Shown here in pieces: positions 1 through 64,000 of a stretch of DNA of 64,000 nucleotides. Origin of the DNA: a virus. Location of the stretch: the IMG/VR virus record IMGVR_UViG_3300032323_002772, positions 1-64,000 of that record; one strand, given 5' to 3'. The notes below the pieces were generated by a model. It ran no database searches, was not told the DNA's origin, and was given only the letters and a program-made list of their open reading frames with translations. The number at the start of each line of letters is the position of its first letter. Within the stretch, counting starts at the first letter, position 1. The position numbers and the translations under genes are program-made.

Positions 1-152
1 TACCTATATTACCTGAAGTAGTACAACAAGACACTAATGGCAACTACAGTGTTGCATATGGAAACATGGTTGGTGTACTTATCGAAGCAATTAAAGAACA
101 ACAGCGTCAAATAGACGATCTCAAATATTTATTACAAACAATAAACAAATAA
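1..152 (+). CDS. C-terminal end of a tail fibre-type protein (S74 intramolecular chaperone), partial
   Basis: The reading frame is open from base 3 and stops at 150-152; the start lies outside the window. The visible residues include AYGNMVGVLIEAIKEQQRQI, a helix pattern typical of the end of peptidase S74 / endosialidase chaperone domains, where YGN-L--LL-EAIKEQQ is followed by a coiled coil. In that family the domain trimerises a tail fibre or spike and then cleaves itself off. Its position before other virion genes fits a tail fibre. Only the last 49 residues are seen, so the body of the protein is unknown. Confidence 0.7.
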   Translation, partial: PILPEVVQQDTNGNYSVAYGNMVGVLIEAIKEQQRQIDDLKYLLQTINK

Positions 153-156
153 AAAA

Positions 157-543
157 ATGGCAGTATCTTATTTTTGGACAATCAACCCATTAGAGGCTTA
201 TCCAACAGCATCAGGCGAAGTTGATGTAGTATTCGTAGCACATTGGCAGTTACACGCTACTGAAACAGTAGACGAAACAACTTATAATGCACAATCAATT
301 GGAACACAAAGTTTAACTTACACATCTGGTTCAGCGTTCACTCCATTCGAAGAGTTAACATTAGAACAAGTACAAGGATGGGTAGAAACCGCTATGGGAC
401 CTGAGCAAGTAGCTAGTTTGGAAGCTAGTTTAGCACAAAACATTGCTAACCAAATCAACCCACCAGTAGTTACTTTACAGTCTCCATGGTTAACAACCAC
501 AACAACTACAAGTACAACAACTACAACAACAACTGTAGAATAA
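157..543 (+). CDS. Small virion-associated protein with C-terminal Thr tract
   Basis: 128 residues, starting 4 bases after the fibre stop. The N-terminal ~105 residues resemble a small phage protein family in which an aromatic opening (YFWTINPLEAYP) is followed by an extended beta-like region and a helix around GWVETAMG. The last ~17 residues are almost only Thr, encoded by ACA/ACT-rich repeats. Position among tail genes suggests a structural or fibre-associated role, but no enzymatic motif is seen. The Thr tail may be a flexible or glycosylated extension, and a similar tract occurs in the gene at 31476. Confidence 0.75.
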   Translation: MAVSYFWTINPLEAYPTASGEVDVVFVAHWQLHATETVDETTYNAQSIGTQSLTYTSGSAFTPFEELTLEQVQGWVETAMGPEQVASLEASLAQNIANQINPPVVTLQSPWLTTTTTTSTTTTTTTVE

Positions 544-549
544 TAAAGT

Positions 550-1053
550 ATGGCAATACCGGGAAGTGGTGCTATATCAATGAGTATGTTCAATACTGAA
601 TTAGGTAGAACATCAAATACAGCTAACTCTTCACTAGCAGGAGGCACAACTCCTGCTGTGGGTTCGTTGTTTTGGTTAGCTAACCAAAGTGGTAGCTTAA
701 ACCAAACAGCACCACATGCTATGAGCGAATGGTATAACTATTCTACTGGAGTTATAGTATACATAACGTTATGTGACTATGCATCTGCTGATAGTAGTGG
801 TGGTGTTACTGTTTCTGCTGCCGCATCTGCTAACGTTAATACAACTGTAACTATATATTGGTCCTGGGAAGGTGTTAATGGTAATTTAATAGGAGGATCC
901 ACCGACATTACAACAGGAAATAATTTTGGAACGAATACTGTATATGGTGCTTCGAGTAATGAAAGTATACTAGACCTTAATGCATTTAGTGCATACGCAT
1001 CTCCAAGTTCTTTTGGTACCCAAACATATGATGCAGGAGGTTCTTGTTATTAA
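550..1053 (+). CDS. Putative virion protein, unknown function
   Basis: 167 residues, 6 bases after the previous gene. It opens with an IPGSGAISMSMFNTELG segment of a kind seen in small phage structural proteins, followed by Gly/Ser/Thr/Asn-rich sequence with no predicted membrane segment or catalytic motif. The composition (beta-rich, low in charged residues) suits a surface-exposed decoration or fibre-tip protein. That role is inferred only from composition and position. Confidence 0.7.
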   Translation: MAIPGSGAISMSMFNTELGRTSNTANSSLAGGTTPAVGSLFWLANQSGSLNQTAPHAMSEWYNYSTGVIVYITLCDYASADSSGGVTVSAAASANVNTTVTIYWSWEGVNGNLIGGSTDITTGNNFGTNTVYGASSNESILDLNAFSAYASPSSFGTQTYDAGGSCY

Positions 1054-1057
1054 AAAA

Positions 1058-1089
1058 TTTGGTGGTCTTCATTCTCTTGTATATATTTA
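1058..1089 (+). promoter_or_regulatory. Bacteroidota-type promoter candidate
   Basis: TTTG at 1058-1061 and TATATTTA at 1082-1089 are separated by 20 bases, matching the -33/-7 layout of Bacteroidota promoters (TTTG, TAnnTTTG) except for the final base. It lies 22 bases before the start at 1112. Confidence 0.5.
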
Positions 1090-1111
1090 TATCAAACAAA
1101 TAAAATTTATT

Positions 1112-1366
1112 ATGACAGTATTAGTAATCTTAATCATCGTTGCCGTAGCGGTATTCGTTGCTATGAAAGCCGGTAAAGTAAAAGATGCAAACAACAACAA
1201 CATTCCTGACGCTATTGAAAAACCAATCGAAGCAGTTAAAGAAGCCGTTGCTGAAGTTAAAGCAGAAGTTAAAGAAGTAGTAGAAAAAGTAAAGAAAGCT
1301 ACACCTAAACAAGCTGCACCTAAACAAAATGCCCCAAAGAAAAAACAAGTAAAAAAGAATAAATAA
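1112..1366 (+). CDS. Small membrane-anchored protein with Lys/Ala-rich tail
   Basis: 84 residues from the ATG at 1112; a longer in-frame reading back to 980 would overlap the upstream gene and cross the promoter-like gap. Residues 2-19 form one hydrophobic segment. These are followed by KDANNNNIPDAIE, an Asp/Asn-rich loop like calcium-binding linkers found in Bacteroidota surface proteins. A long Glu/Lys/Val amphipathic helix and a very basic tail come next. It could be a lysis or membrane-associated factor, but nothing in the sequence proves that. Confidence 0.75.
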   Translation: MTVLVILIIVAVAVFVAMKAGKVKDANNNNIPDAIEKPIEAVKEAVAEVKAEVKEVVEKVKKATPKQAAPKQNAPKKKQVKKNK

Positions 1367-1369
1367 TAT

Positions 1370-1831
1370 ATGGAAAAAATTACATTGAAGTTATCAGAAT
1401 TTTATGCTCTTGAAGCTGAATTAAATGGTGTTAGTAACCAACAAACTGGTGAAGTATTAGCTAAAGGATTATTGAGCGAGAAAATTAAACTAACTACAAA
1501 GTATTGGTTACATGACCTTAACAAAAAAGTTGCTACTGAAAAAGAATCAGTAGAAAAACTTAAAGAGGAATTAATTAAAAAGTACGGTAAAGAAGAAAAC
1601 GGTGCTGTTAGTATTCCTGTTTATATCAATGAGGTTGTTGACGAAGATACTAAAGAATTAGTTTCTCGTGAAGTAAATCCTGACTTTATCAAATTCCAAA
1701 ACGATTTCAACGCATTGTTGAGTGAAGAACGTGAATTGGAATATAAAGGTTTTAAACTTGAAGAATTCGACGGTGTTGAAACAGATGGTGTTTATAACAC
1801 ATTCTTCAAATTGATTAAGGTTGATGAATAA
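1370..1831 (+). CDS. Hypothetical protein
   Basis: 153 residues, 3 bases downstream of the preceding gene. Mostly charged and helical: a predicted helix around residues 45-70 rich in Lys/Glu, then a short beta-like stretch, then another helix. No cysteines or recognisable catalytic motifs. The next gene starts inside its last codons, so the two are probably translationally coupled. The family is not recognised. Confidence 0.7.
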   Translation: MEKITLKLSEFYALEAELNGVSNQQTGEVLAKGLLSEKIKLTTKYWLHDLNKKVATEKESVEKLKEELIKKYGKEENGAVSIPVYINEVVDEDTKELVSREVNPDFIKFQNDFNALLSEERELEYKGFKLEEFDGVETDGVYNTFFKLIKVDE

Positions 1832-2057
1832 AATATCAGAAATATTTCAGGCGTGGGTAACTGCGGCAAATCCCACGCCTGATCAACTTACTATAGCCCA
1901 ACATAGATCACATATATGTGATGGTTGCGAACATAAAACTCATGTTAAAGCAATTAATTCATTTATATGTGGTAAATGTGGTTGCCCATTATCTAAAAAA
2001 GTATTTTCGCCTATTGAAGGCCCCAAAGCTTGCCCATTAGCTAAATGGGAATTATAA
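1824..2057 (+). CDS. Small zinc-ribbon-like protein
   Basis: 77 residues from the ATG at 1824, overlapping the previous gene by 8 bases; a TTG three bases upstream is a less likely start. The centre holds CDGC followed by CGKCGC and one later Cys (KACP), a spacing expected of a zinc ribbon or rubredoxin-like knuckle. Such small metal-binding proteins are common in phages as transcription or assembly accessories. The specific role is not deducible. Confidence 0.75.
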   Translation: MNKISEIFQAWVTAANPTPDQLTIAQHRSHICDGCEHKTHVKAINSFICGKCGCPLSKKVFSPIEGPKACPLAKWEL

Positions 2058-2069
2058 TAAAATTAAGTT

Positions 2070-2336
2070 ATGGCACAATTAACACAAGAAGAATTACAAT
2101 CTATTAAAGATTTACAATCCAAGTACAATCAATCAATTCTTGAGATTGGTGCAGCTGAAGCACAATCAATCGTATTTCAAGAAAATATTGAAAAACTACA
2201 AGAAGCTAAAAAAGGCTTAGTATCTGATCTTAAAACAATTGAACAGAAAGAAGCAGAACTAATCAATTCACTTCAGGAAAAATACGGTCAAGGTAACATA
2301 AATATCGAAACCGGAGAAATCACACCTATCCAGTAA
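2070..2336 (+). CDS. Small coiled-coil protein
   Basis: 88 residues. Residues ~5-70 read as a continuous charged helix with heptad-like spacing (repeated Leu/Ile with Glu/Lys/Gln), followed by a short tail NIETGEITPIQ. It immediately precedes the tail sheath gene and may be an assembly or scaffold accessory. No family is recognised. Confidence 0.7.
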   Translation: MAQLTQEELQSIKDLQSKYNQSILEIGAAEAQSIVFQENIEKLQEAKKGLVSDLKTIEQKEAELINSLQEKYGQGNINIETGEITPIQ

Positions 2337-2363
2337 TAATTCTGCGGTTTATAATGGTTTTTG

Positions 2364-2373
2364 GATATTTATT
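2364..2373 (+). promoter_or_regulatory. AATATTTAT-type element before tail sheath gene
   Basis: GATATTTATT, a member of the recurrent AT element found before several virion genes in this window. It lies 43 bases before the sheath start. No TTG is seen at the expected upstream distance. Confidence 0.35.
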
Positions 2374-2416
2374 ATTAGGTCAATCCTATTAAATTTTTCA
2401 AAAACAATAATATAAA

Positions 2417-4168
2417 ATGGCAGAACAAATTCTATCTCCTGGTGTATTCCAAAATGAATCTGACCAATCATTAGTACAGCAAGGTATTCAAGGTACATCA
2501 ACATCAATTGTTGGTCCAACTGTGTTGGGTCAGCCATTCGTTCCTACCTATGTAACTTCTTACAGTGAATATTTGGCCAAATTCGGAGAAACATTTCAAA
2601 GTGGTGGTTACTACTATGAGTATTTTACATCTTTAGCTGCTAAAGATTTCTTTCAAAACGGTGGACAAACATTACTTGTAACAAGAGTAATTTCTAGTGG
2701 TAGTACTAACATGAGTACTTATTCTAGTGCTTCTGTTACTGCTATTATGAACACTGCTTCTTCATCATTTGCTCTTGAGACATTAGCTTGGGGTAATATA
2801 ATGAATAACAGCGGTAGCATTACAAACGGTGCCTTAGCAAACGGCAGTGCAACTAACGTTCGTTGGGAAGTAACACAAGTTAACACAGGTAGCGGTACCT
2901 TTACCTTAGCAATTCGTCAAGGTAATGACAATACAGCTCAACCTAACTATCTAGAAACATGGCCTAACTTATCATTAGATCCAAATCAACCAAACTTTAT
3001 TTCTCGCGTAATTGGTGATAATAAACCAGTTTATAAAGTTGATAGCGATGGCAATCCATATATCGACTATACTGGCTCTTATGCTAATGCTTCTCAGTAT
3101 GTACGTGTTAAATCTATAACAATTCCATTAGTTGATTCTATTGACAACAATGGTTTCTTTAAATCTGGTTCATTAGTACCAGGTCAAACTACAACATATA
3201 GCGGTAGCTTACCTGCTTTAGGTAGTGGTTCAATAGGTGGTGCATTTAATGGCGGTTTAGCTGCTACTACAAATGCTCAATTAATGAATGAATTGATTAC
3301 TACGAATAACATTCAAGGATTTGATTCCGCTTCTTATATAGCTGCTTTCAATTTATTAGCAAATAAAGATGAATACAGATACAATGTATTATTAGCCCCA
3401 GGTGTTGCTCTAAATAACGGATCAGTATCAACTATGATTTCTGTTTGTGAAAACAGAGGTGATGCTATTGCAATGGTAGATACTGTATTATACGGCCAAG
3501 TAGTTTCTACAGCTGCAACCGCAGCTGCTGGTCAAAATAGCAACTATGCTGCTGCTTATTGGCCTTGGGTTCAAGTATTCTCAAGTGGTTTAGGTAAAGC
3601 TGTATGGGTTCCACCTTCAACAGTAATGGGTGGTGTTTTAGCATTCAACGACCAAGTTGGTGCTGAATGGTTCGCTCCAGCAGGTTTAAACCGCGGTGGT
3701 GTTCCTTCAGTATTACGTGCTGAAAGAAAATTATCTCAAAGCGATCGTGATAACTTATATACAGCAGGTGTTAATCCATTAGCTACATTCCCTGGAGAAG
3801 GTGTTGTAGTATTTGGTCAAAAGACATTACAAAAGAAATCAACAGCTCTTGATCGTGTAAACGTTCGTCGTTTGTTGATTGCATTAAAAGATTATATTGG
3901 CCAAGTTGCAAACAACTTAGTATTCGAACAAAATACTAACGTTACTCGTAACCGCTTCTTATCTCAAGTAAATCCATATCTTGAATCAGTAGTACAAAGA
4001 CAAGGTTTATTTGCTTACAAAGTAGTAATGGATGATACAAACAATACTCCTGATGTAATCGACAGAAACCAATTAGTAGGTCAGATCTATATCCAACCAA
4101 CTAAGACTGCTGAATTTATTATCTTGAACTTCAATGTATTACCAACTGGCGCTACATTCCCTGCATAA
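2417..4168 (+). CDS. gp18: Contractile tail sheath protein (gp18-like)
   Basis: 583 residues. The N-terminus (SPGVF-NE-D, then STSIVGPTVLGQPFVPTYVTS and a YLAKFG segment) has the standard arrangement of T4-like sheath proteins. The middle is a variable Ser/Thr/Gly-rich insertion, and the C-terminal third is the conserved sheath core (LDRVNVRRLLIALKDYI, then FEQNT..TR..FLSQVNPYLESV). Sheath subunits stack around the tail tube and contract on infection. The tube gene follows directly, as expected. The large central insertion probably decorates the outer surface. Confidence 0.95.
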   Translation: MAEQILSPGVFQNESDQSLVQQGIQGTSTSIVGPTVLGQPFVPTYVTSYSEYLAKFGETFQSGGYYYEYFTSLAAKDFFQNGGQTLLVTRVISSGSTNMSTYSSASVTAIMNTASSSFALETLAWGNIMNNSGSITNGALANGSATNVRWEVTQVNTGSGTFTLAIRQGNDNTAQPNYLETWPNLSLDPNQPNFISRVIGDNKPVYKVDSDGNPYIDYTGSYANASQYVRVKSITIPLVDSIDNNGFFKSGSLVPGQTTTYSGSLPALGSGSIGGAFNGGLAATTNAQLMNELITTNNIQGFDSASYIAAFNLLANKDEYRYNVLLAPGVALNNGSVSTMISVCENRGDAIAMVDTVLYGQVVSTAATAAAGQNSNYAAAYWPWVQVFSSGLGKAVWVPPSTVMGGVLAFNDQVGAEWFAPAGLNRGGVPSVLRAERKLSQSDRDNLYTAGVNPLATFPGEGVVVFGQKTLQKKSTALDRVNVRRLLIALKDYIGQVANNLVFEQNTNVTRNRFLSQVNPYLESVVQRQGLFAYKVVMDDTNNTPDVIDRNQLVGQIYIQPTKTAEFIILNFNVLPTGATFPA

Positions 4169-4183
4169 GGGGATGTAGTTGCT

Positions 4184-4193
4184 AATATTTATT
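4184..4193 (+). promoter_or_regulatory. AATATTTAT-type element before tail tube gene
   Basis: AATATTTATT sits between the arms of a short inverted repeat (TTGCTA / TAGCAA) in the sheath-tube gap, 25 bases before the tube start. It may be a late promoter or RNA processing site; the assignment rests only on recurrence. Confidence 0.35.
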
Positions 4194-4218
4194 AATAGCA
4201 ATTTAAACATTATATAAA

Positions 4219-4704
4219 ATGCCTGTATTAGACGCTAACGAAATAATGTTCACAGCATTTGAACCTAAAGTTCAGAATCGCTTTATCATGTACATTGATG
4301 GTATTCCTTCATACTTGATTAAAAGCGCCACTGCTCCTGGATTTGAAGCTGGTGAAATTATTTTAGATCACATCAACGTTTACCGTAAAGTTAAAGGTAA
4401 AGTTAGATGGAATGACATGACTTTAAGTTTATACGATCCTGTAACTCCATCGGGCGCACAAGCAGTGATGGAATGGGCTCGTTTAGCACACGAATCAGTA
4501 ACTGGCCGCGATGGTTATTCTGATTTCTATAAGAAAGATTTAACTTTAGACATCCTAGGTCCTGTAGGTGATGTTGTTGGTGAGTGGATTATCAAAGGTG
4601 CTTATTGCAAAACTGCATCTTTTGGTGAATATGATTGGGCAAGTGAATCCGCAATCAACTTATCAGTAACAATCGCTATGGATTACTGCGTATTGAACTT
4701 CTAA
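4219..4704 (+). CDS. gp19: Tail tube protein (gp19-like)
   Basis: 161 residues, the usual size of T4-like tube subunits (~163). It opens with a region containing FEPKVQNRFIMYIDGIPSYL, continues with the KSATAPGFEAGEIILDHINV strand and a W-DMTL-LYDP segment, and ends with the Ala/Ser strand leading to a hydrophobic C-terminus. This is the characteristic fold of gp19/Hcp-like tube proteins. The gene follows the sheath and is followed by a strong terminator, so tube and sheath probably share a highly expressed transcript. Confidence 0.93.
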   Translation: MPVLDANEIMFTAFEPKVQNRFIMYIDGIPSYLIKSATAPGFEAGEIILDHINVYRKVKGKVRWNDMTLSLYDPVTPSGAQAVMEWARLAHESVTGRDGYSDFYKKDLTLDILGPVGDVVGEWIIKGAYCKTASFGEYDWASESAINLSVTIAMDYCVLNF

Positions 4705-4730
4705 TTCCTCCTTCATATTTCTCTCTTTTA

Positions 4731-4760
4731 GGTGTCTGCTTTGCAGGCACCTTCTTTTTT
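4731..4760 (+). terminator. Rho-independent terminator after tail tube gene
   Basis: GGTGTCTGC (4731-4739) pairs with GCAGGCACC (4743-4751) around a 3-base loop, with one wobble pair, and is followed by TTCTTTTTT. This is the clearest terminator in the tail module. Confidence 0.85.
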
Positions 4761-4770
4761 CGTATATTTA
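4740..4770 (+). promoter_or_regulatory. Bacteroidota-type promoter candidate overlapping the terminator
   Basis: TTTG at 4740-4743 lies in the terminator loop and 3' arm, and TATATTTA is at 4763-4770 with 19 bases between. Transcription of the tail chaperone and tape measure genes could restart here. Confidence 0.5.
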
Positions 4771-4793
4771 TATATATAACAATAAAATAGTTT

Positions 4794-5552
4794 ATGGCCG
4801 AATTAAAGATCCCAACAGAAACAGTTTCGTTACCTTCAAAAGGATTACTGTATCCCGAATCATCACCGCTAGCTAAAGGTGAAATTGAAATGAAATATAT
4901 GACTGCAAAGGAAGAAGACATTCTTACTAATGCTAACTATATTCGTCAAGGTACAGTAATTGACAAATTATTACAAGCATTAATTATTACTCCAATTGAC
5001 TATAATGAATTGCTAATTGGTGATAAAAATGCAATATTAATTGCTGCTCGTGTATTAGGATATGGTAAAGATTATGAATTTACCTATGCTAATTCTAATG
5101 GACAAGAAATAAAAGCAACAGCTGATTTATCTAAAATGGAAGATAAAAAGGTTGATTATAATTTGTATAAAAAAGGAATGAATGACTTTCCTTTCACATT
5201 ACCCCATTCAGGAAATAACATTACATTTAAGTTATTAACACACGGGGACGAACAAAAAATTGAAGCTGAAATTAAAGGTTTACAAAAAATCCACCCAAAT
5301 GTTTCATTTGAAGCTACTACACGTTTAAAATACATGATTACATCTGTTGAAGGTAAGCGTGAAGCAAAAGATATTCGTGATTTTGTTGATAATTACCTTA
5401 TTGCAAAAGATGCAAGATCATTACGTGAGCACTATAACAAAACATCCCCAGACGTTGATTTAATATACAAGCCCGAAGATGAAGACTATACAGGGGAGGG
5501 TATAGTAATACCGATATCTCTTAACTTTTTTTGGCCTGACTCAGGAGCATAG
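4794..5552 (+). CDS. Tail assembly chaperone / baseplate hub assembly protein (gp26-like), frame-0 product
   Basis: 252 residues. The opening TVSLPSKGLLYPESSPLAKG and the EMKYMTAKEEDILTN region identify the T4 gp26-type baseplate / tail chaperone family in large myoviruses. It lies between the tube and tape measure genes, the classical place for a G/GT-type tail assembly chaperone. The frame-0 protein ends NFFWPDSGA after a run of seven T. A second conserved-looking frame continues from that run to 5796, so this is probably the shorter of two products of programmed frameshifting. See the extension entry. Confidence 0.85.
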   Translation: MAELKIPTETVSLPSKGLLYPESSPLAKGEIEMKYMTAKEEDILTNANYIRQGTVIDKLLQALIITPIDYNELLIGDKNAILIAARVLGYGKDYEFTYANSNGQEIKATADLSKMEDKKVDYNLYKKGMNDFPFTLPHSGNNITFKLLTHGDEQKIEAEIKGLQKIHPNVSFEATTRLKYMITSVEGKREAKDIRDFVDNYLIAKDARSLREHYNKTSPDVDLIYKPEDEDYTGEGIVIPISLNFFWPDSGA

Positions 5553-5796
5553 ATTATTTTTATTTAAGCAAATCCATGAAATAGTATTTAATGGACAAGG
5601 CGGTTATGACTGGGACACAGTTTATAATATGCCTATTTGGTTGCGTAAATTTACGTTTGAAACATTAAAAGAACATTATGAAAAACAACGTGAAAGTATG
5701 GAAAAGCAACAAAACATGCTTAAAAATAAGTCAAATAAAGAAATAGCACGACCAAACGTTACACCAACATACACAGCGAAGGTACCTAAAAAATAG
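5533..5796 (+). CDS. Frameshifted extension of the tail assembly chaperone
   Basis: After AAC TTT TTT T, reading in the +1 (equivalently -2) frame gives about 88 codons without a stop, ending at TAG 5794-5796. The peptide starts GLTQEHRLFLFKQIHEIVF, continues through NGQGGYDWDTVYNMPIWLRK and ends in a Lys/Gln-rich helix. This frame opens only at 5509 (TAA at 5506-5508) and has no ATG near its beginning, so it is unlikely to be expressed alone. Fusion to the frame-0 protein would give ~335 residues, the arrangement known for tail assembly chaperones, where the long form contacts the tape measure. An assembly error in the T run is the alternative. Confidence 0.75.
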   Translation, partial: GLTQEHRLFLFKQIHEIVFNGQGGYDWDTVYNMPIWLRKFTFETLKEHYEKQRESMEKQQNMLKNKSNKEIARPNVTPTYTAKVPKK

Positions 5797-5803
5797 GTAC
5801 CTT
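5779..5803 (+). terminator. Strong hairpin spanning the extension stop codon
   Basis: AAGGTACCTA (5779-5788) pairs perfectly with TAGGTACCTT (5794-5803) around an A5 loop. There is no proper T run after it, so it may be a weak terminator or an mRNA-stabilising or processing hairpin rather than a strict rho-independent terminator. Confidence 0.5.
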
Positions 5804-5804
5804 T

Positions 5805-5814
5805 AATATTTATA
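5805..5814 (+). promoter_or_regulatory. AATATTTAT-type element before tape measure gene
   Basis: AATATTTATA, 17 bases before the start at 5832; identical to the elements before 8095, 31476 and 60275. Confidence 0.4.
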
Positions 5815-5831
5815 TGATGTAATATTATATT

Positions 5832-8063
5832 ATGGCAGACCCACAAGAATTAAGGAAACAATTAGAAGATCTAAATAAAGAGTTTGAGCAACTTAACAAA
5901 ACAGTTGCTAGTGTAGCTTCTCAATTAGGTAAAGGCTTAAGTAGTGCTGTTATTAATGCTGAAGAATTAACTAAAAAATTCTCTGAAGGGGAAAATATTA
6001 CTAAAAAAGTAGAAGCACAACTTTTAAAAAGTAAAAAAGCTCTTGAGGCTAATCTTTTAGATGAAATAAAATATCGCGCTGAGGGTAAAAAACGCCTTGC
6101 TGATAAACTTGTAGCTGAAAGACAAATATTATATCAACTTGATAATCAACTTCGTACATTACAAAAAATAAACGAAGAATACCAAAGAACTAGTACAGTA
6201 GCGGGTCATTTAAAAAATAAGCTAAAAGATATAAGCAAATCAGTTAAAGATTTTGTTAGTATAGGAGCTATATTTAAGATAATTATTGATTCGGGATTAC
6301 GTTTCAATAAAGTATCTGTTGATATAAGCAAGAATTTAGGTTACGGTGCTGATAATGCTAATAGAACAACTAAAGAATTAGTAAAAGCAGCCCAAAGTTC
6401 AGACAACCTAAACTTTACTCTTCAGAACGCGGCTGACGCAATGAATGAACTGAATACAGCTACAGGACTTGTAGCTGAATATTCAGCCGATGCTCTCGGA
6501 ACACAGATAATGTTAACCAAACAATTTGGTCTAACAGCGGATGAAGCAGCAGGTATTTATAAATTTTCTGTATTAACAGGAAAATCATCCAAAGCAGTTA
6601 ATGATGCAATGGTTGGTGCTTTCGTTGCTACTAGAAATACTCTAAAAGTAGGAGCACCATTTAAAGCCACAATAGCCGAAGCAGCTAAAGTATCAGGACA
6701 GCTAGCAGCTAATCTCCAAAACAACCCAGCTTCTATTGTTAAAGCAATAGTACAGGCTAAAGCATTAGGTACCTCTCTTGAACAAGTAAAAAATCAAGGT
6801 GAGGCACTTTTAAATTTTGAAACCTCAATTGAAAACGAATTAAAAGCTGAATTGATTACTGGTCAAGAACTTAATCTTGAAAGAGCAAGAGCAGCCGCTT
6901 TAATGGGTGATCAAGTAACATTAGCTAAGGAACTTAGTAATCAAGGAATGACACTTGAGAAGTTTCAAGGCATGAATGTTATAGCTCAAAAATCATTTGC
7001 TGAAGCTTTAGGTTTAAGTGCAGATCAACTTGCTGATCAATTACAAAAACAAAAATTAGCTAAAGAAACAGGTAAATCTTTAGCTCAAATAACTAAAGAT
7101 GAAGCTTTAGAAGCGCAGAAAAGACAAGATATCCAAACTAAATTTAATCAAGCCATTCTTAAATTACAAGACTTAATTGGTAACCTAGTTTCAGGACCAA
7201 TGGCTGCCTTTATAGAAGGCTTATCTAATGCTTTAGATATTATAGGTAAAATATTTAGTAAATTTGGTTCTTTTGTTGAATTAATAAAAAACATTTTACC
7301 TGAAGGATTAAGTAAAGCAATAGGTGGATTAGCTTCTATTGCAACTATAGGTGCTTTAACAGCAGTAGTAGCTAAATCTCTTACTAAAGGTACTCTTTCT
7401 AATCCTATGATTACAAAAGATGCTAGTGCTGCTGGTGGTGGTGGTGATTTACTTGGTGGTGGTGTAGGACGATTAGGAAGATCATTTAAAGCAGGAGGAA
7501 TGAAAGGAGTTGGTAAAATGGCTGGTAAAATGCTTTCTAAAGGACTGAAAGGAAATGCTCTTACTGCTTTAGCTATGGGAGGAATTGAAGCAGGAGCTAA
7601 CATATCTGAAGGAAAAGGAGCAGGAGAATCTATAGGCCGAGCCTTAGTATCAGGTCTTTTTTCACTTGGTGGTGGTGCTTTAGGATCATTTATAGCACCT
7701 GGGGTAGGAACAGTAGGTGGTGGTATTGCAGGTGGAGCTTTAGGTGGTAAAGTAGCTGATGCTATTTTTGGTACAGCAGATGATATGATAGGATATGGTG
7801 CAAGAACACTTATTACACCAACAGGAAATGTAGCGTTAAACAACAATGATACTGTAATAGCAGGTACCAATTTATTTAAAGGTGATGATGTAATGTCATT
7901 CCCTAAAGGTGCCTTAAATATGGGTGGAGATATGTCTGAACTTATTAAAGTAGTTAAAGATGCCCTAACTCGCCCAGCCGTTGCGTATATACCTGAGGGT
8001 AGAGAAGCATTTTCTAAACAAATAGCCACTTCAGCTGTACAAGGATCTTACAAAGCAGCATAA
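5832..8063 (+). CDS. Tail tape measure protein
   Basis: 743 residues. Residues 1-125 are coiled-coil (LRKQLEDLNKEFEQLNKTV and further charged heptads). A hydrophobic SIGAIFKIIID segment follows, then a long Ala-rich helical region (~160-440). The C-terminal third is Gly/Ala-rich, with several membrane-like stretches around 470-640, typical of tape measures that act as a DNA channel in the inner membrane. The gene directly follows the frameshifted chaperone, the conserved order tube, chaperone, tape measure. At ~743 residues the tail would be roughly 110 nm by the usual 0.15 nm per residue rule. Confidence 0.88.
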   Translation: MADPQELRKQLEDLNKEFEQLNKTVASVASQLGKGLSSAVINAEELTKKFSEGENITKKVEAQLLKSKKALEANLLDEIKYRAEGKKRLADKLVAERQILYQLDNQLRTLQKINEEYQRTSTVAGHLKNKLKDISKSVKDFVSIGAIFKIIIDSGLRFNKVSVDISKNLGYGADNANRTTKELVKAAQSSDNLNFTLQNAADAMNELNTATGLVAEYSADALGTQIMLTKQFGLTADEAAGIYKFSVLTGKSSKAVNDAMVGAFVATRNTLKVGAPFKATIAEAAKVSGQLAANLQNNPASIVKAIVQAKALGTSLEQVKNQGEALLNFETSIENELKAELITGQELNLERARAAALMGDQVTLAKELSNQGMTLEKFQGMNVIAQKSFAEALGLSADQLADQLQKQKLAKETGKSLAQITKDEALEAQKRQDIQTKFNQAILKLQDLIGNLVSGPMAAFIEGLSNALDIIGKIFSKFGSFVELIKNILPEGLSKAIGGLASIATIGALTAVVAKSLTKGTLSNPMITKDASAAGGGGDLLGGGVGRLGRSFKAGGMKGVGKMAGKMLSKGLKGNALTALAMGGIEAGANISEGKGAGESIGRALVSGLFSLGGGALGSFIAPGVGTVGGGIAGGALGGKVADAIFGTADDMIGYGARTLITPTGNVALNNNDTVIAGTNLFKGDDVMSFPKGALNMGGDMSELIKVVKDALTRPAVAYIPEGREAFSKQIATSAVQGSYKAA

Positions 8064-8069
8064 CAATTA

Positions 8070-8079
8070 AATATTTATA
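8070..8079 (+). promoter_or_regulatory. AATATTTAT-type element
   Basis: AATATTTATA in the gap after the tape measure gene, 15 bases before the start at 8095. Confidence 0.4.
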
Positions 8080-8094
8080 TTAAACAATAAAATT

Positions 8095-8397
8095 ATGGGA
8101 TTATTAGACAAATTAAAAAGTAGCATCTTAGGATTGGGTGGCAACAAACCACAACAATTCGGTGTTAACCCTATTCCACCAGATTCATTACATCAATTAT
8201 ATTCAGTTGATGGAAATCCTGATGTAAGTTGGCGTTTAATTAAAGGTAACTTACCAAACAAACCGTTACCTTCTACATTAGACGAATTAGATCCAAACGC
8301 TCCTAATTTACAAAATGCAGGTGTTGTATCTCAAGTATATAAATCCAAAAGAGGTCGCACTTATAGAGATTTAGGACCTACTGAAGGACGTTATTAA
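8095..8397 (+). CDS. Small tail-module protein, unknown
   Basis: 100 residues between the tape measure and a large baseplate-region gene. Starts with a short amphipathic helix (MGLLDKLKSSILGLGG), then Pro/Asn-rich sequence ending in a basic YKSKRGRTYRDL segment. No catalytic motif. Location suggests a baseplate or tail-completion component. Confidence 0.7.
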   Translation: MGLLDKLKSSILGLGGNKPQQFGVNPIPPDSLHQLYSVDGNPDVSWRLIKGNLPNKPLPSTLDELDPNAPNLQNAGVVSQVYKSKRGRTYRDLGPTEGRY

Positions 8398-8403
8398 TAT
8401 ATT

Positions 8404-10506
8404 ATGCCCCTACTTGACTTAAAAACCGACTTAAAATCACTTAAGTACGGAAAAGACCAACCAGGAGGAGGTAATAGTGGCCAACCATATCAACAAGTTG
8501 ATATAAACACTGTTGATACAGGGTTTAACCGTTTTAGAATGACTAAATTCGACGATGGTTTGATTAGAGGAGGTATAGTAGGTGCCGCTAACGCTTCAAT
8601 TGTTGATACTTTTCGTATTGGGAAATTTCTTACTGATTTTCCACAAGGTCCTCTTTTTATAGTAAGACAAGTAGGTTTACAATTATCAAATCCTAAATTA
8701 GAAACTAGAAAATTACCTAGTGGTGGAAGTGGTGTTTTAGGATTCTTAAGTAATCTTGCTAACACCATAAATGATAAGTTTGGTATAGGACCAACTCGTA
8801 TCTATAATTTAGGAATCAACACATTAGCACAAGTACCAGTTAATGCCTTTGGTGTTCATCTTAATAGACATGGTTTATTACCTGTACAAGATGATAATAC
8901 TAAGTATTTAGCTGTAGTACAAGCAAATAATTCTAAAGCATATGTTGGTGCTGGTTTACCTAAATCAAGTACTAACAGATTAGTTCAAAAAGCAATTGAA
9001 CTTCTCCCACCACAAACCCAAACAGGAAGAGTATTAAGTACAATTCAATCTGCTTTATCTGTATTTGGTATAACACTACCTAGTGTTCAAAACAGACAAA
9101 TAATTGATGATTACGTAGGTGGTCCTGGATCTGTTTATGGGATTGGAAGAACAACAATTAGAAGATATGATTATACTTCAAATGGTATTAATAAACAAGA
9201 TCCACAAGAAAAAGGTAAAGTAAATTACATTGGTACTCTAGGACTATCACAACAATATTTCTCCAGCTATAACTCATCCCTAGGAATAGGAGGATTAAAT
9301 ATTTCTTTACCATTACTTTTTAGACCATTATTTGGAGCTGCTGCTCAAATAGTTAGTAAAGCAAATGCTGCTAAAAATCTTAGACAGTATAACAGTTTAG
9401 ACTCTAATAATCCAACTAAGGCTCCTTCTAATATTGATACTGCTACTTATGGACGTATTATTACTGAAAATATTCCTCTAACAGCAACAGGCAATAGAAT
9501 TTCATCTACTCGAGACGCAGTGGTTGCAAAATATGTTCCAGTTAAAAATGCTTCTTACCAAACATATCAAAATATAATTAATTCTAAAAAATTAAGAGAA
9601 AGAACATATACTTTAAATGGAGTACAAGTAAATGCTTTTGGATTATATAATAATGCTACAGAAGGAATAGTAGGAGGACTTGTAGGAGGAGAAATATTAC
9701 CAGATGCTTTAGAAAAACCTGTATACTCAAATGGATCTAAAATAGTAAAAATAGATATTCCTTGGAATAAAGTTAATCGTGAAAATAGAGTAGGAAGTGG
9801 ATTAGAAGACTCAATTAATTTAACTCCTATATTTTCAAACAATAATAGAACAATAGGGGATAAAATTACTATAGAAGGTAAAGAAAATAATATTAATGAT
9901 TTAGTTAAATTTAGAATACAATCATTAACATCAAATAATACAGGCGATATATTAGGTAACTGGATGATATTTAGAGCTTATTTAACCCAATTAACAGATA
10001 ATACAAATGCTAGTTGGAATGAAATTAAATATGCTGGTAGAGGTGATAGATTTTATGTATATGATGGTTTTACTCGCCAATTAAATATTAGTTTTAAAGT
10101 AGCAGCATTATCTGCTATTGAAATGGAACCCATGTATCAAAAGTTAAATTATTTAATGGGTAATTTAATGCCTGATTATAATAATAATTTAATGAGAGGA
10201 CCATTAGTAAGAATGACTGTTGGTAACTGGATTGATGGACAAGATGGCATAATAAATAGTTTATCATATAATATACCTCAAGATTCACCTTGGGAAATAG
10301 CTATAAATGAACCTATAAATAGTGAAAATATATTAATACTTCCTCATATTGTAGAAGTACAAATGACGTTTACTCCTATTGGTTCTCAAACTAGAGGTGT
10401 TAATTTGATATCTGAAAAATCAAATACTACTTCTCATATTGCACAAAATGCAAATGAGTCGTCAACTAATCAATATATAACAGGAAGCATTTTAGCAGGA
10501 ACATAA
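8404..10506 (+). CDS. Large baseplate-region structural protein
   Basis: 700 residues. Gly/Asn-rich N-terminus, an Ala/Leu helical region near 105-125, and a C-terminal ~200 residues with beta-rich sequence (WMIFRAYLTQLTDNTNASWNEIKYAGRGDRF, then FTRQLNISFKVAALS). That C-terminal pattern resembles beta domains in baseplate proteins that recur in large phages of Bacteroidota and cyanobacteria. It is followed within 3 bases by a LysM-like baseplate gene. Exact T4 equivalent cannot be assigned by eye. Confidence 0.75.
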   Translation: MPLLDLKTDLKSLKYGKDQPGGGNSGQPYQQVDINTVDTGFNRFRMTKFDDGLIRGGIVGAANASIVDTFRIGKFLTDFPQGPLFIVRQVGLQLSNPKLETRKLPSGGSGVLGFLSNLANTINDKFGIGPTRIYNLGINTLAQVPVNAFGVHLNRHGLLPVQDDNTKYLAVVQANNSKAYVGAGLPKSSTNRLVQKAIELLPPQTQTGRVLSTIQSALSVFGITLPSVQNRQIIDDYVGGPGSVYGIGRTTIRRYDYTSNGINKQDPQEKGKVNYIGTLGLSQQYFSSYNSSLGIGGLNISLPLLFRPLFGAAAQIVSKANAAKNLRQYNSLDSNNPTKAPSNIDTATYGRIITENIPLTATGNRISSTRDAVVAKYVPVKNASYQTYQNIINSKKLRERTYTLNGVQVNAFGLYNNATEGIVGGLVGGEILPDALEKPVYSNGSKIVKIDIPWNKVNRENRVGSGLEDSINLTPIFSNNNRTIGDKITIEGKENNINDLVKFRIQSLTSNNTGDILGNWMIFRAYLTQLTDNTNASWNEIKYAGRGDRFYVYDGFTRQLNISFKVAALSAIEMEPMYQKLNYLMGNLMPDYNNNLMRGPLVRMTVGNWIDGQDGIINSLSYNIPQDSPWEIAINEPINSENILILPHIVEVQMTFTPIGSQTRGVNLISEKSNTTSHIAQNANESSTNQYITGSILAGT

Positions 10507-10508
10507 TC

Positions 10509-10820
10509 ATGAATAACAGATACGAAGACGGAATCATATTAAAAACTGAATATACAAACAGACCTTATTACAGGGGGAAATATTATCCTAATATTCCTTT
10601 GTCAGAATCTGATGTGTATGTTATTACTAATGTAGGTGATAGACTCGATAATCTAGCATATTCATACTACAGTGATGCTACTTTATGGTGGATCATATCC
10701 GTAGCAAATAATAACATTACAAAGGGCGCATTATACCCAGAACCAGGTACTCAATTAAGAATACCAACAGATATAAGTAATGTTTTAAAATCATATAACC
10801 GCTTTAATCAAGCTAGATAA
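10509..10820 (+). CDS. LysM-like baseplate / tail protein (gp53 or gpX type)
   Basis: 103 residues. The segment VGDRLDNLAYSYYSDATLWWIISVANNNI, followed by PGTQLRIP, has the LysM-like signature found in P2 gpX and T4 gp53 baseplate proteins (D-L-LA--YY-D--LWW-I---N, then P--G--L-IP). In those phages the protein sits in the baseplate wedge or hub. It starts 2 bases after the large baseplate gene and 4 bases before the hub gene, so the three are one translational unit. Confidence 0.8.
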   Translation: MNNRYEDGIILKTEYTNRPYYRGKYYPNIPLSESDVYVITNVGDRLDNLAYSYYSDATLWWIISVANNNITKGALYPEPGTQLRIPTDISNVLKSYNRFNQAR

Positions 10821-10824
10821 TGTT

Positions 10825-13800
10825 ATGTCAATATTTAAAGAATCTTTTAAACCCGAAATAAGTGGATCTCTAGCCGTTAGGCAGAGAGCAATGGTAGAGC
10901 GTACCCCTACTAATATCCAATATCTTAATTCGCGCAATTCTTGGATAAGAATGTCATCCTCTGTAAACGTAGAGGGAACAAATGCTTTAGCTAAATCTTA
11001 CATTTTACAAGGAGGTACTTTAGATTCAAACGGAAACTTAAAATCAGGAGTAGGAAAATCAGGTAATGCATACAGTAGTATGACTCCTTCTGGAACACCT
11101 CATAGATTTGGTACTAAACCAATGCCTGGCATTACAGGAATAGATGTTAGATCTAAATCAGCATATGGTTCATTAAGAGAAGTAACAATAAATTTCCAAT
11201 GTTGGGATATTCGTCAACTTGAGGATTTAGAATTACTCTACATGCGCCCAGGATATACTGTTTTGATTGAATGGGGGTGGATGCCTTTCTTGGATAACAG
11301 TGGTGCTTTAAAAACTAATATAGATTACATAGATATTATAGATAAAACTTATACTAAAGAGGATTTATATAAAGAAATTTACGACAAGTCTCTTAAATCT
11401 GGTGGCAATTATGAAGCCATGTATGGTAAAATAATGAACTACGGATGGTCAGCTAGACCTGAGGGAGGATATGATTGTCAAACAACTATTATTTCTTTAG
11501 GAGAAATATTAGAATCATTAAAAATAAATTACGTTCCTTCTACTTTAGGTTTAGATAATCAATTTAAAGGATTTTTAAATGATAAAATTAAAAACGGAAA
11601 TCCTATTCCTAGTAATGCTAAACCAAACATTACAGAAGCATATAATAAAAACATATTAGCAGGAGTTTTTAGAGAACTCTATTATATGGCTGGAAATAAT
11701 GGTACTGAAAAGTATCAGGAAATGTACGACGACAAAAGTTATTATTATTACTTTGTTAAAAAATTAGAAGTTACAAACACAAATATAGATAAAGAAAAAT
11801 TAATTGGGGAAAATAGTAACATTCAAGTATATGTTTCTTTAGGTTCATTAGTTAATTTATTAAATAACTATGTTATTTTAAAGGCAGGACAAGATCCAAA
11901 AAATACAAAAAACAATCCTTGTTATGTTAAATTAACAACAAAAGATAGAGATGATAAATCTCTTCTTTGCCTAGCACACCCACTTCAAATATCAGTAAAT
12001 CCAACAGTATGTGTAATTAATTCTTCTACTTGGAGTCAATTAACTATTGAAACTCAAGTTGCTGGTAGCACTAATCCTGAAACCGGAGATGTTGTTATAA
12101 AGTTTAATAGTAATATTAATGTTAATGAATTACTAGATAATATAATAAGAAACACAATCCCTGTATCTAAAATTAATATTAAATCAGCTTTAATTAAATA
12201 TATAAAAGATACTATACAGGGACCAGAAAATAACAGATATTCAACTGAGCAAATAATACAAAACATAAAAGAATTATCTAGAGTTTTTATTGAAAAATTA
12301 AATGATCCTAGCTATAAAATTAAATTACCAAATAAAAGTGCATCATTTGGATTAATATTTGATGCTACTTCAGAGGATGGAAAAAGAGTAAATACAAGTT
12401 TAGTTGAATTTAGAAAAGGAAGAGTATTTAATTATTTTTATGATTTACTTTACCAAACCTTTGCTGCAAACCTAGATGATACCTCTATATCAGATATACT
12501 AACCCCAGAAGGAGTAAATATAGCTAGAACTAATCCTATTGTAGTAGCTCAACAAGAAGCTAATAAGGTATCTGAGGATGCAAAACAATTAACAGACGCT
12601 GCTAAAGAAAGTACAAGATATTTAAGTGGATTATTGCCTTATTTTTATAATGATAAAGAGTATAATAAAAATGGTTTAGGTATTATAGAAAATATATTTA
12701 TAAATCTTCAATTTTTATATACATTATCTTTAGATGTTAATTTAGAATCTCAAGATAAAAAAGAGAAGAAAGAAATTAATGCTTACGATTTTATAAAAAC
12801 TGTACTATCACAAATATCTTCGGCTACAGGTAATATTAATAATTTTGATATTTTTATTGAAAACGACATTGCTAGAATAATAGATATTAACTATACAGAT
12901 CCAACTAATAAAAATGATGTGTATAATAATGCTTTCACTTTTGAAATGCAAAATACAAAATCAATTGTAAGATCATATCAACTAGAATCCCAAATATTCC
13001 CAGAACAATCTACTATGATTGCTATTGGAGCACAAGTAAGAGGAGGTGCTCTTGGTTCTGATGTTAGTACCCTTACTGCTTTTAATAAAAATATAGAAGA
13101 TAGAGTAATACCCTATAAAAATACAGACTCAGACCCCAACCCAGATAATCCTGAAGCTAATATTGGTCAGTTAACCAGAACAATGTCTACATTAACTTCC
13201 TTCTTTAAAGATGCTGAAAAAGTTGGATTACTAGGTTTATGGACATCTAATGAATATGATTTTGATAAAATAACTGAGTACGAAAATGCATTAAAAGATT
13301 TAATTGGTTTCTTTATCTCTATTAATGGAGATGATATGAAAAATAGAGCAATTATCCCAACTAAATTATCATTAAATATAGATGGTATTGGTGGACTAAT
13401 AATTGGAAATATATTTAGAATACCAGATGAAATATTACCTAGAGGATATAAAGGAGATAAAGCTGGGGCTAAAATAGGATATTTAATAACAGGACTAGGA
13501 CATTCACTCCAAGATGGAGATTGGATTACTAAAATTACATCTCAATTTATCATCCTAGATGAACCTACAGGAAAGAAAAACTTTAATTACACTCAAATTA
13601 AAGTATACATACTTCCAGACTCAGGAGGAGTTACAACTACTATACCGAATATTTCTAATAGTGAAGTTGGAAGTGTAGCTGAAGACAGTCAAAAATATCC
13701 TGTATTAGTTAAAAACGAAGGATTTAAAGCAGCATATAATTCAACTGTTCAAAAATATGCTAAAGTAATACCGTCAACTCCTGTTGCTAATTCTTTAAGA

Positions 13801-14175
13801 GCAACTTTAAACAAACAATATATAATTGAAAAAGATAGAGAATTATCAAGTAACGGTGATATAACAGAAGATCTTAAAAATGCTGTTTTAACATTCCAAT
13901 CTAAGTTAATAGGTAATAGATCTGCATTTAGTTTTATTACTCCTACTAAACCTATTGTAATAACAGCGGGTAATGATACTTATCATAGAACATATAATGA
14001 TAATAGAAACAGAACAACCCACGGTAGAGGATTAGCTATTGATATTAGAACTACTGAATTCACCAATTCTCAAATTGGCAGTATAATGAATCTATTAAGA
14101 GAATCAGGATTTGTGTACGTTATTTATCACGGTGGAAGTGCTTTACATATTCATGCTAATATAAAAACTACATAA
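10825..14175 (+). CDS. Baseplate hub protein with C-terminal M15-type peptidase domain
   Basis: 1116 residues. The N-terminal ~200 residues contain a conserved tail-hub-like section (LREVTINFQCWDIRQLEDLE, then YTVLIEWGWMPF). The middle is long, Asn/Lys-rich and probably beta-structured. The last ~110 residues contain T-HGRGLAIDI (His1066, Asp1073) and ALHIHANI (His1108, His1110). This is the SxHxxGxAxD plus HxH zinc-ligand pattern of M15 / VanY-type peptidoglycan peptidases. The likely role is local cell-wall cleavage during penetration, analogous to the gp5 lysozyme domain. Catalytic activity is inferred, not shown. Confidence 0.8.
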   Translation: MSIFKESFKPEISGSLAVRQRAMVERTPTNIQYLNSRNSWIRMSSSVNVEGTNALAKSYILQGGTLDSNGNLKSGVGKSGNAYSSMTPSGTPHRFGTKPMPGITGIDVRSKSAYGSLREVTINFQCWDIRQLEDLELLYMRPGYTVLIEWGWMPFLDNSGALKTNIDYIDIIDKTYTKEDLYKEIYDKSLKSGGNYEAMYGKIMNYGWSARPEGGYDCQTTIISLGEILESLKINYVPSTLGLDNQFKGFLNDKIKNGNPIPSNAKPNITEAYNKNILAGVFRELYYMAGNNGTEKYQEMYDDKSYYYYFVKKLEVTNTNIDKEKLIGENSNIQVYVSLGSLVNLLNNYVILKAGQDPKNTKNNPCYVKLTTKDRDDKSLLCLAHPLQISVNPTVCVINSSTWSQLTIETQVAGSTNPETGDVVIKFNSNINVNELLDNIIRNTIPVSKINIKSALIKYIKDTIQGPENNRYSTEQIIQNIKELSRVFIEKLNDPSYKIKLPNKSASFGLIFDATSEDGKRVNTSLVEFRKGRVFNYFYDLLYQTFAANLDDTSISDILTPEGVNIARTNPIVVAQQEANKVSEDAKQLTDAAKESTRYLSGLLPYFYNDKEYNKNGLGIIENIFINLQFLYTLSLDVNLESQDKKEKKEINAYDFIKTVLSQISSATGNINNFDIFIENDIARIIDINYTDPTNKNDVYNNAFTFEMQNTKSIVRSYQLESQIFPEQSTMIAIGAQVRGGALGSDVSTLTAFNKNIEDRVIPYKNTDSDPNPDNPEANIGQLTRTMSTLTSFFKDAEKVGLLGLWTSNEYDFDKITEYENALKDLIGFFISINGDDMKNRAIIPTKLSLNIDGIGGLIIGNIFRIPDEILPRGYKGDKAGAKIGYLITGLGHSLQDGDWITKITSQFIILDEPTGKKNFNYTQIKVYILPDSGGVTTTIPNISNSEVGSVAEDSQKYPVLVKNEGFKAAYNSTVQKYAKVIPSTPVANSLRATLNKQYIIEKDRELSSNGDITEDLKNAVLTFQSKLIGNRSAFSFITPTKPIVITAGNDTYHRTYNDNRNRTTHGRGLAIDIRTTEFTNSQIGSIMNLLRESGFVYVIYHGGSALHIHANIKTT

Positions 14176-14176
14176 T

Positions 14177-14701
14177 ATGCCTTATTTTCAAGTACCTGCT
14201 AATCAAATAACTTATAAATATACTTCTGGTAATGAATATATGTTTGTAAGCACTCAAAGAAATTACCAAGGACATTATTATGAGTTTAATGATAAAGTAT
14301 ATGCTGGTAAGGAATTTAACATTAATGCTCCTGAATTAATTAGAATTACTTCTAAAAACTTAAATCCGTTTTTATCTCAAGTTGCTAGTATTGTGTATGG
14401 AAAATTAACTAAAGTAAAAATAAATAATATTTCCCCACAGTCTTATATTTTTAATCCTGATAAAGTTAATACTAATGATGTTATTAGATACTTTATAGCT
14501 AATATTAAAAATAATCCTTTAATTATAAAAGAGGTTAATGAAAAAGTTTTTGGAGAATTTCAAAACAACCCAATATACATTTCTGTTGCCCTCCCTTACC
14601 AGAATAGTTTTAAAGAATCTGATTTAAAAGAAGCAGAAAAGAAAATGCCGGGAATAACAATATTTGTTAACTCTACATACTCGCCAGGAGTTACAGACTA
14701 A
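14177..14701 (+). CDS. Tail-module protein, unknown
   Basis: 174 residues, one base after the hub gene and last of the contiguous virion block. Tyr/Asn/Ile-rich, probably beta structured, with a charged helix ESDLKEAEKKMPG near the C-terminus. No recognised domain. The stop codon lies in a small perfect inverted repeat (GACTAA TTTT TTAGTC). Confidence 0.65.
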   Translation: MPYFQVPANQITYKYTSGNEYMFVSTQRNYQGHYYEFNDKVYAGKEFNINAPELIRITSKNLNPFLSQVASIVYGKLTKVKINNISPQSYIFNPDKVNTNDVIRYFIANIKNNPLIIKEVNEKVFGEFQNNPIYISVALPYQNSFKESDLKEAEKKMPGITIFVNSTYSPGVTD

Positions 14702-14733
14702 TTTTTTAGTCCAAAAATTTGGTCTTATATTTA
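14702..14733 (+). promoter_or_regulatory. Promoter candidate before polymerase A-like gene
   Basis: TATATTTA at 14726-14733, with TTTT (not TTTG) 20 bases upstream at 14702-14705. Marks the change from virion to replication genes; the upstream box is weak. Confidence 0.35.
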
Positions 14734-14752
14734 AGGATAAAGGTTATGTTAT

Positions 14753-16045
14753 ATGTTTTACATTATAGAAAGATCATCGCAGTTACCTGCTAAATTTGGA
14801 GATTGTTTTGTTAGGTTTATTCCTAAAAACGATAATTTCCATCCCGCACTTACGGAGTTAAGTTTAGTTTATATTCGTCCACTTGACGATAAGAAAGGAT
14901 ACATTTTATGTATCGACCATACTGAGTCATTCGGTATTGATAAAATAGAAGTATTAGATTGGTTATTATACCATACAGATAAGCTATGGGTGCTTGATAA
15001 AAAGGAAGCATTACATTGGATGTACCCATTAGCTGATAAATTATTTGACGCTCACTTGTTAGATTTCGTTGACTTAACCCAGACATTAGGTAATAACTGT
15101 ATTAGCTATTATTATAGTAAACACACTAATTTACCTAATGTCAATTGTTTAATTCCGATTAGTAAGCATTATGAAGAGAGCGAAGCAATATTTAATGCAA
15201 CGTTACCTACTATCAACAAATACACATTAACCAATACACAATTCCAATTTCAGAACTTTCGTACAACACATGTATTTCATCAAATTGAAAAAAACGGCGT
15301 AAAGGTTGATAAAAACTGCTTTATTGGTTTCTATAAGGATAAATTACAACACCCAGAATTCAATTTAAATAAAGGCAAAATATACACTCAATATAATTTA
15401 CATACAACAACTACACGCCCCTCTAATACATTTAATGGCACTAACTATGCAGCATTAAATAAAGACAATGGCGAGCGTGAATGTTATAAACCATCAAATG
15501 ATACATTCATTGAGATGGACTTTCAGGGTTATCATCCACGTTTGATTGGTGAAATGGTTGAATTTCATTTTCCTAAAGACAAAAACACATATGAAATGCT
15601 AGGCCAATTACTTGGTGTAACACAGCAAGAGGCTAAAGAATTAACATTCAAACAGTTGTATGGTGGTGTTTGGGCTGAATATGTTGATAAACCATTCTTT
15701 AAACAGGTAAATATGTTTATAGATGATATGTGGGATGAATACCAATATGGTAAGTCATATTCAACTATAAATAAAACATTCACACTTGATGAAGATATAA
15801 CTCGTAATAAATTATTTAACTATATAGTTCAAAGTACTGAAACATCAACCAATGTTGAATTACTGGAATTAATATTAAAATATTTAGAAGATAAAAAAAC
15901 TAAATTAGTATTGTATACTTACGACGCATTTCTATTCGACTATAGTAAAGAGGATGGAAATATAATACAAGACATTGTTAACTTATTAGAATACCCAGTT
16001 AGCGTTAAACAGGGTAATACATATCACGGTTTGAAAAAAATATAA
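14753..16045 (+). CDS. Divergent family A DNA polymerase-like protein
   Basis: 430 residues. From residue ~170 it carries the Pol I palm and fingers motifs in order. HTTTTRPS (217-224) corresponds to the TGRLSS region. Motif A is FIEMDFQGYHPRLI (Asp256). Motif B is AKELTFKQLYG, keeping Lys295, Phe299 and Tyr303 but with Gln where Pol I has Arg754. An IVQSTETST segment follows, then motif C LYTYDAFLFD (Asp391), where the usual HDE reads YDA. The N-terminal 170 residues are short for an exonuclease. It could be a repair, primer or lesion polymerase or a non-catalytic relative. The phage also has a family B replicase at 32523. Confidence 0.75.
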   Translation: MFYIIERSSQLPAKFGDCFVRFIPKNDNFHPALTELSLVYIRPLDDKKGYILCIDHTESFGIDKIEVLDWLLYHTDKLWVLDKKEALHWMYPLADKLFDAHLLDFVDLTQTLGNNCISYYYSKHTNLPNVNCLIPISKHYEESEAIFNATLPTINKYTLTNTQFQFQNFRTTHVFHQIEKNGVKVDKNCFIGFYKDKLQHPEFNLNKGKIYTQYNLHTTTTRPSNTFNGTNYAALNKDNGERECYKPSNDTFIEMDFQGYHPRLIGEMVEFHFPKDKNTYEMLGQLLGVTQQEAKELTFKQLYGGVWAEYVDKPFFKQVNMFIDDMWDEYQYGKSYSTINKTFTLDEDITRNKLFNYIVQSTETSTNVELLELILKYLEDKKTKLVLYTYDAFLFDYSKEDGNIIQDIVNLLEYPVSVKQGNTYHGLKKI

Positions 16046-16051
16046 ATATTT

Positions 16052-16471
16052 ATGATGGACAATATATTTTACGACTTGAATAAATTATTCTGCACATTTA
16101 CTGCAAAGGACGAGTTTGAAGCAACAGTTGCTACTATTAATCGTCGCTACTCAATATTATATAACAAGATATTCATTCTTGAATCGCCACAAAGCGAAGA
16201 ATTAATGTGTACTTATAATATTGATATGGGGAACGTCTCTGAAGCTCCATTGCCAAATACTATATTGTTACATCGTAAGAAAGAATCAAATACGTTATAT
16301 ACAATCAATGCACTTAACACATTGATTAAATCACTAAATGGTGGTATATTAGACACCAAATATATCGTTAATTGGCATGACTATAAAAATAGTATATTGC
16401 TAACCAACGGACCAGACCTACGCAAATTAGATACATCTATCTATAAGATTATAGATTTAGCTGCCCATTAG
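16052..16471 (+). CDS. Hypothetical protein downstream of polymerase A-like gene
   Basis: 139 residues; a second ATG at 16055 could also be the start. Contains alternating hydrophobic strands and a stretch YTINALNTLIKSLNGG suggestive of an alpha/beta fold. No recognised motif. Six bases separate it from the polymerase-like gene, so they may act together. Confidence 0.65.
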   Translation: MMDNIFYDLNKLFCTFTAKDEFEATVATINRRYSILYNKIFILESPQSEELMCTYNIDMGNVSEAPLPNTILLHRKKESNTLYTINALNTLIKSLNGGILDTKYIVNWHDYKNSILLTNGPDLRKLDTSIYKIIDLAAH

Positions 16472-16503
16472 TTTGGAGGTCTAAATAAGCATTCGTACAT
16501 TCA
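16472..16503 (+). promoter_or_regulatory. Bacteroidota-type promoter candidate before SSB gene
   Basis: TTTG at 16472-16475 and TACATTCA at 16496-16503, 20 bases apart, 20 bases upstream of the single-stranded DNA-binding protein start. Confidence 0.45.
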
Positions 16504-16523
16504 AGTTATAAAATAAAACAGTT

Positions 16524-17357
16524 ATGGATTTAAATCTAGCAAAGCAGAAGCTTGCCGCTGCTCAGAACAAAGGCGGCCAACAACGTGAGAAAATTGATTA
16601 CACAAAGATTTTCTTCAAACCAAAACCAGGTAAATATGTAGTTCGTATTCTACCTAACAAGTACGATAAGGCATGGCCTATTCGTGAAGTACAATTCCAC
16701 TATGGTTTCTCTAAAGGACCAATTTTAGCATTATCAAACTGGGGTGAAGCAGATCCAATTACGGATTTCGCAAAACAACTTCGTAAATCATCTGACAAAG
16801 AAGATTGGCAGTTAGCTAAAAAAATCGAACCAAAATCTCGTTATTTCGCTGCAGTAATTGTACGTGATGAAGAACATTTGGGTGCTCGTTTGTGGGAGTT
16901 CGGTAAATTAACAAATGATCAATTAGTAGGAATTGCTGCTGATGAAGATTATGGTGATTTTACTGACATTACAGATGGTAGAGATTTTACTATCGAAGCA
17001 ACTGAAGACATCATTGCAGGTAGAAAAGGTATTAAATGTAACATTCGTGTTAAACCTAAAACTACACCAATTTCAGAAGACGGTGCTTTAGTAGAAAAAT
17101 TACTTAACGAACAACCTGATATCTTGGGTATTAATCGTAAATACACTTACGACGCATTAAAGGACATCTTAACTAAGTGGTTAAATCCTGAAGAAGAAGC
17201 AGCCGCTACAGAAGCTCCAATCGCATCTAAAGATGAAGATGAGGAAGACGATTTCTTAACAGAAATGAATAAACCAGTAGCACCAGCTTACACTTTAGAG
17301 ACACCTGCAGCTAAAACTAGCAACGCAGATAAATTTGATAACTTATTTAACGACTAA
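16524..17357 (+). CDS. gp32: Single-stranded DNA-binding protein (gp32-like)
   Basis: 277 residues. The N-terminal basic helix (LAKQKLAAAQNKGG), the KIFFKPKPGKYVVRILPNKYD segment and the WPIREVQFHYGF strand match T4-like gp32 proteins. The C-terminus is acidic (EDEEDDFLTEMN), as needed for partner recruitment. T4 gp32 binds zinc through His and three Cys; here the core has only one Cys (IKCNIR), so the zinc site is absent. It is followed by UvsX, its recombination partner, after 2 bases. Confidence 0.88.
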   Translation: MDLNLAKQKLAAAQNKGGQQREKIDYTKIFFKPKPGKYVVRILPNKYDKAWPIREVQFHYGFSKGPILALSNWGEADPITDFAKQLRKSSDKEDWQLAKKIEPKSRYFAAVIVRDEEHLGARLWEFGKLTNDQLVGIAADEDYGDFTDITDGRDFTIEATEDIIAGRKGIKCNIRVKPKTTPISEDGALVEKLLNEQPDILGINRKYTYDALKDILTKWLNPEEEAAATEAPIASKDEDEEDDFLTEMNKPVAPAYTLETPAAKTSNADKFDNLFND

Positions 17358-17359
17358 TC

Positions 17360-18442
17360 ATGGCCAAAAGTAAAGACAGCTTAACGACTGTAGTATCTGA
17401 ATCGTTAAAAAAATCATTTAACATTGATGCATTTAAGAAATCTAAATTCTTAGATCAATCTGTTAAATTTAAACCTCAAAGGTGGATTAAACTGTCTGAA
17501 GCTTTCCAAGATGTCATTTCATTACCTGGCATTCCGATGGGCCACATCTCCTTATTACGTGGCCACTCGGATACTGGTAAAACAACAGCAATGTTAGAGG
17601 CAGCAGTAGCAGCCCAAAAAATGGGTATACTACCTGTCTTTATCATTACTGAGATGAAGTGGAACTGGGAACACGCTCAACAAATGGGATTCGAAATGGA
17701 ACCTGTAGTTGACACTGAAACAGGTGAAGTGATTGATTATAAAGGATTTTTCGTTTATGTAGATAGAGGATCACTTAATACAATTGAAGACGTAGCAGCA
17801 TTTATAGCTGATATGTTAAGCGAACAAGCAGCAGGTAAATTACCATTTGACTTATGTTTCTTTTGGGATTCTGTAGGATCTATTCCTTGTAGATTATCAG
17901 TTGAATCTAATAAGAATAACAATGAGTGGAATGCTGGAGCTATGTCTCAACAGTTTGGTAACTTTATCAATCAGAAAATTGTATTATCACGTAAAGAAAA
18001 CCAACCGTATACTAATACGATGGTATGTGTTAATAAGGTGTGGGTTGCAAAACCAAATTCACCTATGGAACAGCCTAAAATGAAAAATAAAGGCGGTGAT
18101 ACAATGTTCTTTGATTCCTCACTTGTAGTAACATTTGGTAATATTTCAAACAGTGGTACTAGTAAAATTAAAGCAACTAAAGACGGCAAAGACGTTGAGT
18201 TTGCTAAACGTACTAAGATATCAGTTGATAAAAACCACGTTACAGGTGTTCAAACAAAAGGTACTGTTACAATGACAGTTCACGGTTTCATTGCTGACGA
18301 TAAGAAAGCAATTGACCTATATAAGAAAGAACATTCTAAAGATTGGTTACAAATTCTAGGTTCAGTTGACTTTGACGTTGTTGAAGAAGATGAAATGGAA
18401 GAAAATTTTAAAGAAGTAAATTTAGTAGATGTCGAAGAGTAA
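17360..18442 (+). CDS. uvsX: RecA/UvsX-like recombinase
   Basis: 360 residues. Walker A is GHSDTGKTT (68-76); a Walker B-like hydrophobic strand with WDSVGS lies near 170; the L2-like region (NKGGDTMFFDSSLVVTFGN) follows. These are the order and motifs of T4 UvsX / RecA ATPases, which form filaments on single-stranded DNA and drive strand exchange and recombination-dependent replication. The C-terminus is acidic. The next gene begins 14 bases before its stop. Confidence 0.9.
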   Translation: MAKSKDSLTTVVSESLKKSFNIDAFKKSKFLDQSVKFKPQRWIKLSEAFQDVISLPGIPMGHISLLRGHSDTGKTTAMLEAAVAAQKMGILPVFIITEMKWNWEHAQQMGFEMEPVVDTETGEVIDYKGFFVYVDRGSLNTIEDVAAFIADMLSEQAAGKLPFDLCFFWDSVGSIPCRLSVESNKNNNEWNAGAMSQQFGNFINQKIVLSRKENQPYTNTMVCVNKVWVAKPNSPMEQPKMKNKGGDTMFFDSSLVVTFGNISNSGTSKIKATKDGKDVEFAKRTKISVDKNHVTGVQTKGTVTMTVHGFIADDKKAIDLYKKEHSKDWLQILGSVDFDVVEEDEMEENFKEVNLVDVEE

Positions 18443-19457
18443 ATATGAACAATTACTCTCTAACGTACAACCAGACATCAGAAAAGAACTAAGCTCAATT
18501 TTAATCATAGACGGCCTCAATACATTCTTGAGGTCGTTTACTATGATTAATCATATTAATCCGGACGGGCATCATATCGGCGGACTCACTGGCTTTTTAA
18601 AGTCAATAGGTTATGCTATCAGAATGGCTGATCCAACTAAAGTAGTTATTGTATTTGATGGTGTAGGTGGTTCAAACGCTAGGAGAAATCTGTTCCCAGC
18701 ATATAAAGCAAATCGTAATGTTAATCGCATGACGAATTATTCCATATTCCAATCGAAAGATGAGGAACAGGAAAGTATTAACAATCAAATGGAACGCTTA
18801 ATCCAATACCTTAAGTGTTTACCTGTTACTGTAGTTAGTATTGATGGATTAGAGGCAGATGACATTATTGGTTATCTAGCTACTAAATTTGAGGCGCATG
18901 AAGACACTCAAAAGGTAACTATCATGTCTGCTGATAAGGACTTCCTACAATTAGTATCAGATAAAGTAAACTGCTATTCTCCTACTAAGAAGAAAGTATA
19001 CACACCAAAAGACGTACTGGAAGAATACGGCGTTACAAGTCAAAACTTCCTTAACTATAAGGTGTTGATGGGAGACTCAAGTGACAATATACCTGGCGTT
19101 ACTGGTTTAGGACCTAAAAAACTATTTAAACTATTTCCAGAATTAGCAACTGACACTCAGTTAACAGTAGATGATATTATTACTAAATCAGCAGAAAAAA
19201 TTAGTGAAAATAAATTATATTTGTCTGTTGTAGAAAGACGCTACCAGTTATATACTAATCATCAATTGATGTCTTTGAATGGTAGTTTCTTATCACCAGA
19301 GAATAAACAACTAGTTAAAGACGCATTTACTAATTCTTATGAATTAAATATACCGATATTCCTTCAATTGTATCATAATGATAAATTAGGTGAATCAATT
19401 CCTAATGTACAGTCTTGGCTAACACAATTGTTTGGTTATCCAAATTCTTTCAAATAA
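18429..19457 (+). CDS. rnh: 5'-3' exonuclease / RNase H (FEN family)
   Basis: 342 residues, overlapping uvsX by 14 bases. Acidic metal-binding motifs appear in order: LIIDGLNTFLRSF, VVIVFDGVGGSNARR, IDGLEADDIIGYLA, TIMSADKDFLQLV, and GDSSDNIPGVTGLGPKKLFKLF (helix-hairpin-helix). This is the layout of T4 RNase H / Pol I 5' nuclease, which removes RNA primers and flaps from Okazaki fragments. All core aspartates are present, so it should be active. Confidence 0.92.
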   Translation: MSKSKYEQLLSNVQPDIRKELSSILIIDGLNTFLRSFTMINHINPDGHHIGGLTGFLKSIGYAIRMADPTKVVIVFDGVGGSNARRNLFPAYKANRNVNRMTNYSIFQSKDEEQESINNQMERLIQYLKCLPVTVVSIDGLEADDIIGYLATKFEAHEDTQKVTIMSADKDFLQLVSDKVNCYSPTKKKVYTPKDVLEEYGVTSQNFLNYKVLMGDSSDNIPGVTGLGPKKLFKLFPELATDTQLTVDDIITKSAEKISENKLYLSVVERRYQLYTNHQLMSLNGSFLSPENKQLVKDAFTNSYELNIPIFLQLYHNDKLGESIPNVQSWLTQLFGYPNSFK

Positions 19458-19478
19458 ATTTAGACAAACAAATAAGTT

Positions 19479-19694
19479 ATGGAACAACAAACAGGAGAAC
19501 TAACCGTAATGCAAAGGTTAAGATTAGAAATACAAAATTATTGCGGAGATCAAATTTTTAAAGACATATATCAAGATTTATTTGATAAAGCAATACAGGA
19601 TGATATTGAACAAATAAAAGATGTTTATGATAGAGGTAAAGAAAATGCACCCTTAAACTTATCACTATTTTTTGAAGTCCCTGATAATAAATAA
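19479..19694 (+). CDS. Hypothetical small acidic protein in replication cluster
   Basis: 71 residues between the flap nuclease and helicase genes. Helical and acidic (YQDLFDKAIQDDIEQIKDVYD) with no metal or nucleotide motif. Its position suggests a replisome accessory such as a helicase-loader or primase adaptor, but the sequence gives no direct support. Confidence 0.6.
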   Translation: MEQQTGELTVMQRLRLEIQNYCGDQIFKDIYQDLFDKAIQDDIEQIKDVYDRGKENAPLNLSLFFEVPDNK

Positions 19695-19712
19695 AAATTA
19701 AACAAGTTACGA

Positions 19713-21089
19713 ATGACAACTCTCCAAAAATTAAATCAGTACGGACCCGTATTCCAAGTAAAAGTACTAGGTGCTTTACTAACACAAAGACAATTTCTAA
19801 TTAACATTATAGATTCACTTGATTCAGAATATTTTGAATCATCAGCACATAAGTGGGTTGTAGAATATGTTCAAAAATACTTTGGAGAATATCACACTAC
19901 ACCAACAGTAGAAACAATGTCTATTGAGGTAAAGAAAATTGATAATGAAGTATTAAGAATATCAATTGTAGAGGCGCTTAAAGAAGCTTACAAAATGTCA
20001 GATCAATCTGATCTAGAATGGGTTGAAGCTGAATTTAGTAATTTCTGTCGCAATCAACAAGTAAAGAAAGCAATCCTTAATTCAGTTCAGTTACTTGAAA
20101 TGAATGATTTTGATAGTATCCTTCAGCTAATTGGTAAAGCAGTTAGAGCAGGTGAGGACAAAACAGTAGGTTTAGATTACAATTTAGATATTGAAGCTAG
20201 ATATCGTGAAGATGATCGTAGCTGTATTCCATTCCCTTGGTCTACATTTAACGAATTAACACAAGGTGGATATGGTAAAGGTGATTTAGTACTTGTATTT
20301 GGTAATCCAGGAGGCGGTAAATCATGGGCAGTAACAGCAATGGGTGCTTATGCCGCAGCATTAGGATTTAATGTAGTACATTACTCATTAGAGTTAGGCG
20401 AAGGATATATTGGTAAACGTTATGATGCTATTTTCTCTGGTATTGAAGTAGATAAACTACATTTACATCGTAAAGAGGTAGATGAAATAGTTAAGAAAGT
20501 AAAGGGTAAAGTAATCATTAAAGAATACCCACCTAAAAGAGCATCATTTGATACTATAGAAGCACATTTACAGCAACTTGAGCATCAAAATGATTTTAAA
20601 CCAGATTTAATTATCATCGACTATCTAGATTACATGCGTACTAAGGGTAGAAAAGAACGTAAAGACGAAATCGATGATGTTTATGTTGCTGCTAAAGCAT
20701 TTGGTAAGGAAAAAGGTATACCTATTATATCACCATCACAAGCGAATCGTACAGCAGCTAAATCCGATATTATCGAAGGTGATAATGCGGCTGGATCATA
20801 TGATAAAATTATGATTGGGGATATAATTATATCCTTAGCTCGTAAACGTAAAGATAAAATTGAAGGAACAGGACGTTTCCATATTATGAAAAATAGATAT
20901 GGAGCTGATGGTATGACTTTTAGAGCCAAAATAAATACATCAAATGGATATATAGAAGTAGACAGTGACCCAGTAGATGATGATGAATTGGATTCAAATA
21001 ATGGAAGTAAACCAGTAAATGATTTTTCAAATGTTGATATAGAAGAAAGACAATTACTTCAAAAGAAGTTTTTCAAACTTGATTCTTAA
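19713..21089 (+). CDS. gp41: Replicative DNA helicase (DnaB/gp41-like)
   Basis: 458 residues. The N-terminal ~150 residues are helical, as in DnaB N-domains. Walker A is GNPGGGKS (197-204), followed by the DnaB-type SLELGEGYIGKR helix, Walker B LIIIDYLDYM, and a late SQANRTA sensor segment. These define a RecA-fold hexameric 5'-3' helicase. It stands in line with SSB, UvsX and flap nuclease. No primase gene is evident in the window; it may lie elsewhere. Confidence 0.92.
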   Translation: MTTLQKLNQYGPVFQVKVLGALLTQRQFLINIIDSLDSEYFESSAHKWVVEYVQKYFGEYHTTPTVETMSIEVKKIDNEVLRISIVEALKEAYKMSDQSDLEWVEAEFSNFCRNQQVKKAILNSVQLLEMNDFDSILQLIGKAVRAGEDKTVGLDYNLDIEARYREDDRSCIPFPWSTFNELTQGGYGKGDLVLVFGNPGGGKSWAVTAMGAYAAALGFNVVHYSLELGEGYIGKRYDAIFSGIEVDKLHLHRKEVDEIVKKVKGKVIIKEYPPKRASFDTIEAHLQQLEHQNDFKPDLIIIDYLDYMRTKGRKERKDEIDDVYVAAKAFGKEKGIPIISPSQANRTAAKSDIIEGDNAAGSYDKIMIGDIIISLARKRKDKIEGTGRFHIMKNRYGADGMTFRAKINTSNGYIEVDSDPVDDDELDSNNGSKPVNDFSNVDIEERQLLQKKFFKLDS

Positions 21090-21110
21090 TCAAAGTATAT
21101 ACTATATTTA
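21079..21110 (+). promoter_or_regulatory. Promoter candidate before thioredoxin-RNR pair
   Basis: TTG at 21079-21081 and TATATTTA at 21103-21110, 21 bases apart, 20 bases before the thioredoxin start. Confidence 0.4.
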
Positions 21111-21130
21111 TAACTACAACAATAAAAATT

Positions 21131-21391
21131 ATGGTAAAGGTTAAGAGATTCACTGCAAAATGGTGTGGACCGTGTCATCAATTAGCTCCGATTTTCGAAC
21201 AAATGGCTATTGAATTTCCAAATGTGCAATTCGAAACTATCGATGTAGATACATCCCCTGAAAATGTTCAAGAATATATGGTTACTTCTGTTCCTACAGT
21301 AGTAATTGAACATAACGGACAAGCAATACAACGTTATGTGGGCCTAAACCCAAAAACAACATACACAAACACAATTAAGTCACTTATTTAA
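21131..21391 (+). CDS. Thioredoxin
   Basis: 86 residues, slightly shorter than bacterial thioredoxins. The active site WCGPC is at residues 11-15, followed by the expected IDVDTSPE strand and the cis-Pro loop SVPTVV. It lies 14 bases upstream of the ribonucleotide reductase, whose C-terminal cysteines need a thiol reductant, so it probably recycles that enzyme. Confidence 0.93.
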   Translation: MVKVKRFTAKWCGPCHQLAPIFEQMAIEFPNVQFETIDVDTSPENVQEYMVTSVPTVVIEHNGQAIQRYVGLNPKTTYTNTIKSLI

Positions 21392-21405
21392 AAACAAAAC
21401 AGACA

Positions 21406-23256
21406 ATGGATGTAACACAGAGTATTCTCAGTGAGATTACAACGTATATGAAATACGCTAAATTTAGACCAGAATTAAACAGAAGAGAGACATGGGAGGA
21501 GTTAGTCACGAGAAACAAAGAAATGCATCAAACTAAATTCCCACAACTAAAAAATGAAATCGAAGAAGCTTATAGATTGGTCTACGCTAAAAAGGTATTA
21601 CCATCGATGCGTAGCTTACAGTTTGCGGGTAAGCCCATTGAACTTAATAATGCTCGCATATTTAATTGCAGTTTTCTGCCTATTGATGATTGGCGTTCGT
21701 TCAGCGAAATAATGTTCTTATTGTTGAGCGGATGTGGAGTAGGATACTCAGTACAAACACATCACGTAGATCAATTACCAGAAATTAAGGTACCAACCAA
21801 ACAAAAAAGATACCTAATAGGCGACAGTATTGAAGGATGGGCTGATGCTGTGAGAATGCTTTGTAAAGCGTATTTTACGGGTGCTCCTTTGCCTTTATTC
21901 GACTTTAGAGACATTAGAGCTAAAGGTGCTCAGTTGATTACTGTAGGTGGTAAAGCACCTGGTCCTGAACCATTAAAAGAATGTTTATTCAACTTACAAA
22001 AAGTATTTGATCGTAAACAAAACGGTGATAAATTAACATCATTGGATGCTCATGATATGGCTTGCCATATTGCAGATGCAGTATTATCTGGTGGTATCAG
22101 ACGTGCAGCATTAATCTCATTATTCAACTTGGATGATGAAGCAATGTTAACTTGCAAATTTGGAAATTGGTGGGAAGAAAATCCACAAAGAGGACGTGCT
22201 AACAACTCTGCAGTTGTAATGCGTCATAAAATTGACGAAGAAGAATTCTTCAAATTATGGAAGAAAATTGAATTAAGTGGATCTGGTGAACCAGGTATTT
22301 ACTTCAGCAACGATAAAGATTGGGGTACTAACCCATGTTGTGAAATTGCTTTACGTTCTTATCAGTTCTGTAACTTATGTGAAGTAAACGTTTCAAACGT
22401 TGAATCACAAGAAGACTTAAACGAAAGAGTACGTGTAGGTGCCTTTATTGGTACATTACAAGCAGCATATACTGACTTCCATTACTTAAGAGATGTATGG
22501 CGTAAAACAACTGAGAAAGATGCTTTATTAGGTGTTGGTATGACAGGTATTGGATCTGGAACTATATTAGCTTATGATTTAAAGAAAGCAGCTGATTTAG
22601 CTAAAGAAGAAAATGCAAGAGTAGCTGAAATCATTGGTGTTAATAAAGCAGCTCGTGTAACTACAGTTAAACCATCAGGTACTTCATCATTAGTATTAGG
22701 TACTGCAAGTGGTATTCACGCTTGGCACAATGACTTCTATATCAGACGTATTCGTGTAGGTAAGAATGAAGCTATTTATAATTATTTAGCTGTTAACCAC
22801 CCAGAATTAGTTGAAGATGATTTCTTCAAACCAACAATTCAAGCTGTAATTTCAGTTCCACAACGTGCTCCACAAGGATCAATTTTAAGAACTGAAAACG
22901 TAATGGATATGTTAGAGCGTGTTAAGAAATTTAACATGCAGTGGGTTAAGAAAGGACATCGTAGAGGTGCTAACACAAACAACGTATCTGCAACTGTATC
23001 AATTCAAGAAGGCGAATGGGAACAAGTAGGACAATGGATGTGGGATAATAAAGACACATTTAATGGCTTATCAGTATTACCTTATTTCGGAGGTACTTAC
23101 AAACAAGCCCCATTCGAAGATATTACTGAAGAACAATTCAATGAAATGGCTCAATATTTACATTCAATTGATTTAAGTAAGGTTGTTGAATTTAGCGACG
23201 AAACAGCACTAATGGATCAAGCAGCTTGTGCTGGTGGTGCATGTGAAATAGTATAA
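21406..23256 (+). CDS. nrdJ: Class II (B12-dependent) ribonucleotide reductase
   Basis: 616 residues, monomeric type. Features seen are FNCSFLPI (first redox Cys), the LSGCGVGYSVQ segment, NPCCEI, the CNLCEVNVSN finger-loop region and TVKPSGTSS (substrate phosphate binding). The C-terminal ACAGGACEIV carries the Cys608/Cys613 relay pair. This pattern matches the adenosylcobalamin-dependent ribonucleoside-triphosphate reductase family (Lactobacillus leichmannii RTPR). No small radical-generating subunit gene is present nearby, as expected for class II. It would supply dNTPs from host pools and depends on host cobalamin. Confidence 0.88.
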   Translation: MDVTQSILSEITTYMKYAKFRPELNRRETWEELVTRNKEMHQTKFPQLKNEIEEAYRLVYAKKVLPSMRSLQFAGKPIELNNARIFNCSFLPIDDWRSFSEIMFLLLSGCGVGYSVQTHHVDQLPEIKVPTKQKRYLIGDSIEGWADAVRMLCKAYFTGAPLPLFDFRDIRAKGAQLITVGGKAPGPEPLKECLFNLQKVFDRKQNGDKLTSLDAHDMACHIADAVLSGGIRRAALISLFNLDDEAMLTCKFGNWWEENPQRGRANNSAVVMRHKIDEEEFFKLWKKIELSGSGEPGIYFSNDKDWGTNPCCEIALRSYQFCNLCEVNVSNVESQEDLNERVRVGAFIGTLQAAYTDFHYLRDVWRKTTEKDALLGVGMTGIGSGTILAYDLKKAADLAKEENARVAEIIGVNKAARVTTVKPSGTSSLVLGTASGIHAWHNDFYIRRIRVGKNEAIYNYLAVNHPELVEDDFFKPTIQAVISVPQRAPQGSILRTENVMDMLERVKKFNMQWVKKGHRRGANTNNVSATVSIQEGEWEQVGQWMWDNKDTFNGLSVLPYFGGTYKQAPFEDITEEQFNEMAQYLHSIDLSKVVEFSDETALMDQAACAGGACEIV

Positions 23257-23258
23257 AA

Positions 23259-23327
23259 ATGAGTCATGATAATCTAGTACAAAACATAATAAGTGGGATG
23301 TACGGAAGCATTAAAGGAAATAGATGA
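23259..23327 (+). CDS. Very short coupled ORF (22 residues)
   Basis: Reading from ATG 23259 gives a 22-residue peptide whose TGA overlaps the ATG of the next gene (ATGA at 23324-23327). It fills the gap between nrdJ and the DUF5522-like gene. It may be a leader that couples translation rather than a functional protein. Low confidence because of its size. Confidence 0.35.
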   Translation: MSHDNLVQNIISGMYGSIKGNR

Positions 23328-23527
23328 AACAGTTTATTGAAAATGTAGATTATTATATGGAGGGCGAGCGCGTGATTTTCACAGCGCTCACCCACATTAA
23401 TCGTGGATCTTGCTGTGGTAATGGATGTAGACATTGTCCTTATTCTCCAAGACATGATAGAGGAAATGTGGTGTTGTCAGAAAAATTACTTAAATTTAAT
23501 TCAAATAAAGAAAATGGATCCAAATAA
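23324..23527 (+). CDS. DUF5522-like cysteine cluster protein
   Basis: 67 residues. ALTHINRGSCCGNGCRHCPY is the hallmark of the DUF5522 family, small Bacteroidota proteins with a CC-x3-C-x2-CPY cluster, probably metal or Fe-S binding. Function of the family is unknown to me. Its occurrence in a phage points to a Bacteroidota host. It overlaps the next gene by 14 bases. Confidence 0.8.
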   Translation: MKQFIENVDYYMEGERVIFTALTHINRGSCCGNGCRHCPYSPRHDRGNVVLSEKLLKFNSNKENGSK

Positions 23528-23705
23528 AATGCATGAGCGAGTGCTCGAAATACAGAAAAATATAGAAATAGCAACCCCAGAACAACAAACAGCTATGTTG
23601 TCTGAACTACTTGGTATTGCTTCTAGAATTGAACAATCACTAGCCGAAATAAAAATTGATGATATCGATATTGAAGATATTAAAATAGAAGAAAATGAAG
23701 AATAA
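23514..23705 (+). CDS. Small acidic coiled-coil protein
   Basis: 63 residues from ATG 23514 (an in-frame extension to 23403 would run through the previous gene). It is helical, then has an acidic Ile/Asp/Glu-rich repeat tail (KIDDIDIEDIKIEENEE). No family recognised. It overlaps genes at both ends, consistent with a tightly coupled operon. Confidence 0.65.
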   Translation: MDPNKMHERVLEIQKNIEIATPEQQTAMLSELLGIASRIEQSLAEIKIDDIDIEDIKIEENEE

Positions 23706-23901
23706 TTTTGAAGCAATAATGTATATTATTGGTTTAGTAATTTTATTGGTTATGTTATTAGGTATGCCACTGCAATTATTGTGGAATTGGTTAATGCCTA
23801 ATTTATTTAATTTACCTTATATTTCATTTTGGCAAGCAGTAGGATTAAATTTAATGGCCACTATATTGTTTAGGCCTACAATCAATATAAAGAAAAATTA
23901 A
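23695..23901 (+). CDS. Small membrane protein, two hydrophobic segments
   Basis: 68 residues. Two hydrophobic stretches: IMYIIGLVILLVMLLGMPL (about 8-26) and a second around ISFWQAVGLNLMATILF. A short basic C-terminus follows. Overlaps the upstream gene by 11 bases. It might be a membrane-associated accessory; no lysis motif is evident. Confidence 0.65.
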   Translation: MKNNFEAIMYIIGLVILLVMLLGMPLQLLWNWLMPNLFNLPYISFWQAVGLNLMATILFRPTINIKKN

Positions 23902-23902
23902 T

Positions 23903-24364
23903 ATGTCAAAGTTTCAGTCAACTAAGTTATTTGATGGTTTTAGTACAGTATTTCGTCAATTTAAAGCAGAAGGTACCCACTGCAGATTTCTTCATGGTTA
24001 TGGGGTATCATTTAGAGTATGGTTCGAAGGCGAACTAGACGAACGTAATTGGGTTTGGGATTTTGGAGGTATGAAACGTGCTAACGGCACTATCGATGGT
24101 ATGAATCCTAAAGCATGGATGGACCATATGTTTGACCATACTACAATTGTAGCTGAAGATGATCCTGGAATTGGTGGGTTTAAGACAATGGATCAACTTG
24201 GTATTATTCAATTAAGAATACTCCCAGCTGTTGGAGCAGAACAGTTTGCAAAATATATTTTTGAAAAATTGAACACATTCGTTCAAGAAGAAACTAGCGG
24301 TAGAGTTAAAGTTGTAAGAGTAGAATTCATGGAAAACAACAAAAATACCGCTATATATGAATAA
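23903..24364 (+). CDS. queD: 6-carboxytetrahydropterin synthase-like protein (QueD)
   Basis: 153 residues. The catalytic Cys and first loop appear in THCRFLHGYG (Cys27, His31), followed by the FDHTTI Asp-His pair and a C-terminal VEFMEN Glu. QueD turns dihydroneopterin triphosphate into carboxytetrahydropterin, the second step to preQ0. In E. coli QueD the zinc ligands are His16, His31 and His33; here the aligned positions read Phe17, His31 and Tyr33, so two of three appear replaced. His26 might compensate. Neighbours QueC, QueE, FolE and DpdA make a preQ0 role likely. Confidence 0.85.
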   Translation: MSKFQSTKLFDGFSTVFRQFKAEGTHCRFLHGYGVSFRVWFEGELDERNWVWDFGGMKRANGTIDGMNPKAWMDHMFDHTTIVAEDDPGIGGFKTMDQLGIIQLRILPAVGAEQFAKYIFEKLNTFVQEETSGRVKVVRVEFMENNKNTAIYE

Positions 24365-24632
24365 AAAGTCAAAGAAGGCTCAGCGCAAAGAAATTATTGA
24401 GCAAAATCCCCCACTATACCTTAGTGAAGGTCATTGGGATGATGCTATGTTAGAAGATAATAGTTACTATGATATAGATATTATTAATAAAGCTAATGCT
24501 CCTATTTTTAGAAAAATAGAAGAATGGGAGAAAAACTATGCTAATGCCTCTAGCAACATGGGAAAATGGTACTGCCAGTTACAAATTGATAAATGGAAAA
24601 AGAAACTACACAGCTATGAAAGTAAGTCATGA
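24357..24632 (+). CDS. Hypothetical protein between queD and dpdA-like gene
   Basis: 91 residues, starting 8 bases before the queD stop. Basic N-terminus (KKSKKAQRKEI), then a region with several Trp residues (GHWDDAML, KIEEWEKN, KWYCQLQIDKWKKKL) that may bind nucleic acid or partner helices. The transglycosylase gene starts within its last codons. Function unknown; conserved position would suggest an accessory to DNA modification. Confidence 0.65.
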   Translation: MNKKSKKAQRKEIIEQNPPLYLSEGHWDDAMLEDNSYYDIDIINKANAPIFRKIEEWEKNYANASSNMGKWYCQLQIDKWKKKLHSYESKS

Positions 24633-25401
24633 ATTACCTTTAGGATTAATGCATTATGCCTATGAGTGGAATGATTATGATTATTGTCTTCCACATCTAA
24701 TAGATCATTACGATCAATATAGAATATTCTTTCAGAAATCACGTTTAGACAAACGTTTCATTATAATGGACAATGGTCTTTTCGAGGGTGTAGTTCATAC
24801 AACTGAAGACTTATTAGAAAAAATTAATTTAGTTCGTCCTAATATATTCATTGTTCCTGATGCTTGGAATGATGCTACAACTACCCTTCGCAACGCTAAG
24901 AGTTGGATGATTAACTACAAACAACATATACCTGAAGGTGTTAACTTAATGGCAGTATGTCAAGGTAATGATATGGGAGAATTAATTACAACATATCAAA
25001 CATTAGTGGATTTAGGTTATACTCACATCGCATTTAACCACTCAAGTATTGCATACCAGAAAGAATATGAAGGAATGGATCATCTAAAAGCAGCAATGTA
25101 CGGTAGAATGGAATTTATTAGACGTTTAGTTGCATCTAATACTATTAGAAAATCACATTATCACCACCTACTAGGATGTTCACTACCACAAGAATTTATG
25201 TCATATAAAGACTGGACATTTATTAAATCAGTAGATACGTCTAATCCAATTTTAGTTGGTGCTGAAGGCGAAAAATATAGTGATAGTGGTTTAACATGGA
25301 AACCTAAAGAGAAACTTGAGTACTATTTTGAAAAAGATTTAAGTGGGCAGAAAGAAGATATTACATTTAATGTACACAAATTTAGATCATTTATTAAATA
25401 A
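24616..25401 (+). CDS. dpdA: DpdA-like 7-deazaguanine DNA transglycosylase (TGT superfamily)
   Basis: 261 residues from ATG 24616; an in-frame ATG at 24538 would lie inside the upstream gene. The sequence reads as a compact TIM barrel: IIMDNGLFEG (Asp52, in the place of the TGT DSGGFQ loop), VPDAWND (Asp82), AVCQGNDMGELI, HIAFNHSSI, HHLLGCSLPQEF and SVDTSNPI (Asp207 as a candidate nucleophile). This pattern matches phage DpdA proteins, which swap guanine in DNA for a 7-deazaguanine base. With QueD/C/E and FolE, and no QueF in view, the inserted base is predicted to be preQ0 or a derivative. Exact subtype is unsure. Confidence 0.75.
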   Translation: MKVSHELPLGLMHYAYEWNDYDYCLPHLIDHYDQYRIFFQKSRLDKRFIIMDNGLFEGVVHTTEDLLEKINLVRPNIFIVPDAWNDATTTLRNAKSWMINYKQHIPEGVNLMAVCQGNDMGELITTYQTLVDLGYTHIAFNHSSIAYQKEYEGMDHLKAAMYGRMEFIRRLVASNTIRKSHYHHLLGCSLPQEFMSYKDWTFIKSVDTSNPILVGAEGEKYSDSGLTWKPKEKLEYYFEKDLSGQKEDITFNVHKFRSFIK

Positions 25402-25408
25402 AAAAGTT

Positions 25409-25609
25409 ATGACAGAATTTATTTCACTTTACGATTATTTAGGTAAAGCAGCAGGTAAGGAATTAGGTAAGCAAGTAGCAGAAGTTGCAGCAGCATCTAG
25501 AGTACCATGCAAAACAAGACAAGTATCAAATACAAAATATGCTGGTCCTGTTATGTTATATCCAAGAATATTTTTAGAGTTATATTTTATAGCACATAAT
25601 AACGCTTAA
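25409..25609 (+). CDS. Small hypothetical protein before queC
   Basis: 66 residues from ATG 25409; an earlier in-frame ATG at 25343 lies in the dpdA-like gene. It starts with an amphipathic helix (YDYLGKAAGKELGKQVAEVA), then a short basic stretch and a C-terminal hydrophobic segment (YPRIFLELYFIAH). Its stop codon falls within the hairpin that precedes queC. Family not recognised, though similar small proteins may be widespread in phages of this type. Confidence 0.65.
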   Translation: MTEFISLYDYLGKAAGKELGKQVAEVAAASRVPCKTRQVSNTKYAGPVMLYPRIFLELYFIAHNNA

Positions 25610-25644
25610 ACGGGAGTAAGCGTTTAATAAGTAAATACGATCCC
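25601..25644 (+). promoter_or_regulatory. Hairpin with possible pseudoknot in the queC leader
   Basis: AACGCTTA (25601-25608) pairs with TAAGCGTT (25617-25624) around an 8-base loop containing GGGA (25612-25615), which can pair with TCCC at 25641-25644. This would form an H-type pseudoknot 18 bases before queC. There is no T run, so simple termination is unlikely. Could be a regulatory RNA; evidence is base pairing only. Confidence 0.4.
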
Positions 25645-25661
25645 AAATAAACTCATTTTAA

Positions 25662-26525
25662 ATGAAAAAAGCAGTTTTATCATTATCAGGTGGAATGGAC
25701 AGTAGTTCATTATTGTTACACCTATTAGCTAACGGCTATGAAGTAACAGCATTAGGTTTCGATTATGGCCAGAAACACAAAGTAGAATTAGAACGTGCTA
25801 CATCATTAGTACAGTACGTTAACGAAAAGAATTGTGGATGTGGTGGTAAACCTATCTATGGAAATATAACTTTCCAAATCATCAAATTAGATGGTTTATC
25901 ACAATTACTAAACTCATCTTTAGTAACTGGTGGAAGTGATGTACCAGAGGGACACTACGAACAGGACAACATGAAAGAAACAGTTGTACCTAACAGAAAT
26001 AAAATATTTAGTTCATTGATTCAAGCAGTAGCATTATCAGTTGCAACTAAGAATATTGGTGATGATTGTGCTGTAGGAGAGCCAGTAGCGATTGCGATGG
26101 GGATCCATGCTGGTGATCATGCTATTTATCCTGATTGTAGACAAGAGTTCCGTGATGTTGATTTTGAAGCATTTAAAGCAGGTAATTGGGATGCTGACTT
26201 AGTATACCATTACACTCCATACCTTGAAGTTAATAAATTTGATATTTTAGAGGACGGGCAAAAATCTTGTGATATCTTGGGTCTCGATTTTAATGAAGTA
26301 TATAAGCGTACAAATACATCTTATAAACCAATCTACTATTGCCAAGGTGATGAATTCGGAGAATGGTTCTCAGATTACAAGTCAGCAGCATCAGTAGAAC
26401 GTATTGAAGCATTTATTAAATTAGGACATCCTGATCCTGTAGAATATGCTGATGAAACAGGACCAGTAACATGGGAAGTAGCTAAGGCTCATGTAGAAAA
26501 AGTATTAGCTGAACACAATTCGTAA
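25662..26525 (+). CDS. queC: 7-cyano-7-deazaguanine synthase-like protein (QueC)
   Basis: 287 residues, longer than typical QueC (~230). The ATP pyrophosphatase loop SGGMDSS is at 9-15, VPNRN and the HAGDHAIYPDCRQEF segment follow, and the C-terminal SVERIEAF corresponds to the family's VxR end. QueC converts carboxydeazaguanine to preQ0. In E. coli four Cys bind zinc near the C-terminus; here the aligned positions are Ser220, Asp238, Ser241 and Ser244. A new NCGCGG insertion (Cys58, Cys60) is present. The ATP site is intact, so activity is plausible despite the lost zinc site. Confidence 0.85.
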   Translation: MKKAVLSLSGGMDSSSLLLHLLANGYEVTALGFDYGQKHKVELERATSLVQYVNEKNCGCGGKPIYGNITFQIIKLDGLSQLLNSSLVTGGSDVPEGHYEQDNMKETVVPNRNKIFSSLIQAVALSVATKNIGDDCAVGEPVAIAMGIHAGDHAIYPDCRQEFRDVDFEAFKAGNWDADLVYHYTPYLEVNKFDILEDGQKSCDILGLDFNEVYKRTNTSYKPIYYCQGDEFGEWFSDYKSAASVERIEAFIKLGHPDPVEYADETGPVTWEVAKAHVEKVLAEHNS

Positions 26526-26544
26526 ACAAAAATCAAATATAGTT

Positions 26545-26781
26545 ATGAGTTATCAAACTAAGGTTCGTGCGAACTACCTTAACCGCACAGCAAAATTGTC
26601 ATTCTTCACACACCGTCAACGCACTGGTGATTTGACAAGATTGTCTGAAGAAACAGGTTATTCAGTTAGCCACTTGTCAAACATTACAAGTTTGAGACGT
26701 AGAGTAACAGATGAGATTGCTAATGCAATGTACATGTTAACACGTCGTCGTATGAAAAACACTGAATTCGCTCAAGCGTAA
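26545..26781 (+). CDS. Small helix-turn-helix DNA-binding protein
   Basis: 78 residues, very basic. Residues ~22-60 (QRTGDLTRLSEETGYSVSHL, then NITSLRRRVTDEIANAMY) look like a helix-turn-helix of the XRE / LacI type, with a GYSVSHLSNI recognition helix. It ends just before a strong terminator and could regulate the modification genes. The target is unknown. Confidence 0.7.
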   Translation: MSYQTKVRANYLNRTAKLSFFTHRQRTGDLTRLSEETGYSVSHLSNITSLRRRVTDEIANAMYMLTRRRMKNTEFAQA

Positions 26782-26789
26782 TTCACCCA

Positions 26790-26821
26790 ACATCCACCCC
26801 TAAAAAGGTGGATGTTTTTTT
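26790..26821 (+). terminator. Rho-independent terminator
   Basis: ACATCCACC pairs with GGTGGATGT around CCTAAAAA, followed directly by a run of T. A strong terminator that ends the queD-HTH block. Confidence 0.9.
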
Positions 26822-26832
26822 AATTTATTATT

Positions 26833-26955
26833 ATGCATGAAATATTACATATATTAGGACTATGTGGAGATAAACATCCGAGTGTCATCGCTGTAATTAG
26901 TGAGTGGCATAATTTTAGTCCTATATTCAATTATATAAAAACATTATTTAAATGA
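26833..26955 (+). CDS. Short ORF coupled to queE (40 residues)
   Basis: MHEILHILGLCGDKHPSV opens a 40-residue reading frame whose TGA overlaps the queE ATG (ATGA, 26952-26955). It is the first ORF after the terminator, so it may be a real small protein or a leader that sets translation of queE. No family recognised. Confidence 0.5.
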   Translation: MHEILHILGLCGDKHPSVIAVISEWHNFSPIFNYIKTLFK

Positions 26956-27791
26956 GCAAAATTGATCCACATAAACTACTAATCAGTAGTGATTTCTACA
27001 CTGTGCAGGGTGAAGGTATTTCATCAGGCGTTCCTTCATACTTCGTACGTTTTGGTATTTGCAACCTAACTTGCGGTATGAGTAGAGCATTTACTAACCA
27101 ATTAATGAAAGATAAGAATCTAGAAGACGGTGAAATCTTCGAAGGTGATCTACATAAGGAAGGTAAAGCAACCTGGACTTGTGACTCTACATCTCAGTGG
27201 TTATGGAGAGGTGAAGATAAAGAGTTCGATTATCTAATTAATCGTTGGAAAGAAGAAGGCGTATACGACTACATTAAAGATGGTTCTGTTCATATTATCT
27301 GGACTGGTGGTGAACCAACAATTAAAGGGCACCAAGAATCAATCGTTAACTTTACTAATTATTGGTTGAGTAGATATCTTGATAGAAATGATGTAACACC
27401 GTTCTATGAAATAGAAACTAATGGTACAATTGTAATTGAAGAACCATTATTCGTAATGTTGGATCAGATTAACTGTTCACCTAAGTTAAATAACTCAGGT
27501 ATGACTGAGAAACAACGTATTGTTCCTGCTGCTATCAAGCGTATTATGGAACATAAAAACTATCAGTTTAAGTTCGTTATCAGCACAGAAGAAGATGTAC
27601 AAGAATTATTCCGTGACTTCATAGTACCATTTAATATACCGCTTAAAAACGTTGTTTGTATGCCTGGCTTAGACGATGCTGCTAACTTTGAAGAGCGTAC
27701 TCAGTTCTGTCTTGAAATGGCTAAGAAGTATAGATTCCGTGGTTTAACTAGATTGCATATTGCAGCTTGGAATAAAACATTAAACGTATAA
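26952..27791 (+). CDS. queE: 7-carboxy-7-deazaguanine synthase-like radical SAM protein (QueE)
   Basis: 279 residues. Starts with the QueE-type FYTVQGEGISSGVPSYFVRF, followed by CNLTC (Cys37, Cys41) and then WTCDST (Cys77). The radical SAM cluster is thus CX3C-X35-C, with an insertion between the second and third Cys; QueE enzymes are known to vary here. IWTGGEPT is the SAM-binding GGE motif, followed by YEIETNGT. QueE contracts the pterin ring to carboxydeazaguanine. All three Cys are present, so it should be functional. Confidence 0.88.
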   Translation: MSKIDPHKLLISSDFYTVQGEGISSGVPSYFVRFGICNLTCGMSRAFTNQLMKDKNLEDGEIFEGDLHKEGKATWTCDSTSQWLWRGEDKEFDYLINRWKEEGVYDYIKDGSVHIIWTGGEPTIKGHQESIVNFTNYWLSRYLDRNDVTPFYEIETNGTIVIEEPLFVMLDQINCSPKLNNSGMTEKQRIVPAAIKRIMEHKNYQFKFVISTEEDVQELFRDFIVPFNIPLKNVVCMPGLDDAANFEERTQFCLEMAKKYRFRGLTRLHIAAWNKTLNV

Positions 27792-27799
27792 TATGGAAA
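27774..27799 (+). repeat. Gene-junction repeat, copy 1
   Basis: AAAACATTAAACGTATAATA followed by TGGAAA: spans the queE stop and the start of the next gene. An identical 26-base copy lies at 27964 and a one-mismatch copy at 28135. Confidence 0.85.
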
Positions 27800-27981
27800 C
27801 TTTAGAAATAAGAATTAAATCTAGCTATTTAGAAGGTGAACTAGTCGTAAAATTAAATTCAGAAGAGAGTGATATAGAAAATATTCGTAAAGAAATTATG
27901 TCTATTATTATAAAAGAAAGTGACAGAATTGCTCAAGGTAAACCATCATATGAAGAATTAATAAAAACATTAAACGTATAA
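27793..27981 (+). CDS. Small hypothetical protein (cassette 1)
   Basis: 62 residues: a beta-like start (METLEIRIKSSYLEGELVVK) then an acidic helix and the end YEELIKTLNV. The last residues KTLNV are the same as those of QueE because the repeat covers the stop. It is the first of two tiny genes bounded by the junction repeat. Function unknown. Confidence 0.65.
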   Translation: METLEIRIKSSYLEGELVVKLNSEESDIENIRKEIMSIIIKESDRIAQGKPSYEELIKTLNV

Positions 27982-27989
27982 TATGGAAA
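27964..27989 (+). repeat. Gene-junction repeat, copy 2
   Basis: Identical to copy 1 at 27774-27799 over 26 bases; spans the stop of cassette 1 and the start of cassette 2. Confidence 0.85.
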
Positions 27990-28144
27990 ATATAATAGAA
28001 GTAAAATTTTGGATGGAACTTGAAACTACAGTAGATAATATGAATGAATTTACTAAAAGTGAAGATTATAGATTAGTAGCTGAAATACTTAAAAAGCATT
28101 CTATTGATGCAGTTATTTGCTCTAAAGTAAAACCAAAACATTAA
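27983..28144 (+). CDS. Small hypothetical protein (cassette 2)
   Basis: 53 residues beginning MENIIEVKFWMELETTVDNM, helical, ending in a basic KVKPKH. It is bounded by the second and third copies of the junction repeat and follows the previous small gene after one base. No family recognised. Confidence 0.6.
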   Translation: MENIIEVKFWMELETTVDNMNEFTKSEDYRLVAEILKKHSIDAVICSKVKPKH

Positions 28145-28160
28145 ACATATAATATGGAAA
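28135..28160 (+). repeat. Gene-junction repeat, copy 3 (one mismatch)
   Basis: Same 26-base unit with one G-to-A change (AAACATAT in place of AAACGTAT), spanning the stop of cassette 2; the next ATG is at 28154. Confidence 0.8.
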
Positions 28161-28387
28161 AAGATCATTGTATATTATGTGGTGTGGAAACCATATATGA
28201 CAAATCAACTCACGTTGATATGAGGCTTGGCTATATTGAAGGTGCTGGCCAATTATGTCCTAAATGTTATGAAGCAGGAACATACCGCAACCATATTCTA
28301 GTACCAGAATGGTTAGTTGAAAAGAATCCTAATAATCAAGAGTTGGGAGCCAAAGTAAGGGCATTATATTTCGAAAGTAAAAAATAA
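28154..28387 (+). CDS. Small zinc-finger-like protein
   Basis: 77 residues with CILCG near the N-terminus and CPKCYE about 28 residues later, a CxxC...CxxC zinc-binding pair. Between them is THVDMRLGYIEGAGQL. Similar four-Cys proteins are frequent in phage early regions. It lies directly before folE. Role unknown. Confidence 0.7.
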   Translation: MEKDHCILCGVETIYDKSTHVDMRLGYIEGAGQLCPKCYEAGTYRNHILVPEWLVEKNPNNQELGAKVRALYFESKK

Positions 28388-28391
28388 ATAA

Positions 28392-29024
28392 ATGGAATTA
28401 TTAAAGAAATCAAATGGTAGTTTAGCTCGTACACCAGAACAAGTGGAGCAAATGATTAATAATGCATCTGAAGCGTATGCTCAGTTCCTTACAGCAGTAG
28501 GATTTGACTACAAAGCAGATAGACAAACTGAAGATACACCTCGTCGTGTAGCTAAAGCGTGGTTAAAGGACTTAATCGTAGGTAGTATTAGTGATGAACC
28601 AAACATTACAGTATTCCCTAATGATGAAGGTTATAGTGGATTAGTAATTCAATCAGGTATTCCTATCGTTAGTATGTGTGCACATCACAACTTAGCCTTT
28701 ACAGGTTATGCTACTGTGGCTTACGTACCAGGCGAAAACGTTATTGGTTTAAGTAAATTAAACCGTATTGTAGAATGGTTTAGCCGCAGACCACAAATGC
28801 AAGAATCATTAACACAACAAATTCATGATTACATTGCTGATAAAATGTCATGTGAATCAGTAGCAGTTAGTATTGCTTGTAAGCACACATGTTGCTCACA
28901 TAGAGGTATTAAACATCCATCTGTAATGACTACAAATAAGTTTAGTGGTGTGTTTATGGAAAAAGATAATTTAATTAGAGAAGAATTCTTACACGCGATT
29001 GAAGTAAATGGAACAAAATTTTAA
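28392..29024 (+). CDS. folE: GTP cyclohydrolase I
   Basis: 210 residues, normal size. Core motifs: QTEDTPRRVAKAW, SMCAHHNLAFTG (zinc Cys and substrate His), YVPGENVIGLSKLNRIV and CKHTCCSHRGI (second zinc Cys). It converts GTP to dihydroneopterin triphosphate, the substrate of QueD, so it feeds the phage preQ0 pathway. All catalytic residues expected of the family can be seen. Confidence 0.95.
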   Translation: MELLKKSNGSLARTPEQVEQMINNASEAYAQFLTAVGFDYKADRQTEDTPRRVAKAWLKDLIVGSISDEPNITVFPNDEGYSGLVIQSGIPIVSMCAHHNLAFTGYATVAYVPGENVIGLSKLNRIVEWFSRRPQMQESLTQQIHDYIADKMSCESVAVSIACKHTCCSHRGIKHPSVMTTNKFSGVFMEKDNLIREEFLHAIEVNGTKF

Positions 29025-29025
29025 T

Positions 29026-29418
29026 ATGAACAAAAGATTTATTACCTGGGACTATATTGAGACTGCTGTGGATAACATAGCATCTCAAGTAGAATCCAGT
29101 GGGCTAGATATTCAATATATATTTGGAATGCCTAGAGGAGGATTAATACCTGCTGTAATGTTATCTCATAAATTAAACATTCCACTATTTAAATTTGGAA
29201 TGGTATTAAATAATAAAGTACTGATAGTAGATGATATTTGCGATTCAGGACTAACATTACACAAGTATAATGTTCCAACAGCAGCAATTCACACAAAAGA
29301 AACTGCATCTATACAACCAACATTCTACTATGAAATAGTAGATAAAGATTGGATAAATTATCCATGGGAGAGAGCAGATTCAAAAACAATACAAGATTAT
29401 GCAACCAAAGGAGAGTAA
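29026..29418 (+). CDS. Phosphoribosyltransferase
   Basis: 130 residues from ATG 29026; the longer reading from 29008 overlaps folE. IFGMPRGGLIPAVMLSHKL is the pyrophosphate loop and KVLIVDDICDSGLTL is the PRPP-binding motif of type I phosphoribosyltransferases (Gpt/Hpt type). It could salvage purines or handle a modified base linked to the deazaguanine pathway. Substrate is not predictable from motifs. Confidence 0.88.
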   Translation: MNKRFITWDYIETAVDNIASQVESSGLDIQYIFGMPRGGLIPAVMLSHKLNIPLFKFGMVLNNKVLIVDDICDSGLTLHKYNVPTAAIHTKETASIQPTFYYEIVDKDWINYPWERADSKTIQDYATKGE

Positions 29419-29560
29419 AACAAGTAGACACTTTAGAATAAGTGTATTAAAATCAGGCATCAGAATGATTGGATGTGGTGTATTAATGTTTGGAAATGTA
29501 TTTGCAGCAGGATGTTTACTCTTTGCAGCTGAATGTTTCGGAATACTAGAAGAACTATAA
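29399..29560 (+). CDS. Small membrane protein
   Basis: 53 residues in a frame overlapping the end of the phosphoribosyltransferase gene by 20 bases; its TAA shares a base with the next ATG at 29560. A polar basic N-terminus (QPKESKTSRHFRISVLKSG) is followed by a hydrophobic stretch (MIGCGVLMFGNVFAAGCLLF). It would be single-pass. The tight overlaps on both sides support that it is translated. Confidence 0.6.
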   Translation: MQPKESKTSRHFRISVLKSGIRMIGCGVLMFGNVFAAGCLLFAAECFGILEEL

Positions 29561-30225
29561 TGAAGAAAATCATATTTTGCCTCCCAGGCCGAGAATTTAG
29601 TGGTCGTTTCCTACAAGCATGGACTGAATTGGTTTATGCTTGCTTATCAAATGGCATCCAACCAATAATGTCACAGCATTATTCTCCATTACTGTATTAC
29701 GTTCGTAATATGTGTTTAGGAGGTGATAATACTCAAGGCATCACTCAAAAACCATTTCAAGGTCAAGTTGATTATGACTATATAATGTGGATTGATTCTG
29801 ATATTGTATTTACACCTGATCAATTATTCAAATTGATTGATAATGATAAAGATATTGTTAGTGGCTTATATAAAATGCAAAACAATACTCACTACGCTAC
29901 TGTAGAGAAGTGGGATGATAATTTCTTCTTAAAGCATGGTAGCTATGAGTTTCTAACTCCTGAAATGGTATCTAAAAAGAAAGATCTATTCCCTGTAGCA
30001 TACACTGGCTTTGGCTGGATGTTAATGAAGAAAGGTGTATTTGAATCATTAGAATACCCATGGTTTCAGCCAACATGGAAAGAATACGAGCATAATGGTA
30101 AACACATAAGAGAGTTTACAATGGAAGATGTCGCGTTCTGCGATTTAATTCAACGAAAAGGATATCAAATATTCATTGATCCTGAAATAGTAGTTGGTCA
30201 CGAAAAAATGATGGTATTAATATAA
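29560..30225 (+). CDS. Glycosyltransferase family 2-like protein (first of tandem pair)
   Basis: 221 residues from ATG 29560 (an upstream in-frame ATG at 29533 lies inside the preceding gene). IMWIDSDIVFTPDQLFKLID carries the DSD metal-binding motif of GT-A glycosyltransferases. The C-terminal half has FTMEDVAFCDLIQRKG, the conserved ED helix, and ends with a basic-hydrophobic tail. It shares layout with the next gene and probably arose by duplication. Target may be modified phage DNA bases or surface glycans. Confidence 0.8.
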   Translation: MKKIIFCLPGREFSGRFLQAWTELVYACLSNGIQPIMSQHYSPLLYYVRNMCLGGDNTQGITQKPFQGQVDYDYIMWIDSDIVFTPDQLFKLIDNDKDIVSGLYKMQNNTHYATVEKWDDNFFLKHGSYEFLTPEMVSKKKDLFPVAYTGFGWMLMKKGVFESLEYPWFQPTWKEYEHNGKHIREFTMEDVAFCDLIQRKGYQIFIDPEIVVGHEKMMVLI

Positions 30226-30923
30226 TGAAAGTATTTATTCCTTTAATCTGCTACAACCATACCTGTAACACAGAATGGATGATGTCTATTCTTAAGCTAC
30301 TAAACTCAGCTAAAGAAACAGGATTAAATATGTCATTCTATCCTATATTCTTTGAAAGCCTAGTATCACGAGCTAGAAATGCAGCCGTTGCTCACTTCCT
30401 AGAAGATGAGGAAAATACTCACTTGTTATTTATAGATTCTGATATTATATTTGAACCCGAAGATGTTTATCGTTTGATTCAAGCTGATAAAGAAGTTATA
30501 GCAGGAATGTATCCTAAAAAATACATTGTATGGGATCGATTAAAGAAAAATCCTGATGCTGAACGTGTTGATTTTCCTATTGGAGGTGAAATTAAAGTAA
30601 CAGAAGACGATTTTATTGAATCTGGTTACTTACCAACAGGCTTCCTAATGATCAAACGTGAAGCAATATTAAAATTAATAGCAGAACATCCCGAACTAAA
30701 ATACAGAAATGATATTGATGGATATGGTTTTGATAATGATAATTTCTACAATCTATTCAATGCTGGGGTTAGAAACGGAATATACGAAAGTGAAGATTGG
30801 GGCTTCTGCTCATTATGGAAAGAATCAGGTGGTCAAGTATTAATACACCCAGATATAAACTTAAAGCATGTGGGATGGCACGAATACTCTGGTAACTTAG
30901 TAAATTATATATTTAAACAATAA
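30225..30923 (+). CDS. Glycosyltransferase family 2-like protein (second of tandem pair)
   Basis: 232 residues; its ATG overlaps the preceding stop. LLFIDSDIIFEPEDVYRLIQ is the GT-A DSD motif, followed by VIAGMYPKK, as in the neighbour (IVSGLYKMQ), and later a YESEDWGFCSLWKE acidic segment. The two proteins share the same fold and motif order, so they look like paralogues with perhaps sequential sugar transfer steps. Confidence 0.8.
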   Translation: MKVFIPLICYNHTCNTEWMMSILKLLNSAKETGLNMSFYPIFFESLVSRARNAAVAHFLEDEENTHLLFIDSDIIFEPEDVYRLIQADKEVIAGMYPKKYIVWDRLKKNPDAERVDFPIGGEIKVTEDDFIESGYLPTGFLMIKREAILKLIAEHPELKYRNDIDGYGFDNDNFYNLFNAGVRNGIYESEDWGFCSLWKESGGQVLIHPDINLKHVGWHEYSGNLVNYIFKQ

Positions 30924-30926
30924 AAT

Positions 30927-31454
30927 ATGTTAAACGCAAAACAAATCGTAGACGAGGGTCTATTACTATTAGAACACACACAAGGTAAACCTGCACAAGT
31001 AGGTTATGATTTATCAATTAAAGCAGTACAGAAAGTAGGATTTCCAAATACTACTTCCAACAATGATGATTATAGGATTGGTAAAGTATTAAAAGACAAA
31101 ACTGAATTAACAACATACACTCCACTAAAAGTAAGTGTAGTAGATGGAGTTGTGGGTTGGTTACTATATGAAGGTATTTATGATATTACATTCAATGAAG
31201 GTTGTAAAATACCTGATAATCGTGTAGCATTTATTAAGCAACGCTCATCATTATACCGTAATGGTGCAATCATCAATAGCCCTGTATTCGATCCAGGATT
31301 TGAAACTGAATTTATGGGTACATTAGTATATGTTTATGAAACAATATTCATTGAGAAGGATGCTCGCGTAGCACAAATTTACTTCCACGAATGTAACGGT
31401 GCTGAACTATACAATGGACAGTGGCAGAACGATAAGCAAAGAAATTCGCTATAA
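30927..31454 (+). CDS. dCTP deaminase / dUTPase-like protein
   Basis: 175 residues. QVGYDLSIKAVQ, IKQRSSLYRNGAII, VFDPGFETEFMGTLVY and RVAQIYFHEC with the C-terminal YNGQWQND are the ordered motifs of the trimeric dCTP deaminase / dUTPase superfamily. The RSS and DPG motifs are complete. It would produce dUMP or remove dUTP, supporting dTTP supply. Which activity dominates cannot be told by eye. Confidence 0.85.
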   Translation: MLNAKQIVDEGLLLLEHTQGKPAQVGYDLSIKAVQKVGFPNTTSNNDDYRIGKVLKDKTELTTYTPLKVSVVDGVVGWLLYEGIYDITFNEGCKIPDNRVAFIKQRSSLYRNGAIINSPVFDPGFETEFMGTLVYVYETIFIEKDARVAQIYFHECNGAELYNGQWQNDKQRNSL

Positions 31455-31462
31455 TATTTATA
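31453..31462 (+). promoter_or_regulatory. AATATTTAT-type element before Thr-tract protein
   Basis: AATATTTATA at the end of the deaminase gene, 13 bases before the start at 31476, identical to the elements before virion genes. Confidence 0.4.
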
Positions 31463-31475
31463 CGTAAATGTATAA

Positions 31476-32486
31476 ATGTCGTTAGAGTTAAGGAACGTTA
31501 ATGGTAATGGTTCTTTTGAATTAAAGAATATAAATAATAGTGGGTACTTCAGTTTAGCCTTTTCGGGCAGTGAGGTACCTACTACTACAACCACTACTAG
31601 TACAACTAGCACTACTACAACGGTTCCAACAACAACGACAACGACTACAACAACAACAACAACAACCACAACTACTACGAGTACAACAACTACTACCACT
31701 ACTATTATTCCTATTAGTGGATCTGTATTTACACAAATAAACACTATTATGCCTTATTTAAGAGCAAATAGTGGTAGTTTAAGAAATCCAAGTTTCTTTA
31801 CTTATTTCTTAGATGGCAATGCCTACTCTATAACAGATGGTGGTAACGATATGTTTGATGGAGGTAATTTTACTGCACCTTGGCTACGCAACAACACAAG
31901 CTATATAGCAGGTAATTCAATACCTACACCAACACCATCATTAAATTATAGTTCTCAATCATCTACATTAACTGATACTAACTTCTATTATGCTGCTTCA
32001 GGATATATTCCAGCAACAGGATCATTCCCAGCTGGTACTCAAAGCGGAATTTTCCATCCATTAACAATGATTGGTGCTAGAAGTGGATCAGGACCTATTG
32101 GATTCCAAAAGGCAGGTAATATTGGAGCTGATGGTGGTGGTTCCTTAATTACTGGAAGTATATATTCTGGATCTGTGGTAAATGGATTTACAGCACATGC
32201 TTTCTATCGCCAATCATTTGGTCAGTTATCCGATCCATCAATATGTGACGTTTATGTATTATTAGGTCATCCAAATTGGGGTTCTACATTTGATATAGTA
32301 GTATCTAGCTCAGTAGCTGGTACTCAACTTCAAGGTGCTGCTTTATACGCTACTGGTTCATCTAGTGAATTATTAGCAATGACTACATTGTTAAGTAGTC
32401 TTTCATCATCTGCAATACCATCTGGTAGTGTTAAAACAGTAGTTGATAATTACATTACATTAGTAAAAACAGTACTTAACTACTAA
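31476..32486 (+). CDS. Putative virion / fibre protein with long Thr tract
   Basis: 336 residues. A short N-terminal repeat-like section (ELRNVNGNGSFELKNINNSG) is followed, at about 35-75, by an almost pure Thr/Ser tract of ~40 residues. A Ser/Gly/Thr-rich globular region then runs to a helical end (VVDNYITLVKTVLNY). No enzymatic motif. The tract would be extended and open to O-glycosylation, and its DNA is an ACA/ACT/ACG-rich repeat prone to length change. The late-type element upstream supports a structural role although the gene lies among enzymes. Confidence 0.75.
   Translation: MSLELRNVNGNGSFELKNINNSGYFSLAFSGSEVPTTTTTTSTTSTTTTVPTTTTTTTTTTTTTTTTTSTTTTTTTIIPISGSVFTQINTIMPYLRANSGSLRNPSFFTYFLDGNAYSITDGGNDMFDGGNFTAPWLRNNTSYIAGNSIPTPTPSLNYSSQSSTLTDTNFYYAASGYIPATGSFPAGTQSGIFHPLTMIGARSGSGPIGFQKAGNIGADGGGSLITGSIYSGSVVNGFTAHAFYRQSFGQLSDPSICDVYVLLGHPNWGSTFDIVVSSSVAGTQLQGAALYATGSSSELLAMTTLLSSLSSSAIPSGSVKTVVDNYITLVKTVLNY
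31578..31708 (+). repeat. ACN-rich low-complexity repeat encoding poly-Thr
   Basis: About 130 bases of imperfect ACA/ACT/ACC/ACG triplets interrupted by AGT/AGC, within the gene at 31476. Purely in-frame triplet structure, so length changes by whole codons would be tolerated. Confidence 0.85.
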
Positions 32487-32518
32487 TTTGATTCTGTCAA
32501 GATAATATCTTATATTTA
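32487..32518 (+). promoter_or_regulatory. Promoter candidate directly before DNA polymerase
   Basis: TTTG at 32487-32490 and TATATTTA at 32511-32518 with 20 bases between. The element ends 4 bases before the ATG at 32523, so if it is used the mRNA would be leaderless or nearly so. Confidence 0.5.
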
Positions 32519-32522
32519 AGGT

Positions 32523-35099
32523 ATGTATCAATCAATATTTTACGAGGGCAAACCCAACTATAAATTTCATCTACGCGACGATAAGAAAGGCTGGAGCGAA
32601 TTCAGCTACACTGTACCTCGCTTTGCTATTGATCCAAATGGTCAATACCCAACATTAGATGGTAAACGAGCTAAATCCGTTACCAAATATGAATGGAACG
32701 ATAATCATCTATATGAGTCTGATATTGATAGGCTAACTGCTGTATTAATTGATAAATACAAAGACAGTGATGATACTCCTGAATGGCAGAATATAGTTTA
32801 CTTCGATATTGAGTGTGAGATTGGAGGTGCCTTAACTACAGAATACATTAAGACAGCACCAATGAAGATTACTTCAATCTCATTGTATGATGCTACAGCT
32901 AAAAAATATTACTGTCTAATATTAGACGAGAAAAAACAATTAACGTCTATTGATGAAGAAGATAAGCAGGTTATACCATGTGATGATGAAGAACAATTAT
33001 TACGCTTATTCCTTGATTTATGGGAATCGGTTGATCCAACTATCATCACAGGATGGAATAGTGGATTCTTTGACGTTCCTTACCTGTATTATAGATTATG
33101 TAATGTATTAGGTAGAGATGAAGCTGCTCGTTTATCTCCAATCCGTAAAATTAAATTTACTGAATGGGATCAAGCTCAACCTATTGAATTAGGAGGTATT
33201 AATCACCTAGACTATCTATTACTATATAAGAAATATAATCCTAAAAACGAACCGTCTTACAAACTAGGTGATATAGGAACTAAATACGTTAATTTAGGTA
33301 AGATTGAATATGAAGGTAATTTAGATCGTTTATTTAGAGAGGATGTAAATAAGTACATTGAATATAATATTCGTGACGTTGAAATTATTATTGAATTAGA
33401 AAAGAAATTCAAATTTATTGAATTAACAGTTGCTATCTGTCATTTGTGTCATGTGCCTTATGAAATGATTTATTTATCAACTGTACTGAATGATGGCGCT
33501 ATATTAACTTACTTAAAACGTAACAATATAGTATCACCAAATAAACCAACTACTACTAATCCATCACTTAAAGAAGCACATGAAGAATATGCTGGTGGAT
33601 ACCTAAAAGATCCAGTACCAGGATTATATGAATGGGTTATAGATTTGGACTTTACGTCGTTGTATCCGTCCATTATACGCTCGTTAAATATTGGTATTGA
33701 AACGTTCGTTGGACGAATAGTAAATAGAGATAAATACGATAATAACTGGACATTAGATGATCTACGTCAAATGGATCCTAATGAAGTGATTACTATTGAG
33801 AAACTAACCCCAAGACAAACAACACAACAAGCACAAGTAAAAGTAGGTACTTTACTATCATTAATCCAGGAAAATGGATGGCTACTAGCAGCATCAGGTG
33901 CTATGTTTAGAACAGATCGTTCATCAGTTGTATGTGAAGTATTAACTGATTGGTTTAATAAGCGTGTCGAATATAAAAATAAAATGAAGAAAGCCTATAA
34001 AGCAGGCGATGCTGTTAAAGGTGAATTCTATAATCGTAGACAACACGCATATAAAATTAAATTGAATGACGTTTATGGTTGTTATGCTATTAATGGTTGG
34101 CGCTATACTGATGGCCATAAAATGATATCTAAAGCTATTACATTAACCGGTCAACGTGTAACACAAGAATCAATTAAGTTCTGTAATGAATGGATGAATA
34201 CACAATTAGGTACTGAAAATAAAGATTATGTTGTTACTTCAGATACTGACTCATTATTTATTCAGGTTAAGGACTTAGTATTACAACGTTATCCTGAAAC
34301 TAAAACTAAGGACGAATACATTAAAGCAACATTAGAAATCACTACTGAAATACAAAAAGCAGCAAACGATAATATTGATCGTGTTACTAGAGATTATTTC
34401 AATGTTGGTACACGTGAGCATTATTTTGAATTAAAGCAGGAAGTGATTATTGAAAGGGGTTACTTTGCAGGTAAACGTCGTTATGCAATGTACATTGTAA
34501 ATAAGGAAGGTGTTACTGTTGATGAATTAGATATGAAGGGATTAGACCTAATGAAATCAAATATGACTCCAATGTACTCTAAATTTGGAGAGAAATTGAT
34601 CCAAGACATTATGTTTGGTAAACCTAAACCAGAAATTGATCAACAAATAATTGACTTTAAAAAATACGTTAAGGACATTCCTATCGATCAATTAGCTAAA
34701 CCAACTGGGGTTAAGAATGTAGAATCATATATTGAGCGTGCCCCTAAAGCAGGCGAAATATTTAGCATATTAAAACTAAAATGTCCTATCAATACTAAAG
34801 CTGCTATCTACTACAATGATCTACTTAAATTTAAAAAAGTAGATAAGCAATATCCTCGTTTTACCGTTGGAGATAAAATGAAATATATTCAATTAAAAAC
34901 TAACCCATACAATATCGATGTAATTGGATTTACAGGTAATGATCCTGATTTCATTAATAAGCTGATTGATGAATTTGCTGATAGAGAGGAGGGATTCGAA
35001 TCAACATTATTAAATAAACTGAAAGGCATTTATGAGGACTTAGGATGGAATTTCCCGTCATTAAACGATAAGGTAAATAAATTCTTTAAATTTGTTTAG
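32523..35099 (+). CDS. gp43: Family B replicative DNA polymerase (gp43-like)
   Basis: 858 residues, close to T4 gp43. Proofreading exonuclease motifs: YFDIECEIGG (Asp95, Glu97), ITGWNSGFFDVPYL, and YNIRDVEII. Polymerase motifs: DLDFTSLYPSII (Asp374, Asp376), KIKLNDVYGCY near 512, and SDTDSLF (Asp574, Asp576). A KKGRR-type region is seen as FAGKRRYAMY. All catalytic acids are present, so this is the main replicase, working with the clamp and loader encoded downstream. Confidence 0.97.
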   Translation: MYQSIFYEGKPNYKFHLRDDKKGWSEFSYTVPRFAIDPNGQYPTLDGKRAKSVTKYEWNDNHLYESDIDRLTAVLIDKYKDSDDTPEWQNIVYFDIECEIGGALTTEYIKTAPMKITSISLYDATAKKYYCLILDEKKQLTSIDEEDKQVIPCDDEEQLLRLFLDLWESVDPTIITGWNSGFFDVPYLYYRLCNVLGRDEAARLSPIRKIKFTEWDQAQPIELGGINHLDYLLLYKKYNPKNEPSYKLGDIGTKYVNLGKIEYEGNLDRLFREDVNKYIEYNIRDVEIIIELEKKFKFIELTVAICHLCHVPYEMIYLSTVLNDGAILTYLKRNNIVSPNKPTTTNPSLKEAHEEYAGGYLKDPVPGLYEWVIDLDFTSLYPSIIRSLNIGIETFVGRIVNRDKYDNNWTLDDLRQMDPNEVITIEKLTPRQTTQQAQVKVGTLLSLIQENGWLLAASGAMFRTDRSSVVCEVLTDWFNKRVEYKNKMKKAYKAGDAVKGEFYNRRQHAYKIKLNDVYGCYAINGWRYTDGHKMISKAITLTGQRVTQESIKFCNEWMNTQLGTENKDYVVTSDTDSLFIQVKDLVLQRYPETKTKDEYIKATLEITTEIQKAANDNIDRVTRDYFNVGTREHYFELKQEVIIERGYFAGKRRYAMYIVNKEGVTVDELDMKGLDLMKSNMTPMYSKFGEKLIQDIMFGKPKPEIDQQIIDFKKYVKDIPIDQLAKPTGVKNVESYIERAPKAGEIFSILKLKCPINTKAAIYYNDLLKFKKVDKQYPRFTVGDKMKYIQLKTNPYNIDVIGFTGNDPDFINKLIDEFADREEGFESTLLNKLKGIYEDLGWNFPSLNDKVNKFFKFV

Positions 35100-35126
35100 G
35101 CCAAATATTAATCATATATTAGCGTT

Positions 35127-35465
35127 ATGAATTTATTAAAAGGTTTTATATTTGGTCTACTAGCCCAAATCGTTACATTTCTCCAACTACAAGGACAAAT
35201 TAAATATGAGTGGTTTAAAAATAATACATTATTAGTAGCGTGTATGGGAATACCCATTTCTCTATTATTTATGTATTCTGTGAAACACTTTGTAGCAGCA
35301 TATGATGGTGCTATATGGCCTTCACGTTTAATTGGGTTTGGAATTGGAGTAACAGTATTTACAATCATGTCTCATTATATGTTTAATGAACCACTAACTC
35401 CTAAAACACTTACTTGTTTGAGCCTAGGAGTTGTCATAATTTTAATTCAAATATTTTGGAAATAA
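35127..35465 (+). CDS. Small polytopic membrane protein
   Basis: 112 residues with four hydrophobic segments: about 4-24, 33-55, 68-88 and 93-111 (LLKGFIFGLLAQIVTFLQLQ; LLVACMGIPISLLFMYSV; LIGFGIGVTVFTIMS; LSLGVVIILIQIFW). The size and layout resemble small multidrug or YnfA-type four-helix proteins, but no substrate residue is recognisable. It lies between polymerase and clamp genes; its role in infection is unknown. Confidence 0.75.
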   Translation: MNLLKGFIFGLLAQIVTFLQLQGQIKYEWFKNNTLLVACMGIPISLLFMYSVKHFVAAYDGAIWPSRLIGFGIGVTVFTIMSHYMFNEPLTPKTLTCLSLGVVIILIQIFWK

Positions 35466-35466
35466 T

Positions 35467-36198
35467 ATGGAAAAACAATTACTAACATCAGTCATCGAAA
35501 AATATTACTTAGGTGGAATACACGAAAAAGTAAAATGGACTGTTAAGGATAAGAAAGTAACTATCCTATTTACATCTCAAACAAAGGATCTAGCTGGCTC
35601 GATTGAGGCACCTGAATTTGATATTGAAGATTGTACTTTAGGTATTTACGACACAAATAAATTACTTAAACTAGTAAACATCACTAACCAATTTATTCAG
35701 CTAAACGTTGAAACCAAAAACGGTACATCAACTAAGTTATCGATTGCTGATAATGAATACGATTTGGTTTACCATCTGGCCGATTTAAGAATGATGCCTA
35801 TGGAAACAATGGTATTAGATGAAACACAAATTGACTTTACTTATTCATTTGATATTGATAGTGAATTTATCGAGCGTTACAATAAAGCTAAAAAAGCATT
35901 AGGTAGCGATGAAGTTAAAATACAAGCATTAATAAACGACAGTGGCGATAAAGGTATTTACTTTACATTAGGAGGTAAAACCTCACACGATGATAAGATT
36001 AGCTTCCAAGCTGCTGCTAGTAAAATGGAATTACCATCTCCCGAATTTCAGTTTAATGCAAATTATTTATTCGAAATATTTACAGAGAATAAAGGCGCTC
36101 AGGGTACAGGTTACTTTGATGAAAATGGAATATTGAAATTAGAGTTTATAGACGAAAACTCTATCAAAGCCTTATATTATCTCCCACCGAAGAACTAA
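35467..36198 (+). CDS. gp45: Sliding clamp (gp45-like)
   Basis: 243 residues, near T4 gp45 (228). The sequence shows two related halves rich in alternating strands (CTLGIYDTNKLLKLVNITNQ, then FQFNANYLFEIFTENKGAQG) and ends TGYFDENGILKLEFIDENS, the typical C-terminal strand set of T4-like clamps. It keeps the polymerase on DNA, and in T4 also activates late transcription. The loader genes (gp44, gp62-like) lie 3-5 kb downstream. Confidence 0.88.
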   Translation: MEKQLLTSVIEKYYLGGIHEKVKWTVKDKKVTILFTSQTKDLAGSIEAPEFDIEDCTLGIYDTNKLLKLVNITNQFIQLNVETKNGTSTKLSIADNEYDLVYHLADLRMMPMETMVLDETQIDFTYSFDIDSEFIERYNKAKKALGSDEVKIQALINDSGDKGIYFTLGGKTSHDDKISFQAAASKMELPSPEFQFNANYLFEIFTENKGAQGTGYFDENGILKLEFIDENSIKALYYLPPKN

Positions 36199-36218
36199 TC
36201 CGTATATATTTATTAGCG

Positions 36219-36233
36219 AGATACGACAGGTCT
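36219..36233 (+). repeat. 15-bp inverted repeat, copy before hsp20
   Basis: AGATACGACAGGTCT, the exact reverse complement of 36741-36755 before groES. It is flanked here by G and C, giving GAGA-N9-TCTC. Confidence 0.85.
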
Positions 36234-36255
36234 CAGTTATGATATATTAATTAAC

Positions 36256-36273
36256 CGCTCACCTTAGGGGAGC
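36256..36273 (+). promoter_or_regulatory. Leader hairpin before hsp20
   Basis: GCTCACC pairs with GGGGAGC around TTA with one mismatch, leaving an AGGGGAG purine run in the stem about 15 bases before the hsp20 ATG. Small-heat-shock genes often carry RNA thermometers in this position; that use here is conjecture. Confidence 0.35.
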
Positions 36274-36287
36274 ACAAATGTAAAAAA

Positions 36288-36725
36288 ATGACACAAATAC
36301 CTCGTGGATTTGAACATTGGGCATTAGACCCATTCGACATCGTTTGGAAGAACTTCTTCGATTCAAACGCACAATTTAACACACTAGAAAACAAAATCAA
36401 CTATCCAGTTGATATTTACGAAACAGGAAACGGTTTACGTTTCGAATTAGCAGTAGTAGGTCTCGATCAAGAAGACTTAGACATTCAAGTAGAGGGAGAT
36501 ACCCTTAGAATCGCACACGACAGAAAGACAGCAAATGACGTCCGCCCTTATATTCAAAGGGGTATTGCTAGACGCTCATTTGATTTAGCATGGAAAGTAG
36601 CAGGTAAATTTGACTTAGCTCAATTAACAGCTACAATGGATAAAGGCTTGTTAATTATTGATATTCCTTTATCAGAAGAAAGAGCACCAAAGAAAATAGA
36701 AATTAAAGTTCCGAAGAAAAAATAA
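36288..36725 (+). CDS. Small heat shock protein (Hsp20 / alpha-crystallin)
   Basis: 145 residues. The alpha-crystallin domain runs from YPVDIYETGNGLRFELAVVG through DLDIQVEGDTLRI to GLLIIDIPL, and the C-terminal KKIEIKVPKKK replaces the usual IXI-containing tail. Hsp20 holds unfolding proteins and hands them to other chaperones. T4-like phages often encode one. It is directly upstream of groES-groEL, with which it shares a 15-bp inverted repeat. Confidence 0.95.
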   Translation: MTQIPRGFEHWALDPFDIVWKNFFDSNAQFNTLENKINYPVDIYETGNGLRFELAVVGLDQEDLDIQVEGDTLRIAHDRKTANDVRPYIQRGIARRSFDLAWKVAGKFDLAQLTATMDKGLLIIDIPLSEERAPKKIEIKVPKKK

Positions 36726-36740
36726 GTTTTGAAATCAAGA

Positions 36741-36755
36741 AGACCTGTCGTATCT
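36741..36755 (+). repeat. 15-bp inverted repeat, copy before groES
   Basis: AGACCTGTCGTATCT, reverse complement of 36219-36233. Both copies are followed by TTAATTAAC (36247-36255 and 36761-36769), suggesting a shared regulatory block. Confidence 0.85.
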
Positions 36756-36781
36756 TTAATTTAATTAACTAAAGTTATAAT

Positions 36782-37075
36782 ATGAAAATAAAACCGTTAC
36801 ACAATCACGTAGTGATTAAACAACAAGACGAAACTGAAACAATGTATGGTAACATTGTAGTACCTGATATGGGTAAAGAAAAACCATTAATGGGTGAAGT
36901 AGTAGCAGTAGGACCTGGTGTCTATTCTATTACTGGAGAATGCTTTATTGAAACCAAAATTGAAGTAGGTGAAACGGTAGTGTTTCCTGCCTTTGGTGGA
37001 ACCAAAATGACCGTTGAAGGAGAAGAATTCATTGTAATGAAAGAATCTGATTTGTTGGCAATTTTAGAAAAATAA
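36782..37075 (+). CDS. groS: Co-chaperonin GroES
   Basis: 97 residues, the size of bacterial GroES. IKPLHNHVVIKQQDETETMYGN leads into the mobile loop, followed by IVVPDMGKEKPLMGEVVAVGPG, and the protein ends GEEFIVMKESDLLAIL. It caps GroEL during folding. It is 3 bases upstream of groEL in the standard order. Confidence 0.95.
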   Translation: MKIKPLHNHVVIKQQDETETMYGNIVVPDMGKEKPLMGEVVAVGPGVYSITGECFIETKIEVGETVVFPAFGGTKMTVEGEEFIVMKESDLLAILEK

Positions 37076-37078
37076 GAT

Positions 37079-38698
37079 ATGAGTAAAATAATAAAATTTA
37101 ATCGCGAAGCGAAAGAAAAACTACAAGCAGGTATTGATAAAGTAAATAACGCTGTAGCAGTTACGATGGGTCCTTTTGGACGTAATGTACTAATTGAAAA
37201 AGAACATGGACAAGTAAGTAGCACTAAGGATGGTGTTACAGTTGCTAAAACAATTTCATTGGAAGATCCAATTGAAAATATGGCTGCAACAGTAATTAAG
37301 CAAGCAGCATCTAAAACAGTTGATGCAGCTGGTGATGGTACAACTACATCTACTGTATTGGCTCATGCTATTGCTAAACAAGCATTAGATATTACTGCTC
37401 ATTCATCTACTAATGCTACTCAAGTAAAACGTGGTATCGAAGAGGCTGTTAAAATAATAGTTGCTGAATTAAAGAAAATGTCTGTAGACATTACTGATGA
37501 AAAGCAAATTAAACAAATTGCCACTCTATCAGCTAATGGCGATACCGAAATTGGAGAATTAGTAGCTACAGCTATTGATAAAGTAGGTAGAGACGGAATT
37601 GTAACAGTTGAAGAATCTAGATCAGGTGAAACTGAACTTGAAGTAGTAGAGGGATTACAATTCGATAGAGGTTATAAATCACCTTATATGGTGACTGATA
37701 ACAACACAATGCAATCAATTTTAAATGATGCCTTTGTATTGCTATATGATGGTCGTTTAAGTGCAATTAAGGATTTACTTCCTGTTCTTGAGCGTGTATC
37801 ATCTGATAATAAAGCATTATTGATTGTAGCTGAAGATATTGATGGTGAAGCACTATCTACTCTTATTGTAAATAAAATGAGAGGTATCTTGAAAGTAGCT
37901 GCTGTTAAAGCACCTGACTTTGGAGAACGTAGAACGTTAATTTTAGAAGATATTGCTACTGTAACTGGTGGTACTGTAATTTCACCTGCTAAAGGTATGA
38001 AATTAGAACGCTTCAATATGGAGTGGTTAGGTAAAGCTAGAACAATTACTGTAGGTAAAGATACTACTACTATTGTTGATGGTAAAGGAGGTGAAGATAA
38101 AATTAACGAGCGTATTTTAGAAATCAAATCTCAGATTGAAGGATCTAATTCACCATATGAGGTAGAACGTTTACAAGATCGTTTAGCTAAAATCGTTGGT
38201 GGTGTAGCTATTATTAATGTAGGTGGTGGTACTGAAATTGAGATGAAAGAAAAGAAAGATCGTATCGATGACGCTTTACAAGCTACAAAAGCCGCTCTTG
38301 AAGAAGGTGTATTACCAGGTGCTGGTGTAGCATTACTACAAGCAAGAAAAGCTCTTGATATTAACAACTCAGGTAATGATGATAAGAATAAAGGTAAACA
38401 AATTGTATTTGTAGCTTGTGGAAAACCATTTAAACAAATCTTAACAAACGCTGGTGAAGATCATAATAATTGGTGGATGCAATTAATTAAAACCATTAAT
38501 ATGGTTCCTAATATTGCCGATGGAACAATAGTAGACGCATTTGAATCAGGTATTATCGATCCTACTAAAGTAGTACGTTGTGCCCTTGAAAATGCTGCTC
38601 ACGCTGCGGTTACATTGTTGATGACTGAATGTGTTATCCACGATAAGCCAACAGAGAAAAAGAAAGACGAACTTGATTTATCATCATTAGGAATGTAA
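37079..38698 (+). CDS. groL: Chaperonin GroEL
   Basis: 539 residues, near full length. Seen motifs: VAVTMGPFGRNVLIEK, DGTTTSTVLAHAI (ATP binding, catalytic Asp), LSANGDTEIG, VEEGVLPGAGVAL (here ALEEGVLPGAG) and AAHAAVTLLMTECVI. The C-terminus ends DLSSLGM rather than a GGM tail. It differs from host GroEL in the region before the end, where GEDHNNWWMQLIKTINMVPN replaces the usual GYNAATGE segment. Probably assists folding of large virion proteins in the phage's own mode. Confidence 0.96.
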   Translation: MSKIIKFNREAKEKLQAGIDKVNNAVAVTMGPFGRNVLIEKEHGQVSSTKDGVTVAKTISLEDPIENMAATVIKQAASKTVDAAGDGTTTSTVLAHAIAKQALDITAHSSTNATQVKRGIEEAVKIIVAELKKMSVDITDEKQIKQIATLSANGDTEIGELVATAIDKVGRDGIVTVEESRSGETELEVVEGLQFDRGYKSPYMVTDNNTMQSILNDAFVLLYDGRLSAIKDLLPVLERVSSDNKALLIVAEDIDGEALSTLIVNKMRGILKVAAVKAPDFGERRTLILEDIATVTGGTVISPAKGMKLERFNMEWLGKARTITVGKDTTTIVDGKGGEDKINERILEIKSQIEGSNSPYEVERLQDRLAKIVGGVAIINVGGGTEIEMKEKKDRIDDALQATKAALEEGVLPGAGVALLQARKALDINNSGNDDKNKGKQIVFVACGKPFKQILTNAGEDHNNWWMQLIKTINMVPNIADGTIVDAFESGIIDPTKVVRCALENAAHAAVTLLMTECVIHDKPTEKKKDELDLSSLGM

Positions 38699-38699
38699 T

Positions 38700-39308
38700 A
38701 TGAATGTACATTATATTTGGATAGGAAATAAAGAAATACCAACTAATTATCTAACTAATTTTAGAAACTGTGCGGCCCTAAACCCACAGCTTACTTTTAC
38801 TATTTGGAAAACTGAAGATTGTCTTCAATTAGTAGAAGAACATGGATTAACAGATACTTTTAGTCCTTTATCATTTATCAGTAAATGTAATTTTTTAAAG
38901 TACCTTGTATTACACAAGTATGGGGGTATTTATTCTGATTTTGATATTGAATGGAAACAACCATTTGCCAAAATAATAAATAATTATAACTTCCCTGGAG
39001 GATCAGATCTAGTATTAACATCAATAGACCCTACTTTAATGGATGACCCATTTATTATTAGTAAACCAGGTATATTAGGTAGTTTAATTACATATTGTAA
39101 AAACAGAACTAACCTAAAATATGATGGAGAATTATATAAAAAAACAGGCCAACTGCAAACACATCGTTTAGAGCCATTTGGTCCGTTTGGGTTAACAGAG
39201 TGGGTAAGAGCTAATAATATTAACTTTACTTATTTCCCTCAGGAAACCTTACTAGATCATAACGGATTTTTAGGTGTGCATCACCAAAAAAGTACTTGGA
39301 AGCTTTAA
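38700..39308 (+). CDS. DXD-containing glycosyltransferase (GT32 / OCH1-like)
   Basis: 202 residues starting one base after the groEL stop. MNVHYIWIGNKEIP is the typical start of this family, and KYLVLHKYGGIYSDFDIEW carries the GGIY-D-D sugar-nucleotide site. GPFGLTEWVR and HHQKSTW follow. These enzymes transfer hexoses to glycans. The substrate is unknown; in phages such enzymes may act on DNA, virion proteins or host surface. Confidence 0.85.
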   Translation: MNVHYIWIGNKEIPTNYLTNFRNCAALNPQLTFTIWKTEDCLQLVEEHGLTDTFSPLSFISKCNFLKYLVLHKYGGIYSDFDIEWKQPFAKIINNYNFPGGSDLVLTSIDPTLMDDPFIISKPGILGSLITYCKNRTNLKYDGELYKKTGQLQTHRLEPFGPFGLTEWVRANNINFTYFPQETLLDHNGFLGVHHQKSTWKL

Positions 39309-39339
39309 TTGGGCAGAACTAGTACATTATATTCATAAT

Positions 39340-39705
39340 ATGAAAAAATTATATTTGGATGATATCCGCATCCCACAAACCGAGGGATGGAATATTATTC
39401 GCAATTACGATGATTTCGTAGCGTGGGTTAGATTAAATGGTGTGCCTGATGAAGTATCATTCGATCACGATTTAGGAGAAGATGTAGCTAAAGCAAAGGT
39501 AGAGGCAGGAATGTCTAAACGCAAAGCAAGAGAGCAGAAAAAGGAAACTAAAAGTGGATATGACGCTGCTAAATGGTTAGGTGAATATTGTCTTGATAAG
39601 AACATTCCGTTTCCAAAATGGAATTGTCATTCTGCAAATCCTATTGGAAAGGCAAATATAGAAGCGTATATTTCAAATGTAATTAAACATCAAAATCAGT
39701 TATGA
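39340..39705 (+). CDS. cREC-like (cyclic-phosphate processing receiver domain) protein
   Basis: 121 residues from ATG 39340; a longer frame from 39274 overlaps the previous gene. KLYLDDIRIP, then VSFDHDLGED, GYDAAKWLGEYCLD and WNCHSANPIGKANIE match the small receiver-like family described with RNA repair systems and predicted to process cyclic phosphate ends. The paired acidic loops and the HSANP motif are intact. Its TGA overlaps the clamp loader ATG. A role in repairing RNA (for example tRNA) damaged by host defence is an inference. Confidence 0.75.
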   Translation: MKKLYLDDIRIPQTEGWNIIRNYDDFVAWVRLNGVPDEVSFDHDLGEDVAKAKVEAGMSKRKAREQKKETKSGYDAAKWLGEYCLDKNIPFPKWNCHSANPIGKANIEAYISNVIKHQNQL

Positions 39706-40622
39706 AACAACATTCACTTTGGATCGAGAAATACAGGTCAGAAAATTTAGAACAATACATAGGCAACGATGCGATTAAATACCGTATCGCTGCCTGTATT
39801 GCTTCAAACGATATACCTCACTTTATATTTAGTGGCACTGCAGGTACTGGTAAAACAACATTAGCAAAACTTATAGTTAAAAACATCAAATGTGATTATC
39901 TATATTTGAATGCTAGTGATGAAAATGGTATTGATGTAATTAGAGATAAAGTAAAAGGATTTGCATCCACATCAACATTCCAACCGCTTAAGGTTGTCAT
40001 TCTAGATGAGGCTGATTTCCTAACTCAGCCCGCACAAGCAGCGCTTCGTAACCTAATTGAAGAGTATTCAATCACAACTCGATTTGTACTTACTTGTAAT
40101 TACATTGAACGTTTGATTGAACCTCTTCAATCACGCTGTGAAATTCATGTTTTAAAACCACCAACTAAAGGTGCTGTTGCAAAACATATTTGCACTAACA
40201 TCCTAGATGTTGAAGGTGTTAAATATGAACTTTCTGATGTTGCATTGTTAGTTAAAGAATTCTATCCTGATGTTCGCTCAATCATTAAAAACCTACAAGC
40301 AGGTGTTAAAGATAGTAAATATGAATGGATTGCTCTTAATACTGATTGGCTTGCTGCTATAGTAGAGGTATTGAAATCTAGAGATAACAAAGCATGGTAT
40401 ACTATTAGACAAATAGTAGCTGATGCTCAGGTAGATGATTTCCAAGCAGCATACAAATATCTATTTGATAATCTAGATAAATTCAGTTACGGACACGATG
40501 CTGAATTATCGATTGTACTAGATGAACATATCTGGAGAGCAGGTGTAGTGCCTGATAAGGAAATTAACTTTGCTGCATCAATAGCAAAAATATTAGAAAC
40601 AACTAAAAAACAAGTAATATGA
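39702..40622 (+). CDS. gp44: Clamp loader large subunit (gp44-like AAA+)
   Basis: 306 residues. Walker A GTAGTGKTT (45-53), Walker B VVILDEADF near 103, sensor-1 region FVLTCNYIERLI, and the arginine-finger motif LQSRCE, followed by a helical collar. The layout matches T4 gp44 / RFC small subunits, which open the sliding clamp. Overlaps both neighbours by 4 bases. Confidence 0.94.
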   Translation: MKQHSLWIEKYRSENLEQYIGNDAIKYRIAACIASNDIPHFIFSGTAGTGKTTLAKLIVKNIKCDYLYLNASDENGIDVIRDKVKGFASTSTFQPLKVVILDEADFLTQPAQAALRNLIEEYSITTRFVLTCNYIERLIEPLQSRCEIHVLKPPTKGAVAKHICTNILDVEGVKYELSDVALLVKEFYPDVRSIIKNLQAGVKDSKYEWIALNTDWLAAIVEVLKSRDNKAWYTIRQIVADAQVDDFQAAYKYLFDNLDKFSYGHDAELSIVLDEHIWRAGVVPDKEINFAASIAKILETTKKQVI

Positions 40623-40876
40623 GTCAATTTGACCCTCAACAACAACAAGTAAACATAGCAGCTACACTTCCTATAGTATGTGAAGATTGTGGTAATGAAA
40701 CATTTAAAGAGGTAATGTACATGCGTAAAGAATCTCGTTTAGCATCTGGTCTACCAATGGATAGAATGGTACCTATTCAATTAATTGCCTGTGATAAATG
40801 CGGTACTTTTCTTGAAGACTTCATTCCAGCACCGTTAAAACAATTCTATGGTAAATCTGCTAATCAAAATATTTAA
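40619..40876 (+). CDS. Zinc-ribbon protein between clamp loader genes
   Basis: 85 residues. CEDCGN near residue 21 and CDKCGT near 59 form a zinc ribbon around a segment EVMYMRKESRLASGLPMDRMV. Comparable small proteins lie beside gp44/gp62 in T4-like cyanophages. The function is not known. ATGA overlap with gp44 implies coupled translation. Confidence 0.75.
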   Translation: MSQFDPQQQQVNIAATLPIVCEDCGNETFKEVMYMRKESRLASGLPMDRMVPIQLIACDKCGTFLEDFIPAPLKQFYGKSANQNI

Positions 40877-40886
40877 TAAACACAAA

Positions 40887-41105
40887 ATGAAATCACAAGA
40901 ACTACAAACTGAAAATGAGCAATTAAAAGCCCAAGTAATAGGCTTATCAGAAACCCTTAAAGCATCTGATAATAAAATTAAATTTCTAGAAACAGAAATT
41001 CAGAATATTTTCCAAAAATATCAAGATGTTTTGGCTGAGCTAAACCACCTTAATATGTTGAAGACAAATTCTAATAAAAACCAAAACGATTCAAGGAACT
41101 ATTAA
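40887..41105 (+). CDS. Coiled-coil protein, hypothetical
   Basis: 72 residues from ATG 40887 (an earlier in-frame ATG at 40848 falls inside the upstream gene). Nearly all one coiled coil (SQELQTENEQLKAQVIGLSE with regular Leu) and an Asn/Lys tail. It shares its last base with the start of the next gene. Possibly an oligomerisation accessory for the clamp loader. Confidence 0.6.
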   Translation: MKSQELQTENEQLKAQVIGLSETLKASDNKIKFLETEIQNIFQKYQDVLAELNHLNMLKTNSNKNQNDSRNY

Positions 41106-41476
41106 TGAATATATTTGACCATATTAAAAACATTACAACTAATAAGGGACCATACTTAGGTGACGAAGGTTGGAACAACTGGATGATTAATCGTTATCTT
41201 AGTATGGACCCCGATTACTGTGAGGTAGTTAATTATGTTCAAAAGAATACTTGGCAGATGAAAGGAGTATACTTATACAATCTATATAAGGATCTTATTC
41301 CAAAGCAATACAAGTATCTTAAATATATTAAAGCCAAGAATAAAAAGGAATATAAAGTAGAACAAATAGAAGCAGTAGCTGCTTACTATGAAATTAGTAA
41401 AAAGGAAGCTAAAGAATATATTGATATGCTCCCTAAAGATGAACTAGAAAATATAATATTACAAATCAATGGGTAG
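41105..41476 (+). CDS. gp62: Clamp loader small subunit-like (gp62)
   Basis: 123 residues. FDHIKNITTNKGPYLGDEG, then WMINRYLSMDPDYCEVVNYV and a helical region ending LPKQ-KY-KYIKAK resemble T4-like gp62, including the NRYLS motif, although T4 gp62 is longer (187). The C-terminal helices (QIEAVAAYYEISKKEAKEYI) complete the pattern. Location three genes after gp44 supports the assignment. Confidence 0.78.
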   Translation: MNIFDHIKNITTNKGPYLGDEGWNNWMINRYLSMDPDYCEVVNYVQKNTWQMKGVYLYNLYKDLIPKQYKYLKYIKAKNKKEYKVEQIEAVAAYYEISKKEAKEYIDMLPKDELENIILQING

Positions 41477-41759
41477 ACAAATTAATAACGAAACTGATTA
41501 TAGAAACTATTTAGTCGAAATGGAACAACAACAAGAAGATACATTCCAACCTGATTCAATAGTAACATCCATTATAGGTCAATTTATTGATCGTTCTAAA
41601 AAAGGTAAAGCAAAATATGGTGTTGATTTAGATCGTACTGATTTAGAATTAATAGAATGGATAGAACATGCTAAACAAGAGCATATGGATGCTATCTTAT
41701 ATTTAGAAAAAATTAAACAAGACTTAATAATAAGTGGCAGCCAAGAAAAAGTTATCTGA
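41469..41759 (+). CDS. MazG-like / phage conserved hypothetical protein
   Basis: 96 residues. GQFIDRSKKGKAKYGVDLDR followed by LIEWIEHAKQEHMDAILYLE is a common phage small protein pattern; the EWIEHAKQEHMDA helix recalls the metal-binding E-x-x-E---E/D of MazG pyrophosphohydrolases in reduced form. It may hydrolyse nucleotides or be a degenerate relative. Overlaps both neighbours. Confidence 0.6.
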   Translation: MGRQINNETDYRNYLVEMEQQQEDTFQPDSIVTSIIGQFIDRSKKGKAKYGVDLDRTDLELIEWIEHAKQEHMDAILYLEKIKQDLIISGSQEKVI

Positions 41760-42681
41760 GATAGAGCTTAAAATAAAAAACTACCAGAAACCTGAGATTA
41801 ATCATGCATTCCAAAGAAGCGTGTCTTATTCTCAGTTTTCTATGTGGGCGTCATGTCCTCATAAGTGGTATCTTACTTACGTAGAGAACAAACAACCATA
41901 CCAGGCTAGCATACACACTGTATTCGGAACAGCATTTCACGAAACGATACAAGACTACATTACAGTAATGTATAATGAGAGTGGAGCTGCAGCTGATAGA
42001 ATGGATTTAATTAACTTATTCCAGTCTAAATTTGCAGAGGTATATGCTAAAGAATATAAAGCAGCAGGTGCACACTTCACCAATGCTGAGGAAATGGGTG
42101 AATTCTTCGATGATGCAGTAGCGATATTAACATTTATTAAGAAAAACCGTAATAAACTATTTACTATACGTAAAATGCGCTTACTTGGTATAGAGATACC
42201 CCTATTACTAAATGTAGCTAACAACGTTTATTTAAAAGGTTTCATTGACTTCGTACTATACGATGAAGAATTAGATAAAATCTACATATATGACATCAAA
42301 ACATCAACACGAGGATGGAGCGATAAAGAAAAGAAAGACGATAGTAAAATTGCTCAAATCTTACTATACAAGGAGTACTTTTCAAAACAATTTGGGACGG
42401 ATGTTGAAAAAATCGAAGTCGAATACTTCATCGTTAAACGAAAAATCTGGGAACAATCCGAATATGCTATCCCTAGAACCCAATCCTTCAAACCAGCAAG
42501 TGGGAAAAATAAGCGTAAACAAGCAGTAGATAACTTTCAATCATTTATTAAAGATTGCTTTGATGAAGGTGGAAAACCTCAATTAAAGTCGTACCTTAAA
42601 AATGTAGGTGAAAGCAGCTGCAAATGGTGCCCTTATAAAGACTCACCAGAACTTTGCGATAAAGTTGCGTCCTCCGTATAG
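41734..42681 (+). CDS. PD-(D/E)XK nuclease (RecB / Cas4-like)
   Basis: 315 residues with a GTG start at 41734 inside the previous gene. SYSQFSMWASCPHKWYLTYV, FGTAFHETIQDY, GFIDFVLYDE and YIYDIKTS give the ordered PD-(D/E)XK nuclease core; ICD-type Cys (CKWCPY and a late Cys) near the C-terminus suggest an Fe-S cluster of the Cas4 / AddB kind. It may process DNA ends in recombination-dependent replication or packaging. No helicase domain is attached. Confidence 0.85.
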   Translation: MAAKKKLSEIELKIKNYQKPEINHAFQRSVSYSQFSMWASCPHKWYLTYVENKQPYQASIHTVFGTAFHETIQDYITVMYNESGAAADRMDLINLFQSKFAEVYAKEYKAAGAHFTNAEEMGEFFDDAVAILTFIKKNRNKLFTIRKMRLLGIEIPLLLNVANNVYLKGFIDFVLYDEELDKIYIYDIKTSTRGWSDKEKKDDSKIAQILLYKEYFSKQFGTDVEKIEVEYFIVKRKIWEQSEYAIPRTQSFKPASGKNKRKQAVDNFQSFIKDCFDEGGKPQLKSYLKNVGESSCKWCPYKDSPELCDKVASSV

Positions 42682-42694
42682 TCGTATATATTTA
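42665..42694 (+). promoter_or_regulatory. Bacteroidota-type promoter candidate before RHH gene
   Basis: TTG at 42665-42667 and TATATTTA at 42687-42694, 19 bases apart, 16 bases before the start at 42711. It would begin the glycan gene block. Confidence 0.5.
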
Positions 42695-42710
42695 TATCAA
42701 ATATAATATT

Positions 42711-42905
42711 ATGGGAAACAAAATGCAATTAACAAGCGTGAAAGTTCCTGAAGATTTATTTGAGCAATTCAAAATTGCATGTGTAAAATACAAATTCAGC
42801 GTACAAAAATTAACAGAACGCTCAATGTACTTATACCTAACAAATGAAGATTTCAGAAAAACAATTCACAATCAACTAGACACACAATTTACAGGAAGTA
42901 TTTAA
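42711..42905 (+). CDS. Ribbon-helix-helix-like regulator
   Basis: 64 residues. MQLTSVKVPEDLFEQFKIAC followed by KFSVQKLTERSMYLYLTN is the beta-strand, helix, turn, helix pattern of Arc/CopG-type DNA-binding proteins. Such proteins bind operators as dimers, often their own promoter. It stands at the head of the glycosyltransferase block after a promoter-like element, so it may control that block. Confidence 0.7.
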   Translation: MGNKMQLTSVKVPEDLFEQFKIACVKYKFSVQKLTERSMYLYLTNEDFRKTIHNQLDTQFTGSI

Positions 42906-42913
42906 ATTAGTTT

Positions 42914-44374
42914 ATGAAAGAAGGTTATATTCCGCAAGAAAAACGTAAGAAAATCTTATTGTTATGTGACGACATCCGAATGACAAGTGGTATTTCCACT
43001 ATGGCTCGTGAAATCGTTATTGGTACTGCTCATCACTACAACTGGATAAATGTAGGTGGAGCAATTACCCACCCTGATAAAGGTAAACGCTTTGATCTCA
43101 GTGAAGATACTAACAACAATGCTGGTATTACTGATTCAAGTGTATTTCTATATCCAACAGATGGATATGGATCACCAGAATTAATTAGACAGCTAATCCA
43201 GGTTGAAAAACCAGACGCATTGATGATGTTTACAGATCCAAGATATTGGATTTGGTTATTTCAAATTGAACATGAGATTAGAAAGCAAATGCCAATTATT
43301 TATTTAAATATTTGGGATGATCTACCTTATCCAATGTACAATAAGTCGTTCTATGAATCATGTGATGCTCTGTTAGCTATTAGTAAGCAAACTGAAAATC
43401 TTAATCATTGTGTATTAGGACCTGAGTTGGCAGCTGAAAAAGTAATTAAATATGTTCCACACGGGATTAATGAAAATTTCTTCTTCCCTATTAAACCAGA
43501 ACATCCTGAGTATTTAGCTTTACAAGAATATAAGAAAGCACTTTATGGTAGTGAGCAATATGATTTTAATTTACTTTACAATGCTAGAAACATTCGCCGT
43601 AAATCAGTTCCTGATTTGATGCTAGCTTGGAAAATATTCATTGATCAGTTGCCATTGGAAGAAGCTAAAAAGTGTGTATTTACACTCCATACCCAACCAA
43701 TGGATGAGAATGGAACAGATCTACCAGCAGTAAAAGATATGTTATTTGGAAGACTACCTCAATACAATATTGCATTCTCAACAGGTAAAAATCCATCCAA
43801 CATAATGAACCTACTTTACAATACAGCTGATGCAGTAGCTCTTATCAGCTCAAATGAAGGATGGGGATTATCATTAACAGAAGGAATGATATGTGGTAAA
43901 CCAATCATCGCTACTGTAACAGGTGGTATGCAAGACCAAATGCGTTTTGAAGACGAAAATGGTGAGTGGATTAAATTCACTGAAGAATTCGGTTCAAACC
44001 ATAGAGGCAAATATAAGAAACATGGTAGTTGGGCTTTCCCAGTATTCCCTTCAAACCGTAGTTTAGTTGGATCAATTCCAACACCTTATATCTTTGATGA
44101 TAGAGCTGAACCACATGATATAGCTGAGCAAATAATGAAGGTATATAGATTGAAAATGGATCAACCGGATTTATATAATACAGTTTGTCAACAAGCTCAC
44201 GAGTGGGTTCATTCAGATGAATCAATGATGACAGCTGCTAATATGTGTAAAAACGCAATTGAAGGCATTGATGAAACATTTAAAAAGTGGCAACCTAGAT
44301 ATGCATTTGAATTGATGAAAGTAGAACCACTTGAACAACCTAAACATTTTGTAAAACACGTTATCGCACAATAA
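42914..44374 (+). CDS. Family 4 glycosyltransferase
   Basis: 486 residues. The N-terminal half contains LLCDDIRMTSGISTMAREI (acceptor-side loop) and the C-terminal half has the NDP-sugar site SSNEGWGLSLTEGMICGKP with the EX7E pair, then PIIATVTGG. It has the two Rossmann domains of GT-B enzymes. It follows the regulator and begins the cluster. Donor and acceptor are unknown. Confidence 0.88.
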   Translation: MKEGYIPQEKRKKILLLCDDIRMTSGISTMAREIVIGTAHHYNWINVGGAITHPDKGKRFDLSEDTNNNAGITDSSVFLYPTDGYGSPELIRQLIQVEKPDALMMFTDPRYWIWLFQIEHEIRKQMPIIYLNIWDDLPYPMYNKSFYESCDALLAISKQTENLNHCVLGPELAAEKVIKYVPHGINENFFFPIKPEHPEYLALQEYKKALYGSEQYDFNLLYNARNIRRKSVPDLMLAWKIFIDQLPLEEAKKCVFTLHTQPMDENGTDLPAVKDMLFGRLPQYNIAFSTGKNPSNIMNLLYNTADAVALISSNEGWGLSLTEGMICGKPIIATVTGGMQDQMRFEDENGEWIKFTEEFGSNHRGKYKKHGSWAFPVFPSNRSLVGSIPTPYIFDDRAEPHDIAEQIMKVYRLKMDQPDLYNTVCQQAHEWVHSDESMMTAANMCKNAIEGIDETFKKWQPRYAFELMKVEPLEQPKHFVKHVIAQ

Positions 44375-44375
44375 T

Positions 44376-45668
44376 ATGAAACCACTAGTTTTTATAAGCT
44401 GCCCAATTGATACATTTTCTGGTTATGGCGCTAGATCAAGAGATATTGCTTTAGCAATTATCAAATCAGACAAATATAATGTTAAAATATTACCTCAACG
44501 TTGGGGAGCAACTCCATTTGGATTCCTACAACAAGACAATCCAGATCATAAATTAATAATGGACTGTATATGGCAACAACCACAACTTCCAAAACAACCA
44601 GATTGCTGGATTCAAATTACTGTACCTAATGAGTTTCAAGCTGTAGGTAAATTTAATATTGGTATTACTGCTGGTATTGAAACCACAGTATGTGCTCCTC
44701 AGTGGGTTGACGGTATTAATAGAATGGATTTAACATTAGTATCATCTGAACATGCTAAAAAGGTATTTCAAGGAAGTACATTTGAAGAAAAAAATAACCA
44801 AACCGGTCAAGTAATTAGAAAAATTACACTTGAAAAACCAATAGAAGTATTATTTGAAGGTGTAAATACAGACATTTATAAGAAATTAGATAATGTTGAA
44901 GGTGAAGTAGTAGAAGCATTAAATGATTTAGTTAAAGAAGATTTTAATTTCTTATTTGTAGGTCACTGGTTACAAGGTGAAATAGGACAAGATAGAAAAG
45001 ATGTCGGAATGATGATTAAGACATTTCTTGAAACATTCAAAAATAAAAAACAACGCCCTGGTCTTATCCTTAAAACATCAGCTGGTAACTATTCTATTAT
45101 GGATAGAGATTCTATCTTGGATAAGATTAGACAAATTGAAGAAGCAACTGAAGGCGATTTACCAAGTATCTACCTACTGCATGGTGAATTAAGCGATGAA
45201 GAAGTAAATATACTTTATAATCATCCTAAAGTAAAAGCACACGTATCATTTACTAAAGGTGAAGGATATGGTCGCCCACTTATTGAAGCATCTATCAGTC
45301 AAAAACCAGTAGTAGTTTCAAATTGGAGTGGACATTTAGATTTCCTTGATCCAGAAATGTCAACTTTACTTCCAGGACAATTAACACAGATACATTCCTC
45401 ATCAGTGGTACAAGACATGTTATTGCCTGAATCAAGTTGGTTTACTGTTGATTATAAAAAAGCAGCTGATACACTTGAAGATGTTTATAAGAATTATAAG
45501 AAATATACTGATGGAGCAAAGAGACAGTCGTACCGTTCACGTACTGAATTTAATTTAGATAAAATGTCTGAAGAGATAGTTAGCTTATTGGATTCAAAAA
45601 TCCCAAAACAAGTTGAATTTAAACTTCCTCAACTACAAAAGATTGAATTACCTAAAAAACCAGTATAA
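44376..45668 (+). CDS. Family 4 glycosyltransferase
   Basis: 430 residues. FISCPIDTFSGYGARSRDIA is an N-terminal acceptor loop; FTKGEGYGRPLIEASISQKP is the EX7E donor site followed by VVVSNWSGHLDFL. It is separated from the preceding GT by one base and shares its fold, but the sequences are divergent. Probably adds a different sugar to the same glycan. Confidence 0.88.
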   Translation: MKPLVFISCPIDTFSGYGARSRDIALAIIKSDKYNVKILPQRWGATPFGFLQQDNPDHKLIMDCIWQQPQLPKQPDCWIQITVPNEFQAVGKFNIGITAGIETTVCAPQWVDGINRMDLTLVSSEHAKKVFQGSTFEEKNNQTGQVIRKITLEKPIEVLFEGVNTDIYKKLDNVEGEVVEALNDLVKEDFNFLFVGHWLQGEIGQDRKDVGMMIKTFLETFKNKKQRPGLILKTSAGNYSIMDRDSILDKIRQIEEATEGDLPSIYLLHGELSDEEVNILYNHPKVKAHVSFTKGEGYGRPLIEASISQKPVVVSNWSGHLDFLDPEMSTLLPGQLTQIHSSSVVQDMLLPESSWFTVDYKKAADTLEDVYKNYKKYTDGAKRQSYRSRTEFNLDKMSEEIVSLLDSKIPKQVEFKLPQLQKIELPKKPV

Positions 45669-46063
45669 TGAAAGAACAACTAATAATATGTCCTAGATGT
45701 GGAGGTAATGCTTGTCACGAAGCATCAAACGAACAATTCACAGTATGGAGTTGCTTCGGATGTGGATTTACGGCAAACATTACCACCACAGATGACAATT
45801 TAGAAAATATTGAAGGTGTAATGCCTCAGCTTTACATTGATCTTAAATTTAAAGATGATAAAGGATATAACTGGTATCCATCTACAGTAATCTTAGAAGA
45901 CAAATCAATGGTATTTGCTGATGGTAAAACAACTGAAGATTGGAAGTGGGCAGGTGTGCAATCAAAAGATGATAAAGCAGATATGACTACTATTAAACAC
46001 TTTGAAGAAAAAGACTTTATGGAAGCTTTAGATTATATTGGCTTCTTCCAAAAACAAAAATAA
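45668..46063 (+). CDS. Zinc-ribbon protein in glycan cluster
   Basis: 131 residues; its ATG overlaps the preceding stop. CPRCGGNACHE and later CFGCGF form a zinc ribbon, followed by an uncharacterised domain rich in Asp/Lys and Trp (YNWYPSTVILEDKS and TTEDWKWAGV). Not recognised as a catalytic family. It may bind nucleic acid or stabilise an enzyme complex in this block. Confidence 0.7.
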   Translation: MKEQLIICPRCGGNACHEASNEQFTVWSCFGCGFTANITTTDDNLENIEGVMPQLYIDLKFKDDKGYNWYPSTVILEDKSMVFADGKTTEDWKWAGVQSKDDKADMTTIKHFEEKDFMEALDYIGFFQKQK

Positions 46064-46067
46064 TGTT

Positions 46068-46718
46068 ATGCTCAGAATCAGTTATGCTATCACTGCTTGT
46101 AATGAGCATGTTGAATTAGATAGACTATTAAGTCAATTATTATCATCTATTAGAGATGAAGATGAAATCATAGTACAGATGGATGCATCACCACATGATA
46201 AATACCATCTCCCTGAAGATAAAAAAAAGGTTCTAGGGTATATTATGAACCTACAGGAGCAAGGACGTATTCGTGTTACTCTTTGCCCATTAAATAATGA
46301 TTTCGCTGCATTTAAAAACAATCTTAAAAGTCTATGCACTAAAGAATTCATATTCCAGATTGATGCTGATGAATATCCTCATCCACATTTATTAGCTTCA
46401 TTGCCTGAAATATTAGAATATAATTACAATGTAGATGTATTTTTAACTCCTAGAATAAACACAGTTGAAGGCTTAACTGAACAACATATTCAACAATGGG
46501 GATGGAATGTTAATGATAAAGGATGGGTTAATTTTCCTGATTACCAATGGCGTGTTTGGAAAAATAGTAGCAAAATAAAATGGATAAATAAAGTACACGA
46601 GCGATTAGATGGGTTCAATGAATACTCTATGTTCCCACAATCAGAAGAATACTGTTTATTCCATCCTAAAGATATTAAAAGACAAGAAAAACAAAACCAA
46701 TTTTACAGTACATTATGA
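46068..46718 (+). CDS. Glycosyltransferase family 2
   Basis: 216 residues from ATG 46068; the longer frame from 46038 would use TTG inside the previous gene. ISYAITACNEHVELDRLL is the GT2 nucleotide loop, and FIFQIDADEYPHPHLL carries the DAD metal motif. VHERLDGFNEYSMFPQ and a later KQEKQNQFY tail follow. This is a typical GT-A enzyme, probably extending the same glycan. Confidence 0.85.
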   Translation: MLRISYAITACNEHVELDRLLSQLLSSIRDEDEIIVQMDASPHDKYHLPEDKKKVLGYIMNLQEQGRIRVTLCPLNNDFAAFKNNLKSLCTKEFIFQIDADEYPHPHLLASLPEILEYNYNVDVFLTPRINTVEGLTEQHIQQWGWNVNDKGWVNFPDYQWRVWKNSSKIKWINKVHERLDGFNEYSMFPQSEEYCLFHPKDIKRQEKQNQFYSTL

Positions 46719-47128
46719 GCGACAGAAAGTATCTCCCAACATTAAGTGAACTAATCGATAGATTAAGTATTACACAATTAAAAGAAGTGTTTATTGTAGA
46801 ACACAAAGCAGAATATGCTCAAGAAATAGCTGACATCGTACATGATATTCAGTTACATCTTAACGAGAGTAAAGAACCAATTACTGCTGATACAATCAGA
46901 GCAATTGTAGTATTATCTCAAATGAACTTACATATTTGGCATAACGAATCAAATGTAAGATCAGGTAAATCAGGTCCAAATGCATTAGCATTAACTCACG
47001 GATTGAATGGTATTCGCAATACTGCTAAAAACCAAATTCAAGAAGTAATGGGCGGACGTAAGGACTATAAAATTGACTGCTTAGCTGCTGATTTTAAAGA
47101 CTGGGAAATATCATGGAAAAACCAATAG
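46715..47128 (+). CDS. Hypothetical conserved helical protein
   Basis: 137 residues. All-helical with SELIDRLSITQLKEVFI, NLHIWHNESNVRSGKSGPN (a possible His-containing site) and LTHGLNGIRNTAKNQ. Proteins of this sort accompany surface sugar genes in large phages, but I do not recognise a function. Overlaps neighbours at both ends (4 and 16 bases). Confidence 0.65.
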   Translation: MSDRKYLPTLSELIDRLSITQLKEVFIVEHKAEYAQEIADIVHDIQLHLNESKEPITADTIRAIVVLSQMNLHIWHNESNVRSGKSGPNALALTHGLNGIRNTAKNQIQEVMGGRKDYKIDCLAADFKDWEISWKNQ

Positions 47129-47484
47129 TTTGTGAAGGTTGCAAAGTACCTAAAGGCTGGGGTGAGGAACTGATCATTGAAAATAATGAAATGTACTGTG
47201 GCAAACTGCTTATATTCAAAGCAGGATGTAAATTCAGTATGCATTACCATATGATTAAAGATGAAACATGGTACGTTGATAAAGGAGAATTCATCTATAG
47301 ATGGATTGATACTGAAACAGCAGAAGTACATGAACAATATCTAAAAGTAGGAGACATTGTAAGACAAAGACCAGGTCAACCTCATCAGTTGGAAGCCAAA
47401 ACAGAAGGTACTATCTTCGAAGTATCAACAACACATTCAGATTCCGATTCATACCGCGTATGGAAAGGAGATAGCCAAAAATAA
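47113..47484 (+). CDS. Cupin-domain protein, sugar isomerase-like
   Basis: 123 residues. KFSMHYHMIKDETWYVDKGE holds the first cupin motif (HYH...E), and RPGQPHQLEAKTEGTIFEVS the second (PHQ). This is the phosphomannose isomerase C-terminal / RmlC-like cupin type. It would act on a sugar or sugar nucleotide. A very small single-domain enzyme; the exact reaction is unclear. Confidence 0.8.
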   Translation: MEKPIVCEGCKVPKGWGEELIIENNEMYCGKLLIFKAGCKFSMHYHMIKDETWYVDKGEFIYRWIDTETAEVHEQYLKVGDIVRQRPGQPHQLEAKTEGTIFEVSTTHSDSDSYRVWKGDSQK

Positions 47485-47488
47485 TAAT

Positions 47489-48406
47489 ATGAAGAAAATA
47501 ACAGTACAAGACATTGAAGAAGTGGTTGGATTTGAAGTTAGCGATAATGTAAAAGCATTAGTTAACGAATTTGACTTAACATACAGTGAATTAACCCAAC
47601 CAGAACGTGATAGTGTTATCTTAGATATTATCAATACTTTAAACGATGATATTGAATATGTAGGTAAACATAGATTAGAAAAATGGGAAAACGGATGGTA
47701 TGAGAATTTAGAATTACTAAAACAAAATAAAGACGCTAGTAGTTTAGTTCCTAAATACTTTAACAAATATAAAGTTGCTCGTTGGAAAGGTGATTTAGTT
47801 AAATGTGAAACTGAATACTTCGATTATAAACTACATATTATTTTAGTTGATGCCATCTTACATAGATTCGTAGACACCGATTATTCTAATTTATATGAAT
47901 TTGGTTGCGGGCCTGCTTATCACCTATTACGCTTTGGAAAATTCAATCCTGAAGCTAACCTAATTGGATTAGATTGGGCTACAGCATCTCAAAATATTAT
48001 TAAAGAAATTAATGATTTAGGAATAAACAATAAAATAACAGGTTATAACTTTGATTATTTTAAACCAGACTATAACATTGATATTGCCCCTAACTCAGCT
48101 ATATTTACTTGTGCTTCATTAGAGCAGATTGGAGAAAACTATAAAGAGTTCGTAGATTATATCTTAGCTAAGCAGCCTGATTTATGTATTCACTTTGAAC
48201 CTGAAGCTAAAATATTAGACGAAAATAGTCTAGTAGATAAACTTTCAATCTTATACTTTAATAAAAGAAAATATTTAAAAGGATATTTATCTTATTTAGA
48301 AAGCCTACAAGCAGAAGGTAAAATTGAAATACACACTCAAAGACTATGGGGTGGATCTTACTTCATTGAAGGGTACCCAGCAATTATTTGGAAAATTAAA
48401 AAATAA
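47489..48406 (+). CDS. SAM-dependent methyltransferase-like protein
   Basis: 305 residues. Residues ~125-165 contain LYEFGCGPAYHLLRFGKFNP, then LIGLDWATAS, which is the Rossmann SAM loop (E-GCG) with an acidic residue at the end of strand two. The N-terminus is a helical cap. It may methylate a sugar, as is usual in surface glycan clusters, or a modified lipid or protein. Confidence 0.8.
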   Translation: MKKITVQDIEEVVGFEVSDNVKALVNEFDLTYSELTQPERDSVILDIINTLNDDIEYVGKHRLEKWENGWYENLELLKQNKDASSLVPKYFNKYKVARWKGDLVKCETEYFDYKLHIILVDAILHRFVDTDYSNLYEFGCGPAYHLLRFGKFNPEANLIGLDWATASQNIIKEINDLGINNKITGYNFDYFKPDYNIDIAPNSAIFTCASLEQIGENYKEFVDYILAKQPDLCIHFEPEAKILDENSLVDKLSILYFNKRKYLKGYLSYLESLQAEGKIEIHTQRLWGGSYFIEGYPAIIWKIKK

Positions 48407-48409
48407 CAT

Positions 48410-49297
48410 ATGAGTAATTTAATTGAAAACAGAAAAAAAGTATATGCAAATTTTCCACAAGAAGGAAAAAATGTAGCTTCTACAGACATCGTTTTATTTT
48501 ATGATATTAATGATGCTGATTATAGTGCTTTAACGGAAGCAACACAAAATTTTATTTGCAAATCATTATCATTAGTACATGAAAAAGAATTTACATGGAC
48601 TGATAATTTCTTAGAAGATAATGATGCTTTAATTCAAGCATTACCTAATAAAACTCCAAACGGTGTTTTAAATCCTAAAAATGAAACCTCTGCTGAATTT
48701 GAAGAAATTGTAAAAGCAGTAAATAATATTTTTAATAGTACAGGAGTTTACCCTCACATTAAAAAATTAGCTATCCCTAATATCAGATATAAAAGTACAC
48801 TAGAGTCAGAAGGAGCTAAAAGCCGACCTTATTACACTAGTAAGATTCATTCTGATGCTTGGGTTGGACATAAAGGTGATTCTATATTTTTGATTGGTAT
48901 TTTAGGTGATATATCTAATAATACAGTTGAATTTAACGAACCTATTAATCCACATGATAACTACCTCCATAAAGCAGATAGCTTTGATGAAGGGAATACT
49001 CGTTACGAATCACTTAAATATCTAGGACAACTAGATAAACAAATACTTGGTGTAATGGATCACGCATGTGCTCATAGAACATTAGTTAAAGAAAATGCAG
49101 GACCAAGAGTATCACTTGATATTGCTGTATTAGTTGATAGTGAGTTTTCTCATGCTAATGATGAAGGATTTGATGAAAATGCTTATGCTTATTATGAATC
49201 TAATACTGTAAAAGCAATTGGCTCATCTAATAAAATTTCAGTTGAACAATCAATATTCAATTCAACATCAACTAAAATTCAAATTCAATCAGTGTAA
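48410..49297 (+). CDS. Possible 2-oxoglutarate/Fe(II) oxygenase-like protein
   Basis: 295 residues. KIHSDAWVGHKGDS has an H-x-D pair and MDHACAHRTLVKENAGPRVSLDI provides a distal His and an Arg at the spacing of double-stranded beta-helix dioxygenases. The overall sequence is divergent and the family is not certain. If right, it would hydroxylate a sugar or peptide group in the glycan pathway. Confidence 0.5.
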   Translation: MSNLIENRKKVYANFPQEGKNVASTDIVLFYDINDADYSALTEATQNFICKSLSLVHEKEFTWTDNFLEDNDALIQALPNKTPNGVLNPKNETSAEFEEIVKAVNNIFNSTGVYPHIKKLAIPNIRYKSTLESEGAKSRPYYTSKIHSDAWVGHKGDSIFLIGILGDISNNTVEFNEPINPHDNYLHKADSFDEGNTRYESLKYLGQLDKQILGVMDHACAHRTLVKENAGPRVSLDIAVLVDSEFSHANDEGFDENAYAYYESNTVKAIGSSNKISVEQSIFNSTSTKIQIQSV

Positions 49298-50172
49298 TGC
49301 TTAAATTTTACTCTAATTTTGATCCAATATTTCATTTCCTGAAAGACAAATACCAGGATAAGCCCTTTACTATATGGCATGAGTCATTTCCTAATAATGT
49401 TAAACAATTAGAAGAAAACCCATATAACTTTTTAATTATAGCTGAACCAAATGAATTCTTCGGGTTACATAATATTGCTATAGCTAATTATAATTTATTT
49501 ACTGCTATATTAACGTGGAGTGATTTTATACTTAAAAATTGCCCTAATGGTGTTAGATTTACTTTTAATGGTAGAGTATTAGATGATGAATTTCTAAAAT
49601 CAATAGAAAATAAACCCAAACAATTTGAAGTATCATTCTTATCAGGAGATAAAAATATTATAGAAGGTCATAACCTTAGACAACGAGTATATTCTTTAGG
49701 AGATCAAGTATCAATACCTAAAAAATGGTTTCATACCTTAGAGGATTACGATCAAGAAAATGGAGTTAGACCTGGTTATAGCAATTATAGTAAAGATTTA
49801 TCTCACATACCTGAGGGAGTAGATATAGTAGGATACGGCAAGCGTGTATTATATGATTCTATGTTTAATGTAATAATAGAAAATGTTAAACATACTAACT
49901 GGTATAATAAAATAGGAGATAGCTTCCTAACTAAATGTATTCCTATCTATTGGGGTTGTCCTAATATAAGTGAATTTGGATATGATGAAAGAGGCATTAT
50001 TAGGTTTAATAATGAGCTTGAATTAATTCAGATTTTAAATTCTTTAACACCCGAATTATATAACCATATGAAACCTTATATTGATTATAATTATGAGGTA
50101 GCTAAATTAGATATGGTTGAAAATAAAGCAACACAATTTTTTGATTCATTTATACAAGCAAACAATTTATGA
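49297..50172 (+). CDS. GT10-like fucosyltransferase
   Basis: 291 residues, sharing one base with the previous stop. The C-terminal half contains MFNVIIENVKHTNWYNKIGD, then SFLTKCIPIYWGCPNISEFG. This is the alpha-1,3-fucosyltransferase signature (F-I-EN---- Y-TEK--------PVY-G-P). The N-terminal domain is shorter than in bacterial FucT. A 6-deoxyhexose donor such as GDP-fucose or GDP-colitose fits the GDP-sugar enzymes downstream. Confidence 0.75.
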   Translation: MLKFYSNFDPIFHFLKDKYQDKPFTIWHESFPNNVKQLEENPYNFLIIAEPNEFFGLHNIAIANYNLFTAILTWSDFILKNCPNGVRFTFNGRVLDDEFLKSIENKPKQFEVSFLSGDKNIIEGHNLRQRVYSLGDQVSIPKKWFHTLEDYDQENGVRPGYSNYSKDLSHIPEGVDIVGYGKRVLYDSMFNVIIENVKHTNWYNKIGDSFLTKCIPIYWGCPNISEFGYDERGIIRFNNELELIQILNSLTPELYNHMKPYIDYNYEVAKLDMVENKATQFFDSFIQANNL

Positions 50173-50645
50173 TATTTCCAGAAGTTATAGTACGCCAAGC
50201 AGATTCATTTGAAGATTATAGAGGTGAATTGTATACTGTGTTTGATCAAGATGATTGGGATGTAGTTTTCAATCACGATAAAGCATCTGTTTCAAGACAA
50301 CACGTATTGAGAGGATTACACGGAGATAAAAAATCAACTAAATTAATTAGCTGTTTACACGGTGAAGTATATTTGGTTGTAGTTGATTGTCGCCCTGAAT
50401 CACCCAATTATTTAAAATGGGATTCAATTGTATTAACAGATAAAAATAAAAAGTCAGTATTAGTACCACCTATGTTCGCGAATGGGCATTTAGTATTAAG
50501 TCCCAATGCTGTATTCTTCTACAAATGGTCATACCCAGGAAATTATCCTGACGTAGATGAACAATTTACTGTGAAGTGGAATGATGAACGAATAGGAATA
50601 AATTGGCCTATAAACAATCCAATTTTATCTAAACGTGATAGATAA
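50169..50645 (+). CDS. dTDP-4-dehydrorhamnose 3,5-epimerase-like protein (RmlC family)
   Basis: 158 residues. FEDYRGELYTVFDQ, VSRQHVLRGLHGD (catalytic His in the RGLH motif), YLVVVDCRPESPNYLKWDS and VPPMFANGHLVLSP form the RmlC cupin order. It epimerises a 4-keto sugar at C3 and/or C5. It would provide a stereochemical step in the deoxysugar pathway here. Shorter than canonical RmlC (~185), with a trimmed C-terminus. Confidence 0.85.
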   Translation: MIFPEVIVRQADSFEDYRGELYTVFDQDDWDVVFNHDKASVSRQHVLRGLHGDKKSTKLISCLHGEVYLVVVDCRPESPNYLKWDSIVLTDKNKKSVLVPPMFANGHLVLSPNAVFFYKWSYPGNYPDVDEQFTVKWNDERIGINWPINNPILSKRDR

Positions 50646-50691
50646 TTTGGAGAGGTGAAAAAAATTAATTAAATTTATAAAAATAAAACAA

Positions 50692-51243
50692 ATGGCAAAA
50701 GCACTTATTATTACTTGGGAAAAATTCCAAGACCATGAATTAATTTATCCTTATTACAGTTTAAAAGAAGCTGGTTATGAGGTAACATTAATGGCAAATA
50801 AAGTAGGTAAAATTTGGGGCTCATTAGGCACACACATGCCTTGTGATGTTGAAACATCTATCTTCTTAGATGAAGCAACAAGACAACAATACCTAAACGA
50901 ATACGAAATCCTATTAGTACCAGGTGGTGTTAAAGCACTTGAAAAGGTAAGACAAGAACAAGGCGTATTACAATTCATTAGAGAATGGAATGCAGCTGAT
51001 AAAACAATTTTCTCCGTTTGTAATGGAGCTCAGTTATTAATCTCAGCTAAAATATTACAAGGTAGAACACTTTCAGGATACTATTCAATTGATGTAGATA
51101 TCGAGAATGCAGGTGCTACTTATAGTAGAGGTCCTGTAGTAGTAGATGGTAATATCATTTCATGTCCACACTATGACTTTATGGGTGACTGGATGAGAAC
51201 AGCTTATCAAGTACACAACGAAAGAAAATCAACCAATGAGTAA
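50692..51243 (+). CDS. DJ-1/PfpI family protein
   Basis: 183 residues. YEVTLMANKVG, YEILLVPGG and FSVCNGAQLLISAKILQGR are the DJ-1/PfpI fold motifs, with Cys in the nucleophile elbow (SVCNGA) and an acidic residue in the first loop. Members include peptidases, chaperones and glyoxalase-like deglycases. In a sugar cluster, a role in repairing or handling carbonyl sugars is plausible but unproven. Confidence 0.85.
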   Translation: MAKALIITWEKFQDHELIYPYYSLKEAGYEVTLMANKVGKIWGSLGTHMPCDVETSIFLDEATRQQYLNEYEILLVPGGVKALEKVRQEQGVLQFIREWNAADKTIFSVCNGAQLLISAKILQGRTLSGYYSIDVDIENAGATYSRGPVVVDGNIISCPHYDFMGDWMRTAYQVHNERKSTNE

Positions 51244-51901
51244 TTACAATACAAATGTAGTTAAGAAGCCTTGGGGCTATGAGTATCTTGCTTATGAAAA
51301 TGAGCATGCTGCTATTTGGTTTCTATATATCAAATATAACCACGCTACCTCTCTTCATTGCCACCCAAACAAAACAACTGGGTTGATATTATTAGATGGG
51401 CAAGCTGAGACATCGTTTCTAAACAACACAAATCAGCTTAATCCAACTAATAAGGTAATGATTCGTAAAGGATTATTCCACTCAACGAAGGCAACTGATG
51501 AAAGAGGTGCTTGGATATTTGAAATCGAAACACCAGTTGACAAACAAGATCTGGTTAGATTCAAAGATAGCTATGGTAGAGAAGGTAAACCATATGAAGA
51601 TGAAACCTTCGAAATACCTAAAGCAGAAGATTGCTTATGGATTAAAGACACCCCAGAAGTATATAACTTTGCTAACTGTATACTTGACGTTAAACATATT
51701 ACTGATGTAAATGAATTTGCAGATATAGACGATTCATTAAATGTAATGTTTTTAAAAGGTGGATTAATAACTGACTACAACCAAAAAGTAGCAGGTCCTG
51801 GAGATATAGTATTATCTTCAACAATTAAAGAATTAACTGAGGTATTTACAGCAGTAGATCCTAGTACATTAATAATGATAATAAAACAACAAAATGGCTA
51901 A
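51236..51901 (+). CDS. Cupin protein, possibly sugar isomerase or sensor
   Basis: 221 residues, overlapping the previous gene by 8 bases. VVKKPWGYEYLAY opens like mannose-6-phosphate isomerase/guanylyltransferase cupins. TSLHCHPNKTTGLILLDG holds the H-C-H...E-like motif (the Glu is replaced by Gly/Leu), and a second half (residues ~120-220) seems a degraded repeat. Could bind a sugar rather than convert it. Confidence 0.72.
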   Translation: MSNYNTNVVKKPWGYEYLAYENEHAAIWFLYIKYNHATSLHCHPNKTTGLILLDGQAETSFLNNTNQLNPTNKVMIRKGLFHSTKATDERGAWIFEIETPVDKQDLVRFKDSYGREGKPYEDETFEIPKAEDCLWIKDTPEVYNFANCILDVKHITDVNEFADIDDSLNVMFLKGGLITDYNQKVAGPGDIVLSSTIKELTEVFTAVDPSTLIMIIKQQNG

Positions 51902-52280
51902 TTTTTATCCTCCTGGATATAAAAACGACAGAGTAGTAATTGCAGTTGATTTTGACGGTGTATTACATAATGCTAATCAAGGGTGGGGAGATGGAACATG
52001 TTATGGAGACCCACTCCCAGGCGCTATTGAAGCAATAAAGAAATTAGCTGAAAATTATGATATTGTTATTTTTACTGCTAAAGCAAAACCTGATCGTCCA
52101 TTAGTGGATGGTAAAACAGGTGCTGTGTTAGTAAGAGAGTGGTTTGTAAAATATGGTATTGCTGATTACATTAAAAGTATTACTAGTGAAAAACCAAGAG
52201 CTGAACTATATATTGATGACAACGGTTATCGTTTCGTAAATTGGAATGATACTTTAAAATTTGTAGAAAATGAGTTATAG
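51894..52280 (+). CDS. HAD-type phosphatase
   Basis: 128 residues. VVIAVDFDGVLH is HAD motif I (DxD), FTAKAKPDRP motif II, and a short KP...YIDDNGYRF motif III/IV follows. Small HAD proteins remove phosphate from sugars or nucleotides. Next to sugar genes and an HldE-like kinase, a heptose or sugar-phosphate phosphatase (GmhB-like role) is possible. Confidence 0.82.
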   Translation: MANFYPPGYKNDRVVIAVDFDGVLHNANQGWGDGTCYGDPLPGAIEAIKKLAENYDIVIFTAKAKPDRPLVDGKTGAVLVREWFVKYGIADYIKSITSEKPRAELYIDDNGYRFVNWNDTLKFVENEL

Positions 52281-53100
52281 ACTAAATGCTTTTAAAAAAG
52301 CGTCGTTTTGTAGACACTTCGAAAATGAAGTTTATAAAAACGTACAAAATAAAAATATTAAAATACCAGTTTATTTATCTGCAGGACAAGAATATATTCC
52401 TGCTAGTATAGCTACTATAATGGAGAGTAAAGGTATTGAACCTAATATCTTCATTCAACATAGAGGACATTCAACATACCTTTCATTTGGTGCTTCACCA
52501 ATTGAATTGATTGATGAATTACTAGGTAGAAAAACAGGATGTGCTGGTGGAATGGGAGGATCAGCTTCTATTCATTCACATGAAAAGAATATATTCGGAC
52601 ATGATGGGTTAATGGGTAGTCAAGTTCCTATTGCTGTAGGACATTGTTACTCCACTCGCAAACCAACCATCGTAACTATGGGTGATGCTTCAGCAGAGGA
52701 AGATTACGTTATGGGTGCTTTAGGTTGGGCTTCAACTAAAAACTTACCTATCTTATTCATAGTAGAAGATAATAACTTATCTATATTAACTGAAAAGAAA
52801 GTAAGACGTAATTGGGAAATGGATGCTGTAGCTAAAGCATTCAATATGAAAGCAGTTAATATACAAGATGATCCATTAGTGATTAATATGCACCTTGAAA
52901 ATTATAATTTTAATGGCCCTATGCTATTAAACATCAACACCAATAGAAAATACTGGCATTCAGGTGCAGGTCAAGATGGGGACAACTTCGATCGCTACAA
53001 TAATGAACTTAAAGCATTAGGAGAAGAAGCAACTAAAATTGATTTAGAAAACAAACAACTAGTAGAAACGTTATGGGAACAACAGTTAGGGATACAATAA
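52270..53100 (+). CDS. TPP-dependent E1 alpha / transketolase N-terminal-like subunit
   Basis: 276 residues, overlapping the HAD gene by 11 bases. CAGGMGGSASIHSHEKNIFG, then GSQVPIAVGHCYSTRKP and VTMGDASAEEDYVMGALGWA with a following FIVEDNN give the thiamine diphosphate motif (GD-S...N-N). This is the alpha-like half of pyruvate dehydrogenase E1 or split transketolases. The beta-like partner starts before its stop. No lipoyl E2 is nearby, which argues for sugar chemistry. Confidence 0.85.
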   Translation: MSYRLNAFKKASFCRHFENEVYKNVQNKNIKIPVYLSAGQEYIPASIATIMESKGIEPNIFIQHRGHSTYLSFGASPIELIDELLGRKTGCAGGMGGSASIHSHEKNIFGHDGLMGSQVPIAVGHCYSTRKPTIVTMGDASAEEDYVMGALGWASTKNLPILFIVEDNNLSILTEKKVRRNWEMDAVAKAFNMKAVNIQDDPLVINMHLENYNFNGPMLLNINTNRKYWHSGAGQDGDNFDRYNNELKALGEEATKIDLENKQLVETLWEQQLGIQ

Positions 53101-53987
53101 AAGAAATTACACGAAAACACCTTACCGAAGGTAAAGGTAAATGTTACGGACAGTGCCTTACAGCTGTAGGTTGGGTAGGTGGTACCTTACCTGAATTATA
53201 TGAAGAAGATGGTATGGTTGAATTATCTATGGCTGATGTAGCTGGAGGATCAATAGTAACTGGAGTAGCATTAGCAGGTGAAAGACCAATATACGTTGTC
53301 CGTTATCAAGGATTTCAATGGTATAATGCAGTATCAGTAGTTAACTACGCTGCTAAATCAAAAGAAATATGGAATCGCCCTTGCCCTATACTTGTAAGAA
53401 GTATAGCAATGGAAGGTGGAGTAGGTCCTGTCGCAGGATCATCTCATCACTCACTAGTTAGCCGTATGCCTGGTATTAATGTAATAGCGCCTATGACACC
53501 TAAAGAATACCAATACGCTTACGATTGCTATATGAGTGAAGATGAACCATATTATATCTCAGAACATAGAAAGTCATATGACAATACTGAAGAATTAGAA
53601 AGTATCATTCATGAAGAAGAAGTTGACTTTACTATATTTCCAGTATCAATCACTCGTTTAGAAATGGCTAAATTGGTTGAATTAGCAGGTAGAGAGAATA
53701 TTAAATTAAATATAATACATCAGGTATGGATTAGACCATTTGAAATTAGTCCATTATGGGCTCAAGCGCTTAACCGCTCTAGACATGGTGGGTTAGTTAC
53801 GGATGATGACTATGTTGAAGGTGTAGCTAGTAGCATGGCTAATGAATTAAGTTTGGTTACCACCAAGAGAGTTCATACCTTGGGCCTAGAACCAAGAACA
53901 GCTGGTTTCTACCCATCAGTAGATAATTTACCCCCAAGCGCTGAAAAAATACTTGAAAAACTAAAACAAATAAAAAATGGGATATAG
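53073..53987 (+). CDS. TPP-dependent E1 beta / transketolase C-terminal-like subunit
   Basis: 304 residues, overlapping the alpha-like gene by 28 bases. MVELSMADVAGGSIVTGVAL, then YVVRYQGFQWYNAVSVVNYA and RSIAMEGGVGPVAGSSHHS (Glu-adjacent pyrimidine site) match E1 beta-type domains. Together the two form the enzyme that moves a two-carbon unit through thiamine. A synthetic branch of a deoxysugar (as in yersiniose or eurekanate formation) is an attractive function. Confidence 0.83.
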   Translation: MGTTVRDTIKEITRKHLTEGKGKCYGQCLTAVGWVGGTLPELYEEDGMVELSMADVAGGSIVTGVALAGERPIYVVRYQGFQWYNAVSVVNYAAKSKEIWNRPCPILVRSIAMEGGVGPVAGSSHHSLVSRMPGINVIAPMTPKEYQYAYDCYMSEDEPYYISEHRKSYDNTEELESIIHEEEVDFTIFPVSITRLEMAKLVELAGRENIKLNIIHQVWIRPFEISPLWAQALNRSRHGGLVTDDDYVEGVASSMANELSLVTTKRVHTLGLEPRTAGFYPSVDNLPPSAEKILEKLKQIKNGI

Positions 53988-55158
53988 TTGGCCTTTAATA
54001 AATGACAACATCACTCAAAGTGATAGAAAAGTATTATCTGACTTTTGTCTCTATGGTGAGCGTTTCACTAATGGAACTAAAGTAAAAGAATTTGAAAAAC
54101 AATGGTCTGAATGGTTAGGAGTTAAGCATTCAGTAATGGTAAATTCAGGTGCATCTGCTAATTTCATTTCCATTGCAATGGTAAAGGAATTAAAAGGTAT
54201 AGGTGAAGTAATTGTACCTCCAATTGGATGGGTATCTGATATATCTTCAGTAGTGCAGTTAGGAATGAAACCTGTATTCGTAGATGTTAGTATAGATGAT
54301 TTCAATATCACAGCTGAAAATATTAAAGCAGCTATTACTAAAGACACTAAAGCAATTGTATTAGTTCATACTTTAGGATTTAATGCTATTAACGATGAAA
54401 TCATCAAAATAGCAAAAGACAATGATATCTTACTAATTGAAGACTGTTGTGAAGCACACGGTGCAAAATATAAAGATAAAAGAGTAGGATCATTTGGTGA
54501 TATTAGCTTATTCTCATTCTACTTTGGACACCACATTACAACAATTGAAGGTGGTACTGTATGTGTTAACGATGATAAATTATACGATTTAGCTAAATTA
54601 TTCCGTTCACATGGTATGACTAGAGAAGCATCACCTGAACTACAAGAAAGATATAAACTAACAAACCCAGACTTAAATCCATTATTCACATTCGCTGTAG
54701 CTGGATTTAATATGAGATCAACTGAAATCAATGCTGTATTAGGATTAGAACAGCTAAAACGTTTAGATTATAACATCGAGTGTCGTAGAAAGAATCTTGA
54801 TACTTGGTTAAAACATCTAAACCCAAGTAAATTTATTACATCGTTTAAAACAGATGGTAATAGTAACTTCGCTTTACCATTAGTAATGCAAAGTATTACT
54901 AGAGATAGATTACGTATCAATGATGACTATAGCAGCGTATGTGATGTTTTAGATTTAAATGGAGTAGAATACAGACTAGGAACCGCAGGTGGTGGAAACC
55001 AAGCTCGTCAGCCATATCTTAAAAAATTCTCTCACGAAATAAGTGGAGTATTAGCACAAGCTAATTATATTCACGAGAACGCTCTTTATATAGGTAATCA
55101 TCCTGAATTAAAAGAAGAGCAAATTATCGAACTTTGTAAAAAATTAAATAATGTTTAA
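53977..55158 (+). CDS. Sugar 3-dehydratase of the DegT/ColD/RfbH family
   Basis: 393 residues. It has the DegT aminotransferase layout: VNSGASANFISIAMV, VPPIGWVSDIS, LLIEDCCEAHGA and SFGDISLFSFYFGHHITT. In aminotransferases the PLP Lys lies in that last motif (FSFYPTK); here it is His185 (FYFGHH). A His there is the mark of ColD and RfbH/DdhC, which remove the C3 hydroxyl of 4-keto-6-deoxysugars to give 3,6-dideoxysugars. GGGNQARQPYL and YIGNHPEL near the end also fit. A GDP-sugar substrate would come from the GMD-like enzyme. Confidence 0.82.
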   Translation: MGYSWPLINDNITQSDRKVLSDFCLYGERFTNGTKVKEFEKQWSEWLGVKHSVMVNSGASANFISIAMVKELKGIGEVIVPPIGWVSDISSVVQLGMKPVFVDVSIDDFNITAENIKAAITKDTKAIVLVHTLGFNAINDEIIKIAKDNDILLIEDCCEAHGAKYKDKRVGSFGDISLFSFYFGHHITTIEGGTVCVNDDKLYDLAKLFRSHGMTREASPELQERYKLTNPDLNPLFTFAVAGFNMRSTEINAVLGLEQLKRLDYNIECRRKNLDTWLKHLNPSKFITSFKTDGNSNFALPLVMQSITRDRLRINDDYSSVCDVLDLNGVEYRLGTAGGGNQARQPYLKKFSHEISGVLAQANYIHENALYIGNHPELKEEQIIELCKKLNNV

Positions 55159-56113
55159 AGACCAAAAAGTACTAGTTACAGGTGGAAATGGAATGATTGG
55201 CCGCCAATTAGTAAAATTATTACTTGAAAGAGGAGCTAAAGTATATGTTGCCGATCTTAACAAAGCAGATTTACCTGAAGGAGTAGTTCACCTTAAAATT
55301 GACCTAAGACAGTTTAATGACTGTGTTAGTGCTTGTGAAGGTATGGATTATGTATTTAATTTAGTTGGAATTAAATGTTCACCTAAAGTAACAATGGAAC
55401 AACCATTCGATATTATGGGTCCAATGATGCAATTCAATACTAATATGATTGAAGCAGCATTAACAACTCCAAGTGTAAAATGGTTCCTATATACTAGTAC
55501 AGTTGGTGTTTACACCCCAGCTGAAATATTCTATGAAGATGCTGTTTGGGATGGTTTTCCATCTAGAAACGACTGGTATGGTGGATGGGCTAAGAGAATG
55601 GGAGAATTACAATGTGAAGCATATGAAAAGCAACATGGTGAAGGTAAATGCTCAATTATCAGACCAGCTAATGTATATGGTCCTTATGATAACTTCGATC
55701 CTAAAAACTCAATGGTAGTTCCTTCATTGATTAGAAAAGCAGCTGAAAACGATATTATTGAAGTATGGGGTGATGGTTCATCAATTAGAGACTTCGTTCA
55801 TGCTAAAGATGTAGCTCGCGGAATGATATTTGCTGTTGAAAATAAAATAACCAAACCACTTAATATTGGTAGTGGTTCAGGAGTATCTATTAAACAATTA
55901 GCTGAAATCGTAGCAGAATACTTTGGAAAAGAAATTAAATGGTTAACTGATAAACCTTCAGGAGATGCTAAACGTATCTTTAGTATGGAAAGAGCTAGAT
56001 CATATGGTTTTGAAAATGAAGTATCTCTTAAAGAAGGAGTAGTAGATGCTATTGAATGGTTCATAGCAAATAAAGATATAGTAGATAATAGATTTAATAT
56101 TTTAAATAAATAA
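55151..56113 (+). CDS. NAD(P)-dependent sugar epimerase/dehydratase
   Basis: 320 residues. VLVTGGNGMIGRQLVKLLLE is the Rossmann nucleotide loop, YTSTVGVY gives the catalytic Thr/Ser, and YGGWAKR the YxxxK-like pair. The C-terminal sugar-nucleotide cap has GSGVSIKQLAEIVAEYFG. It is an SDR of the UDP-galactose 4-epimerase or reductase group. It could act as a ColC-like epimerase/reductase after the 3-dehydratase. Confidence 0.85.
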   Translation: MFKDQKVLVTGGNGMIGRQLVKLLLERGAKVYVADLNKADLPEGVVHLKIDLRQFNDCVSACEGMDYVFNLVGIKCSPKVTMEQPFDIMGPMMQFNTNMIEAALTTPSVKWFLYTSTVGVYTPAEIFYEDAVWDGFPSRNDWYGGWAKRMGELQCEAYEKQHGEGKCSIIRPANVYGPYDNFDPKNSMVVPSLIRKAAENDIIEVWGDGSSIRDFVHAKDVARGMIFAVENKITKPLNIGSGSGVSIKQLAEIVAEYFGKEIKWLTDKPSGDAKRIFSMERARSYGFENEVSLKEGVVDAIEWFIANKDIVDNRFNILNK

Positions 56114-56116
56114 AAA

Positions 56117-57076
56117 ATGGAATTTTACACTGGTAAAAATGTATTAGTAACAGGTGCTGCTGGAATTACAGGTCATGCTGCTGTTAAAAGATTATTAGCT
56201 GAAGGCGCTAACGTTAGAGCCACAGTATATAGTAATAGAGGATTAAAGATTGACCCTCAACCAAATCTTGAAGTAGTAAAGTGCGATCTTATGAAACATG
56301 AAGATTGTATGATGGTATTAAAAGATATTGATGTAGTATTTAACTTTGTAGCCTTCATTAGAGGAGCTAAAGGACAAACAGAGTACGGAAATGCTTTAGA
56401 TTTAGTAAGAAACAATCTATTCACTTCAATCAACATGATTGATGCTGCTGTTAGAAGTAAAACTCCATTATTCGGATTCATTGGTAGTTCAACTATGTAT
56501 CCTGACGTTTCTCACCCTGTAAATGAAGATGAAGCATACGACGCTGAACCTCATAAACTATACAGAGGTGTAGGTTGGATGAAACGCTATGTAGAACAAG
56601 TAATTCGCTATTACCAAGACATTTCAGAAACCAAATTCGGAGTTGTCCGTACAACTGCAATTTATGGTCCACACGATGCATTCAATGAAAATGGACATGC
56701 AATTCCTCAACTGATTCTAAAAGCAGATGCTGGTATGAATCCGTTTGAAGTATGGGGTGATGGAACTCAAACTCGTGATTTCATCTATGTAGATGATGTA
56801 GTTGATGCTGTTATGACTGTAGTAGAAAAAGCACCTACAGGAAGACCATATAACGCCTCTACAGGTAAAGGAACAACTGTAACTGAATTAGTAGAAATTA
56901 TTACAGACATTTACGGATACAAACCAGAATTCAACTACGATACAACAAAGCCAACAATGATACCAGTTCGTTTAGTAGACGTATCAAGAATTAAAGATGA
57001 AGTAGGCTGGGAAGCTAAAACATCATTAAGAGAAGGATTAGAGAAGACTATTGAATGGTATAAAAATAATAAATAA
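56117..57076 (+). CDS. NAD(P)-dependent sugar epimerase/reductase (GDP-fucose synthase-like)
   Basis: 319 residues. VLVTGAAGITGHAAVKRLLA (nucleotide loop), FIGSSTMYPDVSHPVNEDE (the SS-MYP motif of GDP-fucose synthase types), then YRGVGWMKR and FGVVRTTAIYGPHDAF. The SSxxYP motif suggests a 3,5-epimerase/4-reductase such as GDP-4-keto-6-deoxymannose epimerase-reductase. It is probably the last step of the sugar nucleotide pathway along with the previous gene. Confidence 0.85.
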   Translation: MEFYTGKNVLVTGAAGITGHAAVKRLLAEGANVRATVYSNRGLKIDPQPNLEVVKCDLMKHEDCMMVLKDIDVVFNFVAFIRGAKGQTEYGNALDLVRNNLFTSINMIDAAVRSKTPLFGFIGSSTMYPDVSHPVNEDEAYDAEPHKLYRGVGWMKRYVEQVIRYYQDISETKFGVVRTTAIYGPHDAFNENGHAIPQLILKADAGMNPFEVWGDGTQTRDFIYVDDVVDAVMTVVEKAPTGRPYNASTGKGTTVTELVEIITDIYGYKPEFNYDTTKPTMIPVRLVDVSRIKDEVGWEAKTSLREGLEKTIEWYKNNK

Positions 57077-58083
57077 TGAACGTATTAATTACAGGAATTA
57101 CAGGGATGGTAGGATCGCACTTAGCGGACTACCTCCTAGAAAATACAGATTGGAAAATATACGGTTTAGCTCGTTGGAATGATTCACTAGAAAACATTGA
57201 GCACCTATCTACTGAAATCAATAGTAAAGAGCGTATTGAATTAGTGTATGGTGATTTGAATGATCTAGCTTCACTACTAGTTGCTGTAGATAAATCAAAA
57301 CCTGCTTATGTATTTCACTTAGCAGCACAATCATACCCACAAACGTCATTTGACTCGCCTGTTGAAACACTTCAAACTAATATTTTAGGAACTACTAACT
57401 TATTAGAGGCATTAAGACGATCAAAATATAAAGAAGCAGTAATTCACGTTTGCGCTTCAAGTGAAGTATTTGGACGTGTACCTAAAGAAAAATTACCAAT
57501 CAATGAGGAATGTTCATTCCATCCAGCTTCACCTTATGCTATTTCAAAAGTAGGAACTGATTTAGTTGGTCGTTATTATGCTGAGGCATATGGAATGAAA
57601 ATTATGACTACTCGTATGTTTACTCATACTGGCCCTAGACGTGGTGATGTATTCTCAGAATCAACATTCGCTAAACAAATTGCAATGATTGAAGGTGGAT
57701 TACAAGAACCAAAAATATATGTTGGTAACTTAGAATCATTAAGAACATATGCTGACGTTAGAGATGCTGTTAGAGCATATTATATGTTAGTAACAATGAA
57801 TCCAATTGGAGGTGAATATTACAATATTGGTGGTACTTACACTTGTAAAATTGCTGATATGTTAAATTACTTAGTAAGTAAATCAACAGTACCTAATATT
57901 GAAATTGTAACTGATCCTGAACGTTTAAGACCAATCGATGCTGATTTGCAAGTACCGGATACTACCAAATTCCAAAATCATACAGGTTGGGCTCCTGAAA
58001 TACCATTTGAAAAAACAATGGATGATCTATTAGAATATTGGAGAGCTAAAGTAAAATCAGGCCGTAAATTTTTAAGACGATAA
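57076..58083 (+). CDS. gmd: GDP-mannose 4,6-dehydratase / RMD-like SDR
   Basis: 335 residues. MNVLITGITGMVGSHLADYL, then HLAAQSYPQTSFDSPVETLQ, ASSEVFG and SPYAISKVGTD (YxxxK), TGPRRGDVF, and LRTYADVRDAVRAYY. All belong to the GMD / RMD group that makes 6-deoxy-4-keto hexoses from GDP-mannose. The TNILGTTNLLEAL motif is also typical. It would start the deoxyhexose pathway used by the 3-dehydratase and SDRs. No mannose-1-phosphate guanylyltransferase is seen in the window. Confidence 0.88.
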   Translation: MNVLITGITGMVGSHLADYLLENTDWKIYGLARWNDSLENIEHLSTEINSKERIELVYGDLNDLASLLVAVDKSKPAYVFHLAAQSYPQTSFDSPVETLQTNILGTTNLLEALRRSKYKEAVIHVCASSEVFGRVPKEKLPINEECSFHPASPYAISKVGTDLVGRYYAEAYGMKIMTTRMFTHTGPRRGDVFSESTFAKQIAMIEGGLQEPKIYVGNLESLRTYADVRDAVRAYYMLVTMNPIGGEYYNIGGTYTCKIADMLNYLVSKSTVPNIEIVTDPERLRPIDADLQVPDTTKFQNHTGWAPEIPFEKTMDDLLEYWRAKVKSGRKFLRR

Positions 58084-58084
58084 T

Positions 58085-58822
58085 ATGAAGATACTAGTTA
58101 TAGGTGATAGCTGTACCGATATATTTCGTTACGGTAAAGTAGAAAGAATAGCACCAGAAGCACCTGTACCAGTAATAGTACCTGAAAGAGAAACATCAAC
58201 ACCAGGTATGGCAGGCAATGTGGTTAGAAATCTTGAAGCGTTAGGTGCTGAAGTTGACTTTATCACTAATAAAGTAGAAATTAAAAAAATAAGATACGTT
58301 TGCTCTAAGTATAATCATTTACTTTTAAGAGTAGATGAAAATGATAAATGCGAACCACTACCAGAAACAACTATTGGTGATGTAGATTGGAGTGATTATG
58401 ATGCCATTGTAATAAGTGATTATTGTAAAGGATTTATTGATAAACTAGATATCGAATATATTTCAAAACAACATCCATTAGTATTTCTAGACACTAAAAA
58501 GATATTAGGTGAATATGCTCATGATGTTAATTGTATCAAAATTAACTACCAAGAGTACGAAAACAATTTAAGTGTAATAGTAGCAGATAAAGTTATAGAA
58601 GATAAAGTTATAGTTACTAGAGGTAAATATGGATGTGATTTCAGAGGAGTAAATTACCCAACTAAAGAAGTACCTGTAAAAGACGTTTCTGGAGCAGGAG
58701 ATACATTTTTAGCTGGTTTAGTAGTAGAATATTTAAAAACAAAAAACTACGAAAAGGCAATTGCGTTTGCTCAATATTGCACAACAATAGTAGTTCAAAA
58801 ATCAGGAGTATCAACAATATGA
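58085..58822 (+). CDS. HldE/RfaE-type sugar kinase domain
   Basis: 245 residues. KVERIAPEAPVPVIVPERET followed by GMAGNVVRNLEALGA is the signature of the heptose-7-phosphate kinase domain (HldE N-terminal, PfkB superfamily), with DVSGAGDTFLAGLV as the phosphate/catalytic loop (Asp base). Missing is the C-terminal nucleotidyltransferase domain; a shortened N-terminal lid is also noted. It could activate a sugar made by the E1 pair. Shares its stop with the next ATG. Confidence 0.85.
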   Translation: MKILVIGDSCTDIFRYGKVERIAPEAPVPVIVPERETSTPGMAGNVVRNLEALGAEVDFITNKVEIKKIRYVCSKYNHLLLRVDENDKCEPLPETTIGDVDWSDYDAIVISDYCKGFIDKLDIEYISKQHPLVFLDTKKILGEYAHDVNCIKINYQEYENNLSVIVADKVIEDKVIVTRGKYGCDFRGVNYPTKEVPVKDVSGAGDTFLAGLVVEYLKTKNYEKAIAFAQYCTTIVVQKSGVSTI

Positions 58823-59670
58823 CAAAAGCAGTAGTATTGGGATGTAGAAACGATGGCTATAAAGAAGATGAAAGGGTAGTAGCCTGTCTTAATTCAATGA
58901 TAGACACATTTGACCAAGTATGGTTCTGTGATTGGAACTCACCATCATCAAACGGACCATTGCTTTGGAAATTAGGTGACCAAATACAAAAAACAGGTAA
59001 AATAAGACACTTTATAATCGATGAAAACGCGGCTAAAATACTTACCAATAATAATGATAAAGTAAGTCCTTACGCGTTTATATTGGCCCAAAATTTAATG
59101 ATTAGGAGATGTGATGCTGATTGGATTACATCAACGGCAATGGATATTGTAGCTCCAAGTAAAGAAAATTTAGATAATTTTATCTCTAAAGCTAATAAAA
59201 ACACATTTTATTCTATTTCAAGACGCGATGTAGAATATTCAGAATTAGAAAATAGAAACTTCGATTGGAAGTTATTCAGAGATGAAATGGATAAAACAAG
59301 CGAACCTAGAATATTCCCAGCTAGAGTATGCCCTAACGACAACTACAGTCTAATAAACTGCTGTGGTGATTTTCAAACAGCAAGTAAAGAAGTATGGCAT
59401 AAAATTAAAGGATTTGAAGAACAAATGCTGTATGCTTGCTATGGAGATACAAATGTACAGAAAAAAGCTGTATTAGGTGGTTTTAATCTTGAGGCGTATT
59501 ATGATCTTCCATTATATCATTTATCACATAGAGGAATGGGTAATGATGGTTCATCACCATCAAAACAATACTATAATGACGTATGGGATTGGGTAGAGTG
59601 GTTTGAGGAATCACAAAACACAGAAGATTGGGGTTTTTCCAATATAGATATAGAATATGAAATTTGGTAA
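58819..59670 (+). CDS. Putative glycosyltransferase (family 2-like), last of the glycan block
   Basis: 283 residues from ATG 58819, which overlaps the preceding TGA. GCRNDGYKEDERVVACLNSM resembles the acceptor-side start of GT2 enzymes; a D-I-A type acidic motif (STAMDIVAPS) sits at ~115, and LPLYHLSHRGMGND is like the conserved histidine loop in these proteins. It ends with an acidic tail. Donor unknown. Confidence 0.7.
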   Translation: MTKAVVLGCRNDGYKEDERVVACLNSMIDTFDQVWFCDWNSPSSNGPLLWKLGDQIQKTGKIRHFIIDENAAKILTNNNDKVSPYAFILAQNLMIRRCDADWITSTAMDIVAPSKENLDNFISKANKNTFYSISRRDVEYSELENRNFDWKLFRDEMDKTSEPRIFPARVCPNDNYSLINCCGDFQTASKEVWHKIKGFEEQMLYACYGDTNVQKKAVLGGFNLEAYYDLPLYHLSHRGMGNDGSSPSKQYYNDVWDWVEWFEESQNTEDWGFSNIDIEYEIW

Positions 59671-59680
59671 TATATTTATT
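59671..59680 (+). promoter_or_regulatory. AATATTTAT-type element before clpP-like gene
   Basis: TATATTTATT, 14 bases before the ClpP start at 59695. One mismatch to the element before structural genes. Confidence 0.35.
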
Positions 59681-59694
59681 GAAAATTTTAGTTT

Positions 59695-60252
59695 ATGTCA
59701 AAACCCCTTCGCACACCTCAACGCAAGCAGGAATACCTAAGTAGAGTAATAACACTTGGAGAAATAGACAATGAAATAGCATGTGAAGTAATGGGGTTGA
59801 TATACGAAATCAACAACGAAGATAAAAACAAAGCAGCCGAAAACCGTGAACCAATTAAATTCATTCTAAACTCACCAGGTGGAAACGTATATGATGGAAT
59901 GGGTATAATCGATGCAATTCAAACATCAGTTACACCAATACACATGTATATACATGGTCAAGCAATGTCAATGGGGTTTGCTATTGCAACTTGCGGTGAT
60001 TATCGTTACGCTACTAAACGTACTACATTCATGTACCATGAAATGAGCTGGGATACGGGACAGGAGAAAATGAAATACCACGAACAGGAATTAAAAGAAG
60101 GTAAACGACTATGGAAAGTATATGATGATATAATTGTTGCAAATACTGAGATACAATTAAAATCATTGCAAACTGTACGTAAAGAACAAAAAGAATGGTA
60201 CATAACTGCAGATCAAGCATTAAACCTTGGTATCATTGATGAAATTTTATAA
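59695..60252 (+). CDS. clpP: ClpP-like serine protease
   Basis: 185 residues. FILNSPGGNVYDGMGIIDAI, then the nucleophile motif HGQAMSMGFAI (Ser92) and YHEMSWD (His115), followed by YITADQALNLGIIDEI. This is ClpP fold with the catalytic Ser and His placed as usual. Phage ClpP proteins are known as prohead proteases or Clp relatives. A late-type element upstream suggests expression with virion genes. It may mature the capsid or swap with host ClpP. Confidence 0.88.
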   Translation: MSKPLRTPQRKQEYLSRVITLGEIDNEIACEVMGLIYEINNEDKNKAAENREPIKFILNSPGGNVYDGMGIIDAIQTSVTPIHMYIHGQAMSMGFAIATCGDYRYATKRTTFMYHEMSWDTGQEKMKYHEQELKEGKRLWKVYDDIIVANTEIQLKSLQTVRKEQKEWYITADQALNLGIIDEIL

Positions 60253-60260
60253 TATTTATA
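60251..60260 (+). promoter_or_regulatory. AATATTTAT-type element after clpP-like gene
   Basis: AATATTTATA overlapping the clpP stop, 14 bases before the start at 60275; identical to the elements at 5805, 8070 and 31453. Confidence 0.4.
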
Positions 60261-60274
60261 CATAAACGCATATA

Positions 60275-60592
60275 ATGGCTGAATTAAAACCAAAACTTAA
60301 AGTAGACGTAAATCACAACCCAACTAAAAAGGGTATTAAGGTACAATTCGTATTACCATCAGCAATTGAAGGTGATGCTAAGGCAGCCGCTACTCAAAAA
60401 TTACAAGCTAAACTAAATCAAGGTTTACAACAATATAATTTAACAGTTAGCCAAGATACAGATGTACCTTATTCTAACGTTATTGGATTCTTAATTCCTA
60501 TCTCTGATGTAAAATTATTCATTAAGAATGCAATCAGTGGTGGTGAGGTAGCGCCTGAAGCACCAGCAGAAGAGGCTCCACCAGCAGTATAG
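60275..60592 (+). CDS. Hypothetical protein with Ala/Pro/Glu-rich tail
   Basis: 105 residues. A beta-like and helical core of ~90 residues (KPKLKVDVNHNPTKKGIKVQ; AAATQKLQAKLNQGLQQYNL) ends in GGEVAPEAPAEEAPPAV, a flexible acidic tail like those of virion or scaffolding proteins. It follows ClpP and a late-type element, so it might be a capsid-assembly partner. Family not recognised. Confidence 0.65.
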   Translation: MAELKPKLKVDVNHNPTKKGIKVQFVLPSAIEGDAKAAATQKLQAKLNQGLQQYNLTVSQDTDVPYSNVIGFLIPISDVKLFIKNAISGGEVAPEAPAEEAPPAV

Positions 60593-60595
60593 TTT

Positions 60596-60913
60596 ATGAT
60601 TAAAACCAAAAAAATGAGGAGAAAAATACCTGTATTCAGAGTAAATTTGCCTCCAGATATTCCGTATAGTCATCTTACGGAAGTACCTGAAATAAAGCAA
60701 GTGGTTATGGAAGAGGTAGTTTATGCTATCAAGGAAGGAATTACTAAAAACAAAAAAATTATCTCACTATTTGAAGTAGGTAATTCAGAATACACGGTTG
60801 AATTAGAAAAAGACAAATGGCAAACCTCACTTGAATCTGCTATTGAGTATTATGCTGAAAAGGAAGAATACGATAAGTGTATTGAGTGTAGAGATTTGAT
60901 CACTAAAATTTAA
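60596..60913 (+). CDS. Hypothetical protein
   Basis: 105 residues, 3 bases downstream. Basic start (KTKKMRRKIPVFRVNLP), then a conserved-looking EVPEIKQVVMEEVVYAIKEGI helix and Trp/Glu-rich end. ATG at 60596 is followed by a second possible Met at codon 7. No metal or nucleotide motif. Function unknown. Confidence 0.65.
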   Translation: MIKTKKMRRKIPVFRVNLPPDIPYSHLTEVPEIKQVVMEEVVYAIKEGITKNKKIISLFEVGNSEYTVELEKDKWQTSLESAIEYYAEKEEYDKCIECRDLITKI

Positions 60914-60916
60914 GTT

Positions 60917-61336
60917 ATGGATGAACATGCTAAAGGAGTGCAACAATCAATAGAATCTATTATTGGTGCAAATACAGTTTTAAAACGTAGAAAGAAAACA
61001 GAAGACGACATTAATAGAGATACATTTGAGAAAATCATATTAACTCTAGAACAAGCAAACGTTAGATCATCTATTATAGGTGGTGATTTTAAATTAGACT
61101 TTACTTCATACGACGAAACATTCTATGAAATAATTGATAACCTAATACTAATGCAGTTTGGAAAAGAAGCATCTGAAATTATATTCTTCTATGTTTATGA
61201 AAGAATAAACCCAGATGGTACTGTAAATGAATTAGCTGATCAAGATGGTCAAGTTGTTGCTCTTAATAATCCAACTGATTTATGGATGTTAGTTAACCAT
61301 ATAAAAAATAAAACTAACAAAACAAAGAAAAAATAG
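60917..61336 (+). CDS. Hypothetical helical protein
   Basis: 139 residues, predicted helical. EDDINRDTFEKIILTLEQAN and YDETFYEIIDNLILMQFGKE recall phage small proteins that sit beside terminase or portal genes. The C-terminus is very basic (NHIKNKTNKTKKK). It is 2 bases before the next gene. No known family. Confidence 0.65.
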   Translation: MDEHAKGVQQSIESIIGANTVLKRRKKTEDDINRDTFEKIILTLEQANVRSSIIGGDFKLDFTSYDETFYEIIDNLILMQFGKEASEIIFFYVYERINPDGTVNELADQDGQVVALNNPTDLWMLVNHIKNKTNKTKKK

Positions 61337-61338
61337 TT

Positions 61339-61941
61339 ATGCCTTTAGCTAAACCTATATCTAGGGAAGACGTTTTGCGCGCAATGCGCTTTACGAAATC
61401 AAATCGTGCTGCCGCTAAGTATTTAGGTTGCTCATACCAACACTATAAGCCGTTTGCTAAATTATTTAAGGTAGATGAAAGCGATCACAATTCGCCTTCA
61501 CTATTTGATGTTCATAAAAACCAAAGCGGTAAAGGTATTCCTAAATTCCTACCTGATAGAAAACGTTCACCAAACGTTAAAAACATAGTTGAAACAGGTA
61601 CTGGATGGGAATCATTTACACCTGAAAAGATAAAATCAAGATTAATAGCTGAAAACTATTTAAGAGAAGAATGTTACGCTTGTGGCTTCTGCGAACGCAG
61701 AGTTACTGATTATAAAATACCACTATTATTAAATTTTAAAGATGGAAACAAATTTAATTACCTACTTGATAATTTGGAGCTGTTATGTTACAACCACTAT
61801 TTTCTGCTTGTGGCCGACCCTCTTACCCCAGACCAAGTACGTCATATCGAAGATAATACAACTGTCAAAGCTGTCTCGCACGATTGGGATCTAGATGAAG
61901 CTCATTTAGAGAACATGAAAGCATTAGGATTGTTGGATTAG
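61339..61941 (+). CDS. HTH plus degenerate HNH-like nuclease protein
   Basis: 200 residues. The N-terminus has a helix-turn-helix pattern (SREDVLRAMRFTKSNRAAAK, then YLGCSYQHYKPFAKLF). The C-terminal part resembles HNH nucleases: ECYACGFCERRV (two Cys pairs), PLLLNFKDGNKFNYLLDNLE and LLCYNHYFLL. In true HNH enzymes the central residues read HHi-GN-N and end C-nCH; here the first His is replaced by Asn/Phe and the final Cys is missing, so cleavage ability is doubtful. It may be a DNA-binding remnant of a homing-type endonuclease. Confidence 0.72.
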   Translation: MPLAKPISREDVLRAMRFTKSNRAAAKYLGCSYQHYKPFAKLFKVDESDHNSPSLFDVHKNQSGKGIPKFLPDRKRSPNVKNIVETGTGWESFTPEKIKSRLIAENYLREECYACGFCERRVTDYKIPLLLNFKDGNKFNYLLDNLELLCYNHYFLLVADPLTPDQVRHIEDNTTVKAVSHDWDLDEAHLENMKALGLLD

Positions 61942-61963
61942 GCAAAATAAGGTCGTACATTTA
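61933..61963 (+). promoter_or_regulatory. Bacteroidota-type promoter candidate
   Basis: TTG at 61933-61935 and TACATTTA at 61956-61963, 20 bases apart, 20 bases before the start at 61984. Confidence 0.45.
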
Positions 61964-61983
61964 CGGTATAAATAAATAAAAAT

Positions 61984-62271
61984 ATGAGTTACGAATTAGC
62001 ACAAAAATATGCTGACTTTCAAATTCCAAAGGAAGTTAAACAAGCATACAAATCAGGAGTTCAATTGATCGGATCGTTAGGATTCACTAAGATGATGATG
62101 TTCGCAAATGAAAATCAAATCACAAATGATGATATTGATTATTACATGAACAGAAAACCTCAAAGACAAGAAGATGAGACAGTAGAACAAATGAAATTAA
62201 GAGGTAAATTCTCACAAGCATTATATAAGTACAGAGCATATTTGTACGATTATTCAGTATATCAAAATTAA
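61984..62271 (+). CDS. Hypothetical protein
   Basis: 95 residues. Helical: AQKYADFQIPKEVKQAYKSG and FANENQITNDDIDYYMNRKP, ending in Tyr-rich YKYRAYLYDYSVYQN. It follows the promoter candidate and precedes the DUF4494-like gene. No recognised domain. Confidence 0.6.
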   Translation: MSYELAQKYADFQIPKEVKQAYKSGVQLIGSLGFTKMMMFANENQITNDDIDYYMNRKPQRQEDETVEQMKLRGKFSQALYKYRAYLYDYSVYQN

Positions 62272-62276
62272 TAAAC

Positions 62277-62498
62277 ATGGGACAGTATTTTCAAGTAAAA
62301 GTACAATTTTCTGATATCGATGATAAAGGAAAGGTAAAAAAGGAAAACATTGCATATTTAGTCGACGCGCAGTCAGTTACTGAAGCAGAAGCTAGAGTAG
62401 TAAAGTTCTTAACAGATGAAGATGAAACTAACTTTGAAGTTAAAGCAGCATCTGAATCTAAAATTGCTCAAGTAATTGTTGCTGATTCAGCAGAATAA
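62277..62498 (+). CDS. DUF4494-like protein
   Basis: 73 residues. FQVKVQFSDIDDKGKVKKEN, then AYLVDAQSVTEAEARVVKFL, is close to the DUF4494 family, small proteins widespread in Bacteroidota whose core is YLVDA-S-TEAEAR. Function unknown. The presence supports a Bacteroidota host. It directly precedes the tRNA region. Confidence 0.82.
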   Translation: MGQYFQVKVQFSDIDDKGKVKKENIAYLVDAQSVTEAEARVVKFLTDEDETNFEVKAASESKIAQVIVADSAE

Positions 62499-62505
62499 CT
62501 AGCAG

Positions 62506-62577
62506 GCTCTCATCGTCTAACGGTTAGGACACCAGGTTTTCATCCTGGTAATACGAGTTCGATTCTCGTTGAGAGTA
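62506..62577 (+). tRNA. tRNA-Glu (anticodon UUC)
   Basis: Acceptor GCTCTCA pairs with TGAGAGT (one G-U), the D-arm follows, anticodon stem CCAGG/CCTGG has loop TTTTCAT giving UUC, and the T-arm is CGAG-TTCGATT-CTCG. Normal cloverleaf. Confidence 0.9.
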
Positions 62578-62580
62578 CAA

Positions 62581-62687
62581 GGTTGATTGGAATGGATTAA
62601 TCAGCAGGGGATTTGTAAACCCCATTGCAAGACAATGACAAACACAGGTCAAAACTGATGCAATATGCTGAATTATATCAATCGGTT
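62581..62687 (+). ncRNA. tRNA-Thr-like degenerate cloverleaf element (A)
   Basis: GGTTGATTG (62581-62589) pairs with CAATCGGTT (62679-62687, with G-U pairs), closing a 107-base element. Inside, GGGG-ATTTGTAAA-CCCC matches the anticodon loop of the tRNA-Thr downstream (shared GATTTGTAA, and TCAGCAGG before it). A hairpin CATTG-CAAGA-CAATG follows, and a weak GTCAAAA T-loop lies in CAG/CTG. It looks like an altered duplicate of tRNA-Thr or a tRNA mimic; it is not a standard tRNA. Confidence 0.45.
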
Positions 62688-62703
62688 AGAAATGCCAATC
62701 GTA

Positions 62704-62736
62704 AAAGTAGATGTCCACGCACCCATCTTCTACTTT
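62704..62736 (+). other. Hairpin between element A and tRNA-Thr
   Basis: AAAGTAGATG pairs with the complementary stretch in CATCTTCTACTTT with a short bulge. It may separate or guide processing of adjacent tRNAs; no T run follows. Confidence 0.5.
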
Positions 62737-62743
62737 CCTAAAT

Positions 62744-62816
62744 TCCAGAATAGCTCAGCAGGTAGAGCAACTGATTTGTAATCAGTAGGTCGCAAGTTCG
62801 ATTCTTGTTTCTGGAT
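62744..62816 (+). tRNA. tRNA-Thr (anticodon UGU)
   Basis: Acceptor TCCAGAA/TTCTGGA, D-arm GCTC...GAGC, anticodon stem ACTGA/TCAGT with loop TTTGTAA giving UGU, T-arm GCAAG-TTCGATT-CTTGT. Complete cloverleaf. Confidence 0.93.
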
Positions 62817-62819
62817 CAA

Positions 62820-62917
62820 GGATGAGAGTAGACGAAAGTGGAAGCACCCGTCAGTCACGTGTAACTCGTGGTGCAGCAAGTAGAAACTTTGTTTAGTCGG
62901 CCAACTAAACCTCATCC
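62820..62917 (+). ncRNA. Cloverleaf-like structured element (B)
   Basis: GGATGAG (62820-62826) pairs perfectly with CTCATCC (62911-62917), like an acceptor stem. Directly inside the 3' strand is a T-arm-like hairpin GTTTAG-TCGGCCAA-CTAAAC. A central hairpin TCACG-TGTAACT-CGTGG stands where an anticodon arm would be, and AAGT-AGAA-ACTT where a variable arm would be. Loop position 33 is not U and the T-loop is not canonical, so it should not decode normally. Confidence 0.4.
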
Positions 62918-62921
62918 ATAT

Positions 62922-63016
62922 AGTCAGGTAGCTTACTATAGGAAGCACTCCTCGCTTGGGGAGTTCCATCTCAGCTCTCCGGAGGGCTGATACAGGTTCG
63001 AACCCTGTCCTGACTA
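62922..63016 (+). tRNA. Class II tRNA, probably Ser (GCU), with abnormal anticodon arm (C)
   Basis: Acceptor AGTCAGG/CCTGACT, T-arm ACAGG-TTCGAAC-CCTGT and a long variable arm (TCAGC/GCTGA around CTCC/GGAG) are all sound. The anticodon arm is odd: ACTCC pairs with GGAGT around TCGCTTGG, an 8-base loop without U33. Alignment to tRNA-Ser suggests GCU. It may be a nonstandard or decayed tRNA. Confidence 0.6.
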
Positions 63017-63078
63017 CGAAACCCAAGAGCCTCTCAAAGTAAGCACACTGGTTGACAGCTTGGAAAGACGAGCAAATT

Positions 63079-63165
63079 GGAAGCTTGCCAGAGTGGTTGA
63101 ATGGAACGGTCTTGAAAACCGTCATACTGGAAACGGTATCTGGGGTTCGAATCCCTGAGCTTCCG
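63079..63165 (+). tRNA. tRNA-Ser (anticodon UGA)
   Basis: Acceptor GGAAGCT/AGCTTCC, anticodon stem ACGGT/ACCGT with loop CTTGAAA giving UGA, long variable arm ATACTG-GAAA-CGGTAT, T-arm with TTCGAAT. Typical class II tRNA. Confidence 0.92.
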
Positions 63166-63170
63166 CAAAC

Positions 63171-63241
63171 TGCCCTTTAGTATAACGGTAGTACGACAGT
63201 TTTTGGTACTGTTTGTTGAGGTTCGAATCCTTGAGGGGCAA
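63171..63241 (+). tRNA. tRNA-Gln (anticodon UUG)
   Basis: Acceptor TGCCCTT/AGGGGCA (one G-U), anticodon stem ACAGT/ACTGT with loop TTTTGGT giving UUG, T-arm TGAGG-TTCGAAT-CCTTG with wobble pairs. Complete. Confidence 0.9.
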
Positions 63242-63260
63242 CATTAGGTTCGTATATTTA
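63231..63260 (+). promoter_or_regulatory. Promoter candidate overlapping the end of tRNA-Gln
   Basis: TTG at 63231-63233 (in the tRNA 3' end) and TATATTTA at 63253-63260, 19 bases apart, 12 bases before the start at 63273. Confidence 0.4.
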
Positions 63261-63272
63261 AAATAAAAAATT

Positions 63273-63500
63273 ATGTTTTGGACAATTTACGCAATAAGCG
63301 TTATTTATTGCTTTTATCAATTAGTAAAACGCTACAGAGCAACTGACTTAAGAGGCGGTGGATTAGATTCAGCCCCAGGATTAGATGGAGTTATGGTACT
63401 TTTCCTAGCACCAGTATTAGCTGTAGTTGACGTTACTTTAACTTGGATAAGAATTTATAAAGAAGCTGAAGAAGCAAGACGAAGAAACAATACACTGTAG
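63273..63500 (+). CDS. Small membrane protein within the tRNA array
   Basis: 75 residues. Two hydrophobic segments: FWTIYAISVIYCFYQLV at the N-terminus and GVMVLFLAPVLAVVDVTLTW near the middle, with a basic linker between them (KRYRATDLRGGG) and a charged C-terminal helix. Its stop codon overlaps the first bases of the next tRNA-like element. No lysis or transport family recognised. Confidence 0.7.
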   Translation: MFWTIYAISVIYCFYQLVKRYRATDLRGGGLDSAPGLDGVMVLFLAPVLAVVDVTLTWIRIYKEAEEARRRNNTL

Positions 63501-63652
63501 GGTGGTGAAATGGCTCTAGAGCTTGGCAGACACACCCACTCGTCTCGTGGGCACAGAGCATGAAATAGATAAATGATACGGGTTGACCACAAAGCCGGCT
63601 TATTTGTCATTTATCAAATCACTGTGTGCTGGTTCGACTCCAGCCCCTACAG
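63496..63652 (+). ncRNA. Giant tRNA-Leu-like element with expanded arms (D)
   Basis: 157 bases. Acceptor TGTAGGG/CCCTACA and T-arm GCTGG-TTCGACT-CCAGC are perfect, and the D-stem GTG/CAC with GGTGAAATGG is Leu-like. The D-loop is enlarged by an insert with CTCTAGAG. The anticodon arm CCCAC-TCGTCTC-GTGGG has a 7-base loop lacking U33. The variable arm is 76 bases with stems CACAG/CTGTG and GATAAATGA/TCATTTATC. No standard anticodon is evident. Structure is convincing, function unknown. Confidence 0.55.
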
Positions 63653-63657
63653 CTAAT

Positions 63658-63747
63658 GCCCTTGTGGTGGAATAGGTAGACACGCAGGACTTAAAATCCT
63701 GTTCGCCGAAAAAGCGAGTGCGGGTTCGATTCCCGCTGGGGGCACCA
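63658..63747 (+). tRNA. tRNA-Leu (anticodon UAA), CCA encoded
   Basis: Acceptor GCCCTTG/TGGGGGC, anticodon stem CAGGA/TCCTG with loop CTTAAAA giving UAA, variable arm with CGC/GCG pairs, T-arm GCGGG-TTCGATT-CCCGC, and an encoded CCA at 63745-63747. Confidence 0.93.
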
Positions 63748-63759
63748 ATAGTTATTGAT

Positions 63760-64000
63760 ATGGCATGTCACTGTTTAATGTTAAAGGATCAACGTGAATT
63801 CTTTCAAATGATGAAAGATAGGAATAGCGATTTGATTCTTAAAATGGTTAAATGTGTACTTAGCGCATATAAACGAAATAAAGACGGAATTGAAATATTC
63901 GATATCACATTCAAGGATATGAGTGGTATGATATTTAATATTGAAAAATCGCAATATACTGAATTATTATCTAATTGCTTAAACGACTTAATTGCACTTG
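63760..64000 (+). CDS. Partial hypothetical protein running off the window
   Basis: ATG at 63760 opens a frame of 80 codons that has no stop before the window ends. It begins MACHCLMLKDQREFFQMMKD and is charged and helical, with a later beta-like EIFDITFKDMSGMIFNIE. No family is recognised. The start is placed at the first ATG after the tRNA gene. Confidence 0.6.
   Translation, partial: MACHCLMLKDQREFFQMMKDRNSDLILKMVKCVLSAYKRNKDGIEIFDITFKDMSGMIFNIEKSQYTELLSNCLNDLIAL

Follow-up and report, generated by a model that had tools for sequence, protein, structure and literature searches.

Replacement of guanine by 7-deazaguanine derivatives is an already known anti-restriction strategy of phages. 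In the phages CAjan and Rosebush, genes for FolE, QueD, QueE, QueC and DpdA, without QueF or an amidotransferase, are associated with dPreQ0 in the DNA (PMC6884629), and a vibrio phage with QueF in its cluster carries dPreQ1 (PMC12028318). In the Campylobacter phages CP220 and CPt10 (Firehammervirus), dADG replaces 100% of G, as stated in a passage of PMC8306585 citing Crippen et al. The canonical QueC of these pathways (cluster 1 of PF06508) has four zinc cysteines, and a 2026 survey of the family names this zinc motif as a hallmark (PMC13329287). The locus described here has the gene set of the CAjan/Rosebush type, also without QueF or amidotransferase; however, its DpdA is short and distant, its QueC is zinc-less, the metal motifs of its QueD and QueE are variants, and its modified base is a prediction.

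The stretch examined (the window) comprises 64 kb of a virus record of 68,431 bases, which is itself a fragment. The record belongs to a large environmental phage of the T4-like kind, having tail sheath, tail tube, UvsX-like and gp32-like proteins as well as a DnaB-type helicase, a family-B polymerase, a clamp and a clamp loader, with the names beyond the Pfam matches assigned by reading the sequences. The features of the locus are the following:

23903-24364, + strand: QueD-family 6-carboxytetrahydropterin synthase with a variant metal site (PTPS 7.7e-15; phrog_2389 2e-38; TIGR03367 under cut-off)
24357-24632, + strand: small ORF between queD and dpdA, overlapping both (no Pfam or phrog family; found in many relatives)
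24616-25401, + strand: predicted DpdA-type DNA-guanine transglycosylase, short, TGT fold, type A (tblastn, alignment, model, Foldseek)
25370-25609, + strand: small ORF, present in the type A genomes compared and absent from the type B genome (no Pfam)
25662-26525, + strand: zinc-less QueC-family protein, predicted preQ0 synthase (PF06508 1.6e-33; QueC fold; motifs)
25824-25871, + strand: QueC hypervariable loop 1, about residues 55-70 (loop comparison among relatives)
26331-26369, + strand: QueC hypervariable loop 2, residues 224-236, the former zinc site (loop comparison among relatives)
26545-26781, + strand: small ORF, HTH-like by a weak match (phrog_1124, E 0.067; occurs in type A relatives)
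26952-27791, + strand: QueE-family radical SAM 7-carboxy-7-deazaguanine synthase (phrog_2076 7e-39; match to the solved QueE 4njg)
28392-29024, + strand: FolE GTP cyclohydrolase I (PF01227 1.3e-48; 4du6 3e-33)
29008-29418, + strand: Gpt-like purine phosphoribosyltransferase, overlapping folE (PRK09177 xanthine phosphoribosyltransferase 3.3e-12, under cut-off)

An earlier note on this DNA had claimed that FolE, QueD, QueE and QueC cover the steps from GTP to preQ0, and the Pfam and phrog matches place this gene set at 23903-29024. The same set, together with DpdA, was found again in dozens of related viral contigs, with Ka/Ks values against the relatives of 0.04-0.20 for the five genes; these genes are thus maintained by purifying selection, and the recurrence of the set together with the low Ka/Ks excludes a chance grouping. 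Some of the enzymes deviate from their described counterparts. The metal motif of QueD is HGY, not HGH, as in all relatives scored, and a phmmer search of the PDB with this protein gave no match. QueE carries a C-x3-C-x35-C insertion by motif count, its Pfam Radical_SAM match is marginal (E 0.098), and the dedicated QueE models stay under their cut-offs.

The protein encoded at 24616 had been described in the same note as resembling phage DpdA, and this is borne out by its modelled fold, by a match to the bacterial DpdA 7ui4 and by its sequence relatives. It has nothing above threshold in Pfam and reaches 13 bits (E 0.033) against the NCBIfam DpdA model NF041059, whose cut-off is 200. By tblastn, relatives were found only in Campylobacter Firehammervirus (CP220, 35%) and in Flavobacterium immuto phages (33.5%), where the protein is annotated as 'DNA guanine transglycosylase'; the homology is full-length, with 33.5-35.5% identity across 99% of the query. 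The AlphaFold2 model has a pLDDT of 94.6, and its top Foldseek matches are all TGT (5e-8) or 7ui4, 'DNA preQ0 insertase DpdA' (1.3e-7, probability 1.00), with a TM of 0.89 to a protein of the Cellulophaga phage phiST. When PDB sequences were searched with a profile of the aligned DpdA proteins, no match to TGT was convincing, 7ui4 appearing only at E=1.7. D52, D82, Q116 and D207 are invariant in an alignment of 32 relatives and may include the equivalents of the catalytic Asp residues of TGT, and the Ka/Ks of the gene (0.06-0.13) indicates strong purifying selection. Judged by its model, the protein has the TGT fold and belongs with the short DpdA-type proteins of phages, falling outside the DpdA family of NCBIfam; DNA base exchange is predicted for it. 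It shares the TGT fold with 7ui4 but has 261 residues against 406-436. The short DpdA of the CP220 and immuto kind is called DpdA3.

Both groups of relatives resemble the window only in part. CP220 and CPt10 are the closest relatives in DpdA sequence with known DNA chemistry, but they differ in having a QueC with zinc cysteines, a QueD of another type and dADG in the DNA. The Flavobacterium phage immuto_2-6A (Immutovirus) has a zinc-less QueC 61.6% identical to that of the window, an HGY QueD and a phosphoribosyltransferase nearby, in addition to the related DpdA; it differs in carrying QueF, a formyltransferase and a family-A polymerase, like the type B phages described below.

A scan of IMG/VR with the window QueC gave hundreds of relatives, and their DpdA proteins fall into three types by identity to that of the window: type A with about 60-91%, type C with 48-50% and type B with about 30%. 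Among 28 viral contigs, QueF and the formyltransferase were present in all eight of type B and in none of the 16 of type A or the four of type C. The DNA polymerase follows the DpdA type, with PolB in type A and C contigs and PolA in type B and in immuto; one type A contig had neither. In the whole 68,431-base record no QueF was found above cut-off, an 18-bit match falling inside FolE. Since a fragment alone could not show that QueF is absent, the question was taken to full-length relatives: type A includes several contigs with lengths of 155-183 kb, which makes the absence in this type credible, and the low-scoring QueF matches of type A fall in ORFs of FolE length. The remark in the earlier note that no QueF is visible is supported, in the record and in the 16 type A contigs.

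The QueC of the window was taken in that note for a plain QueC, which overlooked the loss of the canonical zinc motif. The protein reaches 108.9 bits against TIGR00364, under the cut-off of 150.3, and retains SGGMDS, YGQKHKVE, VPNRN and YPDC together with the conserved Lys and the Tyr adjoining the zinc motif, all of which it shares with canonical QueC (SGGxDS, YxQxHxxE, VPxRN, YPDC, Lys and Tyr; PMC13329287). However, all four zinc cysteines are missing: the region reads TSYKP-loop-SDYKSAASVER, and in the aligned motifs inspected the cysteines correspond to Ser/Asp/Ser/Ser, with a phage-specific hypervariable loop where canonical QueC has its zinc site. The motif C(x)8CxxCxxC was absent from the window QueC and from all 148 related loci, a count that includes some contigs twice from two scans. 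For this reason the protein is termed QueC-like and not a canonical zinc QueC; no report of a zinc-less QueC was found in the literature searched.

The zinc-less form is not confined to viruses, being also encoded by Cysteiniphilum, Facilibium, Fangia, Poseidoniales archaea, Pirellulaceae and others, where it often adjoins QueD and QueE. Of the bacterial and archaeal genomes that encode it, 17 were checked; none has another full-length QueC, and 16 have TGT, so the zinc-less protein probably still makes preQ0 and works like QueC. QueF was above cut-off in ten of these genomes. In type B phages and immuto, QueF retains its catalytic Cys and Asp (equivalence by motif), and their zinc-less QueC should thus supply preQ0. 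The QueC lineages are mixed across the DpdA types, with 15 changes of type on the QueC tree against a minimum of 3 and a shuffled mean of 31.

Here it is proposed that FolE, QueD and QueE would convert GTP to 7-carboxy-7-deazaguanine, which the zinc-less QueC would convert through 7-amido-7-deazaguanine to preQ0, and that the short DpdA-type transglycosylase would replace guanine in the phage DNA by preQ0, giving dPreQ0. Such DNA would be expected to withstand restriction enzymes that recognise guanine. The phage DNA very probably contains some 7-deazaguanine inserted by DpdA, and dPreQ0 as the main modified base is moderately probable. The earlier note had named preQ0 as the expected base. 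This stands as the best prediction, the gene set without QueF being that of CAjan and Rosebush; its certainty does not stand, because the DNA of the CP220-type relatives carries dADG, and the window DpdA is no more than about 35% identical to any DpdA that has been tested. Avoidance of palindromes was also considered as a sign of modification and is uninformative, being mild in all sequences tested, including the fully modified CP220.

The main competing proposal is that the phage DNA carries dADG instead of dPreQ0, with the zinc-less QueC stopping at ADG. It is favoured by the loss of the zinc site and by the best tblastn relatives of DpdA belonging to CP220-type phages, with their fully dADG-substituted DNA (PMC8306585, in the part citing Crippen et al.). 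However, the QueC of CP220 keeps its cysteines, so zinc loss is not the cause of dADG in that phage, and phages with QueF as well as cellular genomes with TGT depend on a zinc-less QueC; these observations weaken zinc loss as a sign of an ADG product, and dADG in the window phage is considered unlikely. It is more improbable still that preQ0 or CDG is altered further in type A by an unrecognised enzyme, giving another 7-deazaguanine derivative. The small type-A-associated ORFs within the cluster (25370-25609 and 26545-26781) are candidates for such a step, and several further derivatives in phages have reportedly been described by Cui et al. 2023. Against this, no additional base-modifying enzyme was recognisable when three type A genomes were compared with one type B genome by gene content, and searches for ArcS-type and GATase_6 domains, like those for QueF and the formyltransferase, found none in type A.

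Two further proposals would give DpdA no part in modifying the DNA, and both have very little probability. A role restricted to raising preQ0 for the queuosine of host tRNA, with the phage DNA left unmodified, has been proposed for phages having preQ0 genes without DpdA (PMC6884629); the window, however, has a conserved gene of the DpdA type with a TGT fold inside the cluster, under the strong selection noted above, and relatives of this DpdA occur in phages with fully substituted DNA. Slightly less probable even than this is that the phosphoribosyltransferase makes a 7-deaza nucleotide for incorporation by the polymerase, DpdA not being the entry route. Its gene overlaps the end of folE, immuto also encodes a neighbouring one, and a route through modified dGTP was formerly proposed for Campylobacter phages (PMC6884629). 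However, the phosphoribosyltransferase is missing from about half of the type A loci with FolE (present in 26 of 51) and from most type B loci (present in 3 of 34), whereas dpdA is nearly always there. With DpdA-mediated insertion of preQ0 as the preferred explanation, the phosphoribosyltransferase possibly recycles the guanine freed by the base exchange.

The novelty of the locus rests mainly on its zinc-less QueC with exchangeable loops, which were compared in 93 unique QueC proteins. Loop 2, which takes the place of the lost zinc site, varies from 5 to 32 residues and has 34 cassette families, loop 1 has 24, and the same cassettes turn up across different DpdA types. On a loop-free FastTree protein tree, on which the counts of changes are approximate, the loop 2 cassette changes 29 times (minimum 10, shuffled mean 49) and the loop 1 cassette 30 times (minimum 6, shuffled mean 38). 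Pairs of QueC proteins that are 98-99% identical outside the loops carry loop 2 sequences unrelated to each other. In the pair that shows this best, the difference at the DNA level is limited to a stretch of about 120-240 bases at loop 2 and to a second short patch downstream, which probably lies in the QueE insertion. Internal gaps are few in DpdA, FolE and dCTP deaminase and many in QueE. The zinc-less QueC sequences inspected from cellular genomes have a former zinc region that is short and nearly constant. One possible origin of the loop diversity in phages is recognition of the phage enzymes by the host, and another is relaxed constraint with frequent recombination. A broader proposal is offered tentatively and is considered unlikely: zinc-free QueC would be a widespread preQ0-making branch, and the phage loops a modular, recombining surface diversified by host recognition or inhibition of 7-deazaguanine enzymes, with QueC as an arms-race battleground.

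Among these phages the core for making preQ0 is common, and DpdA, QueF, the formyltransferase, the FolE type and the DNA polymerase family travel together, giving them a modular appearance; such gene linkage would allow the modified base to be predicted from gene content. A QueC without the zinc motif, apparently the sole QueC of several bacteria and archaea, is unexpected given the status of this motif as a hallmark of the family. If the cassette-swapping loops are an answer to host defence, they would indicate that an undescribed factor senses or inhibits the base-modification enzymes of phages.

The QueC-family protein of the cluster, a predicted preQ0 synthase without the four zinc cysteines, has two hypervariable loops, which in phage QueC are cassette-like and swapped among genes that are near-identical elsewhere (related loci L005-L084 and L159-L225).

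25824-25871, QueC hypervariable loop 1, cassette-like
26331-26369, QueC hypervariable loop 2, cassette-like, at the position of the former zinc site

Several bacteria and archaea, from the groups Thiotrichales, Pirellulaceae, Verrucomicrobiales and Poseidoniales, also have this zinc-less form as their sole full-length QueC (loci L228-L255, L274, L276 and L280). Most of these cellular genomes have TGT, and many have QueF.

Two other proteins of the cluster have variant motifs, both kept among relatives: QueD (23903-24364) has HGY in place of the zinc-binding HGH of E. coli QueD, and QueE (26952-27791) has a 35-residue insertion separating cluster cysteines 2 and 3. Three consecutive small genes are each preceded by a 31-base repeat, the end of which is the start codon.

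27774-27804, 31-base repeat, first copy, ending in a start codon
27964-27994, second copy, ending in a start codon
28135-28165, third copy, ending in a start codon

Chance is not expected to give such an arrangement, as a result of which QueE and the following ORF share the C-terminal KTLNV.

Immediately upstream of the cluster is a gene for a DUF5522 protein (CCGNGCRHCPY; 23324-23527), kept in most relatives, and an adenosylcobalamin-dependent ribonucleotide reductase (21406-23256) adjoins a thioredoxin gene. The DNA polymerase family follows the DpdA class of the viral contigs, with PolB accompanying types A and C, and PolA accompanying type B and the Flavobacterium Immutovirus phage (32523-35099; contigs behind loci L003-L213).

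Elsewhere, the window has a mucin-like protein with extended threonine runs, together with a repetitive DNA tract (31476-32486), and a putative phage-encoded GroEL-like chaperonin (37079-38698), assigned by sequence reading. An extended island at 42914-59670 holds genes resembling those for glycosyltransferases, epimerases and aminotransferases, and possibly has a role in altering surface glycans.
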